Notes under the pieces: model-generated
Database searches by the model: none
What the model saw: the letters and a program-made list of their open reading frames with translations, nothing else
Told to the model about the DNA's origin: nothing
Part shown: piece by piece, positions 1 through 64,000 of the stretch
Numbering within the stretch: position 1 is the first letter of the stretch
How the letters are laid out: each line of letters opens with the position of its first letter
NCBI GenBank assembly: GCA_916613615.1
Contig: OU744721.1
Location: 70,685,060-70,749,059, forward strand
DNA: 64,000 nucleotides
Reading direction: 5' to 3'
Source: Steromphala cineraria
Lineage: Eukaryota > Mollusca > Gastropoda > Trochida > Trochidae
Program-made: the position numbers and the translations under genes

Positions 1-39
1 GTTAATGATATGTAGATTCCAGTCAGAGAAAATCAAGTA

Positions 40-480
40 GCCTAAAGACAACAATTTTCAGAATTTCAGATTGAAAGTTGATAGCGCCTTTACTTCCATT
101 TACAGATGCGCCAATAGTGAAGTAGTTTGGACAAAGATGGTCGATTTTGAAGTAATGAGTAAACAAATGCTTTAGTGTCATCTTGTTGATCGATCTGTGT
201 ACCAGTGCTTTCCATGAAGCTGATTGCCTTTCTCCTTGACATCACGGTGAGTGGAGAGGAAGGCTTTGGTGTGAAGATAACCACTTCATTCAAAAGGGCT
301 TAGTTGCACACCGATACAATACAACAACATACAACCAGAGCAACTGACATAATTTCGGCAAATTGTTGAGACGGATTCTTGGAAAAGCCAAGCAACACAT
401 AGCCTGATACAATGAATTAATTTTGAATTCATTGTAAGTGCAAGCTATCATAGACTTTGTCTTTTCCAATACGTGGACAT
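40..480 (-). repeat. Dispersed block R1, copy 1
   Basis: About 440 bp collinear with 9,361-9,805. Both copies keep a minus-strand frame opening MNEVVIFTPKPSSPLTVMSR (67 and 80 codons), but the frames diverge after ~50 residues and no domain is recognised. Decayed relatives lie at about 6,040-6,290 and 14,880-15,030. It could be a fragment of an unrecognised transposon. Confidence 0.7.
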
Positions 481-2760
481 AAAACATTGACAGAATGACC
501 TGTTCCTTTCTGCAATATGCACCTTTATGCCAAAGAGAGTCAGTCCAGTCTCTTTATAGTGAAATATTATTTATTCAGAGTTAAAATTCATCAAAAACTG
601 AAGGGTTTGGCATTTGTCTTCAATGAGTGGACTTTCTATTCATCTTTTCATCTTCATTTTCCTCAATCAAAGTGTTAGCAGATAAGGTAACGGCATATAT
701 AAGTACGTGTTCCTTATTTTGTGAGCTTTTAAATCTTGGTAAGGAGGATTGCCCATTAATGATGAAACTTTGCTGAATTAATTCTGGTTTTGCGAGATTT
801 AATGTTGAATAGTTATAATTAATACTTTTAGTGAAACCGTACGACACTGATGAAATTAGTCTCTTTGAGGGCTTTAAATGAATCTGATTACAAGAATAGA
901 AGACCCGATGCAGACATACCCAAACAGCAGTGCCAGAGGTATACAAACAAAGATGTGACACAACGAAAGTAAACAAATGATGTATAACTCTCCAAGTACA
1001 AAATAAATCAGATGGTAACATGTCACATAGAACATGTAGCATGCATAGACCGTAAAGGGTAAATGCATGGAGATGGCATAATTATCATAAATAAGCAAAA
1101 TAGCAAACCGTTTGCATCACTTAATACCTTTTTATAACACTTACTTGAAAGATGTTAATTCAAAATTATGGAAATAAACATTTGCATATTAACATAATCT
1201 CAGTCTCGAGGTCCTCTAATACCATATATATCATAACTCGTTGATATAAGTACATTTATTTGTAACGTTTAATTAATCTGAATTCACTCATAACCATTAC
1301 ATAATGTAGAAATTGTTGGGGAAAAAATCTACATAGAAAATCTTTACATTTCATTACTGTAAACAAATTTCTAGCTTAAATGGTTTTGAATTACAAATGA
1401 ACCATGTAAAGCTTTGTAAGGAAATAAATAACATTTACTATGTTGAGTTGTTTAACGAAATTTCAAATTCATTTGTCGATAACCACTTGAACACAGACAA
1501 CATAAAGTGATGTATTAGTTTTCAAAATAACAGGAGGAAGATCTTTAAGAGTAAGAGTCAACTATGAAAATGTTCAATACAATCTTTCTATAGTGATATT
1601 ACTCTGGCTTGGAGGTGCTTTTTCAAGTTCGTTTTTATATGAGTTTGAGACATAATCTGTAGAAGCGAGTCAATAACGTATGGAACCTTTCACTGCTTGA
1701 AACAGCTTTTGAAAAAGTGAATCAGGATATATCAGATCAGGAATGTTGATACCAAAGTAAAGACATCACATCGTTAGAAATATAACAACAATCATCCAAC
1801 CCCAATTGACATGTGCAATCATCATGCGGCGTATTTGATATTATGTTGTTAATGTCATTGACTTTCGTCCTCAGTTTATATTTTTTGAGTGAGTTGGATC
1901 CTCATTCAGCTATTTTGTGAGACGTTAGCATAGGTCGTTCGCTCTAAAAACATTCATGTTATGGTATTTCAATTAGTGCTGTATTTAACATCAAGAATAA
2001 TGAAGGTGATGCTTTGAAGAGCACCGATGTTTTTTTTAATTTTCTATAGAGATATACTGTGTGACAGAATTTGATTTGTGTTCTCAAGACAGGATAGGAC
2101 AGGATAACTTTTCAAGAGCGAGATGTCAACTCTACGAATAAGCATAAATATGATCTATGAATAAGTCATTATCCATGTCGGATGTGTGTTCCCATATAAA
2201 TCTCAAGAGAAAATGTTGATATTAGGGATAAACACGGGTAACAGTTTAATCCCTTGGATTTATAGCCACTTGCCATCTAATGTAAATATTTTTTCGTGAT
2301 AAAAAACATGCCCAGTTTTAGAGATGTAACATTGAGAACGCAGGATGTAAATGCAAATACATCATATAATGTTATATAATTCAACAATGTTTTATATGTC
2401 ATAAAACAATAACACACTTATATATAATGTCAAAACAAATTTATGCTAAATATAGTAAAATGATATTCTTCACCCTTGCCATTGTCTCACACAAGTTGTT
2501 GTCGTATTGATATGGTTGCCTTATATATGTTGTTAAATAAATGTCCTTTCCTGAAAAAAGGACACATAGCTGTAGTTGTCTAGTGCTGAGTTCGTGCAGA
2601 AACTCCTGAAACTTGTCAACTTAAAACTCCTCATAACTTCTTTAGAATTCCGTCATAAGTATCAAGAAACTCTGTGAATTCACAGTTTTTAGACAATGAT
2701 AATGAACATATTAAATTATATTTAATTATTACCTGTAGTTGTAGTAGTCTAGGGATTTTG
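481..2760. other. No gene recognised
   Basis: AT-rich. The longest frame (620-1,042, minus, 140 codons) starts with a Cys/Phe/Leu-rich stretch and has no recognisable domain or duplicate elsewhere in the window. I regard it as chance. Confidence 0.5.
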
Positions 2761-3010
2761 TTTATCCATTGAGTTCCACGAACCTTATAATGTGTGACGA
2801 CATACCAATCTAGCCAAAGGAGATAACAAATATTCAAGCACCAGTCCGTAATTGCTCAATTAGCAAAGGCTGGAGTTAACACGGAACTCGGATAAATCAC
2901 AATAAATGGTCAACTCCTTTTTGATTGCAGCAACTTCTTGAACTCGTTCCCTGATTTCACAAGGCTAGCAGTAGTGTTAATGGAAGACAGTGATATCAAT
3001 GATTAAATCA
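2760..3010 (+). repeat. Old diverged relative of the segmental unit
   Basis: Shares AAAGGAGATAAC and GTGTTAATGGAAGACA, in the same order and spacing, with copy A at about 21,640-21,870. Much more diverged than A, B and C are from each other. Confidence 0.5.
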
Positions 3011-3825
3011 CTGTATAGAGCTTTGCAATCATCTTTATTAGTCTCTGTCAGTTACCCACTGACTCTGATGGTAAAAGCGCATTTCAGTCATTAACATACT
3101 GCAGTAAAACCACTTAGTAACGATTTTGTTTTTAAACATTCTGTATTTAAACGTTTGTTTCCATTTGATGTCAGAAGTTTTTGTAAATAATTCGTTTTAT
3201 GCCTCTGTTATAATGTAAACATATACATGCCTTACTATGCTGTATTGCTGTATGAATGACTCATACACCAATTAAAACAAGAAGTAAGCAATTATCAAAT
3301 TCCTTTGTGATGAACACTTAACAGCCAAAACCTTCCATTTCAAAATCCTTAATACTACTTTTATGTGGAGGACACACATCTAGTGGCAAGATTACTGGCC
3401 ACTTTCCCATTAAGGAACCAAACAATTTATGACCTTATGACCATTCTGTGTGTAAGATACTTCACTAATACAAAGTTTACCATATTGTAACGATGGGTAC
3501 CTTAACAGTGTACTAAATGTACTTTTCACACAGGGTACCGATACATGGACGATACACAAGTCAACTTATATCATTATTAAACATTCATGCTAACGCATAT
3601 TTGTTCAATTATGTTAGTAAGTTGTCCACGAGACAAACGACTGAAAGATTTGAGTAGAAAAAAACGATAAAGAAAATGATTTGAGTGTTTACAATAATTA
3701 TTCCACGTCTCATGACAATATTGCTGTATCACAGAAACCTAATCGATTCTTCTTCATATAATTCTGTCTGTCTCCTGTGACTACACATATTTAAATGATA
3801 AACTTGTTATACAAACATTACAATG

Positions 3826-5340
3826 GCAGTTCCTCATGGATTTTTTATCCGACATTGATTGATGTATAATTGACTTTTATTATATCTAACGTCACACACA
3901 AAATTTCCTCAGCATTAACAATCATTCTGTAAATTCAACTGTTTATCAAAATATCTAGAAACTCTATTTCACAGCAAATTTCATATAGTGGATGGTAATC
4001 ATCAAAGTTTTTGCCTTGGAGGTGATTTTTGTCTCTTAAACTTTTGCAGCTATCAAAAACCCAATGAAAAATCTGTCATTCGTAAATATTTGAGTCGAAG
4101 TTGAATTATTAACTGAATCAATCAATACATAGTATTTTATATAGTTATTGTGTTGCAAAAGGTCAGCTAATTGGAATTGAAAGATATCTGTCATAGATAT
4201 TTATCTCATATTGACCGTACACTTTAACCAGTATTATGTTTTTGCAATGCTTTGTATTATTGCTTAATAAACTATGAATTATTGAGAGCAGCTTAATCAC
4301 CAGTATCTGATATACCTACAACAGTAGGCCCTGGTCCCGAACTGAAAGATTATTTATGCAGATATGTTATCAGTCCATGTCCAAACCTCCTTGCTCCTGT
4401 GAATGCACAGTTACTTTGTTGTGATGCATCAGCACGTATTATGGGACGGAAAAGAATATACAGTGGTTAGCCAAACCCCTTTAATTTACTTAATGCAATT
4501 TTGTCACTTCTAACATAATTATTCTAGATGTATGAAGAAGTGGTTGTGGGTTAACATTATCTAATTATTCTCAGTTGTAATTTAAACAGACGTTTAGCAT
4601 TATATCAACTGAAGTGTAATAGTGCCAATGCATTCGTAAGTCTGAGTATTCTAAATCAGTAACAAATATATTTAAACTTACCAAAGAATATCTTTAAAGC
4701 GAAGCTTGACATTATGACGTTTCAGAATCAATGGAATACGCATTCGATGATATGAAGAATATCAATGGCCTTCTATGACTTTGCTTACTTCATAAAGACA
4801 AAAATAGAAGTTCCGTTATCTTGGATATTTTTTTCCAAACTTACCATCAACCTACATTCAATTTCAATCAAGGGCCAAACATCAGTCACAGTCAAGCATT
4901 AGATATTCCTGTCAAATGGACATCATAAGAGGTTATCAGTGTCAGTCAGAAGGAAATAAAATTGAATTCCACCATCAGAAAATCCCTTTTGCTTGTGGCT
5001 AATCAACCAAACCTCATGATATAAATATCAAGGTAACTTTATCGATTCGTTTTTGTCTATGTCGAATAATTGTTTTTGTCTCAATAGACCGCAAATTGAA
5101 ATGATTTACTTGTCACAAAAGATATTTATGACAATTCCTCATGGAGTATATTTCCTACATTTATTGACAACTAATCGAGTATTATTAGATATCGTGTAAA
5201 GTGAAATAATGTTTTACTGCATTAAGAAATCAATTGAAAGTATATCATAAATTCCTTTAAATAGAACCTAACACAATAAAAGGTTTTTGAGGTGATAAAC
5301 TATCAAATCTTAAGTGACATACTTTTGTCATGTTTTTTAC
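3826..5340 (+). repeat. Local pair of diverged repeats
   Basis: CAGTTCCTCATGGATT and following ~250 bp (3,828-4,080) resemble CAATTCCTCATGGAGT and following sequence (5,132-5,330). The intervening DNA has no recognised gene. Confidence 0.4.
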
Positions 5341-5688
5341 ACTCTTCAGCAAAGATTGACGATTAGGGTGATTAATAATCTGTTATTGGGAAATAGTTGT
5401 GTCCAAGGAACATATACATATGTGTATCCTGTATGTTCTTGATAAACAAATGCCATGGCAACTCCATGGTGTGAAGTAACTTGTGGATATTGTTGATTCG
5501 TTTTTTTCAATGTGTTTTTGCCTAAAGCCAATACTGTTACCTGGCGAATATTCAATCTCAAATATCTGCAAAAGTCGTGAAGAAGATATCTTATGGTAAA
5601 ATTTACTAGAATCGTCACAACAAGGTTATTCGGTGACATTTGGCAGGTAGTTGGTGTTTACAACGGGAGGAACCATATAACACATATT

Positions 5689-5732
5689 AACACTTAAAAA
5701 GCAAGTTATGAACACTTAAAAAGCAAGTTATG
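5689..5732 (+). repeat. 22-bp tandem duplication
   Basis: AACACTTAAAAAGCAAGTTA plus TG, present twice without change. Confidence 0.95.
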
Positions 5733-6039
5733 ACTTCAAATATCACTGTGGCAGAAGATGTAGTCAGTACTAGAAGAACTAACAAAAATACTTTGTATAG
5801 CTTACAGAATATCACTAACAATCTTATCAAATGGTTGAATATTTCTCAACTTTAAATATTGATACTCGAGTGTGGTGTTTTCTTTTTGTGTACTCAAGAG
5901 AGTTGTGTATGAACATGTATGTTTACACAGTCAAATATGACTGCTTCAAAGGCGACGGTCTTAACAAAGAATATAACAAAAATCCTATTGTTCAAATATG
6001 ACCCTAGTAGCCGATAGGCAACAAGTACGAGGAGTCCAG

Positions 6040-6290
6040 ACAACTGCTTATCAACCTTTAACCGCTAGGGGTAAAGTACTTTTGGTAGAGATTACCGATG
6101 TTGTGGTAATGTGTAAACAAATGTTGCAGTACCATCACGTTAATCGATCTATACACTAGTACCGCTGCTGATTCTCTCCTTGAAACTGAATGTCATTCTA
6201 CTCAACGTCATGGTGCTTGAAAAGGCCCATCGTTAAGAATTTATTTGTGGCCTCTTCATTCAAGAGGAGTGATTGGCAACCTATTCTGAT
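6040..6290. repeat. Dispersed block R1, diverged copy
   Basis: Shares TCGATCTATACACTAGTACC-type sequence and the CTCTTCATTCAAGAGG end with R1. The R1 minus-strand frame is interrupted by stops here. Confidence 0.5.
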
Positions 6291-7512
6291 AGGGACTACA
6301 GCATAATTTGACGCCTTGAATAGTATGCAAAAGCTTTGAAAAGATAGTGTACGTAGGGGCCGGAACCGATTGAAACATTTTTACCATCTATACCAATTGG
6401 CTGTTTAAATCACAGGCTGTATATTTTATAAGTTCAGACCATGAAATTCAAGCGGTATTTGTTGTAATTGCCTGTTTATGTATATCTCCTGTTTTGAAAA
6501 GTTTAGACTTTATGGGATCGGTTTTATGATCCATAAAGCCAATTTCGTATTATATTTATCTTCATAAAAATTCGGAACATTTTGGGTTACTTGGATGATA
6601 TTTGTAATTGCTGCATTACGTTTAATAATGGAGAGGTTTAGGTTTTAAAAGACCTTTATGTTATCACATTCAGTACTTACATGTATTCACCTATTAGTAG
6701 AAACTAATAAACAATTGATCTTTTGAATCAGATTATTGTATTTAGCTGCTATGTGTAGACATAAACACAAACACTGACAGGAGTAATGCATCATGTCTTA
6801 GGGGTTATTTAAATCATTTACAATAGTAAATTCACAGTTGCGGACTTTTAAGACTTAAAGACTTTTAAATTGCGAAATTACCTAAAACTTCAAATTCTCT
6901 TTAGATCATAACTCGTTTAAATGTTCTCAAATATGTAATGGACATTAGGCTGTGTTGCAAATGCATGAGCCGTTGATACATGTATCATAGGAGGAGTTTG
7001 TATTTTTGAAAAGCAAATGTTGAACTGTATCAACCTTCAATAAACGGATAAAGGTTCATGACGACTTTTTCTAGTTCTAACAATAGACCAGGATAAAAAA
7101 AAAATTTCTTGTAACAGTTTCAGCAAATGTTTCTAATTTTCTTCTACTTTGTCCTACTTTCATGAATGATATCATATTGCCATTTTGTCACATACAAAAC
7201 ATGATCAAATAATTCTCCTCAAATCCTACAAATAACAATAGTACTACTTGCCTAGATAACAACATGTAAATCGTGAATATATGGGTACACTCATGCACCC
7301 AAAATTAACTTGAAAGGCGTTAAATAATTGAATACTGTAAAATAAGTGTTCTCTTTACCGCTTCTTAGTACTTTAAATCTTGCTTAATTAGGCCAGGTCA
7401 AAATTTTCAAAAGATTGTTCAAATGTGCCAACTAGGTATGTTTCCATGGTGAGAGTTGATCAACTTTAATATGCTATGCTTTGGATTTATTTATCTTACT
7501 GCGATTCTAATG

Positions 7513-7530
7513 ATATATATATATATATAT
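7513..7530. repeat. (AT)9 microsatellite
   Basis: Pure AT dinucleotide run. Confidence 0.95.
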
Positions 7531-8639
7531 GATAATCATGACCATATCAAAATGTCGACAAAAAGAATAAATAATGAAGTCAATGTTTAGAATATTCCAA
7601 ATTCTGTATCAATACACACTCTAAAAGATTGTTTATATGCCAAGAGAAAGCAAAATTGTGTTAATGGACATCCTTCTAACCCCTTCTAACCTGTAAACTC
7701 GTTTTCTGTAAATCATTCTGACACTTTTTGTAATATTGACAGGTTCTGAACTGACACGTTCAATAACATTGTTGCAAATCATAAAGAAATGTCATTTCAA
7801 ATGTTTCCAAAATAGGAGGTCTAGATCTTTTCTAATGATTTTGTTTTCTTGGATGGCATTCAAACGTTGGATGTTATGTTTGTTACAACATATAAAAGCA
7901 ATATAATAGTGGAAAAAGTTAGCCTTTATGGGTTTTTTAAAATTTTGTATAAGGTCAAAGCTTATTTTATTTTCAAAGCAGGATTGGAACCCTTGTGGAG
8001 AATGTAATAATTCTTGTCAATTATTTTGAATCTAGAAAGCTATCCTCTAGTACTGTGTCTTGTTACTATTTATGTATGATTGATCAACAGCCCCAAAACA
8101 ATGTAATTAAAACGAGGTCATATCAGAGCAGCTGGTTTTCACCAACCCCTGTTCTAAATGTAAGACGTCGTCAGCTTGAACTTTGATATTAAATATGAAC
8201 ATATCGAAATAATTATATAAAACATATCGGGATATCTAAACAACCAATTTCTGATTTCAAAATCAAATTTAAGGTGAACTTAACTCGTATGAACAATAAA
8301 GGATCACATTTCATCGGATATAACAACTTGCAATTATTAAAATTATCAATAGTTAAAAAAGATCTTCCCAATACCATGCTTAAGCAGTGAACCTGCTTTA
8401 ACCTTGACCTCTGATGGCTTGTAGCGGAAACCTTGAAATAGTTGTACTTCAAAATCAAAATCAAAAGATGATATATATCCCAAATTAGAAAACAAAAACT
8501 CTTCAAGTTATCATGCTTACAAGGAATTTTTTAGTGATTTGATAAGTCACGACCTGGACTATGACCTTGAAAGTGTATTTGCACGTTAACGTAATGCATA
8601 ATTACAAACATCTTGAGCTAATGAGTATTATCGTTCCTG

Positions 8640-8890
8640 CAATCCAAATGTTCAGTCTGTCTGTCTATTCCCATTTTAATGTTGTATACATGACCATTAC
8701 ATTTTGATGAAACATTTCCATGTCAACACAGACGTATTACCATGATCGAAACACCTCTTCTGCATTATGATGCCGTGCAAAGACAGTATTATATTAACAG
8801 ACGGATGAAATTTATACCAAAGGTGACCTATTATCCTTCATGAAATGTGTTTCTGGCATCAAACTATGCTTTATAAATTTCCAAAAGTAT
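8640..8890 (+). repeat. Old diverged relative of the segmental unit
   Basis: Shares CATGTCAACACAGACG, ACCAAAGGT and GAAATGTGTTTCTG, in order, with A at about 22,930-23,075 (and the B and C equivalents). Confidence 0.5.
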
Positions 8891-9025
8891 TGAGGGAAAT
8901 GTATCATGAAGGTACTTACAATAGAAAACACCCTTAAATGTCTAAAACAAATATTATTCAGAATATATTTAGAATGATTTAATAGTTTCTTAAATTGAAA
9001 GAATAGACAATTGGTTTGTTGTTAA

Positions 9026-9353
9026 AGGGGCAGTAGCACGTTTTTTGATAATTTTATATTATAAATATTTCACTGATAATTGTACGTCAATGCTCAATCT
9101 CATAACACAAACCAATTATCCATAGTCAGAGGAAAAGTATGAAGATTCACCTAAAATCAATGGGCGGTCATTTTATGTTAACACCTTTAATTCATTTTGT
9201 GTAAGAAAAGGGAATTGCATTGCTTACCTTTACATCATATATTTGAATTATTACTGCTCAATTTAGTTTAAATACATTGTCTTTCAATTGGAAACATTCA
9301 TTTTCATTTTGCTGACATCACCTTATATTCCCCCTAAACGTGCTACTGCCCCT
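9026..9353 (+). mobile_element. TTAA MITE, complete copy (328 bp)
   Basis: Ends are perfect inverted repeats AGGGGCAGTAGCACG and CGTGCTACTGCCCCT, flanked by TTAA at 9,022-9,025 and 9,354-9,357. No coding capacity. TTAA target choice and short inverted repeats suggest a non-autonomous piggyBac-type element mobilised in trans by a transposase not present here. Confidence 0.92.
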
Positions 9354-9360
9354 TTAATGT

Positions 9361-9805
9361 GTAGTTTGATGTCAGAGAAATTCCAATAGCCTAAAGACAA
9401 CGATTTTCAGAATTTCAGTTTATCAACGCCTTTAATTCCATTTACAGATACGCCACTTTGCAATAGCCAATAGTGAATTATTTTGGACAAAGATGGCCGA
9501 TTTTGAGGTAATGAGTAAACAAATGCTTTAGTGTCATCTTGTTGATCGATCTGTGTACAAGTGCTCTCCATGAAGCTGATTGCCTTTCTCCTTGACATCA
9601 CGGTGAGTGGAGAGGAAGGCTTTGGTGTGAAGATAACCACTTCATTCAAGAGGGCTTAGTTGCGCACTGATACTATACCGAACACATGAAATAATTTCGG
9701 CAAATGGCTGAGACGAATTCGTGAAAAAGCCAACACGTAACCTGATACACTGTTAATTTCTACACCTAATTTCGAATTCATTTCAATTGAAAGCTGACAG
9801 AATGA
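9361..9805 (-). repeat. Dispersed block R1, copy 2
   Basis: Collinear with 40-480 and directly right of the 9.0-kb MITE. The shared 20-mer TTGTTGATCGATCTGTGTAC lies in both. Reading-frame status as for copy 1. Confidence 0.7.
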
Positions 9806-9970
9806 GATTAGCATGCAGTTTGATGGTAAAACGTTGTACCCAAATCTGGTGCAATAATTCATATATTGTGGCGTTGACATTTGACATTCAAGGTCACAAA
9901 ATCAATGAACAATTTTCATTGAGTATAACAATCTTGAACAAAGTGTTAACAGTTAACACTAGAGAAACGA

Positions 9971-10076
9971 CTTGGTTTCCAGGACACTGAAACCATCAAG
10001 AAGCGTCATGGAAACCAATGTTTCCACATGGTTTCCAGATGGTTTTGAAAGTTTCAGTTTGGTTTCAGTGTTTTGT
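9971..10076. repeat. Imperfect palindrome of GGTTTCCA/GGTTTCAGTG motifs
   Basis: GACACTGAAACCAT near 9,984 faces TGGTTTCAGTGTT near 10,063. Inside, CATGGAAACC faces TGGTTTCCA. It could fold as a nested hairpin. No terminal features of a known element. Confidence 0.55.
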
Positions 10077-10079
10077 CCC

Positions 10080-12700
10080 AGATCCGGATGGTATCCACCC
10101 CCGTTCATTACACACTCATATTTCTCAACATGCTGAAGTCGTGACCTTGCTGTGACATTGACCTTTGACAGTTTGCACCGGAAACGTTTTTAAACAATCT
10201 CAAAAGATAAGATATACCAAACCTTCAGAGCACAACAATATTTTTTTTAGTTATTCTGTTAACAAGGAATATTCTAGTGTCAAAAGAGTTTGAGGTATAA
10301 ATGGCTAGTAATGAATAAGAATGAACGAGTGCGGCGGTGGCTGCGTCGGCGGCGATGGAAACTGCACAAAAACTGAAAGCAGCCCCGACCTTATTCTGCG
10401 CTGCTAAGTAGACCTTAGCTTTTCGTATACGCGAGTTGAACACAAAACATTCACAAACTTAACTATTCCTTCTGTATTTAGCCAACAATAAGGATAATTC
10501 TTATTGTTGAACAACTTCTGTATTTTGTAAAAGCGAGGTTTGGATATAGATACTTATGTCGTTGTCAAACAAGGGATACAAGTTGTATTCAGCCGGCCAA
10601 CTTTTAGTGATTTCAACAAAAGGCTCTCGGGTCATTAGGGTCATTAAAAAGTATGAAGGAGGCCAGGAGATTGCAACATGATCATTTCATAAGTTGATTG
10701 GTGGTTGATACCACCATCAATACGTTGTCTGTCAATGGGACCACCCTGCAGCCACGCAATGAAGATGTAATGCTAAAAAAAATAACCCTTAATCTCTTTT
10801 GAGTAGTGTACAGCTTCTTATTCTATATCATTCAAATGTGTTCGAGCTTTGTAAAAAGAGATATTGGACATCTTAAACACTTGTCATTTTAATGAGCTAT
10901 GTTTTTACTTTATATATATAAACATATTATATGATCCTGTTCTTACAGTACTTTTCTTCGAATATTAATTCCTACATTGCTGTTACTTGATAATTGTTTT
11001 TATTGATGTTTGAAGTTGGTTACACTGAATGAAATTAACAAGTTAATACAGGCGTATTTCCACATCCCCGGGTCTCTACACATGAAGTCTTATGTAGCGA
11101 GCATGACTCACAATTAATGAAGAGAGTTCTCTGTCCCCAAATACTTGTTTCGACTGTCAAAAGGTTTCTTCAGATGGCGTCTGAAAAGCTCAAAGTTATA
11201 CGATCTCCCAAAGCAAACTATTCTTTAAACGATATCCAACAAGTAAGGCAACCAAGCTTAGACCAAAAACGAAGATCATTTTTTCCAAATAATATCTGAT
11301 TTGGGTTCTTTTTAAACAAATTGTTTCTATATGTATGTTATGGTAAAATTTCTGTTTCATTCAGTGCGACAGCTGACACCTTAAACATTTAAAAATTTGC
11401 AGCTACTCATTACTTACATTCATGTTACACATTTTGACAAAAAATATTTACGGCACATGTAGTAGCCAATACAGTTTTTAGTTTATTGCCTGTCATCATT
11501 TTTTCATAGGTTGACAGTTTAACAAGACGGTACGTTTATGTGGTCGGAAGCTTTTCACAGGTTCAATGGTTAATAGTCATAATCAGGTGATCAATAAGGT
11601 AATGCACGCTGTGAGGACAATCACTAAATAAACATTGCCGCCTTCCTTAGCAAAATAATGCATTGCAAATTCAATCGGCCTATCTCACGAAGTGTGCTTC
11701 CTGAACATTTAGAGCCGGTCTTAATGGTATGGTTTATCAAATGATATAAATATATGTGACATTCTAAAAAAAACACAAGTTTATCCTCAATTATAAATAT
11801 TGAAACCCCTGAAAGCCTTTTGATCCAAATAACGTAAAAAACATTATTGTAATACATATTTGCAATGGACATGTCTTTCTTTTCTATTTCTTTGCATGGT
11901 ATTGAGGATTTCATATCAGGGACAGTCTTTTCAATTTTAAGACTCAAGTTCTCTCATAAACATCTTTAGAAAATTGCACAACCAGAGCGTTCAATCCAAC
12001 AAATGTTTAATCTATCAATGCAATCCCATGTTTGATATTAATTTGGTTATATCAATTTGAAACTCGCATGCCTTGACAACGAAATCATATTTGTATGCTT
12101 TATATCTAACGCATTACATTTCAAATCACCTCCAAATCCTTAAAACGTCAGTTGTCAGTGTCTGTCAATTGACCAATCAGGCTAAGAATCCATTGTTTCT
12201 TGATACATTGGTACATAACGCAACATCAACATTGCATTCGACATTTGTGGTTTCACTAATAGATTGCTTGGGTGCTGGAGGTAACGTATCAACGTTTCTG
12301 CTATATCTGGGTCCGCAACATATGCCCAACCACTATCTATTTTAAAGTGTAGGGATTATGGCGAATATTCTTAGGCTGTATATATAACGTGTATATAATG
12401 TATATAATGTATAACGTGATGATAACCACAACTTCAGTCTTACTTGACTTTGCAGCCACAGATCTAGAATACGTTTTATCATACAGACCATATATGTAAG
12501 TGCATGAACTGGTTAAATGACACTAACATTTCCAATGTCATATGCATACACAAGGAAACCAACAACTACAACTACATATACATCATGTTATGAATCAACA
12601 TATCAACAAAGAATGCTTCAAGTTGCTCTAGCAAGAGTGCCGTAATGATTTGATCGCCATATATCCAGTGTATTAGGGAACGACCAGATCGTCAATCAGT
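10080..12700. other. No gene recognised
   Basis: AT-rich with a small GC-richer patch at 10,325-10,440 (GGCGGTGGCTGCGTCGGCGG). Short frames of 60-107 codons on both strands show no domain. Confidence 0.5.
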
Positions 12701-12704
12701 GACA

Positions 12705-12885
12705 CGTCGATGTGTAGTTTTGTAACAGGACGCAATCATTAGATCCAATAACTTGAGTGATCACTCGTCCCTTGGTACAGCTTTAATAACACCAAGCACA
12801 ACACATTTTATCCCGAATTCCCTACGGTTTATTTCAATAAGACGTAAATGTCTTTTGTAATGGTTAAATCCAGGGGATTTATTTT
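12705..12885 (+). repeat. Dispersed block R2 (ATCATTAGATCCAATAACTT)
   Basis: A ~150-bp block: ATCATTAGATCCAATAACTT at the left and AGACGTAAATGTCTTTTGT at the right. Also seen at about 20,118-20,250, 20,890-21,030 and 46,400-46,545, with a partial copy at about 46,240-46,305. No terminal repeats or coding recognised. Confidence 0.6.
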
Positions 12886-13303
12886 TCAATTTCACTCATA
12901 ATATGGTAGTGTGGAAGTGCTCTCAGTGGCATGCAGTGACTACTGATTGAAACTATCTTCCTCGTCGTGTTTAGAACGTTGTTTGCAATATTTTTCTCAA
13001 TAATTGCAGACTCTAGAAAACGCGCATAGTGGCACTACCATCACTGAAATATACACAATTCATCATGAGTCTTAAAGTTGTGTATATATTAACAATTATT
13101 GACATATTTAACATACATAGTAACTTTGATGCAATCACTTTGTAACTGCTTACATGCAAAACTAAATTATACTTTAACATAGGTATTTCATGATTGATTG
13201 TTTTGTGTTTAAAGTAACATGAAGCTCACTTCAACAGTCAGATATATATCATAGTAATAATAATTACAATGTTCTCGCCCAAAATTCTTTCAATAAACAA
13301 AAG

Positions 13304-13330
13304 TTAAACTACAAAATAATTGTAGTTTAA
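13304..13330. repeat. 11-bp perfect hairpin
   Basis: TTAAACTACAA (13,304-13,314) and TTGTAGTTTAA (13,320-13,330) with a 5-nt loop. It lies ~60 bp before the AGCTCATCTGGCC repeat. Confidence 0.85.
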
Positions 13331-13390
13331 AATCGTGGTAAAATTTGATTGAAATCGGATAATATCTGTAAAAACCACTAACATTGTATT

Positions 13391-14080
13391 TTTAGCTCAT
13401 CTGGCCTGTAAGGCCCGATGAACTTATGGCATGGCATGTTGTCCGGCGTCCGTCCATCCGTCCGTCCGTAAACTTTGTGGAATTTCGACTTCTTCTCCAG
13501 AACCATATGGCCAGGAAAGCTGAAACTTTGTGTACAGACTCCTTGACTAGTGAGGATTATAAATTGTAGCTTTGATGGCCCTGTGACCCCTAATAAGGGC
13601 CACACCCTAAAAACCTATTTTCATCTTCTTCTCCAGAAGCATAAGGCCTAGAATGCGGAAACTTTGTGTACAGACTTCTTGACTAGTGAGGATTATTAAT
13701 GGTAGCTTTGGTGGCCCTGTGACCCCTAATAAGGGCCACAGGGGCCGCGCCCTAAAAAACTATTTTCATCTTCTTCTCCAGAAGCATAAGGCCTAGAAAG
13801 CTGAAACTTTCTGTATAGACTCCTTGACTAGTGAGGATTATAAATTGTAGCTTTTGTGGCCCTGTGACCCCTAATAAAGGCAAAAGGAACGTCCTTAAAA
13901 TCTATTTTCATCTTCTCCTCCTGAAGTATAAGGCCTAGAAAACTGAAACTTGTCGCCTATATACTTAACTTTATGATTGGTGATCCTGTGGCCCCTACAA
14001 TGAGGGAATCACATTGGCCACACTCTACAGCATAATTGATAATGAAGCCTGATGAGCTACAGAGCCAATGGCTCAATTTT
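13391..14080 (+). repeat. Dispersed AGCTCATCTGGCC repeat with ~145-bp internal units, copy 1
   Basis: Starts AGCTCATCTGGCC and ends CTGATGAGCTACAGAGCC, giving imperfect inverted ends. The interior is about three diverged tandem units of ~136-145 bp, each with GACTAGTGAGGATTAT and AGGGCCAC. The 75-codon minus-strand frame over the left end is a repeat translation. Repeats of this type are, to my knowledge, abundant in bivalve genomes. Confidence 0.85.
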
Positions 14081-14879
14081 TTAATAATTTAAAGACTGTA
14101 TATATGACTATATTATTACATTAATTCAGAGTTTTGACATTCCGTCAAATTTTGTTAGTGATTTGCTACAATTGACACATGTCTCTGAAGAAAAGCTTGA
14201 TTTCCTTATGTGAAATATGCAGTTTATACTTTACATCTATCGATGACTGGCATTTATTAAGAATAAAAGAACAGGGATGTTTGGGATGACAGGAGAATCT
14301 GTTGTTAGTTAACGATAAACTCAATTCAATACTGAATTGCCTTAGTAACCTTGTATTAATTAGTACATTCTATTTAAGTGACTTTATATCCCACGCATTC
14401 TTGTGTCTATGATTTTCCTATAACATAATTTGAGGTCAGGAGATATCTAACCAGACAAGGACTTCTTCTAAATTTTTTATATTCTGTTTCTGCAAAACAG
14501 GTTTTTTAATCAAACGTTCAGTGTGAAAATCAGTAAATGAGTCTATCATTCACAAGTTTTAGTTGGAGCGGTATTCAGATAAGCTTTGAGCTTGTTTACC
14601 AATCCAGTTCTTCTAGAAAAGAAATAAATATGTTTAAACCAAGTTTTAGACATTTTCATTTTTATAGATACTCATCAAATGAAAATATTTAGGATTGATA
14701 AATGAACACTTTTTATGAAGGCAAAATAGTAACTTGTTGGATATGAAATTTAATGATCTGAGAACATGTAATCTGTATTTATAGTGATTAAAGTAAATCC
14801 TTGTTTCAAATTAGTCTGAGAAATATTAATACATGTACAGTTATTTCATGAACTTATATTTATGCCAGTTTATGAGCTT

Positions 14880-15030
14880 TATTCGCTTATTTAACACGTT
14901 GATCGATCTATATACTAGTGCCACTGCTGATGCCCTCCTCAAACTGATTGTCATTCTCTTCAACGTCAGCGTGTGTGAAAACCCGTCGTTAAGGCTTCAT
15001 TTGTAACTACTTAATTCAAGTGGACAGTGA
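14880..15030. repeat. Dispersed block R1, diverged copy
   Basis: Contains GATCGATCTATATACTAGTG and the following ~100 bp, closest to the 6.1-kb copy. No open frame retained. Confidence 0.5.
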
Positions 15031-15244
15031 ACAGAGTACAATATAAAGTAAATTGACGTCTGGGATAGTGTAGTCAATGGATTTGAAAGGATATGAATAG
15101 AATGCAAGAAGGGGTTGTGTATATGAGACCGCATACTTGGTACCGTATCAGTATCTACAATGATTGTCGAATCTATTGTGATAGTAGAAAGTCAATGGTT
15201 CATGAACATAAAACATTATATTATTATTATATGAATATTAATAT

Positions 15245-15690
15245 AGCGCGCATATCCATCCACTCGTGGTTGCTCAACGCGCTTACATTGTTCCCCTGGT
15301 CAATGGCATTCTTTCACCGTTCGATAATTTTTCCAATTCAACTCCCTGGGGAGTATTCAACCGGCATCCATATGTGGCGCTCAGGTTAGGGGCCAATTCT
15401 ATGCCTCACAGGGTACCTATTCGCAGCTGGCTGACTGAGACGCTTAGTCACAACAGTTCGGCGTGTGCACGTGTTCATGTATCCACCATTCAGCCACTGA
15501 CATGAATTCGTTGGATCTTTTAAGTGCGCAGTTTTTGTTGCACTACAGACTAGGGCTCCAGGGTGACACATATAGAGTTTTAACAGAGGTGAACTCTAGG
15601 TTTTTACACCTTGGCCTGGATGGGATTCGAACCCCGGACCTCAGCAACGTGAGACCGGCGCTCTTGCCGACTGTGCTATCCCGTAAAACA
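15245..15690 (-). mobile_element. tRNA-derived SINE-like element
   Basis: A GC-richer island. On the minus strand a tRNA-like head runs from 15,683 to 15,613. It has an A box TAGCACAGTCGG (15,678-15,667) and a B box GGTTCGAATCC (15,633-15,623) at normal tRNA spacing. The acceptor and T stems pair poorly, so it is not a functional tRNA. The body extends left to about 15,245. Pol III promoter boxes plus a non-tRNA body are the mark of a SINE. Tail and target duplication were not identified. Confidence 0.6.
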
Positions 15691-15789
15691 TGGCAATTTC
15701 ATCATATGGGATCAACCTATGATTACTTATTCACACAACTGACTGTATCATTTTTGGCTTATTATTCAGGTAACGAATTATTTCCTCAG

Positions 15790-17280
15790 TAAGTGTGTAT
15801 TGTTGTCTCAAGTAGGTTTCGAATAAGCATTGTATGACGACTTTCAGAAAAGCCTTCTACATATGGTGTGTAATAATACTTTTTGGCATGATTGTGACTG
15901 TCAGGTACGAATCTAGATTTCAATTATGTCGATTAATATAATGTTGTACATTAAGTACACATATTTCAAATTTCATAAATGGTAAAGGAAACATGAAGAG
16001 ATACCTATCACAGAATTTGTGTTTCCAACATTCACGTTTGTTAGTGATGTTTTCATTTATTTATCATTTGAAAATGAAGTGTTATGGAAGCATGACCAAA
16101 GAAATAGATGAATGATATAAGCATACAAATAAATTTTATTCGATACGTTTTAAGTAACCATATCTCATTTTCTGTAAGACGTTTTCCTGTCCTTTACACA
16201 TTGTGTTGTTAACATTACTCTTTGTTATCAATTTCTTTGATGTATATAACACACTCTTATCTCTAGAACATTTTTGCATAATGATATATATATTAATTTG
16301 GTTAGCTGAACAACAAGATTCCTATTTTTGTTTCTATATATAAAGTGTAATCGGGATGTTTTCTCTCGTGATAAAATTTAATCCTTAATCCTTGCGTCCC
16401 AAATATTGCACTTGTTTATCTCTTTAATGAATTGAGTTACTATATCTCATATTCTACAATGATGAATCCCTATAAGAACATAACAAAATCTTATCAATTG
16501 TCGCTTTTAAGGGTATGCATTAATGCATTCAAGTAGCTTTTAGAAGGGAATTAAATCACATTTCATATGAAAGAACTGATAACAGAATTATCCACATTTG
16601 AAGGAATAGTTGAAATCATATATGCTTTGAAAAGTTTCTAGTGGTGTATGTTAGTATCACAGCCGAGCCTTTATTGAACAGAATTGATCCTTAAATCTAT
16701 CAAATATATTTTATAACCATAAAGCTACAAATGACACTGATATAAATCTTTTGAATTACCTTAGATGCAATGTCAAAACACTTTAGAAATCTTTTAATAG
16801 CCTAAGAAAGCAATTGGGTAAGGGTAATTTGTGTTTGCCCTTGTAACCCCTACACTTCTCTTCTGTACAACATTCTGACACACTTTGAATCATTGGCAGC
16901 TTCTTAAATGAAATTCACTAACAGCACCAATATGAATAATGGTAAAAGTGATACAAATTTTGTTTGTTAAATCAAACAATTAATTTCTGATGTAAATCAA
17001 ATTCTAAGAAAGGCAATATAATTTGATCACAAGTTTTATTATTTTAGTTACTAAAAAAATCGGTTCCTCTCTTTTGGCTACGGATGTAGTTTTAGGTAGA
17101 TTTTCGGTTTCTCTGCAGTGAATCATAATGTTTTGAAATTTATCTAAAGAAGCCAGGGCAACTGGGAATTGATATTGTTGTAGATTATGTAGGTAGTATC
17201 CTGTATTCAGTAGTACATTTGAGACTATGTAGCTAGTATTCATCTAAACTAGATGTGTGATATTGACTCGTGTGCAGTAA
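15790..17280. other. No gene or named repeat recognised
   Basis: AT-rich sequence with only short chance frames. Confidence 0.5.
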
Positions 17281-17545
17281 TTGAGCTGTTTCCGATTACC
17301 TTGGCCTATCCCAAGCTTACATACATGTCGCTAGAGTATCACAACTCTTTACCAGGTACCTATTTCCTGCTTGGTGAACAGAGGCCCACTGAATAAAAGC
17401 ACTTACCCAGGGCGATACTGAAAGTCACCCAACTCGTGTCTCAGTGTGGTGAAGGGAATCAAGCCTTCAAACTCTCAGTTTAATCAGCAGCGAGTAACAG
17501 CGAGCCACGACCGTTGTTGCTGAACTTTTACTGATAGCGGTTGAC
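17280..17545. mobile_element. Possible SINE-like fragment
   Basis: A GC-richer block with CAGGTACCTATTTCCTGC and ACTTACCCAGGGCGATACTG. It resembles the central domain of widespread animal SINEs and shares GGTACCTATT with the 15.4-kb element. No A/B boxes were found. Low confidence. Confidence 0.35.
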
Positions 17546-20115
17546 TAAGGTGTGCCATCACATGTTCAGACAATCAGACTGAAAATTGTCATATCTTTAT
17601 TTGTTTTTTATGAACTTTTTTATTAATGTCAACTCATTGTCTATCTCTGACCATAAATATATTAATATTCATGTTCTTAAACGATAGAGATATCTTGATC
17701 ATTGTTACTTAAAATAATTCTTTCAATTATTTTGTTTTAAAATTTCTCCTTGATTAAATAGGATCATTGTTAGAGGCCAGATGAGCTACAAATTAATAAC
17801 TGATATGATAAAAATGCTTCTATATGAATCTACCTCTTAAACCATAACAAAGAAACAAAAGTATCTGAGAAACTGGCATCTTCGTAATAAATTGTTACTA
17901 TTAATACTCCAAAGTAGAACCTATCAATTGAGACACCTTCAAGATGATCAATCTTTTAAAGAAGGAGTATCAATATTTACTCTCGATAAACTATTATTCT
18001 GTGCGACTAAAATATATATTCACAAGTGTAGGGGTGTTTGCCTTACAACATACAGGAAATAGTTCAGAATTTTTTTTGTTTTCTATCTTCAGTTACTGTT
18101 TACCTCAACTCTCAAAGTACATGTAACTTTGTACGAAGGCAAAGACAAATTTAATCACTAAGCAAGATTTACATACAATTATTCAAATACATTGCCATAC
18201 CTAGTTTTTACAGTTATAAGTCGTAACAAACATTTATGATGATGAGTTTTTTTCTATTCATTTTGTAATTTAAACTATTTTAATCCCTTGTATTTATCCT
18301 ATTAATCAAATTATCAATGCATTCACATGCAACACAGAAATTGATGAATAGCAAAATGATTAAAATGCACTGAAGGAAAACCCGTTATTGATCTTCCTAT
18401 CAGACTAGGACATCCATGTCAGGTTCTATTCATTGGGTATCAAGAGGAGGTAGCCTTGTTTCCTCTGCTGAACGAGAATTTAAATAATTTTGATAGGATA
18501 CTAAGCACTGATGATATCAAGGATGAAAGAGTAACCTTAGATGCGTGAATTCTGAACGTGTTAAGAATATTAAACAAGGAATTAGGACTGCAAGATTAAC
18601 GTGATGCGTTTGATGTATTAACATAATGCTATCTTAGATGCATTAAGATATTTTGATTCTGAATAATGTATAAAAGAAGATGTTTTGGGTTTGTCGTTGT
18701 GTTGCAATGTCTAATCTTCCAACTGCTGTGGAAGGCTTGCTTAGAAGTTGTATAACTTGTTGTGAAAATAGCAAAATGACAACTGCATCGATACATTTAC
18801 TTCTTTAAGTGGTATGTAGACGTTTTAAGTCAAATAAGAACAAATCTTTTGGATAACATCTTCTTCACAGAACAAGAAGTTGTAATCCATAAATGGTTGT
18901 TATCGTTGATATATTGTAGATTGTAATCCGATAGCTTGACAAACCCCAGCATACTTCCATTCACCAAGTTCAAGTTCATAGGTCAAAGGCCAAAAAGAAA
19001 CACAACATTACAATTTGTATACAGCAGTTGTGGGTGGATGATTGGTAACACACAATTCACCGTGAATCAGATTTACTCATAGTGGTTAAAATTTCTTAGC
19101 AAAATATTTTATTCGAAATTACATTTGTAAGTTGGTCATAACTGTACATAAATACAGTTCTAACATTGGCTTAAGATTAGAGGTTTAACAATATGATGTT
19201 TTTATTCTATATTGCAATTATAATTTAACACAATTTCAACACAAATTCGCCCAAAAAAGTAAAAATCGGTCAACATTATATGATTTATTACCCATACGGT
19301 TAAAAATAAGTGGTGACATATTTTCGATATGAGCACTAGTGCACATATCACTTTTGCCTAGCAACGATTGTTGTAGCGCGAGTTCCCGTATTTTTTCGCC
19401 TGTGACGTCATAACACCATTGTTTATGACATCACTGTAGCCGGTCGTCACAAGGGAAGCGGCTCGTTTCTTGGATATTTCTAAGATGGTAAATGGAATAG
19501 AATCGGTAATAAAGAAATTATTACCCTCGGAAGTGTGTCATATGACTTTCACGAAACTCGTGCAAATTTGTGTACACACTTCCTCGTGTAATAATCTCTA
19601 TATATATAACTCTCAGTTTAACAAGAAATATTTCGAAATGATAATCTCGTTCGATAATCAACAGAGTAGGATTTAAGTTTCATTTTGGACCCTAGTGTTG
19701 CGTAAAACAATCATGTAACACTAGAAATATTAGAATCATAGTATTCATATGAGATGAGAAAATAGTGAATATTCATCTACTCTAGAAATCATAACGATTG
19801 TTACAATACTGATTGAATGAGTTGAAATCAAGAAACGTAAGATAACAAGATAATATCTACAAAACAAACGTTCGGTGAGCAGCTGTAGATTTGAAGGCAG
19901 TGGCTCAGTGTTTAAGGTATTTAGGATATTGAAAGTAGTATTCTGTACCCTGAACAAAGGTTATTATACAAGTGAACAATGTGCTACGAAGTGATAGCAG
20001 AAACAATACACATATACTTCTTTGGCACCCTGTAATTTTTCCTTTACAAGTCCCTGTAAGAATTGGCTTATGTTCATCACAAAACGCTATTTTCATGACA
20101 CAACAATGTATAGTT
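17545..20115. other. No gene recognised; CpG-bearing patch with CRE-like site
   Basis: At 19,355-19,465 the sequence is richer in CpG and includes the palindrome TGACGTCA (19,403-19,410), a CREB/ATF consensus. A 68-codon frame follows (19,470-19,676) without recognisable domains. Promoter function is only a possibility. Confidence 0.35.
19692..19724. repeat. 10-bp hairpin CTAGTGTTGC/GTAACACTAG
   Basis: Stem with one G:T-type mismatch and a 13-nt loop. No U-run follows and no role is evident. Confidence 0.7.
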
Positions 20116-20117
20116 TG

Positions 20118-20250
20118 GTAACAGAAATCAATCATTAGATCCGATAAGTTTAGCGAGCACTTGTCCCATGATACACTACCAATAACACCAAGCCTCATGT
20201 TTGTAATCGATTATTCCCATAGGTATATTTAGGTCTCAATAAGAGAGTAA
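20118..20250 (+). repeat. Dispersed block R2, copy
   Basis: ATCATTAGATCCGATAAGTT and following sequence; diverged, with the right end decayed. Confidence 0.5.
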
Positions 20251-20259
20251 TGTCTCCCA

Positions 20260-23200
20260 AACAGACGCAAAAGTTATAAAAGACAAATTGATGGATAAGA
20301 GCCTCTTAACGTTATTTCTCATGCATTCTTTTTCTGAAATATTGCCAAAGAGGCGCTAAACAATACATTTATTTATCTCTTGGAACTGAGTTTTCTTACC
20401 GGAAAGGTCAAGCGATAGTCAACATTTTAAAAGTAGTGTTTTTCACAAGTGCTAAAACAGACATCAACTTCTTAATTTATAAACAGAATTTCTGTCTAAA
20501 TGGTATATTTGATGACAGGAGAATCCATGCAACATGCAAATATATGTGAAATTTTATAATTAATTCAAAACTATAAGAAAAGAACAGATGCAAATGAAGT
20601 GAAATCAACAGAAAACAATGCAGGAATTCAAATTTGAGGTATTTTTCTGAATAAATGCAAGAAACATTATTTTTTGTCTTGCATGAAATACTTGCTGTAT
20701 TCTATTTAAAAGAAATGAATGACTGTTATTGATTGTAGTTATAAAAGAGTTAATAGGATAAGTGTCTCGCTAAAAACGTAAAATATACACATTCCTTTCC
20801 TCTGCTCTTTTTTTAAAAAGATTTCAAGTTTGAATGTATTGGGACACTAAGGTAGTTTTTAAAATCGATTTTAACCATCTGGTTTTTTTTCGCGAAGCAA
20901 TAATTAGATCCAATAACTGGATGAGTGCTAGACCCATGATAAAACAGCGTTCTCTTAAGTTTCATGCCTGTTATCAATAATCCCTATGGATTATTTACAA
21001 TGAGACGTAAATGTCTTTTGTTAATGGGAAATTGTTTACATTCTTTCATTTCTAAAGATGTATGACAGTTAACGCAAATATGTATACATTCAACATATAA
21101 CAATATATCGTATGATTATTTGAGTACAGCACCAAAACTAAAAGAAATCAATATCATACAAATTCCTTTGATAATATTTCTGTTTCAAAGCATTACTTTT
21201 GCTTATAGATATAAATAATGCTTATAATATCTATAAAATATATATGCTTATCAATATTTAATGAGCTTCAACAAATATTCAGTTTTGATTTTTTGTGTTG
21301 GTTTCTGTTAATAGAGAGTGATCTTATCAAGCGAAGTACATAAAATTAATTGGGGGAGGGGGGTTGTGAAAGTAAAACTATATATCCTGTATGTCTCACG
21401 TGTTTTACTAACATTGCATCAAGAAATGAAAATATATAGTTTTTATCTGTTTTTTTGTTCTTTTCCGAAATTTAGTTATAGGACTTTTTTATATGTCACT
21501 TTTGAGTTATTGAATAGAGTGAACTCCTCGTATGTGTTAACCATGTCTTCCAGCATATAAAGTAAATAGTGCTTTGAAAATAAATTAACACTTTACTTGG
21601 ATATGTCAATGTATAGTCTTCACAATTAACATTGTTGTGCCCATGAAGGTTCACAAGACTAATTATGTCTGTGACATACCACTCTCTCGAAAGGAGATAA
21701 CTACTGTTCCGCCACTTATCAATATGACCTCAGACATGAATGACTATAGTTAACATGCTACTTAGATAAAAACACCTCAATGACAATAAATAGTCAAGTT
21801 TATGACTCCCTGCTGTTACAAGGTTATCAGTGTTGTTAATGGAAGACATTGCTATCAATAATGAAATCAGTGTTTCTGTCAGCAATGTCAGACCCTGATG
21901 GCGGTAAAGCATCCATTAAAGGATACAAGAGAAAGTGGAATGTACCGAGAAAAAAGATTGCAATCATTTGTTATTTTCCATTACTTTTTATAGACATCAT
22001 TTGTATTACTTTAGCTTTAAGCATAATTCTGATTTATTTCAAGACTAATTCAAACATTTGAGGAGTTTTGCACATTGAGTGGACACTATGCTTTGCTATA
22101 CATCAGCTAAAAATCATTCGACATAACTTAATACTAGTATTACTTTTAGTAGGCAACATACTAACATAGTGTTGACAGCGTCTGTGAAACAGTCAAAAGC
22201 ATTTCTGGCCAATCAGTAAAAATATTATTGATTGAGTTCAAATAGATTTTACATCGTGTGCAGGCAATTACCAATTGTGTCTACAGAACGCTATACATGA
22301 AATCAAACATATATCTGAGAAACTTGTCATATCATTAATAATTAACTAGCATATTTCGTAATCACTCACTGGTTTATAAATAGTTTGTTTGCTGTAATTT
22401 CAGTTTGTTTAAGTGTTGAAGTTAGTCAATATTTGGCATATGCAAAGTGTTTATTAACAATCAGTTGATTGAAAAGGTGGCATAGCTTTTGATTAACCTT
22501 AAAATGATGAAACATGCCTGTTAAATTTAATGATCTAGCTAAATCCTATTATGTATTTATAAGAATAGCTTGAAAGGGGTCATTTTATTGACAGCTCTGA
22601 AAAAAAGGCTGTTATAACCTATCGGCGTTAACAATCGGCTCAAGTTTTTATTTGTTAACTGCAAAATATAATTTAGGTTACCTGTGCTGTTTGTAACAAA
22701 CACAAAGCCAATCATGATGTCTAAACAATCTTACTGAGATTCTTATTTCGGTAAATACATTTACAAGTGTTAACAATCATCAGTTACTATCTGTGAAATA
22801 AATCAGAGGGAATGCTTCATGAAACTACTGATAAATAATCACCCCAGTCGTGTTATGTTGTTCATTTTGATTTTCTACTCTGATTGTAATATCATCGACA
22901 TGACTTTTATAGTGGGATGAAATGTCAACATTTACATGTCAACACAGACGAATTATCATGATTAAATTGTCCCTTTTTGTGATTTCATTTCGTGATAAGC
23001 GAGAATCGTATAACACGTTCTAAGTAATGCATACCAAAGGTTACATGGTATTTTAGATGAAATGTGTTTCTGACATGAACACTGTTGTAGGAATATATGA
23101 CTGGCCTCAGCTAGTTTTAACCAGGAGGAGCCAACTACAGCTTCTTGTATTTCATTCTCTCAACTCCTGTTTATGTTGTGTAATCCATAAATAATATTCA

Positions 23201-25934
23201 GTTCCAACCTAATTGATGTCACGTATGCCATAACGTTGACTGACTTGAATGTCAACATGCCACCAAACTTGTGATAAGATTTCGAAGATGGATGTGAAAA
23301 TAGGCATTGCCAAGAACCATTTTGCAAGGCATCAATTACATCATGATTATTTTAAACAGTAATAAACAAAATTCTTTTGTCTGTGGAAAACCGCCTGAGG
23401 TTTAATAGGCAATGAAGTTTTTGTTTAGCTTTTCAGAACAGGTCTGCAACAAATTGAGTTTGATACTATATAAAATCTTCAAAGGCAAACTTCAAGGTTT
23501 TTATTCTGATATCATATTACTTGAAGGAAAGGGAATATCTATCATCTTTAAAACAGGGGCAAATAATTGGCGTTGTTGAATGTCACAAAGAATAGAAAGT
23601 GACAGTGTGACGCCTTTCGTCTTATGCTGTCTATTTATGATGGATGACTAACACATATTAATAGCTCCATCATATTATTGGTTCCACAATGTTAATTCAA
23701 TTTCATTCTGAAATTTGATTGATTTAAAGTTTTCTGGCATCCTTTGTTCAAAATAAGGTTATACATATATTTTGCAATACATATGAAAACATGAAAAGTT
23801 ATGTTTGTGTGAATTAGTAACACTTCTGAAAATGACTTTAACGGAGTCATGATCTCGTAACCCATATTTAAGAATATTTATTCACAATAAAGTGGATACA
23901 CAAAACCCTCAAAATGTTCTCTTTTTAGGACAAATACTCCAAGTTGAAATGCAAAAATATAAAAACTATCACGAATGGTTATGAACAAAAAGTGCGCCAT
24001 CACATTCATTAATAAGTAAACTATATAATCTTGAATTCCTCTTATCTTCCTGAAACATTGTTGTTGTTTTTTTTCTATTCAGGCTTCCATACAGTCCTAA
24101 AATGATTACGAAACTGCAAAAGGCAAGGATTGATTTGAGTTTTGTCAGGTCGTGCCAACGACTCGCATGAATTTAACATTTCCCCTCTTTTCTGTACGTG
24201 GAAAGTATGGATGATGCAAGGAAAGAACAATGGTCGTTTCAGAATCGTTGACGAAACTGATTATAGGAAGATCTGTTAAGCAAAGTGGTTTAAGATCATA
24301 TCAAGAAAAGTTTTGTCTCTTTGAGTATCTTAACAAATTTCGAATGCTGTTTTCTCATCTGATGTCCTCTTATCTTTATAACTATTAGGTATCCGACAAG
24401 GCTAACTAACCGATAAGTAAACTATATAATCTTGAATTCCTTTTATCTTCATGAAACATTGTTGTTGGTTTTTTTTTCTATTCAGGCTTCCATACAGTCC
24501 TAAAATGATTACGAAACTGCAAAAGGCAAGGATTGATTACATCATTGATACGTATGGATTCATTATCACCGCTGGTAAACTAATGATGGAGATTTATTAT
24601 CCGACTTTTCAGTAGAGAAATTTACTCTTAATGAGGAAAATGGGAACTGTCTTTGATATCACAAAGGCGATGGATTGATGCTCCTTTACTTGGTTTCTCA
24701 TTTGACCAGAGCGTCTGTTCAACTAAGAAAATTGACTCTTGGAGAACTTTACGAGATACTTATTTGCAAAATGTTATGTATAATACAAACTTCGTTTATC
24801 CTTATATATATCTTGGCTCAATGTCTACCATCTGGAGCATAGCTTCAAAGTATTGCTTCAAAATATTTATTGTATTATTATCTTATCTTTTATTTGTATC
24901 ATAGCTTAACCAATGATTAAACGTAATTGAATAAAATCAAATACCATTGATTGAGACGTCAAAAGTGAAAAGCCATCCATAAGATCATGGATAACAAAGT
25001 ATGACACTGCATCGAGGGCAAATCGTCTAACAAAATGGTGCCAAAATTTTTGTTTTGGGGTGAAGAGAATGTTTCACTCATGAACTCAATTTGTTTTCGT
25101 AAATCATGTCCTGATTCCCGATTCTAAAAAGCAATTTTGTTATTTGACATATGACGACACCTTGATTTGTAAACATGTCATATTATTGAACCTTTTAAAA
25201 TTGTACATTTCTTGAAATCAAAATAATTGCACGAAGTCATTTTCATAAAGTAAAATATTGGCCATGAATTCATTTTAACTGTATTCGACATCTAAATCAC
25301 TTTTGAATTTCAATAAATTCATAGTATAACTATCTTACATAGCCATCTAAATGTGGCAGGAATGATTTTGGTTTTGAAAAATTATTTTTATAACGAGTTA
25401 TCTAAATGTCTTTGAAATGCTTGTATATTTTCATAACGTTTGTAAAACTGGCATACGTTTTTCTTGTATATTTGTATATACCATACATGTATTTACATTT
25501 GTTTCCCCATGTCGGTTATCTGGTGATTGAATTTTCACGTAGAAATTGTAATAAGCACTACCAGTTGAAAATATTGACTAAACAAAATGCTTTCAATGCC
25601 ATGTAATACCTGTTATTCCGTTTGATTTTCATAAAACCATTCTATTATCAAATCGTATTTAAGAACGGATATACTAGATATACATTTTATGGCTTGACCT
25701 GCCTTTGTGTCTGACTTGTACATGACTTATGCCAAACATTAGAAAATGTTGAAACTTACACAATAGTAAATCCACCTTGTGGTTAGCATCGAGTGTAGCT
25801 TCAGTTAACTCTCTCGGGAAAGGAAAACTTTACAAGAGATTAGACACTGACCCAAATTCTTCTCTTCTTCAATCCTAACCTAAGCTTGCTTATTGATTTT
25901 TTTGTACTTTGTGTTGTCTGCGAATATTAATGTC
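20260..25934 (+). repeat. Segmental copy A, left part
   Basis: About 5.7 kb alignable to copy B (45,615-50,455) over its first ~3.8 kb and to copy C from about 22,365 on. No conserved reading frame: a minus-strand frame at 21,730-21,912 and a plus-strand frame at 24,653-24,904 have relatives in copies B and C but differ mainly by amino-acid-changing substitutions. A local direct repeat of ~125 bp (about 24,015-24,137 and 24,418-24,540, offset ~403 bp) is absent from copy C. Confidence 0.85.
20890..21030 (+). repeat. Dispersed block R2, copy
   Basis: ATTAGATCCAATAACTGGAT to TTTACAATGAGACGTAAATG. It lies in segmental copy A and is orthologous to 46,400-46,545 in copy B. Confidence 0.6.
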
Positions 25935-25949
25935 ACTGGGTGAAATGAA

Positions 25950-26100
25950 GATATTTATTACCTTTACAAGATATTTATTTTTTTGTAAATATCATCTTTA
26001 CAAGATATTTATTTCTTTGTAAATATCATCTTTAATCCTTTGTAAATTTTTGTAAATATTTGTAAATATTTGTAAATATTTGTAAATATCATCTTTAATC
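25950..26100 (+). repeat. Outer module of left arm: TTTGTAAATAT repeats
   Basis: Short tandem units TTTGTAAATAT and TTTACAAGATATTTATT. The same module, inverted, forms the outer end of the right arm (about 34,577-34,806). Confidence 0.8.
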
Positions 26101-27700
26101 TGTAATGTAGACTTTGAAAGTAAAAAAATTGGTAAATGTTGACTTTGAAAGAAATATTTGATGAAATGTTGACTTTGGATAGAAATAATTTGTGAAAGGA
26201 TGACTTTGGAAAGAAATAATTTGTGAAATGATATCTTTGAAAGAACTAATTTGATGAAATGTTGATTTTGAAAAGAAATTAAGTTGAAATATTGACTTTG
26301 AAAGGTATTAATTTGAAGTAATGTTGGCTTTGGAAATTAATGATTTGATTAAATGTTTACTTTCAAAAGTAATAATTTTATGAAATGATGACTTTGAAGA
26401 GAAACAATTAGTGAAATGATGACTTTGAAAACTAATATGTTGACTTTGAAAAGTGATAATTGGTAAAATGTTGACTTTAAAAAGAAATATTTTGATGAAA
26501 TTTTTACTTTTAATATCAACAATTTCATCAAATGGTAACTTTGAAAAGTACAAATTTTATGAGATGTTGACTTTCAAAAGTGATGATTTCATGAAATGTT
26601 GACTTTGAAAAGAAATACAAGATGAATTTGTTGAGTTTGAAGAGAAATATAATTCTTCGAAATGTTGGCTTTGAAAAGAGATAATTTGTTTAAATGATGA
26701 CTCTGAATAGGAATAATTTGGTGAAATTATGACTTGAAGAGGAATCATTTGATGAAATGATAAATTTGAAGAGAAATAATTAGTGAAATGATGACATTGG
26801 AAACTAATAGGTTGGTGAAATAGTGAAAAAATGCTTTGAAAAGTAATAATTTGATGAAATGTTGAATTTGAAAAGAAATAATTGGTGAAATGATGACTTT
26901 GAAAGGAAAAGATTTGATGAAATAGTGACTTTGAAAAGTGATTATTTTATTAGATGTTTTTGAAACGTGAACATTTTATAAGATGTTGACTTTGAAAAGT
27001 GATGATTTCATGAAATGTTGACTTTGAAAAGAAATACAAGATGAATTTGTTGAGTTTGAAGAGAAATATAATTCTTCGAAATGTTGGCTTTGAAAAGAGA
27101 TAATTTGTTTAAATGATGACTCTGAATAGGAATAATTTGGTGAAATTATGACTTGAAGAGGAATCATTTGATGAAATGATAAATTTGAAGAGAAATAATT
27201 AGTGAAATGATGACATTGGAAACTAATAGGTTGGTGAAAAAGTGAAAAAATGCTTTGAAAAGTAATAATTTGATGAAATGTTGAATTTGAAAAGAAATAA
27301 TTAGTGAAATGATGACTTTGAAAGGAAAAGATTTGATGAAATAGTGACTTTGAAAAGTGATTATTTTATAAGATGTTTACTTTGAAACGTGAACATTTTA
27401 TAAGATGTTGACTTTGAAAAGAAGTAATTTGGTTAAATGATGACTTTGAAGAGGAATAATTTGGTAAAATTATGACTTGAAGAGGAAGAATTAGTGAAAT
27501 GATGACTTTGGGAACTTATACGTTTTGTTAAATGTTGACTTTGGAAAGTAATAATGAATGATATGAGGACTTTGAAAACGTATAAGTTTGGTGAAATAAT
27601 TACTTTGAAAAGTAATAATTTGATGACATTTTGACTTAAAAAAGAAAAGAAATATTTTGTGAAATTTGTGAAATGATGACTTAGAAAAGATATAATTTGA
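26100..27700 (+). repeat. Left-arm tandem array, ~31-36-bp units
   Basis: About 50 diverged units of the form AAATGATGACTTTGAAAAG plus a variable AAATAATTTGATG part. A higher-order period of about 419 bp is visible: 26,560-26,975 is repeated nearly exactly at 26,979-27,395. The short reading frames here, rich in F-K-V-N-I-S or S-F-Q-S-Q-H-F, are translations of the repeat and not genes. Confidence 0.92.
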
Positions 27701-29390
27701 TAATTTCCTTATTTTAACTAATATGAATAACATATACAGTGTTGAAAAATGAAAACAGCTTGTTGGAATGTATTTCCACTCATTAGGTTGTAGCTTAACG
27801 AATACACTTGCTAAATAACTCATTAGTCAAGGTGTTGATTGTCTATTGAGTGACAATGCTGTTACATAATCAGTTCGATGTATTCATTACGCATTTAATG
27901 GGTGTTAATTTTTCAGATGGGATATTAACTTTTAAGGAAAATTTGATAATTTCAAATGTTGACCTTTTGTAAAACATAGACTTATAAAATCCATTGTGTT
28001 GTTGAATGAAGATTTGTAATGGTGATTTCGTTGAAACAATTTTTGATGAAAAATTAATCATGAGATACTGGAAATGTTTACTGTTGTCTTTAGTTTGTGA
28101 AATATTTTCTCATTTTCATAAGAAAAAGAAAAACTAATCACTGATTTGAGGAATCCAAACAGCTTACTAGAAGTTAAATTCCCCTCACTTGTAGGTAGCT
28201 TAACGAATACACCTGTTGGAATATCTCATTAATTAAGATGTTGATTGTAATTGTGTATTGAATGGCAATGCCGTTAGCTCATGCTTGATATGCTTCATGG
28301 TTCAACGCCTGGATCAACTCTCAGCGTAAAAGCCTACCCTAGCACTGTTGGTCACTGTTCATTGGGATCGACCATCTTGTATGCCGGGCAAATGTTGTTT
28401 TATGTATATGGTGCTAATTTTTATGTATACGACATGTCAACATTTGCGTGACACAATAATAAAATAATTAAAAAAATATCTCATTGCAGTTTTTAATTTC
28501 CTGTCGGTGAGGTGTCCATCAATAGTTTATTGACGTTTACATAAACACCTTACACTGCAATAGATCTTTAAAACTTGTTTGAGTGTAAATGTGTTTAAAT
28601 GTTAAACATCATATAACCACAAAGATATGTTGCTATTTTTTTTTGAATATAAGTATGTCTGATTAAATATTTTATAGTGTGTCAAAGGTTGATACTCAAT
28701 TATTTTCAGTTTAGTAACTAAAGCTGTTTTTGAATGCCGACTTGATGGGCAGCTAGATCTGTCTCGCGACAGACCCGTGAATGCATGACTGGTCACACGC
28801 CATTTTTGAGACGTCATATATACAGAATGATTACAACGAGTCCTATACATCTATCTTAACGAGATCACCAAATAAACCCATTCATTAACGATTTTCAGAA
28901 AATGTTAAACACTCAGTTGGAGTAGTCATTTGACGATGTAACACTATTAAGCGTTTGAAGTAATAAAGATATCAACATCACTTGTAAATAAACAATTATT
29001 TAAGGCGGTATTTCAGTTCAATTAATGATGCGCTACTCTATATAGCTAGTCTGTTTATTACGTCACACCCGCGCGAGTTTTATGGCCCCTATCTCAGGTA
29101 GGTTTTTTACAGCCGTTAATTACGCAGTCTTAATAAAAAGCTAATTGAAGGTGTTTATTGGACAAATTGCCAAAAAGCACACCCAGTTCTTATTTAGTTG
29201 AAATATCTTTGAAAGTAAATCGAAAAGTGATCGAGGTTAGCGGTTGTTGCAGTTTTTAATTTCCTGTCGGCAAGGTGTCCATCATTAGTTTCTTGAAAGA
29301 TACATAAAACACCTTATACTGCAATAGATCTTTAAAACTTGTTTTAGTCTAAATGTGTTTAAACGTTAAATATATAGTAGGTATTAGAAA
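27700..29390. repeat. Inner left-arm sequence with paired direct repeats
   Basis: Two pairs of diverged direct repeats. A block beginning AACAGCTT at about 27,753 recurs at about 28,157. A block beginning TGCAGTTTTTAATTTCCTG at about 28,487 recurs at about 29,248, ~125 bp long and ~760 bp apart. No coding sequence was recognised. This part has no visible counterpart in the right arm. Confidence 0.6.
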
Positions 29391-29394
29391 TTGT

Positions 29395-29730
29395 CAATTT
29401 CAATTCAATTCAATTCAATTCAATTCTTTATTAACCTTAAGTTACACAACTTATCGGCGGTTACATAAAGTGATACAAAAAGTGATACAGGTGGACGGTG
29501 ATTGCAGCGTAGATACATATGGAGAATGTACATTGTTATTTTAAGTACTAACTAACTTAGTAGTAACTAATGAATTAAGATGGTAAAGTTGATACGGCGC
29601 CGGATACCCCACCGGATCCTCACCCAGGCATACAGTAAGAGTAGACAATAATGAAAGAATGAAAGGGTTTTCGTCATTTGGTGCATTCTCTACCTGATGT
29701 AGACCTATTGTTAGAAAAACCAAGTATTAA
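29395..29730 (-). mobile_element. Probable retroelement 3' tail ending in (AATTG)n
   Basis: On the minus strand the sequence ends with AATAAAG followed by about five AATTG units (29,395-29,425). This looks like the 3' UTR and microsatellite tail of a LINE- or SINE-type retroposon. No coding sequence was recognised upstream and no target duplication was identified. Confidence 0.4.
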
Positions 29731-29799
29731 ATAGTTAACATGATTTATCTAATGATTTTGAGAAATAGGTTGAATAGGGGAATGATACCACTGCTTCAT

Positions 29800-31560
29800 G
29801 TGTAAAATTTACCAATTCAAATTCAACAATATAATGTTGAGGCCACCTTGTCCCGTCAAAGGGATATCAATGCTCTTAGCATCAATCTAAAGTCTGCTAC
29901 CTGCTCTGACTCCAATACCTGTCTTGTTAAGTTTAACGACATTCAATCAATATATAAGATGATAATACATGAATAAACAAACAATTTAATGTAACTACTT
30001 GACAATCAAGCTTGGAGAGTTTTAATCAATGTTTATCTTGGAGAAGTAAACGCTCAGACAAAGTGAAAATTTGAAATTCTGACTTTCAAATATAATTGAA
30101 TTTGGTGTACGTTATTGGCTCTGAAGCTGTCATATTGTTCAAAGGTTATTTCCAAAGTATAGCCCGTATGAAAAAGGGCTATTTTGAGGGTTTATAACTT
30201 TGATGAAGTGTTTACTTTGAAGTATAGTTTGATGTTGTTGACATGCTAGTTCAGAAAAAAATGTTATTTGTGAACGTTTAATCTATTTTTATTATCTATT
30301 TTTATTATGTAACCAGCGAGTGCAAGTTGAATAGACATCATTGTCTTTCAGTTTGTCTGTATTACAATTGTTGTGATAACTACTTTGTGAACATATTGAT
30401 GATGTATTTTTTAAAGTTCAGCTTCATGGGCAAACGTATTGAGTAATTTTCATTTCATGACTGCATATTTTTGAGAAAAATATTCTCAATGAGACTTTTT
30501 ATTTGCAATGTTTCTGAAAGAAAGTTTACTTTGGATTATTTTATTGTGTGAATATGTAGCGTCAAAAACATTTTGACCCTGATAGACATATTCATTATTG
30601 TGTAAAATCTACCAATTCAAATGTTACCATATACTATTTTAGGCCCCTTCGTCCTGTTCAAGGGCAATCAATGCTATTTGCATCAATCTATCATCTGCTA
30701 CATGCTCTGTTCTACCTTTTTAATCAATTTATACCGTATTTATATGTTAATGTAAATTTACCCTTTTAATGCATAATATTTATGTTTTATAGCACATGTG
30801 CTCTTTTTAACTTTGTATAATAGTCTCTCATAACCTTTTTTAAGGGTGGCTCGTATATTTTTATGTTTTATGCCTTTTTGTATATATGTAAGAGGTGAGA
30901 CTGAATAAACTGTCTGTCTGTCTGTCTGTCTGCTCTGACTCCGATACCCTCCTCGTTAAGTTAAACGACATTCAATTAACAATAATCTCAGATGACTATA
31001 CCTGAATATACAGACACTTAACAAGCAACTACCCGACAATTAAGCTTGGCGAGTTTTCACTAAATGTATATCTTGGATTATAGAGTAACAGTTATCAATC
31101 TATCGTCTGCTACCTGCTCTGACTCCAATACCCTCCTCGCTAAGTTAAACGACATTCAATTAACATAAAGCTCACATGACTATACCTGAATATACAAACA
31201 CTTAACAAGCAAGTACACGACAATTAAGCTTGGCGAGTTTTCACTAAATGTATATCTTGGGGTTTCGAGTAAAAATCAATACTCATACAAAATGAAAATA
31301 TGAGTTCTGACTTTCAAATATATTTGAAATTAGGAAGTTGTTGAGAATGAAGTTGTTATATTGTTCACAAGTGATTTTCAAAGTAGATGCATCATAATTA
31401 TTGGCTATATTGAGAGATGATACTTTTGATGAAATGGTTACTTTGAAATAAAGTTGATGTGGTTGACATGCTAATTTTGAAAAATATCTTGTTATATACG
31501 AATGCTTGTAAATATATCCTAAATCTGTTTACACGTGATGGGCGTGTTCTATATTTCTGG
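29800..31560 (+). repeat. Inner left-arm units, three diverged copies
   Basis: Units of a few hundred bp containing CTGCTACCTGCTCTGACTCC then TTAAACGACATTCAAT and AAGCTTGG(A/C)GAGTTTT occur at about 29,885, 30,680 and 31,095. The second unit is interrupted by a short insertion (30,710-30,930). The same unit occurs inverted in the right arm. Confidence 0.75.
30710..30930 (+). mobile_element. Short retroposed element ending in (CTGT)n
   Basis: 221 bp inserted into one of the inner units. TGCTCTG is present on both sides (30,703-30,709 and 30,931-30,937), whereas the neighbouring units at about 29,900 and 31,113 read through without interruption. The 3' end is AATAAACTGTCTGTCTG, a typical LINE/SINE microsatellite tail. 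The right duplication overlaps the tail phase, so 7 bp is the best estimate. No coding capacity. Confidence 0.6.
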
Positions 31561-32600
31561 TGAGCAAGTCCTGTAACTTTACAGCTTAAACAGATTGACT
31601 TATTGTAGTTATATCTATATCCTTTTGTCCCTGTATGAATTCTGCATATGATGTAAAATATGTATTTTGTATTAGTAATGTCAGATCCGAGATTGTGTGA
31701 GACATTCAACAAAAGATAAAAACAAAATTTTGCTCTAATTGACCTATTGAAATGTTATTGAACCCACAAACATCTTATTAAACCTTTTATGTAGAATGTC
31801 ACATTATTACATACTCAACTTAAAAGGGAACCTTTATGATACATTTTACGTACTTAAATCTCTACTTTGAAAAATAAATTCAGAATGCAAAAACAACATT
31901 CCACCTTCACATGACAGAATAACAGATGCAAAGAGGATATTGTGCAAAAACGCATATATTAAGTAAAAAAAGCAAACTGTGGGCACGGTGTTTCAATGGG
32001 TATTGAACAGGGGTGTGGCTACATGAAGACTTTTGTCCGATGAAAGCATATGCACGTGTTTGTTCTACGATTGCTATGCTTCAATCAGTGTCGTGCATCT
32101 TGAGACAGTGTTATTTCAAGGTCAATCTATTATGATAGTGATTTAATTTTTAGAGCCTGATTAGATATTTATTAGCGGGAGAATCCAACCCGTAGTAAAA
32201 TCTAGATTCGACTTTTATTGATGATTGGTCAAAAGACACTGAATTAATTTGATGACGATGTGGTAAATACATCAAACTACATCACCGAAGTGACCTCATT
32301 GCAATACAAGTAGAAGCGATAAGACAAGAGGTGCTTTCAAGCGACTTATATATGTGAACTTTCTTATTGAGAGATATGTGTCCATCTTTTAGCAATGTAT
32401 AATATTCATTACTTCCATCTTTAGATACGTTTATATCACTGATATCATAAGAACATAAACAACTGCAGTGGATATTTTGAAAGAGTGTCAAAACCTGTCT
32501 ACGCATGCTCCCATAATCAAACATGTTTATTTGTTTGTTTTTTTTCTATGTCATTTTTTGTGTGATCTTCATGGTAATAAACCATTCATTCACTAATCAG
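31560..32600. other. Central segment of the Foldback-like element
   Basis: About 1 kb between the two repetitive arms. The longest frame (32,282-32,524, minus, 80 codons) shows no recognisable domain. The end (32,560-32,595), AATAAACCATTCATTCA, resembles a retroposon 3' tail. Nothing else was recognised. Confidence 0.4.
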
Positions 32601-32649
32601 TATAGCGTATTGTTTAACCGTACACTTACAATGATATACTCAATGAAGG

Positions 32650-33245
32650 ATTATTTTTCATTGGGAATGTTAACTGAATTCGAATATCTTTAAATATATT
32701 CTAAAAACATTAAAAAGAGACAACATACTTTTCATATATATCAAAGTTAACTTTTAAACAACATCAAACTAAACTTCAAACTAAATATTTCATGAAAGTT
32801 ATCATCTCCCAAAATAGCCAAAAATTCAATAATAATTTGATATGAGAATAAATTGAAAATAAACTTTGATCAATTTCAGAATATTTAAGAATTTAAAAAA
32901 AAAAATGAAAGTCGGAATTTCATATTGTCATTCTATATGAGTGTACACTTCTACTCAATGCTCCAAGATAAACATTTATTGAAAACTCGCCAAGTTTAAT
33001 TGTCGGGTAGATGCTTGTAAAGTGTTCGTATATTCAGGTTAGTCATCTGAGATTTATGTGAATTGGATGTAGTTTAACTTAACGAGGAGGGTATTGGCGT
33101 CAGAGCAGGTAGCAGATGATAGATTGATGATTTCTATTTTATGCTCCAAGATAAACATTTATTGAAAACTTGCCAAGTTTATTTGTCGGGTAGTTGCTTT
33201 ATAAATGTTTGTTTATTCAGGTATAGTCTTTGAGATTAATGTTAT
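32650..33245 (-). repeat. Inner right-arm units, inverted
   Basis: Inverted, diverged copies of the left-arm inner units: GTCAGAGCAGGTAGCAGATG at about 33,100 and two copies of GCTCCAAGATAAACATTTAT (32,971 and 33,143). They confirm the mirrored order of modules. Confidence 0.75.
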
Positions 33246-33255
33246 TTCTTTTTAA

Positions 33256-33580
33256 AGGGGCAGTAGCACGTTTTTTAATAATTTCATATTTAAGATATTT
33301 CACTGATAATTGTGAGTTATTGCTAAATGTATTATATTGACAGTGCCAAAAATCTCATTACAAAAGCCAGTCATCCATAGTCAGAGGACAAAGTATGAAG
33401 ATTCATATAAAATCCATTGGCGGCCATTTTTGTGTGAACACCTTTAATTCATTTTGTGTTAGAAAATATCATCGCATGGCTAAACTTTACCTTATACATT
33501 TGAATTATTACTACTTCATTTAGTTTAAATACATTGTTTTTCAATTGTAACCATTAATTTTCATTTTCGTGATGACATTT
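33256..33580 (+). mobile_element. TTAA MITE, 3'-truncated copy
   Basis: Begins after TTAA (33,252-33,255) with AGGGGCAGTAGCACG, as in the other copies. Internal sequence is collinear with the 9.0-, 42.4- and 47.8-kb copies. The right inverted repeat is missing: at about 33,580 the sequence passes directly into the right-arm tandem array. Confidence 0.85.
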
Positions 33581-33584
33581 CACC

Positions 33585-34576
33585 AAACTATTACTTATCA
33601 AAGTAAACATTTCACCATTATTTCTTTTCAAAATCAACATTCCATCAAATTATTAATTTTCAAAGTCAACATTTCATCAAATTATTACATATCAAAGTAA
33701 ACATTTTACCATTATTTCTTTTGAAAGTCAACATTTCAAAAAAAATATTTATTTCAAAGTCACCATTTCATAATTTTTTCTCTTCAAACTCAACATTTCA
33801 TCAACTAATAACTTTTTAAAATCAAACATTTAATCAAATTATTACTTTTATAAGTAAACATTTCACCATTATTTATTTTGAAAGTCAACATTTCAAAAAA
33901 AATATTTATTTCAAAGTCACCATTTCATAATTTTTTTCTCTTCAAACTCAACATTTCATCAACTAATAACTTTTTTAAATCAACATTTCATCAAATTATT
34001 TCTTTTGAAAGTCAACATTTCATCAAATTATTTCTTTTGAAAGTCAACATTTCACCAATTATTTCTTTTCAAAGTCAACACTTCTTCAAACATATCAGTT
34101 TTCAAAGTCAACATTTCACCAAATTATTACTTTTGAAAGTAAACACTTCATCAAATCATTAATTTCCAAAGCCAACATTTCTTCAAATTAATACCTTTCA
34201 AAGTCAATATTTCACCTTAATTCTTTTCAAAATCAACATTTCATCAAATTATTTCTTTCAAAAGGCATCCTTTCATCAAATCATTTCTTTCAAAGTCTAC
34301 ATTTCACAAATCATTTATTTACAAAGTCATCATTCACCAAATTACTTCTTTCAAGGTCAACATTTCATCAAATTATTACTTTTAGAAGTCAACTTTTCAC
34401 CAATTGTTACTTTTCAAAGTCAACATTTTTCAAATTATTACTTTTCAAAGTCAACTTTTCACCAATTGTTACTTTTCAAAGTCAACTTTTCACCAATTGT
34501 TACTTTTCAAAGTCAACATTTTTCAAATTATTTCTTTTCAAAGTCAACATTTTGCCAATTATCACTTTTCAAAGTA
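33585..34576 (-). repeat. Right-arm tandem array, inverted relative to the left array
   Basis: Same unit as the left array but on the opposite strand (TTTTCAAAGTCAACATTTCA). A higher-order repeat of ~156 bp is seen (about 33,709 and 33,865). Frames reading FKVNIS and similar are repeat translations. Confidence 0.92.
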
Positions 34577-34721
34577 AAAAATAATCAAGGTAATAAATAT
34601 CTATTAAAGATGATATTTACAAAACTTTACAAACCTTTACAAACCTTTACAAACATTTACAAAATAATAAACATCTTGTAAATATCATCTTTAATAGATA
34701 TTTATTACCTTGATTATTTTT
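34577..34721. repeat. 46-bp perfect inverted repeat with 53-nt spacer
   Basis: 34,577-34,622 and 34,676-34,721 are exact reverse complements over 46 bp, starting AAAAATAATCAAGGTAATAA. The spacer is a TTTACAAACC tandem run. This lies in the outer module of the right arm of the Foldback-like element and could form a long cruciform or hairpin. Confidence 0.92.
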
Positions 34722-34830
34722 GTAAATAAGTACTTTAATCTTTGTAAATATCTTGTAAATAAGTACTTTACAAGATATTTAATCCTTTGTAAATATCTTG
34801 TAAAGAACTTCTTTTCATGCAGTGCATGTC

Positions 34831-37660
34831 TGTCTAATCATATCACGATGCAAAAAGAACGTTGTGTTTTAACAAGGACATCATATACTCAGTATGTTAT
34901 TAGGTAGTAGATTTCTAATCCAGAACGAATTGCTTGACGTGATATAGTTCTTTTAAGTGCCAGCATGTGAGTTTGAATCTGCTAGAGATAATAAAAGAGA
35001 TAATTTATGTGCTCTTCAAACAGTTAAGCAACAGGTTTATATTAATTCAGAATACTTCTTGAAAACGCACACTAAAGTAGTTGTGTGAAGCTTATGCATA
35101 GGATCAATGGTATACAGATAAAACTCATGTAGAATTATATCACTCATAACATGAAAATGGTTCTAGAGAAATTTGTTATATACATAATAACTCACTTTAA
35201 GATATTTCAAAGACACTGAAATTTTGGACAAATCCAAGCAAATCACTAAGGTATTGCAATATTTTCCTATTTCTTCTTGACAAGTAAAGTAAATTTTCTC
35301 CATGTACTATAAAATGTACAATTTTACAATGGGTGGAATTCCCATAGCTGACTTAACTGTTTGCAAACTTTCATTAACGATTTAATATCTTTTTGCAGTT
35401 TTTGGCTAGAACAACAAGCTACTATTCTGCAATTAAATTGTCTCTCAATTCTAATTCAATATTCTAAAATTACATCTGTGAAAAGATTCAGTTATCAGCA
35501 TTTCACATTTCAATGTATCATCTGGTGTTACATGCCAAAAGACAGTATGCATTTGGAAACATAATAAACGTCCTTCGTTTCCAGTAATTGTGTAATTAGA
35601 AACGATTATAATTTCTAAAAAAAAAGGGGGAGCATGTAATAGTCTCCAGGCTGTAAATATCTGCAATCGGAAAGATTGCGCCATTTTTTGTGTATGTGAT
35701 GTTCATGAGTTTCATGTATATGTGTTTCACAATCTTCTATTTAACAAAAGCATAGCGACGGTTATCTTTAACGTTTTGATTTGGAGGACATTTGCGAATC
35801 AAATTTTAAATGTCAATTTTATCAAGAGATTTGTTTTGTACACAACAAAATTACAAATGATTGAATAACTGGACGTAAAATAGAGAGGGACACCATAAAG
35901 AGAAAAACTTTCTTATATTCTAAATGTAAACGTGTACAACTCTTGAAATAACCATCTTTTGCATCAACTTTAAACGTTTGCAGTACAAAATGAAAATATT
36001 GTTTTAAATATTTTGTTCATACCCATAAGCATTCTTGTATCGCCTGTACTCTTTGGTTCCAATATATAAGTAAGGTAGAGTTTATTTTTTAAATTCATAA
36101 CTGAATCATGCACTCATTTATAACGGTATTTTAAGGACAATATACACGTGTCCTTTAGATTTTTTTGAGTAGTATGTTTTACCTTTAACCTGTCTGGTAT
36201 GTGTATTGCACAAGTTATCTATTCCATTGTGATGAACACAATGACCACAATATTGATAATGAACTATCTTGAAATGTATTTGTATATGGAAATACTTTAA
36301 CTTTTTGTATCAATATAGTCCGGTTACCATAAATCGAAAATTACTACTACTGCAGATACACAATTAAAACCCTGCATTTCAAGAATCATTATTCAAGTAT
36401 TTAAGTGTTAAATACTAGTCATGATGATTTTGAAGTAATTGACATATGTGCTATCTGCTATCCATACGTACTCGGTGTAGTGTTTATATAAAAAATGTAG
36501 TCCTTTGTACTTTCCAGGAAAGCAGTGAAAATACTGAATAATTTGATTGAACCCAACCTAAACCAGAGAAGAAAATATTGATTATAACAGGAAAGCTATA
36601 CATTTATCAACTTTGAAAGTCATGTTATAACACGTATTAGGTTTCTAATTCAGAGTTAATTAGTTTTGAAATATTGCAATCCCATCATATCTTGTTAAGG
36701 CCATACAACAGTACATACGAAAGACAATGTCTACAAAGAAGTGTTTATGTTTTAAAACGACACTTGCTTCTTTCTAACGAAAGAAAAATTATATCACTCT
36801 GTCGTTGATAAAGGTAATAAAATGTTCTAGGTTTACAGAGTAGATGGCAGATCAATAATAAACATAGTATAACATAAATAATAGTGAACTACTTCTTGGA
36901 TTAGTGTTTTGAACGGTCATTAATAGATAAAATATATCAATCATTCCTTGGATTTCTAAAAATACTAAGTGCTAGAAGCCCTGGATATACTGTAAAAATT
37001 ATAATTACAACAAAAGATCAATAACGATTAGCATATTGTTAAATCACTTCATTTGCATTACTTTAAATGTTTAATCTAGAACTTAATTTGTTGTTTAATG
37101 TTTTTCGAGAATGCATAATTCAGGACAAAAAAAAACTAACATCCCATCCTATCACATCTTGTTGGCATATATGTTCATAGCTTATTCTCAGTAATAGGCC
37201 TTAGTAATAGTCTGATACTTTGAAACACATATCTCTTTCACACAATGAGGTACGGAAAATGTGATCCCACCTCAACAAAGGATATAAGGTAAAATGAGAA
37301 TTTGATTCAAATGATACATGTAAAGGCCAATTTCCGACAAGTACGAATTTAGCTGTGTGATGATAAATGATTGATTTCCTTGTTAATAAAACCTAATCCT
37401 CATTTGTAGTATATTGAACGGAAATAATAATCTGTTTCAATCAAGCAATCAATCATACATTCCATATATCTTTCATATGTGCTCCAATGTTATGAAATAG
37501 GTTCTCGTTGCTGATAGAGTTTATCTCAATGTTCACTTGTTTTATTGATTTGGTAGAGCATCCTTAAATTTACGGCTAAATGCCGCCATAGTCTGTGAGT
37601 AATGTCACGCTCAATAAAATTAATTCAACAGATCTGATATACTTGGCTCTTTGTGCTCGC
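34831..37660 (+). repeat. Segmental copy A, right part
   Basis: Resumes after the Foldback-like insertion and aligns to copy C from 61,421 to the window end. Relative to C it has an extra ~270 bp at about 36,945-37,215 and lacks ~150 bp present in C near 62,775-62,925. No gene recognised. Confidence 0.85.
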
Positions 37661-38910
37661 ATTGGGGAATGTATTCAATTCAATTTGTGTGATCTCTGAT
37701 CTTTATCTGGTCTACATGGAGACGGAATTTAAAAGTTAAGCTTCTGAATATGAGACAGGGGCTGAATTAAACATAAGCAGTAAACTGTGATTGAATAAAC
37801 TAAAGTGAAAAACATTGCGAAATAATAGAATTGCCAAATTATAATGTCAACAGGATATTTGACATAAATCAGGAAACATAGAAAAATAAGATACCAATTT
37901 CAAATAGATTAAGGCGAAATTGTTTTCAAAATACATACAACTTACAAAAACCGAAGAATTGATTTAATTTAGACGAAATTGTTGCAGGTTTTGCTTCATA
38001 TGAAATATGAAAGTGTCATCACTGTCTCTCTGGGTGTAATGTGTCATAGTTGTCCTGAATTGACAAAACATATGTTAAAGAAGTTTAAATACGTGTTCTA
38101 AGTATCCATTATGAAATGAGGAAAGAAAACTATTAAAATGGTTGTAACAGTTAACATGTCATGAAACGCGCTAGTCCTTAATTTTCCTTTTATCCTACAA
38201 TATCTAAGTTGTCACACACTTTGAACAGATGGTGAGAATCAAGTGACTTTGCCATTGGTGTCAAAGAAGTCAAAAGTGTCAATCGATAAGAGGGTTCTTA
38301 ATCCCATATAAATTTCATCAATGTTTGAAAAATGATAATGACTGTTAAAGATGCATGTAATAGTCAATTTCCATGTACAAGAGCATATTCCATTTTAAAC
38401 AGTACTACTCTGAAAGTTTTCATTTGTGTTTGAATGATTGTGCAACTCCCATGTGTAATGAATGTCTGCTGGCAAAGAGTCAGGTATGACCACTAAAAGC
38501 ATTGTTTGTGAATGTCTGACCTATTTTTCAACTGAGGCAAATCAACGTGGTCATTCTACCTGTTTCACATTCCATCATATGTGACAACTCCTGCTTTATC
38601 TTTGGCAAAGATAAATCACTAGAGTGATTTCTATTGATTCTGTGATGCAAAATGATTCACAATGAGTATGTGTGACAGATTAATGGCAAGATTTTTCTTA
38701 ACCAAACATTTTGTACAGTATAGAGTTGTGATGGAAAGGGTTCGGAGTTCCTTTTTTTACCGTTGATATTACACAAAAATAGGTATTGTTTATCAGTACA
38801 GCACTATCAATGGTTTCTAATTTATGTCCCTTGACAGGTTTCAGTGCGTTGTTAAGTACTTTGGTTATTATCGCTGAAATAATTATATGAATCTATAACA
38901 TACAACCCTT
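37660..38910. other. No gene or named repeat recognised
   Basis: AT-rich with no frame of note on either strand, between segmental copy A and the 38.9-kb MITE. Confidence 0.5.
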
Positions 38911-38913
38911 TAA

Positions 38914-39245
38914 AGAGGCAGTAGCACGTTTTAGGTGGAGTATAACGGGTTGTCAGAAAAATGAAAATAAATGGTTTCAATTGAAAAACAATGTATTAAA
39001 ACTAAATGAAGCAGAAATAAATGAAATATTTAATGTAAAGTTCCTGTTTCTAACACACAATGATTTAAAGGAATTCACATAAAATGGCAGCTAATGGACT
39101 TTATGTGAAATCTCATAACTTGTTCTCGACTATAGACTATAGATTTTTGACACTATCAAAACAATACATTTAACATTAGCGTACAATCATTATCAGTGAA
39201 AAATTGAGAAATATTAAATTTCAAAAAATATGTGCTACTGCCCCT
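38914..39245 (-). mobile_element. TTAA MITE, inverted copy
   Basis: Same family in the opposite orientation. TTAA at 38,910-38,913; left end AGAGGCAGTAGCACG, right end TGTGCTACTGCCCC. The right flank reads TTGATT, so the second TTAA has decayed. It abuts a LINE fragment that starts within a few bases of its right end. Confidence 0.88.
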
Positions 39246-39248
39246 TGA

Positions 39249-39870
39249 TTGATCCGTCTGTTGGACAGAGTCTTTGTTATTTGGAAACACAAACATATCT
39301 ACGATGTTTTGGAATATTTATTATTTTCACCAAAACTTTAAAGATCGACAATAAGAAATTATGTACAACGGAAATCGCCCGCATTCAACATGCACCATAA
39401 TACTAGGGGTAGTCATTCCAACATTCCCGGCCCTTATAAAAGTAGAGTTTGTGCTTGGGCGTCAAACAATTAAAAAACGGTATTTGGGCCAACTTCCCAC
39501 ATTTTTTGAAAAATAGAAAACAATTGAAGAAGGACCCTTTTGCACTAATTGATAAATCAAGGATGGACTTATTCCAAGTCAGTGTGTGAGTAAATAATAT
39601 CCCAAGATATTTATATTGATTTACAACAGTCATCCGTTCTCCTTTAAAGAACCATTTCTCGTTGGCTCTTTATTATTATAATCTTCGTCTTATCAATATT
39701 AACATTAAGTTGTCAGAATAGGATAAAAGTATATCAATGTGTCTCTGAAGGCCAAAGCAAAAGGACTACATCTGCAAATAGAATAAAAAGTTCCATTAGA
39801 TCAGGAAATAATTCAATGCCATGTTTACCAGATTGTATGATATCAAAATACAGTTGTCATAGACATGTAC
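39249..39870 (-). pseudogene. Decayed LINE reverse-transcriptase C-terminal fragment
   Basis: Minus-strand RT fragment in several frames. From 39,850 downward I read HGIELFPDLMELFILFADVVLLL, in which the expected FADD box has lost one Asp codon. Next come NVNIDKTKII, ANEKWFFKGERMTVVNQYKYLGI (open at 39,403-39,633), then VHVECGRFPLYI near 39,390 and PKHR near 39,310. This order (catalytic box, DKTK, YKYLG thumb, ECGRFPL) matches the end of non-LTR ORF2 proteins of a CR1/Jockey-like type, distinct from the Tx1 element at 53-59 kb. Several stops and frameshifts break it. It is truncated on the 3' side at the MITE border and fades near 39,870. Confidence 0.75.
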
Positions 39871-40084
39871 ATGTAGTAACAGGCAGTAGAGTGTCATTAT
39901 CAACAATTTTAAATAGTGTTCGTGATTCTAGGAAAAAGTGATCCATTTGTAAGACAAGTGTAATATTTTGATCAAATGTGAATATGGTATTGAGAAATAT
40001 CTTGACATTAAACTGTGTCATGATTAACAATTTGGAGAATATCCTAAAAACAGGAATGTGATGTTTTTTTAACTGATGTAAAAA

Positions 40085-41060
40085 TAGAGCCATTGGCTCT
40101 GTAGCTCATCAGGCTTCATCATCAATTATGCTGTAGAGTGTGGTCAATGTGATTCCCCCTTTGTAGAGGCCACAGGGTCACCATTCATAAAATTCAGTAT
40201 ATATAGGGGACAAGTTTCAGTTTTCTAGGCGTTTACGTCTGATGCAGAAGATGAAAATAGATTTGAAGGACGTTCCTGTTGCCTTTATTAGGGGCAACAG
40301 GGTCACCAAAGCTACAATTCATAATCATCACTAGTCAAGGAGTCTGTACACAAAGTTTCAGCTTTCTAGGCCTTATACTTCTGGAGAAGAAGATGAAACT
40401 AGGTTTTTAGGGCGTGGCCCCTGTGGCCCTTATAAGGGGTCACAGGGCAACCAAAGCTACAATTTATAATCCTCACTAGCCAAGGAGTCTGTACACAAGG
40501 TTTCAGCTTTCTGGGCCTCATGCTTCTGGAGAAAAAGATGAAAATAGGTTTTTAGGGCGTGGCCAATGTGGCCCTTATTAGGGGCCACAGGGCCACTTAA
40601 GCTACAATTTATAATCCTCACTAGTCAAGGAGTCTGTACACAAGGCTTCAGCTTTCTAGGACTTATGCTTCTGGAGAAGAAGATGAAAATAGGTTTTAAG
40701 GGCGTGGCCCCTGTGGCCCTCATTAGGGGCCACAGGGCCACCAAAGCTACAATTTTTAATCCTCACTAGTCAAGGAGTCTGTACACAAGGTTTCAGCATT
40801 CTAGGCCTTATGCTTCTGGAGAAGAGGATGAAAATAGGTTTTTAGGGCGTGGCCCCTGTGGCCCTCATTAGGGGCCACAGGGCCACCAAAGCTACAATTT
40901 TTAATCTTCACTAGTCAAGGAGTCTGTACACCAAGTTTCAACTTTCTAGGCCTTATGGTTCTGGAGAAGAAATCGAAATTCCACAAAGTTTACGGACGGA
41001 CGCCAGACACCATGCCATGCCATAAGCCCATCGGGCCTTACAGGCCAGATGAGCTAAAAA
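40085..41060 (-). repeat. Dispersed AGCTCATCTGGCC repeat, copy 2 (inverted)
   Basis: Reverse orientation relative to copy 1. It holds about five tandem units of ~145 bp, marked by CACTAGTCAAGGAGTCTG at 40,328, 40,472 (one mismatch), 40,617, 40,762 and 40,907. Ends are GAGCCATTGGCTC and CCAGATGAGCT. The 67-codon frame at 40,566-40,769 is a repeat translation. Confidence 0.88.
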
Positions 41061-41865
41061 GTCGGTTTAAAATTATTTGTCTTCAGACAAATTAGAGTTA
41101 CAATGTTTTTGCTCACATTTACATTGATATCTTGTTGGGCCCATTATGCCTGAACGAGTTTTTCGTACAATAGAAAGTCACTGAAGCAGTAGCCTTAGTG
41201 ATTTCATTATTGATAAGAATGTAATTCATTAACACCATTGATAAACTTGTAACACACAGTATATATTAATGGATTTTACTGCAATCTGTAAAGCAGTTGA
41301 ATCTAGTGATAGACAGGGGCTTATCTAATGTGAATGTTAAGTGTGTCCTTGATAGCACAGAACTTATTGATTAGTGCTTGTGGGCTTATTTTCTCATCTG
41401 GCTGAATTGCAACTACATACAAATCAAATGGTCAATTGGAAATAGATGATCATAGCAAACAATGAACTCTATAAAAACTTGGTAGAGTAAAGGCCATGTC
41501 AACTATACAGAAACGTTTATGTGTATTTCTGTAATTTTGCCATTAGTAACAAGATTTGAGCATTTATCTAATATCTGTACTGTGCTTCTGATTGAAAAGT
41601 ATGTGTAATTAAATGGAATATAACAATTTGTATAGGAGCTAAATATTCAAATGGTCAATTAACATTACAATTACACTTATTGAATTTGAGACGAACGGGT
41701 ATATCTTTGCCTTGTCATTTAGTTGATCGAGTCTCTCATGTTGTGGTCATCTAATTATGAATACCGGCTATTGCATATTGTGTTCTGCTGAGTTTGAGGT
41801 ATTTTGCAAGGTTGCACATTTAAAAGGCCACTTTCAATGTATTGCTAGCATCTGATGTGTTATAG
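41060..41865. other. No gene recognised
   Basis: AT-rich. It may include the decayed upstream part of the LINE remnant at 41.87 kb, but no motif is readable before 41,850. Confidence 0.45.
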
Positions 41866-42113
41866 TAGAAGTGCCTCCATGGTCTTGCTCCACCCAACCT
41901 TGCCTCCCTTCTCAAGAAATACAAGCCAACAAGATCTCTGCACTCACAGGACAAGTCTTTACTGTGTGTACCCCTGTGCAGGACAAAAACCTTTGGAGGT
42001 AGGGCATTTGAGATATCCGGTCCAATGCTTTGAGTCTTCCAGTTCAACTAAGATGTCAGCAAGAACTGACAACATTTAAGTCACAACGAGAGATAGATAG
42101 ATAGATAGATAGA
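41865..42113 (+). pseudogene. LINE ORF2 C-terminal remnant with GATA tail
   Basis: The plus-strand frame from about 41,869 reads KCLHGLAPP, then KKYKPTRSLHS, KTFGGRAFEISGPML, then after a small frameshift PVQLRCQQELTTFKSQ. This is the conserved end of CR1/Rex/RTE-type ORF2 proteins (HGLAP, RSLRS, KTFG-RAFS, LWNSLP, FK). Two stop codons precede KCLHG and one base is lost at the LWNSLP position. Right after the coding end comes (AGAT)6 at 42,089-42,113, the usual microsatellite tail. It is a severely 5'-truncated insertion. Confidence 0.75.
42089..42113 (+). repeat. (AGAT)6 microsatellite
   Basis: Six AGAT units directly after the LINE remnant, probably its 3' tail. Confidence 0.95.
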
Positions 42114-42406
42114 AGCAATTACTGAATATTCCAAAAGTAATAAAGCTCCAAGCAAAATTATTCCTCGACAAGTTAAAGTTATCAGTTCATGTATGGCATC
42201 ACGACGTCCATTATACTACAGGTCAGTGCGTGTAATTCTATTAATATCAGACAAAATGTAAGCTGTCAATGTTTTGCCTAGGGTGAAGAAGGTACTAAAT
42301 ATCTGAAAGCAATTTCCTTTTTTGAATGATTTTCCGATCTTATCAAAAGTGCAATATAATCGTAAAAGTAATTGCAGCATTAAATAAAAACACATTTAAC
42401 TTTTAA

Positions 42407-42769
42407 AGGAGCAGTAACACGTTTTTTTGATAATTTCGAATTTCAATTTGTTCACTGATAATTGAAACTTAATGTTAAATGTATTATTTTGGTAGTGGCA
42501 CAAATCTCTTTACACAAGCCAATAATCCATAGTCCGAGGACAAAGTATGAAGATTCACATAAAATCCATTGGCGGCCATTTTGTGTGAAGACATTTACTT
42601 CATTTTGTGTAAGAAAAAGTAATCGCATAGCTAAACTTTACGTCATATATTTGAATTATTACTGCTCTATTTAGTTTAAATACACATACATGGTCTTTCA
42701 TTTGGAAACATTAATTTTCATTTGACTGACATCGCCTTATATTCCCCTTTAAAACGTGCTACTGCCCCT
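42407..42769 (+). mobile_element. TTAA MITE, complete copy (363 bp)
   Basis: TTAA at 42,403-42,406 and 42,770-42,773. Ends AGGAGCAGTAACACG and CGTGCTACTGCCCCT. Internal sequence is collinear with the other copies. A 70-codon plus-strand frame inside it (42,462-42,674) is not conserved as coding. Confidence 0.9.
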
Positions 42770-42773
42770 TTAA

Positions 42774-45614
42774 AATGTATCCTATCACTTGTTGATAATA
42801 GTTTAAGACACCTTTAAATCTGAGAATAATTACACTAAGAATGATGTTTAATGAGTGACTATTAACTATTGATCGATAAATTGATTTTTCAGTGAAGTAT
42901 TTAACATTATCTTATAAATACATCATAAAACTTTATAATGTATTAACTATTCAGAGTTTATCTTAAAAATATTTCTTATTTTATCATTTCTTGTCCATTA
43001 GAAAGATTGTCATTATTTGAATAGATGGTAATCAATGATAAGTTTGTATTGTTTCACAATTACAGTTGGGCTGCATCACAGCGACAAACTTTGCTAGTTA
43101 AGCCTAGTAAAGCTTAATAACCTTGCGGTATTTAATAGGCACATTCATTAAACCCTCAAATATTGAAATCAAATTTAGTGACTCCCTAAGCACGTTTAGT
43201 TGGACAATTGTATTGGCTTATTAAGCTCCACTTTTTACAAAGTTTTCCTTTATGAGCAGAAAACCATATATATTTTATTTTTCTGAAAGGCAAACGAAAA
43301 TGGCCTTAGATTTTCAGGTAACTTTGGCTCTGAACAAATTATATAATAAAGGATGAACATTCAAAGCATTGTTCTGGTTTTCATTGTTTACTACTCACAT
43401 TTTAGTTATCAGTGACAAATCATCTTGGCTTCAACCACATAGTTTCAGTTTTAAGTTCCACTGGGTATTGTAGGGTTTTGAATGATTTGATAGATAGCTG
43501 AGATTTAGATTTCACAGCTTAGATGCTTTAAATTCAACCTGTTAATTCAAAGGTTAAACAAAGATGCAACCGGAGCAAATCATTATTTATATTTAACCAG
43601 TTTCAATTAGTTTGAAATGCCATGATTGCAAGTATTAACCCAGAAGTGTCATTATTGAAAATAGGTGTCAGAGCATGCTAACAGTGAAGGCTGAATAAAG
43701 AATAAATGTAAGTAGGAATAATTATATAAGGTGTTGGTTTCTTCAGAATATATGATCAAGTGTGCAGTTTCAAACCATGGATATCTCTGAATCCTTATTA
43801 TTTACATATTGAGATATCAATAATCAACTGAGATTTGAAATTCATGCTGAATATTTTTTCTTTGTTGTTTGATGTAAATAAAACCTGACATGAATGCAGT
43901 AACTAACCCCCAAATCGATCGCCCCTCTTTCCTGTCAGTGACAGCAATGGAATTTTCGAGTTTAGTTAAATCATCCTGGGTGCCTAAAAAGCCATTGACG
44001 TGCCCTCATACTTAAGACTACAATTTTTTCCTTCATTCAAAGATTTTCCCCAGTGTATGCAGAGGCTTTGTTGTCGTTTTGAATTCAGTAAAATACCATC
44101 CAGTCTTTACACAGCCTTGTTGTCGTTTTGAATTCAGTAAAATACCATCCAGTCTTTACACATGACAATATTTCATCACAAACATTTACATACTTGTCTG
44201 ATGATTCATAAAATTTCAAGTTCCTGATTTTTCAGAAATGTAAAAAAGAAAAAGTATATATTTACATGTATGTATCCACCAATTTTCATACTATCACCCC
44301 GTCCTCTTTCATTAACCGATTCTCCAGACAGAATTGGGAGGTGTTTGAACAGCCTTTGGGAATTTTGTAAAAACGTCATTGAATCTTGATGTTTGATGCA
44401 GAAAAATATTCAATCAGATACTTTTGCGTATTTTTCAATGTTATATCACCTTTGTCGAATTTTAAGCATTAGACATCTTTCCAAACAATATCCAGCCCTT
44501 TTTCTGTCATTTCTGTCAAAAGTAATTGTGCAAGAAACTAACAAAGACTTTGCTCAGCTGGTAAATATGGATGTGAATACGACAGTTTAAAAGACAGTTA
44601 AAACACACTCTGAATATGCATGTCTTCATGAAGAATCTCTTGACTTTTAAATGCAAGTGAAAATGAATAGTATCTGGAATAATTTTTGGGACAATCTGCA
44701 TTTTGTTTGATTTTATGACATATTTCGCTGCCAATTGAAAATGCAAAACGTCTTTTGAATTTATCTGACTGGCTAAATAAGATATGAGATTTAACAATTT
44801 AAATGAAGTGTGCAATATATACAATGTAAGCTCACTTTCACAGGTAAGGAAAAAAAGAGCATTGATTGTTTGTAGGCATGTTCACCTTGTGTCATTATTT
44901 TTTATACTAAGTGATACTGATAGTTGATGAAATTATCAAATAAGAAAAAGGACGATTTGAATAGCAAGATGTAAATCATGTAGTTCTTAAAGCCTAGATA
45001 CCATATTTGTTTTTGAATGAAATACTAATTTTTTCCCTTGAAAATGCTTTTTATTTATTTCATTTATTATTCATAAAACTCATCTAAATCAAATGGTATT
45101 CAGATCTTTACATCTTTACTAAATAGATGTATGTCTTGACAAATACATACCTTAATTCAATTCACAATATCCATTATTCTTGTCAGGAAAGTTTAGAATA
45201 ACATATCGAGAGTTGAATTAAATAACTGATGTAAATTGATAGATGTAAGCTTATTTGGGGAGAAATCAATGTGTTTTTACAGACACCTCATTGATTTGAG
45301 CGGGTGTACTTGTTTTCTCAATTGGCCGGATTCCTATTCATACAAGTTAATTGGTCTATCGGATATATATTGTAGGAAACAACATTATAACCATAATGTA
45401 CCCCTTATCTCTAGAGGAGTTTTTAAGATGTTGAGCAATGTTACATAATGATGTACTTTTAAATGAAACAATTTATCAGAAGTTATTTTCTATAATTGTA
45501 ATTGCCATTATTATTTGTTGTTTTACTTATTACTAAATAGAGATGACAGTTTTTATATGATCTGCAATTTTAAATGTTAAAAGGGTAAATAACTACGTTT
45601 ATTTAAATAGGACA
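42774..45614. other. No gene recognised
   Basis: AT-rich. It contains the 49-bp tandem duplication and short frames (65-102 codons) without domains. Confidence 0.5.
44066..44162 (+). repeat. 49-bp tandem duplication
   Basis: A unit containing TTGTTGTCGTTTTGAATTCA starts at 44,068 and again at 44,117, with nearly identical copies. Confidence 0.92.
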
Positions 45615-46399
45615 GTAAAAACACAAAAGTTATAAAAGACAAATTAAATAATATCAGCTTCCTTACTTTGTTTCTCATGCATTTTATTTTATGAAATATA
45701 AAGAGGCCCTACAAAAAGTTATTTATACATCACAACATCTCTTGCAACTAACATTTTTCACCCGAAGGGTCAAGGGATAAACAGTCAACATATTAAAAGT
45801 AGTTTTTTTTCACAAGTACTGAAAGAGGCATCAACTTCTGCATCTTGCATGAAATACTTTGCTGTATTCTATTTAAAAGAAATGAATGACTGTTATTGAT
45901 TGTAAAGAGTTAAAGGGATAAGCATATCGCTAAAAAAACTAACATGGACACGTTCCTTTCGTCTGCTGTGTTTTAAAAAAGATTTCAAGTTTGAATGTAT
46001 TGAGACACTAAGATAGTTTTTAAAATCTATCTTAACCATCTTCATTTTTGTTAAGGAGTGACGTCTTTGGTAATAATCTTAATGTTTTAGGGATTATGAA
46101 ATGAAGGTTAGAACATTCCATGTCAGCGTAACCAGACTCTAGTCAAATTTACCGAGCGACAATGACATGTAAACTAGTTCTAATGGACGTTTCAGAAAAT
46201 AATAACTGCTCAGTGACCTTGACCCTAAACTCATGTCACTAAGGCTACACAGACTATTTCAATGAGACGTAGATGTCTTTTGTAATTGGGAAATCCAGGT
46301 GACACCTAAACTGTAAAAGTAGAGAAGGATTTTTTTATGTCCAGTATATTGGTAAAACGTTTCGAGTCCCTCAGTGACACAAAGACAAGTATAGTTGTA

Positions 46400-46545
46400 A
46401 AAGGAAGCAATCATTAGATCCAATAACTTGAGTGAGCGCTAGACCCATGATAAAACATTACTTTCACTAGTTTCATGCCTGTTATCAATAATCCCTATGG
46501 ACTGTTTACAATGAGACGTTAATGTCTTTTGTTAATGGGAAATTA
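46400..46545 (+). repeat. Dispersed block R2, copy
   Basis: Copy-B counterpart of 20,890-21,030. A partial copy of the right half (CAATGAGACGTAGATGTC) lies just upstream at about 46,258. Confidence 0.6.
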
Positions 46546-47821
46546 TATACGTTCTTTCATTTCTAAAGAAATATGACATTTAACGCAAATATATATACTA
46601 TCAACATATACATGTAACAATATATTGTATGCTTATTTGAGTACAGCACCTAAACTATAAAAAATCAATATCATACAAATTCCTTTGATAATATTTATGT
46701 TTCAAAAACATTACTTGAACAATTTTGCTTTTATTAGATATATGAATATGTTTATATATTTTTATATATTTACATTGTTTATAATATATATAAGATATAT
46801 ATGCTTATAAATATTTATAAACTTCAACAAATATTCAGTTTTGATGTTTTATTTTGGTTTCTGTTAATGGAGGGTGATCTTATCAAGCCAAGTACATAAA
46901 ATCTATGGGGGAGGGGGAGTAAAAATATATTTTTACTTGCATAATGTCAATGTATAGTCTTCACAATTAACATTGTTGTGCTCATGAAGGTTCACAAGAC
47001 TAATTATGTCTGCGACATACCACTCTCCCCAAAGGAGATAACTGCTGTTCCACCAACAATCAATATGACCTCAGACATGAATGACTATAGTTAACATGAT
47101 ACTTAGATAAGAACACCTCAATGACAATAAATAGTCAATTTGATGACTCCCTGCTGTTACAAGGTAATCAATGGTGTTAATGGAAGACATTGCTATCAAT
47201 AATGAGATCAGTGTCTCTGTCAGCAATGTCAGACCCTGATGTCGGTAAAGCATCCATTAAAGGATACAAGAGAAAGTGGAATGTACCGAGAGAAAAGATT
47301 GCAATCATTTGTTAGGTTTCATTACTATTTCTAGACATCATTGTATTATGTTAGCTTTTGGCATAATTTTTTATTTATTTCAAAATTAGTTTCAAACATT
47401 TATGACAAATTGGATAAATCATTGTAAGGTACAAGTACTAGTGAGGAGTTTTGTACATTGAGTGGACACTATGCTTTGTGTATATAAATAAGCTTAATAT
47501 CATTCGACATAAGTTGATACTATCATTACTCTTAGTAAGCAACATACTAAAATAGTATTGACTTCAGTCTGTGAAACAGCCCAAATCATCTCTGGACAAT
47601 AAGACAAATGCCAACACCTAATAATTTATAAAATATATCTGAGAAACTTATCATATCATTTTTAATTACCTAATATATTTCGTAATCACTTCATAAATGG
47701 TTCGAGTGCTGCAATTTTAGTTTGTTTAAATACTGGAGTTAGTCAATGTTTGGCATATGTAAAGTGTTAAAGAAAAATCAGTTGATTGAAACAAGTAGCT
47801 TAACTTTTGGTTAACCTTTAA

Positions 47822-48173
47822 AGGGGCAGTAGCACGTTTTTTGATAATTTTATATTTTAAATATTTCACTTAAATTTGTAAGTTAATGCTAAATGTATTA
47901 TATTGACAGTGTCAACAATCTCATTACACAAGCCAATCACCCATAGTCAGAGGACAAAGTATGAGAATTCATATAAAATCCATTGGCGGCCATTTTTTGT
48001 GACCTTTAATTCATTTTGTATGAGAAAAGGGAATCGCATGGCTAAACTTTACGTTGTATATTTGAATTATTACTGCTTCATTTAGTTTAGATACATTTTC
48101 TTTCAATTGGAACTGTTTATTTTCATTTTCCTGACATCACCTTACATTCCCCCAAAAACGTGCTACTGCCCCT
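47822..48173 (+). mobile_element. TTAA MITE in segmental copy B (352 bp)
   Basis: TTAA at 47,818-47,821 and 48,174-48,177; ends AGGGGCAGTAGCACG and CGTGCTACTGCCCCT. Segmental copies A (TTAA at 22,499-22,502) and C (TTAA at 50,587-50,590) hold the empty site, so this insertion post-dates the duplications. Confidence 0.93.
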
Positions 48174-48238
48174 TTAAATGAGGAAAATGCCTGTTACATT
48201 CAATGATCTAGCTAAATCCTATTATGTATTTATAAGAA

Positions 48239-48985
48239 GTTCTGTTCACAGATAAGTGACTTTCTAATAAGTAGTGACATGATTACAATAAGGACTATAA
48301 AGGAGTAAGGTTCAGATAAATACTTCAGTACCATCGTTTTGTCCATCTTCACTTTATTGCCATAATAAGATTTTGAACTAAGACTGATAAGATATTGGTT
48401 GACATCCTTCGTAATTGTATGACGAAAGAATGATAGTCTTTTGTATTTGACTTGTATTATATGATGTCTAATAAAGTGGGATTAAATGTCTAATATAAAC
48501 AATTTTGAAGGCATTTTGATTCTGATTACAAATTGGTACAACATAAACAATAAATTAGTTTGTTAACATGGAACAGATATTTGATTGACAACAGCAGGAA
48601 TTGTATTGTGAAAGAATGGTGTTTTGCATTTTCTTTGTACTCTACAATGAACATTAATGTTAGTCTTACAAAGGAGTATTCACTGTCAAAAGTATTTGTT
48701 ATTTCGAACTAACTGATTTTCAGAATAATTTGCTGATAACAAATCAGGTTTTTTTGTTGGGCATTATATTACGGATTACTTAACAAAGCATACCTGGTTT
48801 GGTCACCGGCTTCAACAAATAGAAATAAGATTATTTTAGATTTTCAAAGCTGTAGGTGTCGTAAGGTCTCTTATTTAAAAAGAATTGTTATTTTGAAATA
48901 ACCTCCTTCATGCTCTATCATCACATATAAGTGTTTTACACGTTTTTTATTAGATAGTTTATCAATCTCTTCATTGAGTTTATAA
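48239..48985. mobile_element. Copy-B-specific ~750-bp insertion of unknown type
   Basis: Copies A (22,566) and C (50,650) continue directly where B has ~750 bp of unrelated AT-rich sequence. The edges carry TTTATAAGAA (left) and TTTATAAACA (right), possibly a decayed target duplication. No reading frame or terminal repeat was recognised. Confidence 0.5.
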
Positions 48986-50455
48986 ACAAGGCTGTTTTAA
49001 GTTATTGGTTTTAACAACCGGCTCAACTGCAAAATATGATTTAGGTTACCTTTGCTGTTGGTAACAAACACAAGGCCAATCGTTTTAATTGCCTGCTGAT
49101 CATGATGTCTGCAAAAACTGACTTAGATTTTTATTTCGGTAAATACATATGCTAATGAAGTGCTATCAATCATCAGTGACTATCAGTGAAATAATCACAG
49201 GGAATGTTTCATGTAACTACTGATATATACTTCCCCCAGTCGTGTTACGTTGTTCATTTTGTTTTCAATTTCCTAATTGTAATATCATCGATATGACTTT
49301 TAAAGTGAGATGAACTGTCAACATTTACATGTCAACACAGACGTATTATCATGATTAAATTGTCCCTTTTTGTGCTATCATTTCGTGATAGGCGAGAATA
49401 GTATTCCAAATTCTGAGTAATGCATATCAAAGGTTACATGGTATATTTGATAAAATGTGTTTCTGACATGAACCCTGCTGTAGGAAAATATGACTGACCT
49501 CAGCTAGTTTCAACCAGAAGGAGCCAACTACAGCTTCTTGTGTTTCATTCTCTCAACTCCTATTTATGTTGTGTAATCCATAAATAATTATCACTTCCAA
49601 ATAATGTCACGTGGACCATTACCTTGACTGATTGTCAAAATGCCACAAAATTTGTGATAAGATTTCGAGGATGGATGTGAAGGCATTGCCAAGAACCATT
49701 TTGCAGTGCATCAAACACATCATGATTACTTTAAACAGTAATAAACAAATGTTTTGTCTGTGGAAAACCGCCTGAGGTTTAATAGGCAATGAAGTTTTTG
49801 TTAAGCTTTTCAGAACAATTCTGCAACAGATTAATTAAGATACTGTATAACGTTTTCAAAAGGCAAACTTCAAGGTTTGTTTTCTGATATCATATCACTT
49901 GAAGGGAAGGGGATATCTATCATCTTTAAAACAAGGGCAAATAATTGACGTTGTTGAATGTCAAAAAAAAAAAAATTGACAGTGTGACGCCTTTCGTCTT
50001 ATGCTGTCTATTTATGATTGATGACTAACACATATTAATAGCTCCATCATTTTATGGGTTCATCACTATCAATTTACTTTCATGAAATTTGATTCATTTA
50101 AACCTTTAACCGTATGCATCCTATGTTCATAATAAAGGGAAAAACTTATTTCGCAACACATATGAACACATGGTAAGTTATAATTTGTTTGTGAATTAGT
50201 AACCCTGCTGAATTTGACTTTAATAGAGGTATGATCTCATAACCTAAGAATATTATTTAGTATAGAGTGGATACACAAACCCTCAATATGTTGTCTTTAT
50301 GGACAAATCTTCAAATTCTAATCCAAAAATAGAAAATCTATCACGACGGACTGGTTGTGGTAGAACAATAACTGACTTCATTTGTGCGCCATCACATTCG
50401 TTAATACGTAAACTATGTAATCTTGAATTCCTCCAGGCTTCCTGAAACATTGTTT

Positions 50456-51650
50456 ATAACACTGGTTTATAAATGGTTAGTTTGCTGTAATTTTATTTAA
50501 GTGTTGGAGCTAGTCACTATTTGGCATATGCAAAGTGTTTATGAAAAATCAGTTGATTGAAATAGGTGGCTTAGCTTTGGTTAACCTTAAAATGAGGAAA
50601 ATGCCTGTTTAATTCAATGATCTAGCTAAATCCTATTATGTATTTATAAGAATATCTTGAAAGGGGTCATTCTACCCAAAACTCGGAAAAAAAGATTGTT
50701 TTAACCTATCGACGTTAATCATCGGCTCAAGATCTCTAATTGCTAACTGCAAAATATAATTTAGGTTACCTGTGCTGTTTGTAACAAACACATAGCCAAT
50801 CGTTTTAGTTGCCTGCTGATCATGATGTATACAAATATCTTACTGAGTTTCTTATTTCGGTAAATACATTTGCTAATGAAGTGCTAGCAATCATCAGTGA
50901 CTATCTGTGAAATAAATCAGAGGCAATGCTTCATGAAACTACTGATATATAATCACCCTAGTCGTGTTACGTTGTTGATTTTGTTTTTCTACTCTGATTA
51001 TAATATCATCGACATAATTTTATAGTGGGATGAAATGTCAACATTTACATGTCAACACAGACGAATTGATTAAATTGTCCCTTTTTGTGATTTCATTACG
51101 TGATAAGTGAGTATCGTATCACAAATTCTAAGTAATGCATACCAAAGGTTACATGGTATTTTAGATGAAATGTGTTTCTGACATGAACACTGTTGTAGGA
51201 ATATATGACTGGCCTCAGCTAGTTTTAACCAGTAGGAGCTACATGTAGCTTCTGGTATTCCATTCTCGCAACTCCTGTTTATGTTCTGTAATCCATAAAC
51301 AATATTCACTTCCAAATGTTGTCACGTGTACGATTACCTTGACTGAATGTCAACATGCCACCAAACTTGTGATAAGATTTCAAAAATGGATGTGAAGAAA
51401 GGCATTGCCAAGAACCATTTTGCAGGGTATCAATTACATAATTTTGTTTAGTTTAACAGTAATAAACAAATGTTTTGTCTGTGGAAAACCGCCTGAGGTT
51501 TAATAGGCAATGAAGGTTTTGTTTAGCTTTTCAGAACAGGTCTGCAACAAATTAAGTTTGATACTATATAAAATCTTCAAAGGCAAACTTCAAGGTTTTT
51601 ATTCTGATATCATATTACTTGAAGGGAAGGGAATATCTATCATCTATTAA
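50456..51650 (+). repeat. Segmental copy C, left part
   Basis: Begins inside the unit (matching A from about 22,365) and continues to the TTAA insertion at 51,650. It holds the empty site of the copy-B MITE at 50,587-50,590. No gene recognised. Confidence 0.85.
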
Positions 51651-53409
51651 AGAGGGACTGAAATGCTATATGGCAACTTTCGGGATTCATGAACTAGTGA
51701 TAACAATTTCACATGGACTCAACTTTAAATTTCTGAAATCGACCTAGAAACGGCTTAATTACGACTGTATAAAGAACATCCCCTAATTAGGCCGGCGAAC
51801 AGAATAAAAAGCACTGAAGCGTGACTGCCTCGTGACGTGTTAGTAGGCGATGTGATACCCCCTTGTGTGCCCTCGTTATGTAAAACAACACAAGCTAACA
51901 GTACAGCTCGATGTTTAACCGTCGATTAAACACCCTAAACAACATCCACACATCTCAAACCTTCAATAAATCGGTAGTTTATTTATTCAACTGGCAATTT
52001 GTATTGATGAAAACGTAAGACCCTGATTAAAAACGAAGATGTGCGCATTATGCTACAACATGTAGGCCTAGATGGTCTCGCTTTGCGCAATGTTGTCATA
52101 AGACTGCACGTGAGAACCCGGATGTATATGTAAACAATTGCTCCCGTGTGAACTGTTTTATCTTCGTGCCAGTTGTTGGTTGTTATTGAATATTACTTTA
52201 GTAGCACAGCAGAAAGGATGTAATTATACAATACTATTTTATTTTTACATTTAAACCATTTTTTAAGAATTGCCTTTGACTTCATTTTGTAACAGGATAA
52301 AAAATATATACGTTTTTCTTAGTTATTTCATTTAGTGATAGACAAGTTACAATTCTCAATGAAAGACATGTATTGGATGATCACTGATGTCTTGTTTAAA
52401 ACATTATTTTAATAGGGCATTTCACTGAAAATCTTATTGTTTTCACTCTTGTACATAGAGTGATATTTTCCACAACAATAGCCGATACATGGCCAAACAG
52501 AATGAAGATTTATTAAATGAACCTTATCCAAAATAATTATCAGATAGAGCAAAACGGTATTCCTAATTTCAGGTTAATAGGTTATAATTTACCAATCGGA
52601 GAAAAAAGGGATGTTAAGGAATACAATTGCTATTTGATGTTACCTAATTAGCTGATGTCATAAAATAGCCAGGTGTTGATGATAGTGCATTATATAACCT
52701 ACCTGCTATAGTCATCATTTGATATCATCTAATTAGGAAACAGACAGGAAATACGATAGACAGTAAAGTAATTGTGTAATAAGTGAGTATCTGATCTAAA
52801 GAAAGTAAGTAACACCTGCAGACCAATGTCATTGTTTATTCAACCTTTTTACACAACGTTCAAATCTAAATGTGAGCATTGTATATTCGGATTATTACCA
52901 TAAATCAGCCCAATACTTTCTGCTATGTTTTATATTTTACTAATCTCCCTTTTCTCTGCATGCCAAACTGTTCATTCAGTGAAAATGCGAGCTCTAAGCA
53001 GAAAATCGGTGTAGTGATCGGAACACGTGAGTTCGATGTAGATTGTCACATTGCTCTGTTTGACCTAACACAGCGGGTCAATTTGGCGTGAAACCATCAA
53101 TATGATGGGAATTTGTCTACGGAGACTTCATCAGGAGATATTCAAGGACAGTTGACAGCAACACAATGATATAGCATACTGTTAATCGCTTTGAAAAGGC
53201 AGAACTGCGGATTTTGCCTATCATTTTCCATATAAGCAGACGAACGCTTCGCCTACTGCCACGTCACTTCCGGTATCCCCTGCCCGTGGCCTCTCAGCCT
53301 TGTTTTGGTTTGTCGCTGGACGGCGACAAGCAGACGCCTTGTTACGCAATGTTTACTTAGCTGTAGCTTCATTGAGAAACTGTGTATCGTTGCTGTTTTG
53401 GCCTAATAT

Positions 53410-53424
53410 TTATGTTATATAGTT
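53410..53424. repeat. Target-site duplication, left copy (LINE)
   Basis: TTATGTTATATAGTT, identical to 59,103-59,117. It directly abuts the T-run that is the poly(A) end of the minus-strand LINE. The last two bases could also belong to the T-run, so the duplication is 13-15 bp. Confidence 0.9.
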
Positions 53425-53445
53425 TTTTTTTTTTTTTTAAATGTT

Positions 53446-53451
53446 TTTATT
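53446..53451 (-). promoter_or_regulatory. Polyadenylation signal AATAAA of the LINE
   Basis: AATAAA on the minus strand (TTTATT on plus), about 7-12 nt before the poly(A) run that ends the element. It fits cleavage/polyadenylation of the LINE transcript. Confidence 0.65.
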
Positions 53452-53726
53452 CACTTCATTTGGATACAAATTGTAGGGATTGATTTGGATTTTGACATAC
53501 ATAAGAAGTGTTGTACATGTACATACATTTGGCATATTTGACAATCAAGCATGAGGGACTAACACAATATAGAAAAAATTAACATGGAGATCTTGTATAA
53601 GCATTATATCAGGAGCTAGTGTTCAATTCATTGCTAATAATCTTCCATTTTTTGTCAAAACAAAACGTATTCAGATTTTTCCTCGCGATAAAGTTTTCAA
53701 TTTGAGCGACATCTTTTTAAATGTCT

Positions 53727-54985
53727 TTATAGATCTTGATATTTGGTTTGGACCCTTTGATGTTCATGACATAGATATGACGTTTTGCCAACAATATCAT
53801 GATTCAACAAGATGTTATTGGTGGCGCAGAATAATATATCGTGAGTTGAAAGTTCTGCAGTTGGGTTGAGGACTCTTTTGATAAGTTCAGTGAGTTCGGT
53901 CCAGAAGATTCTAACAGTTGGACATTCAACGTATACATGATAAATATTCTCACTTGAACCACAAGATGGACAAATATCATTATCCACTAATTTCATTTTT
54001 AACAATTCCTTTTTAGTGTAGATTGCTCTATGAATAAATTTGAATTGGAATTCTAATAACTTTGTGTCTTTAGTTGATTGTCGATATTCTAAAAACATTG
54101 TTCTCCAATTGATATGGTCGTTAAGTTCGTTATCCCATTTGAGACACGCTTTTGGAAGATTGCATGCAGCATCAGTTAACATATCGTAAAATAACCTTGA
54201 ACCTTTAGAAGGTTTAACAATATCATTCCAAGGGGATTCTATTGAGATAAGTCTAACGGTGGATGGGTCAACTGTTTGAATAACATGTCTCCATTTTTTT
54301 GGGATACTGAGGATGACTTGGTTCAGATCAAGTACTGTACCTTTAACATTATATTTTGTTTTTAGTTCCCCAAATGAACAAAAATCATTACCTTTGCAAA
54401 TATCTTTAATATGAATTATTCCTTGTTTGAACCAATTGTTGATTATGAAATCTGGATTGGATAATTGGTGATTTAGCCAGAGAGGTTGCATACGTATTTC
54501 ATTTATGCTGTCTTCATTCATATGATAGCACTTAACATATCTATGCCAGGCGTCCAGTGAATCTTTCCAAAATGGGTTCTCAACTTTATATCTATGATTG
54601 ATATTCGCTCCTAACGTGAGAACGTGTTTTATTGGAAAACCAGCTAAGGAATAGCCACGTGGTTTAGAAACATATCTCTTTAAACAAGAAATCTTTAATG
54701 ATTCAATAAACGTTTTGAGATCAACCATCCTGAGACCGCCATCTTCATATTTTCGCATTAAATGAATACGTTTTATTTTGTCCCTCTTTTCATTCCATAT
54801 AAAGTTAAAGAATATTTTATTCAAATTTGTAACAAAATCTTTCGGAGGGTTTGGAAGAGAAGTAAGAATATGAACTATAGTAGATAAAGCCAAAGTTTTA
54901 ATGACCATTATCTTCCCTATCAAAGTTAAATTTCGTTTCTTCCAGTTCGTCAGAATTCTTTTTATATTTTCCAGTCTTTTTTTGG
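53727..54985 (-). pseudogene. LINE ORF2, 3' part: thumb and C-terminal CCHC domain
   Basis: Last part of ORF2, open from the second frameshift (about 54,985) to the stop at 53,727. The first Met (MIGKIMVIKTL) at 54,923 is internal. Counting from it, FIWNEKRDKIKRIHL (41-55) followed by DGGLRMVDL (61-69) is the signature after the thumb in L1/Tx1 proteins. Residues 318-334 form a C-x2-C-x7-H-x4-C knuckle (CPSCGSSENIYHVYVEC), the conserved C-terminal zinc-knuckle-like motif. The three ORF2 pieces together span about 1,220 codons, normal for a full-length L1/Tx1 ORF2, so no large part is missing. Confidence 0.9.
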
Positions 54986-55306
54986 TTTGATTACCCAGAG
55001 ATTTTTCAAATCTGCATTAAGTTTTATCCCCAGTACATCAAAATCATCGTTATGCCAATCCAGTTTAAAGTCATTCGATAAATTCAGGTCACTGCCGGCC
55101 ATTGCACCAAGCCAAACTGCTTTTGTTTTGTCCACATTTATCTTCAAACCAGACATCTTATAAAATGTCACAAGACTTTTCATAGCTTCATTGAGAGAGG
55201 CTTCCGAACCATCAAGAAATAATTCCGTATCGTCTGCATATTGACCAATGATATGCTCAATTTCATTCAGAACAATGCCTCTTATTTTTTTGTTATCTCT
55301 TATCAT
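54962..55306 (-). pseudogene. LINE ORF2, middle part: RT catalytic YADD and thumb start
   Basis: Continuation of ORF2 in a second frame, 114 codons. It carries QYADDTELFLDG at residues 22-33, which holds the two catalytic aspartates of RT motif C. It also has SGLKINVDKTKAVWLG at 52-67 (motif D/E region) and LGIKLN at 92-97, the start of the thumb. The methionine at 55,306 is only the first ATG after the upstream frameshift, not a real start. The frame ends at 54,962 because of a second frameshift, most simply an indel in the run of seven T (54,977-54,983), since the frame to the right of that run reads straight into the thumb. Catalytic residues are retained. Confidence 0.9.
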
Positions 55307-57399
55307 TATTCATATATCTCAGCAGCGAATAAAAACAGATATGGAGAGATTGGATCACCTTGCCTACAGCCCCTTTCATTATGAAAGAATGTTGATAAAT
55401 GCCCGTTTTGAATAATACATGATGAAGCATTTGATATAAGTATGTTAACCCATTTTAGAATATTTTTCCCAAAGCCGAACTTTTCCAGAACCATCATGAG
55501 GAATTCCTTAGAAACCGTATCGAATGCCTTCTCGAAATCAATGAGGATTAATAAACCTTTTTTATTTTTCAGTTTAGTTTCGAAGACAATGTCATATAAA
55601 AGTCGAATATTTTCTGTAATGCAGCGGCCTGGGATGAAACCAGTTTGGTTTTCATGAATAAGGGTATCAAGGGTCGTTTTAAGTCTGTTTGTAATACATG
55701 AGCTTATGATCTTATATAATACATTAAGGAGAGAGATAGGACGCCAGTTTTTTAAAAGTCTTCTGTCTTTGTCTGTTTTAGGAATACAAGTGATCACTCC
55801 TCTATTCATTGTCGTTGTCATATTGTTCTTGGTAAACGTTTCTTTAACATAGCGATGAACCCAGATTTTAATATCTTTCCAAAAAAATTTGAAAAATTCG
55901 ACGGGGAATCCATCTAGCCCTGGACTTTTATTATTTTTCATTGATTTGACCACTTGTGAAATTTCTACAATACTAATCGCTCGTTCTAGTTGATCTGACT
56001 GATCCTTGTTTAAGCAAGGAGTTGTTATCTTTTCTAAAATAGCCTTACTCTCATTATCCATGCAGTCATTTGATTTATATAAGCGTTCGTAGAACCTCTT
56101 CTGCTCAGTAATGATTTCGTTCCCGTCGGTTATTTCGTTACCATCATCAGTAATTAGGGAATTGATTAGCTTATTTGTATAATTTCTATTTTCCAAATGA
56201 CAAAAGTAGTTTGTTGGTTTCTCGCCTTCCTCATACCATTGTATTCTATTACGTATTTGTATTCCTTTCATTTCTTCCTCTTTTATGTTCTCAAGTTCAA
56301 GTTTCTTTTTAGAAAGGTTAGAAAGAAGGGATTCGTCAACATTTTGAAAATCGTTTCTCAAATCATCCTCCAAAGCGTTTATGTCTTCTTCCAATTCTTT
56401 ACACTTTTCGTTTTTATTTTTCTTCAGGTATGAGGAATACGAGATAGATTTGCCTCTCACTTTCATCAAAAAGGTTTCTAAAAATAATGTATCATTGATA
56501 GTCAATTGTAAGTCTTCGTCTTTTGTATCTTTAACTTCGTTCTCTGTATATTTCGGATCTGCATATTCAAGCTTAGTATCAGTAAGTAAGTTAGTAACTA
56601 ATGTTATATACTCCTCTCGTCTTAATAGTGACGTGTTAAACTTCCAGTAGCCACGGCCCTTTTCTTTATTTTTTTGTGGCGACAGAGATAACGTTTTAGC
56701 AGAGTGGTCAGTTTTATATCCAGGAATAATTGTAACATCAGAACTTATATTAAAAAGGTCATCGGTGACTAAGAAAAAGTCAAGTCTAGCTTGTTGGCGA
56801 GTTTTTTTTTTCCACCAAGTAAATTGTCTGGAATTTGGATTTATCTCTCTCCATGCATCTATCAAGTTTAGACTTTCTGCTTTGTCGAGTACGACTCCAC
56901 GAGCCTGGGGGTTATTAATATTTTTATAATTTTCTAAATCTTTTGACGGGTCCATGACTAGATTCCAATCTCCACATATTGCTATTGAATCATTGCCTAC
57001 ATTTACAATTTTTGCAAACAAATCAGAGTAGAAAAGGGCGTTGTCAATGTTTGGTCCATATAAATTGGTCAAGGTGAATCTTATACCATCAACAGTTATA
57101 TCTAGAATAATATAATTTCCCTTCTCATCTTTAAGTACCTTATGTATTTCATGTTCAAAATTATTGTTAAGGAGGATGGCCACTCCTCTCGAGTTTGATT
57201 TAAAAGGAGAGATCACACAGTCTAATCCCCATTCATTTTTCATAGTATTTTCTTGTTCAACGGAAATATGGACATCTTGCAGACATATAATGGAGAATTT
57301 CTTTTTTCTGTATAAATGCATAACCTCCTTACGTTTCTTTTTATCTGCTAAGCCTCGGCAGTTAGCGGACACTATTTTGATTTTGCTATCTTTACCCAT
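55306..57399 (-). pseudogene. LINE ORF2, 5' part: APE endonuclease and RT fingers/palm
   Basis: First 697 codons of the ORF2 polyprotein, starting MGKDSKIKIVSANCRG. An apurinic/apyrimidinic-type endonuclease occupies residues ~7-240: N13 in SANCRG, LQD at 40-42 (the usual catalytic Glu is replaced by Asp), YGP 114-116, GDWN 143-146, RLDFFL 205-210 and TDH 230-232. A coiled linker follows, then the reverse transcriptase: SPGLDG 492-497, IPK 539-541, NWRPISLLN 551-559, GFIPGR 587-592, DFEKAFD 621-627 (first catalytic Asp) and GCRQGDPISPYLF 677-689. The frame ends at 55,306 just after AAEIY, inside the palm. Downstream RT motifs continue at once in another frame, so a single-base deletion (or two-base insertion) near 55,309-55,312 truncated it. 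The enzyme would nick target DNA and prime reverse transcription; this copy is unlikely to make full-length protein. Confidence 0.93.
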
Positions 57400-58127
57400 A
57401 AGTACATTGCAGAAACATAAGTTGGACTAAACGTAAAAAGAGATGTATCCAAAGTGAAGGTTTTTTGTTTAGATATAACAATAGAAAAGAAAGATAAAAA
57501 CAAAGAAATATCCGTATCACCATGGATTCGATTTACAGTGGGTAAATGCCCCGCTATCCCCCATGAAGAAAACAAAACAAACAGAAACATATTGTTGGAT
57601 AAAAGAAGACACATCAAGTCTATGCAGTAATCATTGCAAGAAAGATAAAAAACAGCCTACCGTTTGGTTACACGCGAATGAAAACAATTTTTGTTTTATG
57701 GATCAAGAAAGAAGGAAAAGGAATATTACTTACAGTTCAGGAATCCTTTTAAACACATATAAATCCGAGTCCTTCGAATAACACAATATCACACGTGTTT
57801 CTAACCCTTCCAAGAAGAACGTGTTTCACGTGCGCGCGTTAGCGCGACGCACTCAATGCACCGGAAGATTTTGAAGCTAATAATAGAACACAGGGCATAG
57901 AGTGCAACTACTTATTTGTGTGATAGTGAATGATAATAAAGATAGGCTTAAAAAAATGGAAACGGTTGAGTAAAGAAACAAAAAATAGGAACAGTGGTTT
58001 CCTGATACTTCATATAAAGTTATGAGTTAATCTTTATAACTGTCACGAAATCAAAATAGTTTCAACTTTGACAGTCATTCCTGTGTGTAGGAGGAAAGCA
58101 TCATTGAAGATGTAAACAACAACATTG
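57400..58127 (-). other. Inter-ORF spacer of the LINE
   Basis: About 730 nt between the ORF1 stop and the ORF2 start. No conserved domain was recognised. An 81-codon minus-strand frame (57,372-57,617) overlaps the ORF2 start but shows no ORF1 or ORF2 motif. CpG-bearing sequence occurs at 57,830-57,860. Confidence 0.6.
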
Positions 58128-58883
58128 TTACTGGTTATCTTGTCTGACCCAGGGAGATCCAGGATTCTTGGGGTCGCGTGTTTCCAGGATTACCTCAGTT
58201 GAGAGAACCCTGACCCGTGTCCAAACCCCGGTGGTCTGTCTTAAAGTGGCAGCCTGACGACTTAAAATCGCTCGTCTCTTCTTCAGGAGGGGAGGGAGAT
58301 CCGTCTGGATGCTCATACCTGAGTTTCTCAGTAGTTTCCTGGCGTCGTATACAGCCTCTCGGTCAGCCATGTGTGAGAAACAGGCTATGATACTTCTGAC
58401 GGCCTTGGGATTATTCTTCTTCTGGTACTCCGATACCGGGAGCCTGTGGACGATCTTAAAGAAGGTGTCATATGCCTGTTGCTCCGAAAACATAAGTTTG
58501 TTGATAAAAAACTCACGGAGTGTTCTTTCTGTATTTTCCTTAGGGTGTTCCGGAATGCCGTAGAATAACAGGTTTGGTTTCCTGTCGTGAATATCCTTAA
58601 GGATGAATTGTCGCTCCAGCAGGACACGTTTCTCGCGTTCGTCGGAGAGTTCACTCCTCAGTCTAGTTATCTCAGAGTCGTGATTAGCAATGCTGATTTC
58701 TATGGATCCCACTTTATTTGTTAAGTCCTGAAAGTCACCTTTCAACGAGTCAATTGAATTTTGTAACTCAAATTTAGATGAGTTTATTAGTTCCGCGAGC
58801 CTCTTTTCGGAAGCAAGGATTAGTTCGTCAATGTTAGCAGGCTGAGCTGCCATGGTACGCGTAACACGTTGTGTCTCCGCCAT
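58128..58883 (-). CDS. LINE ORF1 protein (coiled coil, RRM-like, CTD)
   Basis: Predicted 251-aa ORF1 protein, the RNA-binding chaperone of L1/Tx1-type retrotransposons that coats the element RNA to form the RNP. The frame stays open for a further 30 codons upstream, to 58,973. I chose the Met at 58,883 (MAETQRV) because the upstream extension is hydrophobic and unlike ORF1 proteins; a second Met (MAAQPAN) follows ten residues later. Residues ~18-100 are charged and show heptad-like spacing, consistent with a trimerising coiled coil. Residues ~103-175 begin with NLLFYGIPE, the beta-1 strand motif of the ORF1 RRM. Residues ~176-240 contain SIQTDLPPLLKKRRAIL, typical of the C-terminal domain. 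No frameshift or stop is seen, so ORF1 looks intact. It lies upstream of ORF2 in the same element with a spacer of about 730 nt. Confidence 0.9.
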   Translation of the reverse strand: MAETQRVTRTMAAQPANIDELILASEKRLAELINSSKFELQNSIDSLKGDFQDLTNKVGSIEISIANHDSEITRLRSELSDEREKRVLLERQFILKDIHDRKPNLLFYGIPEHPKENTERTLREFFINKLMFSEQQAYDTFFKIVHRLPVSEYQKKNNPKAVRSIIACFSHMADREAVYDARKLLRNSGMSIQTDLPPLLKKRRAILSRQAATLRQTTGVWTRVRVLSTEVILETRDPKNPGSPWVRQDNQ

Positions 58884-59102
58884 AGTGAATAACTGACTGT
58901 CAAAGTTATGGAAATATACAGTCAAACTGTTCAAAAATATCTCCCAGAAATAACTAGGCGTTGTATGAAACAATTTCAGTATTTTCGTGTCATTAGGAAA
59001 TAATTTTCATTAAGGATTACTTAGATTTTCCATGAGGGAAGCGGGAGCCAGCAAAACACGTCAGCACTCGACCATGCGCAACCGGAAGATCCCAATCGAT
59101 TC
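58884..59102 (-). promoter_or_regulatory. 5' leader of the LINE (probable internal promoter)
   Basis: About 220 nt between the element's 5' end, fixed by the target-site duplication, and the ORF1 start. LINEs of this type transcribe from an internal promoter in the 5' UTR. I see no specific box here, so promoter function is inferred from position only. Confidence 0.4.
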
Positions 59103-59117
59103 TTATGTTATATAGTT
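59103..59117. repeat. Target-site duplication, right copy (LINE)
   Basis: TTATGTTATATAGTT, identical to 53,410-53,424. It marks the 5' end of the LINE at 59,102, after which the interrupted TTAA-flanked element resumes. Confidence 0.9.
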
Positions 59118-59171
59118 ATTTGACCAATATCTTTTGAAAAATATATTTAAAAAAGGTTATGCAGCCCTTCT

Positions 59172-62100
59172 TTAAAACAGGGGCAAATAATTGGCGTTGT
59201 TGAATGTCACAAAGAATAGAAAGTGACAGTGTGACGCCTTTCGTCTTATGCTGTCTATTTATGATGGATGACTAACACATTATTAATAGCTCCATCATAT
59301 TTTTGGTTCCACAATGTTAATTCAATTTCATTCTGAAATTTGATTGATTTTAAGTTTCCTGGCATCCTTTGTTAATAAAAAAGGTTATAAATATATTTTG
59401 CAACACATATGAACACATGAACAGTTATTTTTTTGTGAATTAGAAACACTTCTGAAAATGACTTTTATAGAGTTATGATATTTTAACCCATATTTAAGAA
59501 TATTTATTCACAATATAGTGGATACACAAAACCCTCAAAATGGTTTCTTTTTAGGACGAATACTTCAAGTTGAAATGCAAAAATATAAAAACTATCACGA
59601 ATGGTTATGAACAAAAAGTGCGCCATCACATTCATTAATAAGTAAACTATATAATCTTGAATTCCTCTTATCTTCCTGAAACATTGTTGTTGTTATTTTT
59701 TTTGTATTCAGGCTTCCATACAGTCCTAAAATTATTACGAAACTGCAAAAGGCAAGGATTGATTTGAGTTTCCTCAGATCGTGCCAACGACTCGCATGAA
59801 TTAACATTTCCCCTCTTTTCTGTAGGTGGAAAGTATGGATGATGCAAGGAATGAACAATGGTCGTTTCAGAATCGTTGAAGAAACTGATTATAGGAAGAT
59901 CTGTCAAGCAAATGGTTTAAGACCATATTAAAAAAACGTTTTCTTACTTTGAGTATCTAACAAACTTCGAATACTGTTTTCTCATCTGACGCCCTTTTAT
60001 CTTTAAAACTATTAGGTATCCGACAAGACCATATAAACTTGATTGTTTTGCAATTATAAGTGATTATATCATTGATACGTATTGAATTCATTATCACCGC
60101 TGGTAAACTAATGATGGAGACTTTTCAGTAGAGAAATTTACTCTTTATGAGGAAAATGGGAACTGTCTTTGATATCACAAAGGCGATGGATTGATGCTCC
60201 TTTACTTGGTTTCTCATTTGACCAGAGCGTCTGTTCAACTAAGAAAATTGACTCTTGGAGAAGTTTACGAGATACTTATTTGCAAAATGTTATGTATAAT
60301 ACATATTTCGTTTATCCTTATATATCACTTGGCTCAATTTCTACCATCTGGAGCATAGCTTCAAGGTATTGCTTCAAAATATTTATTGGATTATTATCTT
60401 ATCTTTTATTTGTATCTAAGCTAAACTTCCATTCATAACCAATGATAAAACGTAATTGAATACAATCAAATACCATTGATTGAGACGTCAAAAGTGAAAA
60501 GCCATCCATAAGATTATGGATAACATAGTTTGACACTGCATCGAGGGCAAATCGTCTAACAAAATGGTGCCAAAATTTTTGTTTTGGGGTGAAGAGAATG
60601 TTTCACTCATGAACTCAATTTGTTTTCTTAAATCATGTCCTGATTCCCGATTCTAAAAAGCAATTTTGTTATTTGACATATTACGACACCTTGATTTGTA
60701 AACATGTCATATTATTAAACCTTTTAAAATTGTACAAGTCATTTTCATAAAGTAAAATATTTGCCATGAATTCATTTTAACTGTAACTCTAAATCACTTT
60801 TAAATTTCAATAAATTCATAGTGTAACTATCTCACATAGCAATCTAAATGTGGCAAGAATGATTTTGGTTTTGAAAAATTATTTTTATAACAAGTTATCT
60901 AAATGTCTTTGAAATGCTTGTATATTTTCATAACGTTTGTAAAACTGGCATACGTTTTTCTTGTATATTTTTATATACCATACATGTATTTACATTTGTT
61001 TCCCCATGTCGGTTATCTGGTGATAGAATTTTGACGTAGATCTTAAGAAATTGCAATTAGCACTACCAGTTGAAAATATTGACTAAACAAAATGCTTTCA
61101 ATGCTATTGTAATACCTTTTATTCCGTTTAATTTTCATAAAACCATTGTATTATAAATCAAATCGTATACATGTTATGACTTGACCTGCCTTTGTGTCTG
61201 ACCTGTTCATGAATTATGCCAAACATTAGAAAATGTTGGAACTTACACAATAGTAAATCCACCATGTGGTTAGCATCGAGTGTAGATTCAGTTAACTCTC
61301 TCGGGAATGGACAACTTTACAAGAGATTAGACACTGACCCAAATTAATTTCTTCTTCAATCCTAACCTAAGCTTGCTTATTGATTTTTTTGTACTTTGTG
61401 TTGTCTGCGAATATTAATGTCTGTCTAATCATATCCACAATTCACGATGCAAAAAGAACGTTGTCTTTTAACAAATACATTATATACTCAGTATTTTATT
61501 AGGTAGTAGATTTCTAATCAAGAACGAATTGCTTGACCTGATATAGTTCTTTTAAGTGCCAGCATGTGAGTTTGAATCTGCTAGAGATAATAAAAGAGAT
61601 AATTTATGTGCTCTTCAAACAGTTAAGCAACAGGTTTATATTATTTCAGAATGCTTCTTGAAAACGCGCTTTAAAGTAGCTGTGTGAAGCTTATGCAAAA
61701 GGTTCAATGATATACAGATAAAACTCATGTTGAATTATATCGTCCAAAACATGAAAATGGTTCTAGAGAAATTTGTTATATACATAATAACTAACTTTAA
61801 GATATTTCAAAGACACTATGACATTTTGGACAAATCCAAGCAAATCACTAAGATATTGCAATATTGTCCTATTTCTTCTTGACAAGTAAAGTAAATTTTC
61901 TCCATGTACTATTAAAATGTACAATTTTACAATAGGTGGAATTCCCATATTGACTTAACTGTTTGCAAACTTTCATTAACATCTTTTTGCAGTTTTTAGC
62001 TAGAACAATAAGCCACTATTCTGCAATTAAAATGTCTCTCAATTCTAATTCAATATTCTAAAATAACATCTGTGAAAAGATGCAGTTATCAGCATTTCAC

Positions 62101-64000
62101 ATTTCAATGTATCATCTGGTGTTACATGCCAAAAGGCAGTCTACATTTGTAAACGTAATAAACGTCGTTCGTTTCCAGTAATTGTGTAATTAGAAACGAT
62201 TATGATTTCTAAAACAAAAGGGAGCATGTTATTGTCTCCAGGCTCTAAATGTTTGCAATCGGAAAGATTGCGCCATTTTTTGTGTATGTGATGTTCATGA
62301 GTCACATGTATATGTGTTTCACAATCTTCTATTTAACAAAAGCATAGCGACGGTTATCTTTAACATTTTGATTTGGAGGACATTTGCGAATCAAATTTTA
62401 AATGTCAATTTTATCAAGAGATTTGTTTTGTACACAACAGAATTACAAATGATTGAATAACTGGATGTAAACACCATAAAGAGAAAAATTTTCTTATATT
62501 CTAAATGTTAACGTGTAAAACTCTTGAAATAACCATCTTTTGCATCAACTTTAAACGTTTGCACTTTAAAATGAAAATATTGTTTTAAATATGTTGTTCA
62601 TATCCATAAGCATTCTTGTATCGCCTGTACTCTTTGGTTCCAATATATAAGTAAGGTAGAGTATATTTTTTAAATTCATAACTGAAATCATGCACTCATT
62701 TATAAAGGTATCTTAAGAACAATATACACGTGTCCTTTAGATTCTTACCTCTAACCTGTCTGGTATGTTTATGTGTCACAATGCTTCTTTTGCAAAGCCA
62801 ATTACCATTTGTCTGATGGTGTTCGTTTCTTCACCGGCACTATATCATTCATTGATATCATTCTTGCCTTGTATTTCAATCTGATAGTAATCGTTTGCAG
62901 AAACTTTTGTTTACAAAAAATCGGACAAATTATCTATTCCATTGTGATGAAAACAAAGCAACAAATTGACAATGAACTATCTTGAAATGTATTTGTATGT
63001 GGAAATACTCTAACTTTTTGTATCAATATAGTCCAGTTACCATAAATCGAAAATTACTACTACTGCAGATACACAATTGAAACACTGCATTTCAAGAATC
63101 ATTATACAAGTATTTAACTGCTAAATACTAGTCATAATGATTTTCAATTAATTGACATATGTGCTATCTACTATCCATACGTACTCGTTGTAGTGTTTAT
63201 ATAATAATGTAGTCCTTTGTTCTTTCAAGGAAAGCTGTGAAAATACTGAATAATTTGATTGAACTCAAACCTAAACCAGAGAAGAAAATATTGATTATAA
63301 CAGGAAAGCTATACATTTATCAACTTTGAAAGTCATGCTATAACAAGTATTAGGTTTCTCATTCATAGTTAATTAGTTTTGAAATATCACACTCCCATCA
63401 TATCTTGTTAAGGCCATACAACAGTACATAAGTGTTTATGTTTTAAAACGACACTAGCTTCTTTCTAACGAAAGAAAAAATATATCATTCTGTCGTTGAT
63501 AAAGGTAATAAAATGTTCTAGGTTTTACAGAGTAGATGGTAGGTCAATAGAGTAAACTACTTCTTGGATTAGTTTTTTGAACGGTCACAAATGGATAAAA
63601 CATATCAACAATTAAAAAACATTTCTCTTTCACACAATGAGGTACGGAGAATGTGATCCCACCTCAACAAAAGATATAAATTAAAATGGGAATTTGATTC
63701 CAATGATACATGAAAAGGCCATTCTCCGACAAGTACGTATTTAGCTGTGTGATGATAGATAATTGATTTCCTTGTTAATAAAACCTAATTCTCATTTGTA
63801 GTATATTAAACGGAAATCATAATCTGTTTCAATCAAGCATTCCATATATCTTTCATATGTGCACCAATGTTATGAAACCTGTTCTCGTTGCTGATAGCGT
63901 TTATCTCAATGTTCACTAGTTTTATTGATTTGGTAGAGCATCCTTAAATTTACGGCTAAATGCTGCCATAGTCTGTGAGTAATGCCACGCTCAATAACAT
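59172..64000 (+). repeat. Segmental copy C, right part
   Basis: Continues copy C to the window edge and aligns to A 23,548-25,934 and then 34,831-37,660, skipping the Foldback-like element. The 89-codon plus-strand frame at 60,169-60,438 is the counterpart of 24,653-24,904 in A. Nearly all differences between the two alter the amino acid, which argues against a functional gene. Confidence 0.85.

Follow-up and report, generated by a model that had tools for sequence, protein, structure and literature searches.

FB and the sea-urchin TU elements are known for long inverted arms composed of tandem repeats. Target-site duplications measure 7-8 bp in the P superfamily and Galileo, and 4 bp in Chapaev and 2 bp in Mirage among the CMC branches. 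Harbinger prefers TTA or TAA (3-bp TWA), Helitrons and Helentrons are not known to produce a duplication, and a 3-bp duplication is not unique to CACTA. Galileo has long, internally repetitive inverted arms, as stated in the cited part of PMC3688188. In the passages cited from PMC4079207, Tetris is described with long inverted arms of tandem repeats, no evident coding capacity and duplications of 8-10 bp. The portion of PMC11136912 used here reports oyster Helitron/Helentron elements carrying dispersed tandem arrays in a central position.

The sequence analysed here, called the window, is a 64-kb stretch of the topshell Steromphala cineraria (GCA_916613615.1, contig OU744721.1, positions 70,685,060-70,749,059, forward strand). 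Comparison within the window showed that one copy of a duplicated segment was interrupted by an 8,891-bp insert at 25934-34824. The left flank (25400-25934) aligned with 60897-61421 at 90.4% and the right flank (34826-35400) with 61417-61994 at 91.8%, and the junction at the empty paralogous site was clean. The claim of the initial annotation that a paralogous copy reads through the site was thereby confirmed. The element and its insertion site were delimited as follows.

25934..34824, plus strand: whole element, 8,891 bp, CACTG...CAGTG (empty site and genome copies)
25931..25933, no strand: left target-site duplication TGT (3-bp rule of 40/40 other copies; one TGT at the empty site)
34825..34826, no strand: two extra bases, CA, absent from the 40 other copies examined
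34827..34829, no strand: right target-site duplication TGT (junction and other copies)
61418..61420, no strand: unoccupied paralogous site with a single TGT (flank alignments and junction)

The insert had been placed at 25935-34825 with ends reading ACTG. The insert stood, but its exact limits did not: base 25934 belongs to the element, which begins CACTG, because C occupied the equivalent position in 20/20 fetched copies. Likewise, both sides do carry a literal ATGTC, but its proposed role as target duplication was not retained, since a 3-bp duplication lay outside CACTG...CAGTG in 40/40 other copies examined (9/9, 30/30 and 1/1). For these two reasons a 5-bp ATGTC duplication was dropped, and so was a Transib/RAG-like origin (CAC termini, 5-bp duplication) considered on the window copy alone. 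The window copy has two extra bases, and its duplication (TGT) was therefore assigned according to the pattern seen in the other copies.

The ends CACTG...CAGTG and the varied sequence of the 3-bp duplication point to CACTA/EnSpm, and the element is very probably a non-autonomous cut-and-paste DNA transposon of this type. Termini of the form CACTA/CACTG...CAGTG were present (20/20 fetched left ends; 168 left and 150 right exact ends genome-wide), as were a duplication without fixed sequence in the 40 copies besides the window's and subterminal repeats. Another superfamily that makes 3-bp duplications (PIF/Harbinger, for instance) or a different CMC branch might be considered, as the duplication length by itself does not single out CACTA. 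We regard this as very improbable: only 3/40 duplications were TTA or TAA, CACTG termini do not fit PIF/Harbinger, and the 4-bp (Chapaev) and 2-bp (Mirage) duplications of other CMC branches do not fit our element. A genuine Foldback element belonging to the Mutator or P superfamily (of the FB, Galileo, Tetris or TU kind), moved by such a transposase, would account for the long, internally repetitive inverted arms, the variable array lengths and the lack of evident coding capacity. It is nevertheless very improbable given the CACTG termini and the uniform 3-bp duplications, against 8-10 bp given for Tetris in the cited passages (PMC4079207).

Exact matches to the terminal 17-mers were found 168 times genome-wide for the left end (CACTGGGTGAAATGAAG) and 150 times for the right end (CACTGCATGAAAAGAAG), and the reversed control 17-mers gave 0 matches each in the same genome. 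Pairing was counted on nine contigs with full listings of both ends, allowing an inverted partner within 40 kb. On these, 75 of 95 left ends were paired with an inverted right end, compared with a random expectation of 0.275 on average and 3 at most (200 trials); 20/95 left and 9/84 right ends had no partner, and the paired elements had a median length of 10.8 kb. The fact that the ends pair in inverted orientation across the genome indicates that both boundaries belong to one element, and the search for terminal sequences in inverted pairs proposed initially thus gave a positive answer. Two satellite arrays lying by chance in inverse orientation in one paralogue would explain arms made largely of tandem repeats. 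Such a non-mobile origin is hardly credible, as the termini recur and pair genome-wide, an empty site and target duplications exist, and all 33 checkable array matches adjoined the exact right terminus (the best 44 of 187 matches were tested, 11 of which were not checkable). The checked arrays do not occur as independent satellites, the alternative raised at the outset.

The internal organisation of the window copy is given below.

25934..26103, plus strand: left terminal domain, CACTGGGTGAAATGAAG followed by 34-bp and 10-bp repeats with TTTGTAAA motifs (repeat analysis; genome copies)
26104..27701, plus strand: left array, about 50 repeats of a ~32-bp unit (alignment and repeat analysis)
27742..28276, plus strand: pair of direct repeats in the inner left arm, 27742-27864 against 28146-28276, 73% (self-comparison)
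29790..31493, plus strand: left-arm inner units of the 183-185-bp type, with an interruption at 30710-30930
31494..32733, plus strand: central, mostly non-repeated domain with no long open frame (frame and repeat analysis)
32734..33247, minus strand: inverted inner units of the right arm, shortened here (7.6-unit 183-bp array in another copy, L048)
33248..33572, plus strand: MITE-like repeat carried by the family (also delimited as 33245-33567; in 10/10 complete copies; truncated in the window copy)
33575..34578, minus strand: right array, about 31-34 repeats of a ~32-bp unit (repeat analysis)
34577..34721, no strand: 46-bp perfect inverted repeat (34577-34622 with 34676-34721), within which terminal sequence recurs in inverted form
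34722..34824, minus strand: right terminal domain with the end CTTCTTTTCATGCAGTG (junction, other copies, genome 17-mers)

The mirrored tandem-repeat arms described in the initial annotation were recovered at several levels. TTTGTAAA/TTTACAAA motifs at 10-bp spacing were mirrored at the two ends, and within the 64-kb window TTTGTAAATAT and its complement were confined to the element's ends. The two arrays share a unit of roughly 32 bp, and their best inverse alignment (26104-27701 with 33575-34578) reached 73.5% over 1,134 columns; the left array also contained a 419-bp higher-order repeat (2.4 copies). The inner units were mirrored as well (29880-31493 against 33247-32734), but resolved into 183-185-bp steps instead of the ~400-bp units claimed. 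The interruption at 30710-30930, which ends in a CTGT-type tail, is peculiar to the window copy or a few copies, because 30709 and 30931 were directly adjacent in 12/20 fetched copies. The arms of the 46-bp inverted repeat differed by 0-1 mismatches in 10/10 complete copies.

Mean pairwise divergence was 1.0% in the left terminal domain (21 copies) and 1.8% across three internal blocks (12, 20 and 12 copies out of 21), one of them 31494-32160 (1.8%, 12 copies); the duplicated flanks of the window diverged by about 8-10%, against 1.8% among element copies. The family is young and has spread genome-wide recently. Right arms of the window copy and L048 were 98.8% identical, and left and right arms within one element about 73%, which points to a single source of the copies. 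The left and right arms had diverged before the family spread and are passed on together as one unit.

A conserved core in the 32-bp unit was suggested by an anchor-biased count and was rejected, as counting without that bias left a small excess at best. By the latter count, the putative core exceeded the rest by 2.4 points in the left and 2.7 points in the right array of the window copy and by 4-5 points in the right arrays of three further elements; three other left arrays, measured over a span that took in some non-array sequence, showed no excess. This small or absent excess gives little support for a binding-site role of the arrays.

No transposase was seen in the 20 fetched copies, 11 of which were incomplete at the right. 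The interior of the window copy had no frame above 118 aa; in the arrays, open frames of low complexity reached at most 172 aa. A Pfam search with ten short frames, mostly from the duplicated segments, gave one match, under the cut-off. Low-complexity frames aside, the longer frames in other copies resembled parts of LINEs by eye. The genome contained 60 matches to PF02992 (the Tnp2-type DDE transposase of CACTA elements, required only of an autonomous member), 59 above the curated cut-off and many in open frames longer than 400 aa; PF02992 was found in 0/14 control genomes. The check covered the 38 of these 60 matches that lie on contigs with listed right ends; none of the 38 had such an end at a distance of 60 kb or less, a test that misses elements with a changed right end. 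Two transposase groups, partly read, showed no terminus like that of the element, the ends of one lying beyond the stretch read; the second had a homologous segment with a CACTAC-type edge on the right side only. Searches of plasmids and Rfam gave no match. In viral contigs, a matching 17-mer occurred in 22 stretches that had no further similarity to the element, and a 35-mer search gave no match.

The mobilising enzyme is probably a CACTA transposase. Supplied in trans, it would recognise the CACTG termini along with the adjoining internal repeats, bring the two ends into proximity, excise the element and insert it again by a cut staggered by 3 bp. The kilobase arrays may serve as extra binding or pairing platforms, and presumably grew by slippage or unequal exchange. 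A bolder and rather doubtful proposal is that the Foldback architecture arose independently in an animal CACTA lineage, with the mirrored arrays as a working multi-site platform and the 46-bp hairpin at one end only, and that this gene-less 10-kb element outcompetes its autonomous relatives and may still move in S. cineraria. A Foldback-shaped element placed in CACTA by its 3-bp duplications lends support to a convergent origin of this shape. Since the copies are young and numerous ends remain intact, what the long repetitive arms do is testable, for example by relating arm length to copy success or by scoring presence and absence on the second haplotype that has been deposited. Elements of this kind may be divided by repeat libraries into 'satellites' and 'unknown'.

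Compared with known systems, the 3-bp duplications differ from the 7-8 bp of the P superfamily and Galileo and from the 8-10 bp expected for Mutator/Foldback kinship, and the TWA duplication of PIF/Harbinger is not the rule here. Helitrons and Helentrons differ in that target-site duplications are present in our element. FB, Galileo, Tetris and TU share with it long inverted tandem-repeat arms and no evident coding capacity, but our element has CACTG termini, arms only about 73% identical within one element and, against the 8-10 bp of the cited Tetris passages, 3-bp duplications. Of the proposal that the element is built like FB, Galileo and TU, the single mobile element and the shape were upheld but the kinship was not; Foldback is a fair description of shape, not of kinship. 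The oyster Helitron/Helentron elements, as far as the cited portion describes them, are likewise molluscan elements with dispersed tandem arrays, but here the arrays take mirrored subterminal positions, and the element has terminal inverted repeats and target duplications. The suggestion that the family may be undescribed held, as no description was found in the literature searched, mostly without full texts. CACTA/EnSpm elements of plants, fungi and animals are alike in CACT(A/G) termini, 3-bp duplications and subterminal repeats. Our element differs in that no transposase was seen in the fetched copies, in its animal host and in mirrored arrays that repeat one 32-bp unit over 1.0-1.6 kb, after which come further mirrored 183-bp units. 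Its architecture is Foldback-like within the CACTA/EnSpm superfamily.

As determined by self-comparison of the window, matches of both flanks to a paralogue (about 90–92% identity) stop at 25934 and 34826 and join at 61417–61421. The paralogue reads through at this position, confirming the empty site proposed in the initial annotation. The mirrored tandem-repeat arms described there were also recovered: both arrays have the same 32-bp unit, and the left and right arrays gave an inverse alignment of 73.5% over 1,134 columns. Inner units of 183–185 bp are mirrored between the arms too.

26104–27701: left array of the 32-bp unit, mirroring the right array
33575–34578: right array of the same 32-bp unit, inverse to the left array
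9015–9368, 33245–33567, 38899–39246 (− strand), 42396–42779 and 47811–48178: MITE-like repeat (self-comparison)
55306–57426, − strand: LINE endonuclease and reverse transcriptase frame
53727–55016, − strand: LINE zf-RVT-like frame, downstream, below the Pfam cut-off
58128–59006, − strand: LINE ORF1-like frame, no Pfam match

The right end contains a 46-bp perfect inverted repeat, whose arms have 0–1 mismatches in 10/10 complete copies; a 247-base strand with most of this repeat folded 12 standard deviations below shuffled sequence. The MITE-like repeat adjoins the right array in 10/10 complete copies, and a second one is present in the copy at locus L040. The window contains five copies of this repeat, which is about 370 bp long and has inverted ends (GGGGCAGTAGCACG).

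Several other features of the window were recorded. Segments 20642–25933 and 34827–37620 form a partly collinear duplication with 45806–64000 (79–94% identity in pieces), and the element is present in one copy only. No Pfam family above cut-off was found in ten short frames, most of them from duplicated segments. Arrays of a 145-bp unit at 13489–13951 and 40212–40971 are in opposite orientation and about 81–89% alike; judged by its flanks, the comparison copy L048 appears to lie inside a unit of this type. An L1-like LINE occupies 53727–59006 on the − strand, and relatives of its endonuclease/reverse transcriptase frame showed 39–49% identity (120 listed of 381).

The searched assembly comprised 1,270,125,005 bases in 281 contigs, with the window at C2:70685060–70749059. 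The figures given for Steromphala cineraria (grey topshell) GCA_916613615.1 are 1,270,504,078 bp, 283 scaffolds, a longest scaffold of 98,775,408 and an N50 of 70,748,747 (PMC11074690). A query of 25935–26135 returned 416 first-look candidates, and all 40 that were scored matched over the full length at 95–100%. Twenty of the 39 candidates besides the window's own were fetched (10 kb each), a sample that leans towards young copies. All 20 begin at one and the same base, and all 20 have a C preceding the left boundary first placed at 25935, which is corrected to 25934. The exact 17-base termini occur 168 times (left) and 150 times (right) in the genome, each reversed control giving 0. When up to 3 mismatches were allowed, a 29-base left terminus was found 194 times (control 0). 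On the nine contigs fully listed for both ends (C1–C7, C32, C35), an inverted right end was located within 40 kb of 75 of 95 left ends; the remaining 20, and 9 of the 84 right ends, had no partner. Random placement predicts 0.275 pairs, with two contig sizes in this control being rounded guesses. Paired elements measured 6,164–21,506 bp (median 10,778). The termini are thus common to copies across the genome and paired, as expected of a single element. At C7:36628640–36666878, two elements of 12,195 and 12,196 bp face each other with about 14 kb between their left ends, an arrangement that may reflect an inverted duplication.

Both ends were in hand for 9 of the 20 fetched copies, and in all 9 CACTG...CAGTG was found between 3-bp duplications. 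We took 40 further pairs in genome order, excluding those already read, and examined the termini of the first 30; all 30 showed a 3-bp duplication, as did a single 17.9-kb copy. Because every pair was detected by an exact 17-mer match at each end, the sample contains too few old copies. TTA or TAA made up 3 of 40 duplications. The window copy reads AATGT[CACTG...CAGTG]CATGTC against the empty site AATGTCTGTC. Because the family rule is 3 bp, its duplication is read as TGT with the bases CA extra, and we infer that this CA is a small insertion or the result of an imprecise right-end cut. The 5-bp duplication ATGTC of the initial annotation could still hold for the window copy taken alone; for the family it fails.

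If the arrays were ordinary free satellites, they should occur apart from the termini. A 311-base right-array query gave 187 matches from 40 scored of 622 candidates. Among the 44 best (99–100%), 33 were on stretches with listed right ends, and the right terminus adjoins all 33, which argues for arrays as parts of the element. Array matches recur at 565–566-bp steps at C4:20815258–20816699, which adjoins a right end, and at C38:58427678–58428554; this suggests that some copies have right arrays that grew segmentally.

For three inner blocks, mean pairwise divergence was 1.8% (based on 12, 20 and 12 of 21 copies, omitting those with <90% block coverage or without the block); at the left terminus it was 1.0% (21/21 copies). 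Right-arm identity between the window copy and L048 is 98.8%, whereas the left and right arms of a single element share only about 73%. The arms had thus already diverged when the family spread, and they move together. The family also has older or altered members. We read seven left ends with the 17-mer that were not among the listed 29-base matches (perfect matches only); over 300 bases, four shared 89–96% identity with the window copy, and three matched over only 67–179 bases, in one case because a MITE-like repeat starts there. Two segments, of 735 bp and 233 bp, are absent from the window copy and L048; among the other 19 fetched copies, the 735-bp segment is present whole or in part in 18 and the 233-bp segment in 11.

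The window copy interior has no open frame >118 aa, and no transposase-like frame was seen in the 20 fetched copies (11 incomplete at right), in which longer frames resembled LINE parts (by eye) or were low-complexity array frames. At locus L037, two adjoining open stretches of 187 and 167 aa (about 1183–2247, read on the − strand) are made of short FPLSFNVLVYCR-type repeats, within or beyond a partial element copy. The CACTA transposase profile PF02992 gave 60 genome matches, 59 above cut-off, and none in 14 control genomes. No right end was found within 60 kb of the 38 matches on contigs with listed right ends. Nineteen matches have a 419-aa frame in common, and two compared were 99.5% identical over 6.6 kb. 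This group includes L118, L119, L122 and L123 on C1, with a second frame of 448 aa 3.7 kb downstream, and is possibly a young autonomous CACTA family.

Mobilisation of the element in trans by a CACTA transposase is the best-supported mechanism. A 32-bp period spans roughly three turns of the helix, and the terminal motif recurs every 10 bp, a spacing that would set sites on one helix face. In an unbiased count, conservation of the putative core exceeded that of the rest of the unit by only 2.4–4.8 points in the window copy and in the right arrays of three further copies; the left arrays of those three showed no excess. The arrays are weak candidates for binding sites, since the core excess is small or absent.

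No description of the topshell family was found in searches of open-access literature listings. CMC elements are on record across the molluscs, and the curated autonomous consensus sequences for bivalves include two CMC entries (PMC10294476). Subterminal repeats and mirrored tandem zones are described for plant CACTA elements (PMC8978399), and mirrored repeats are therefore not foreign to CACTA. The topshell element differs from these plant elements in the scale of its arrays, its single 32-bp unit and its animal host.
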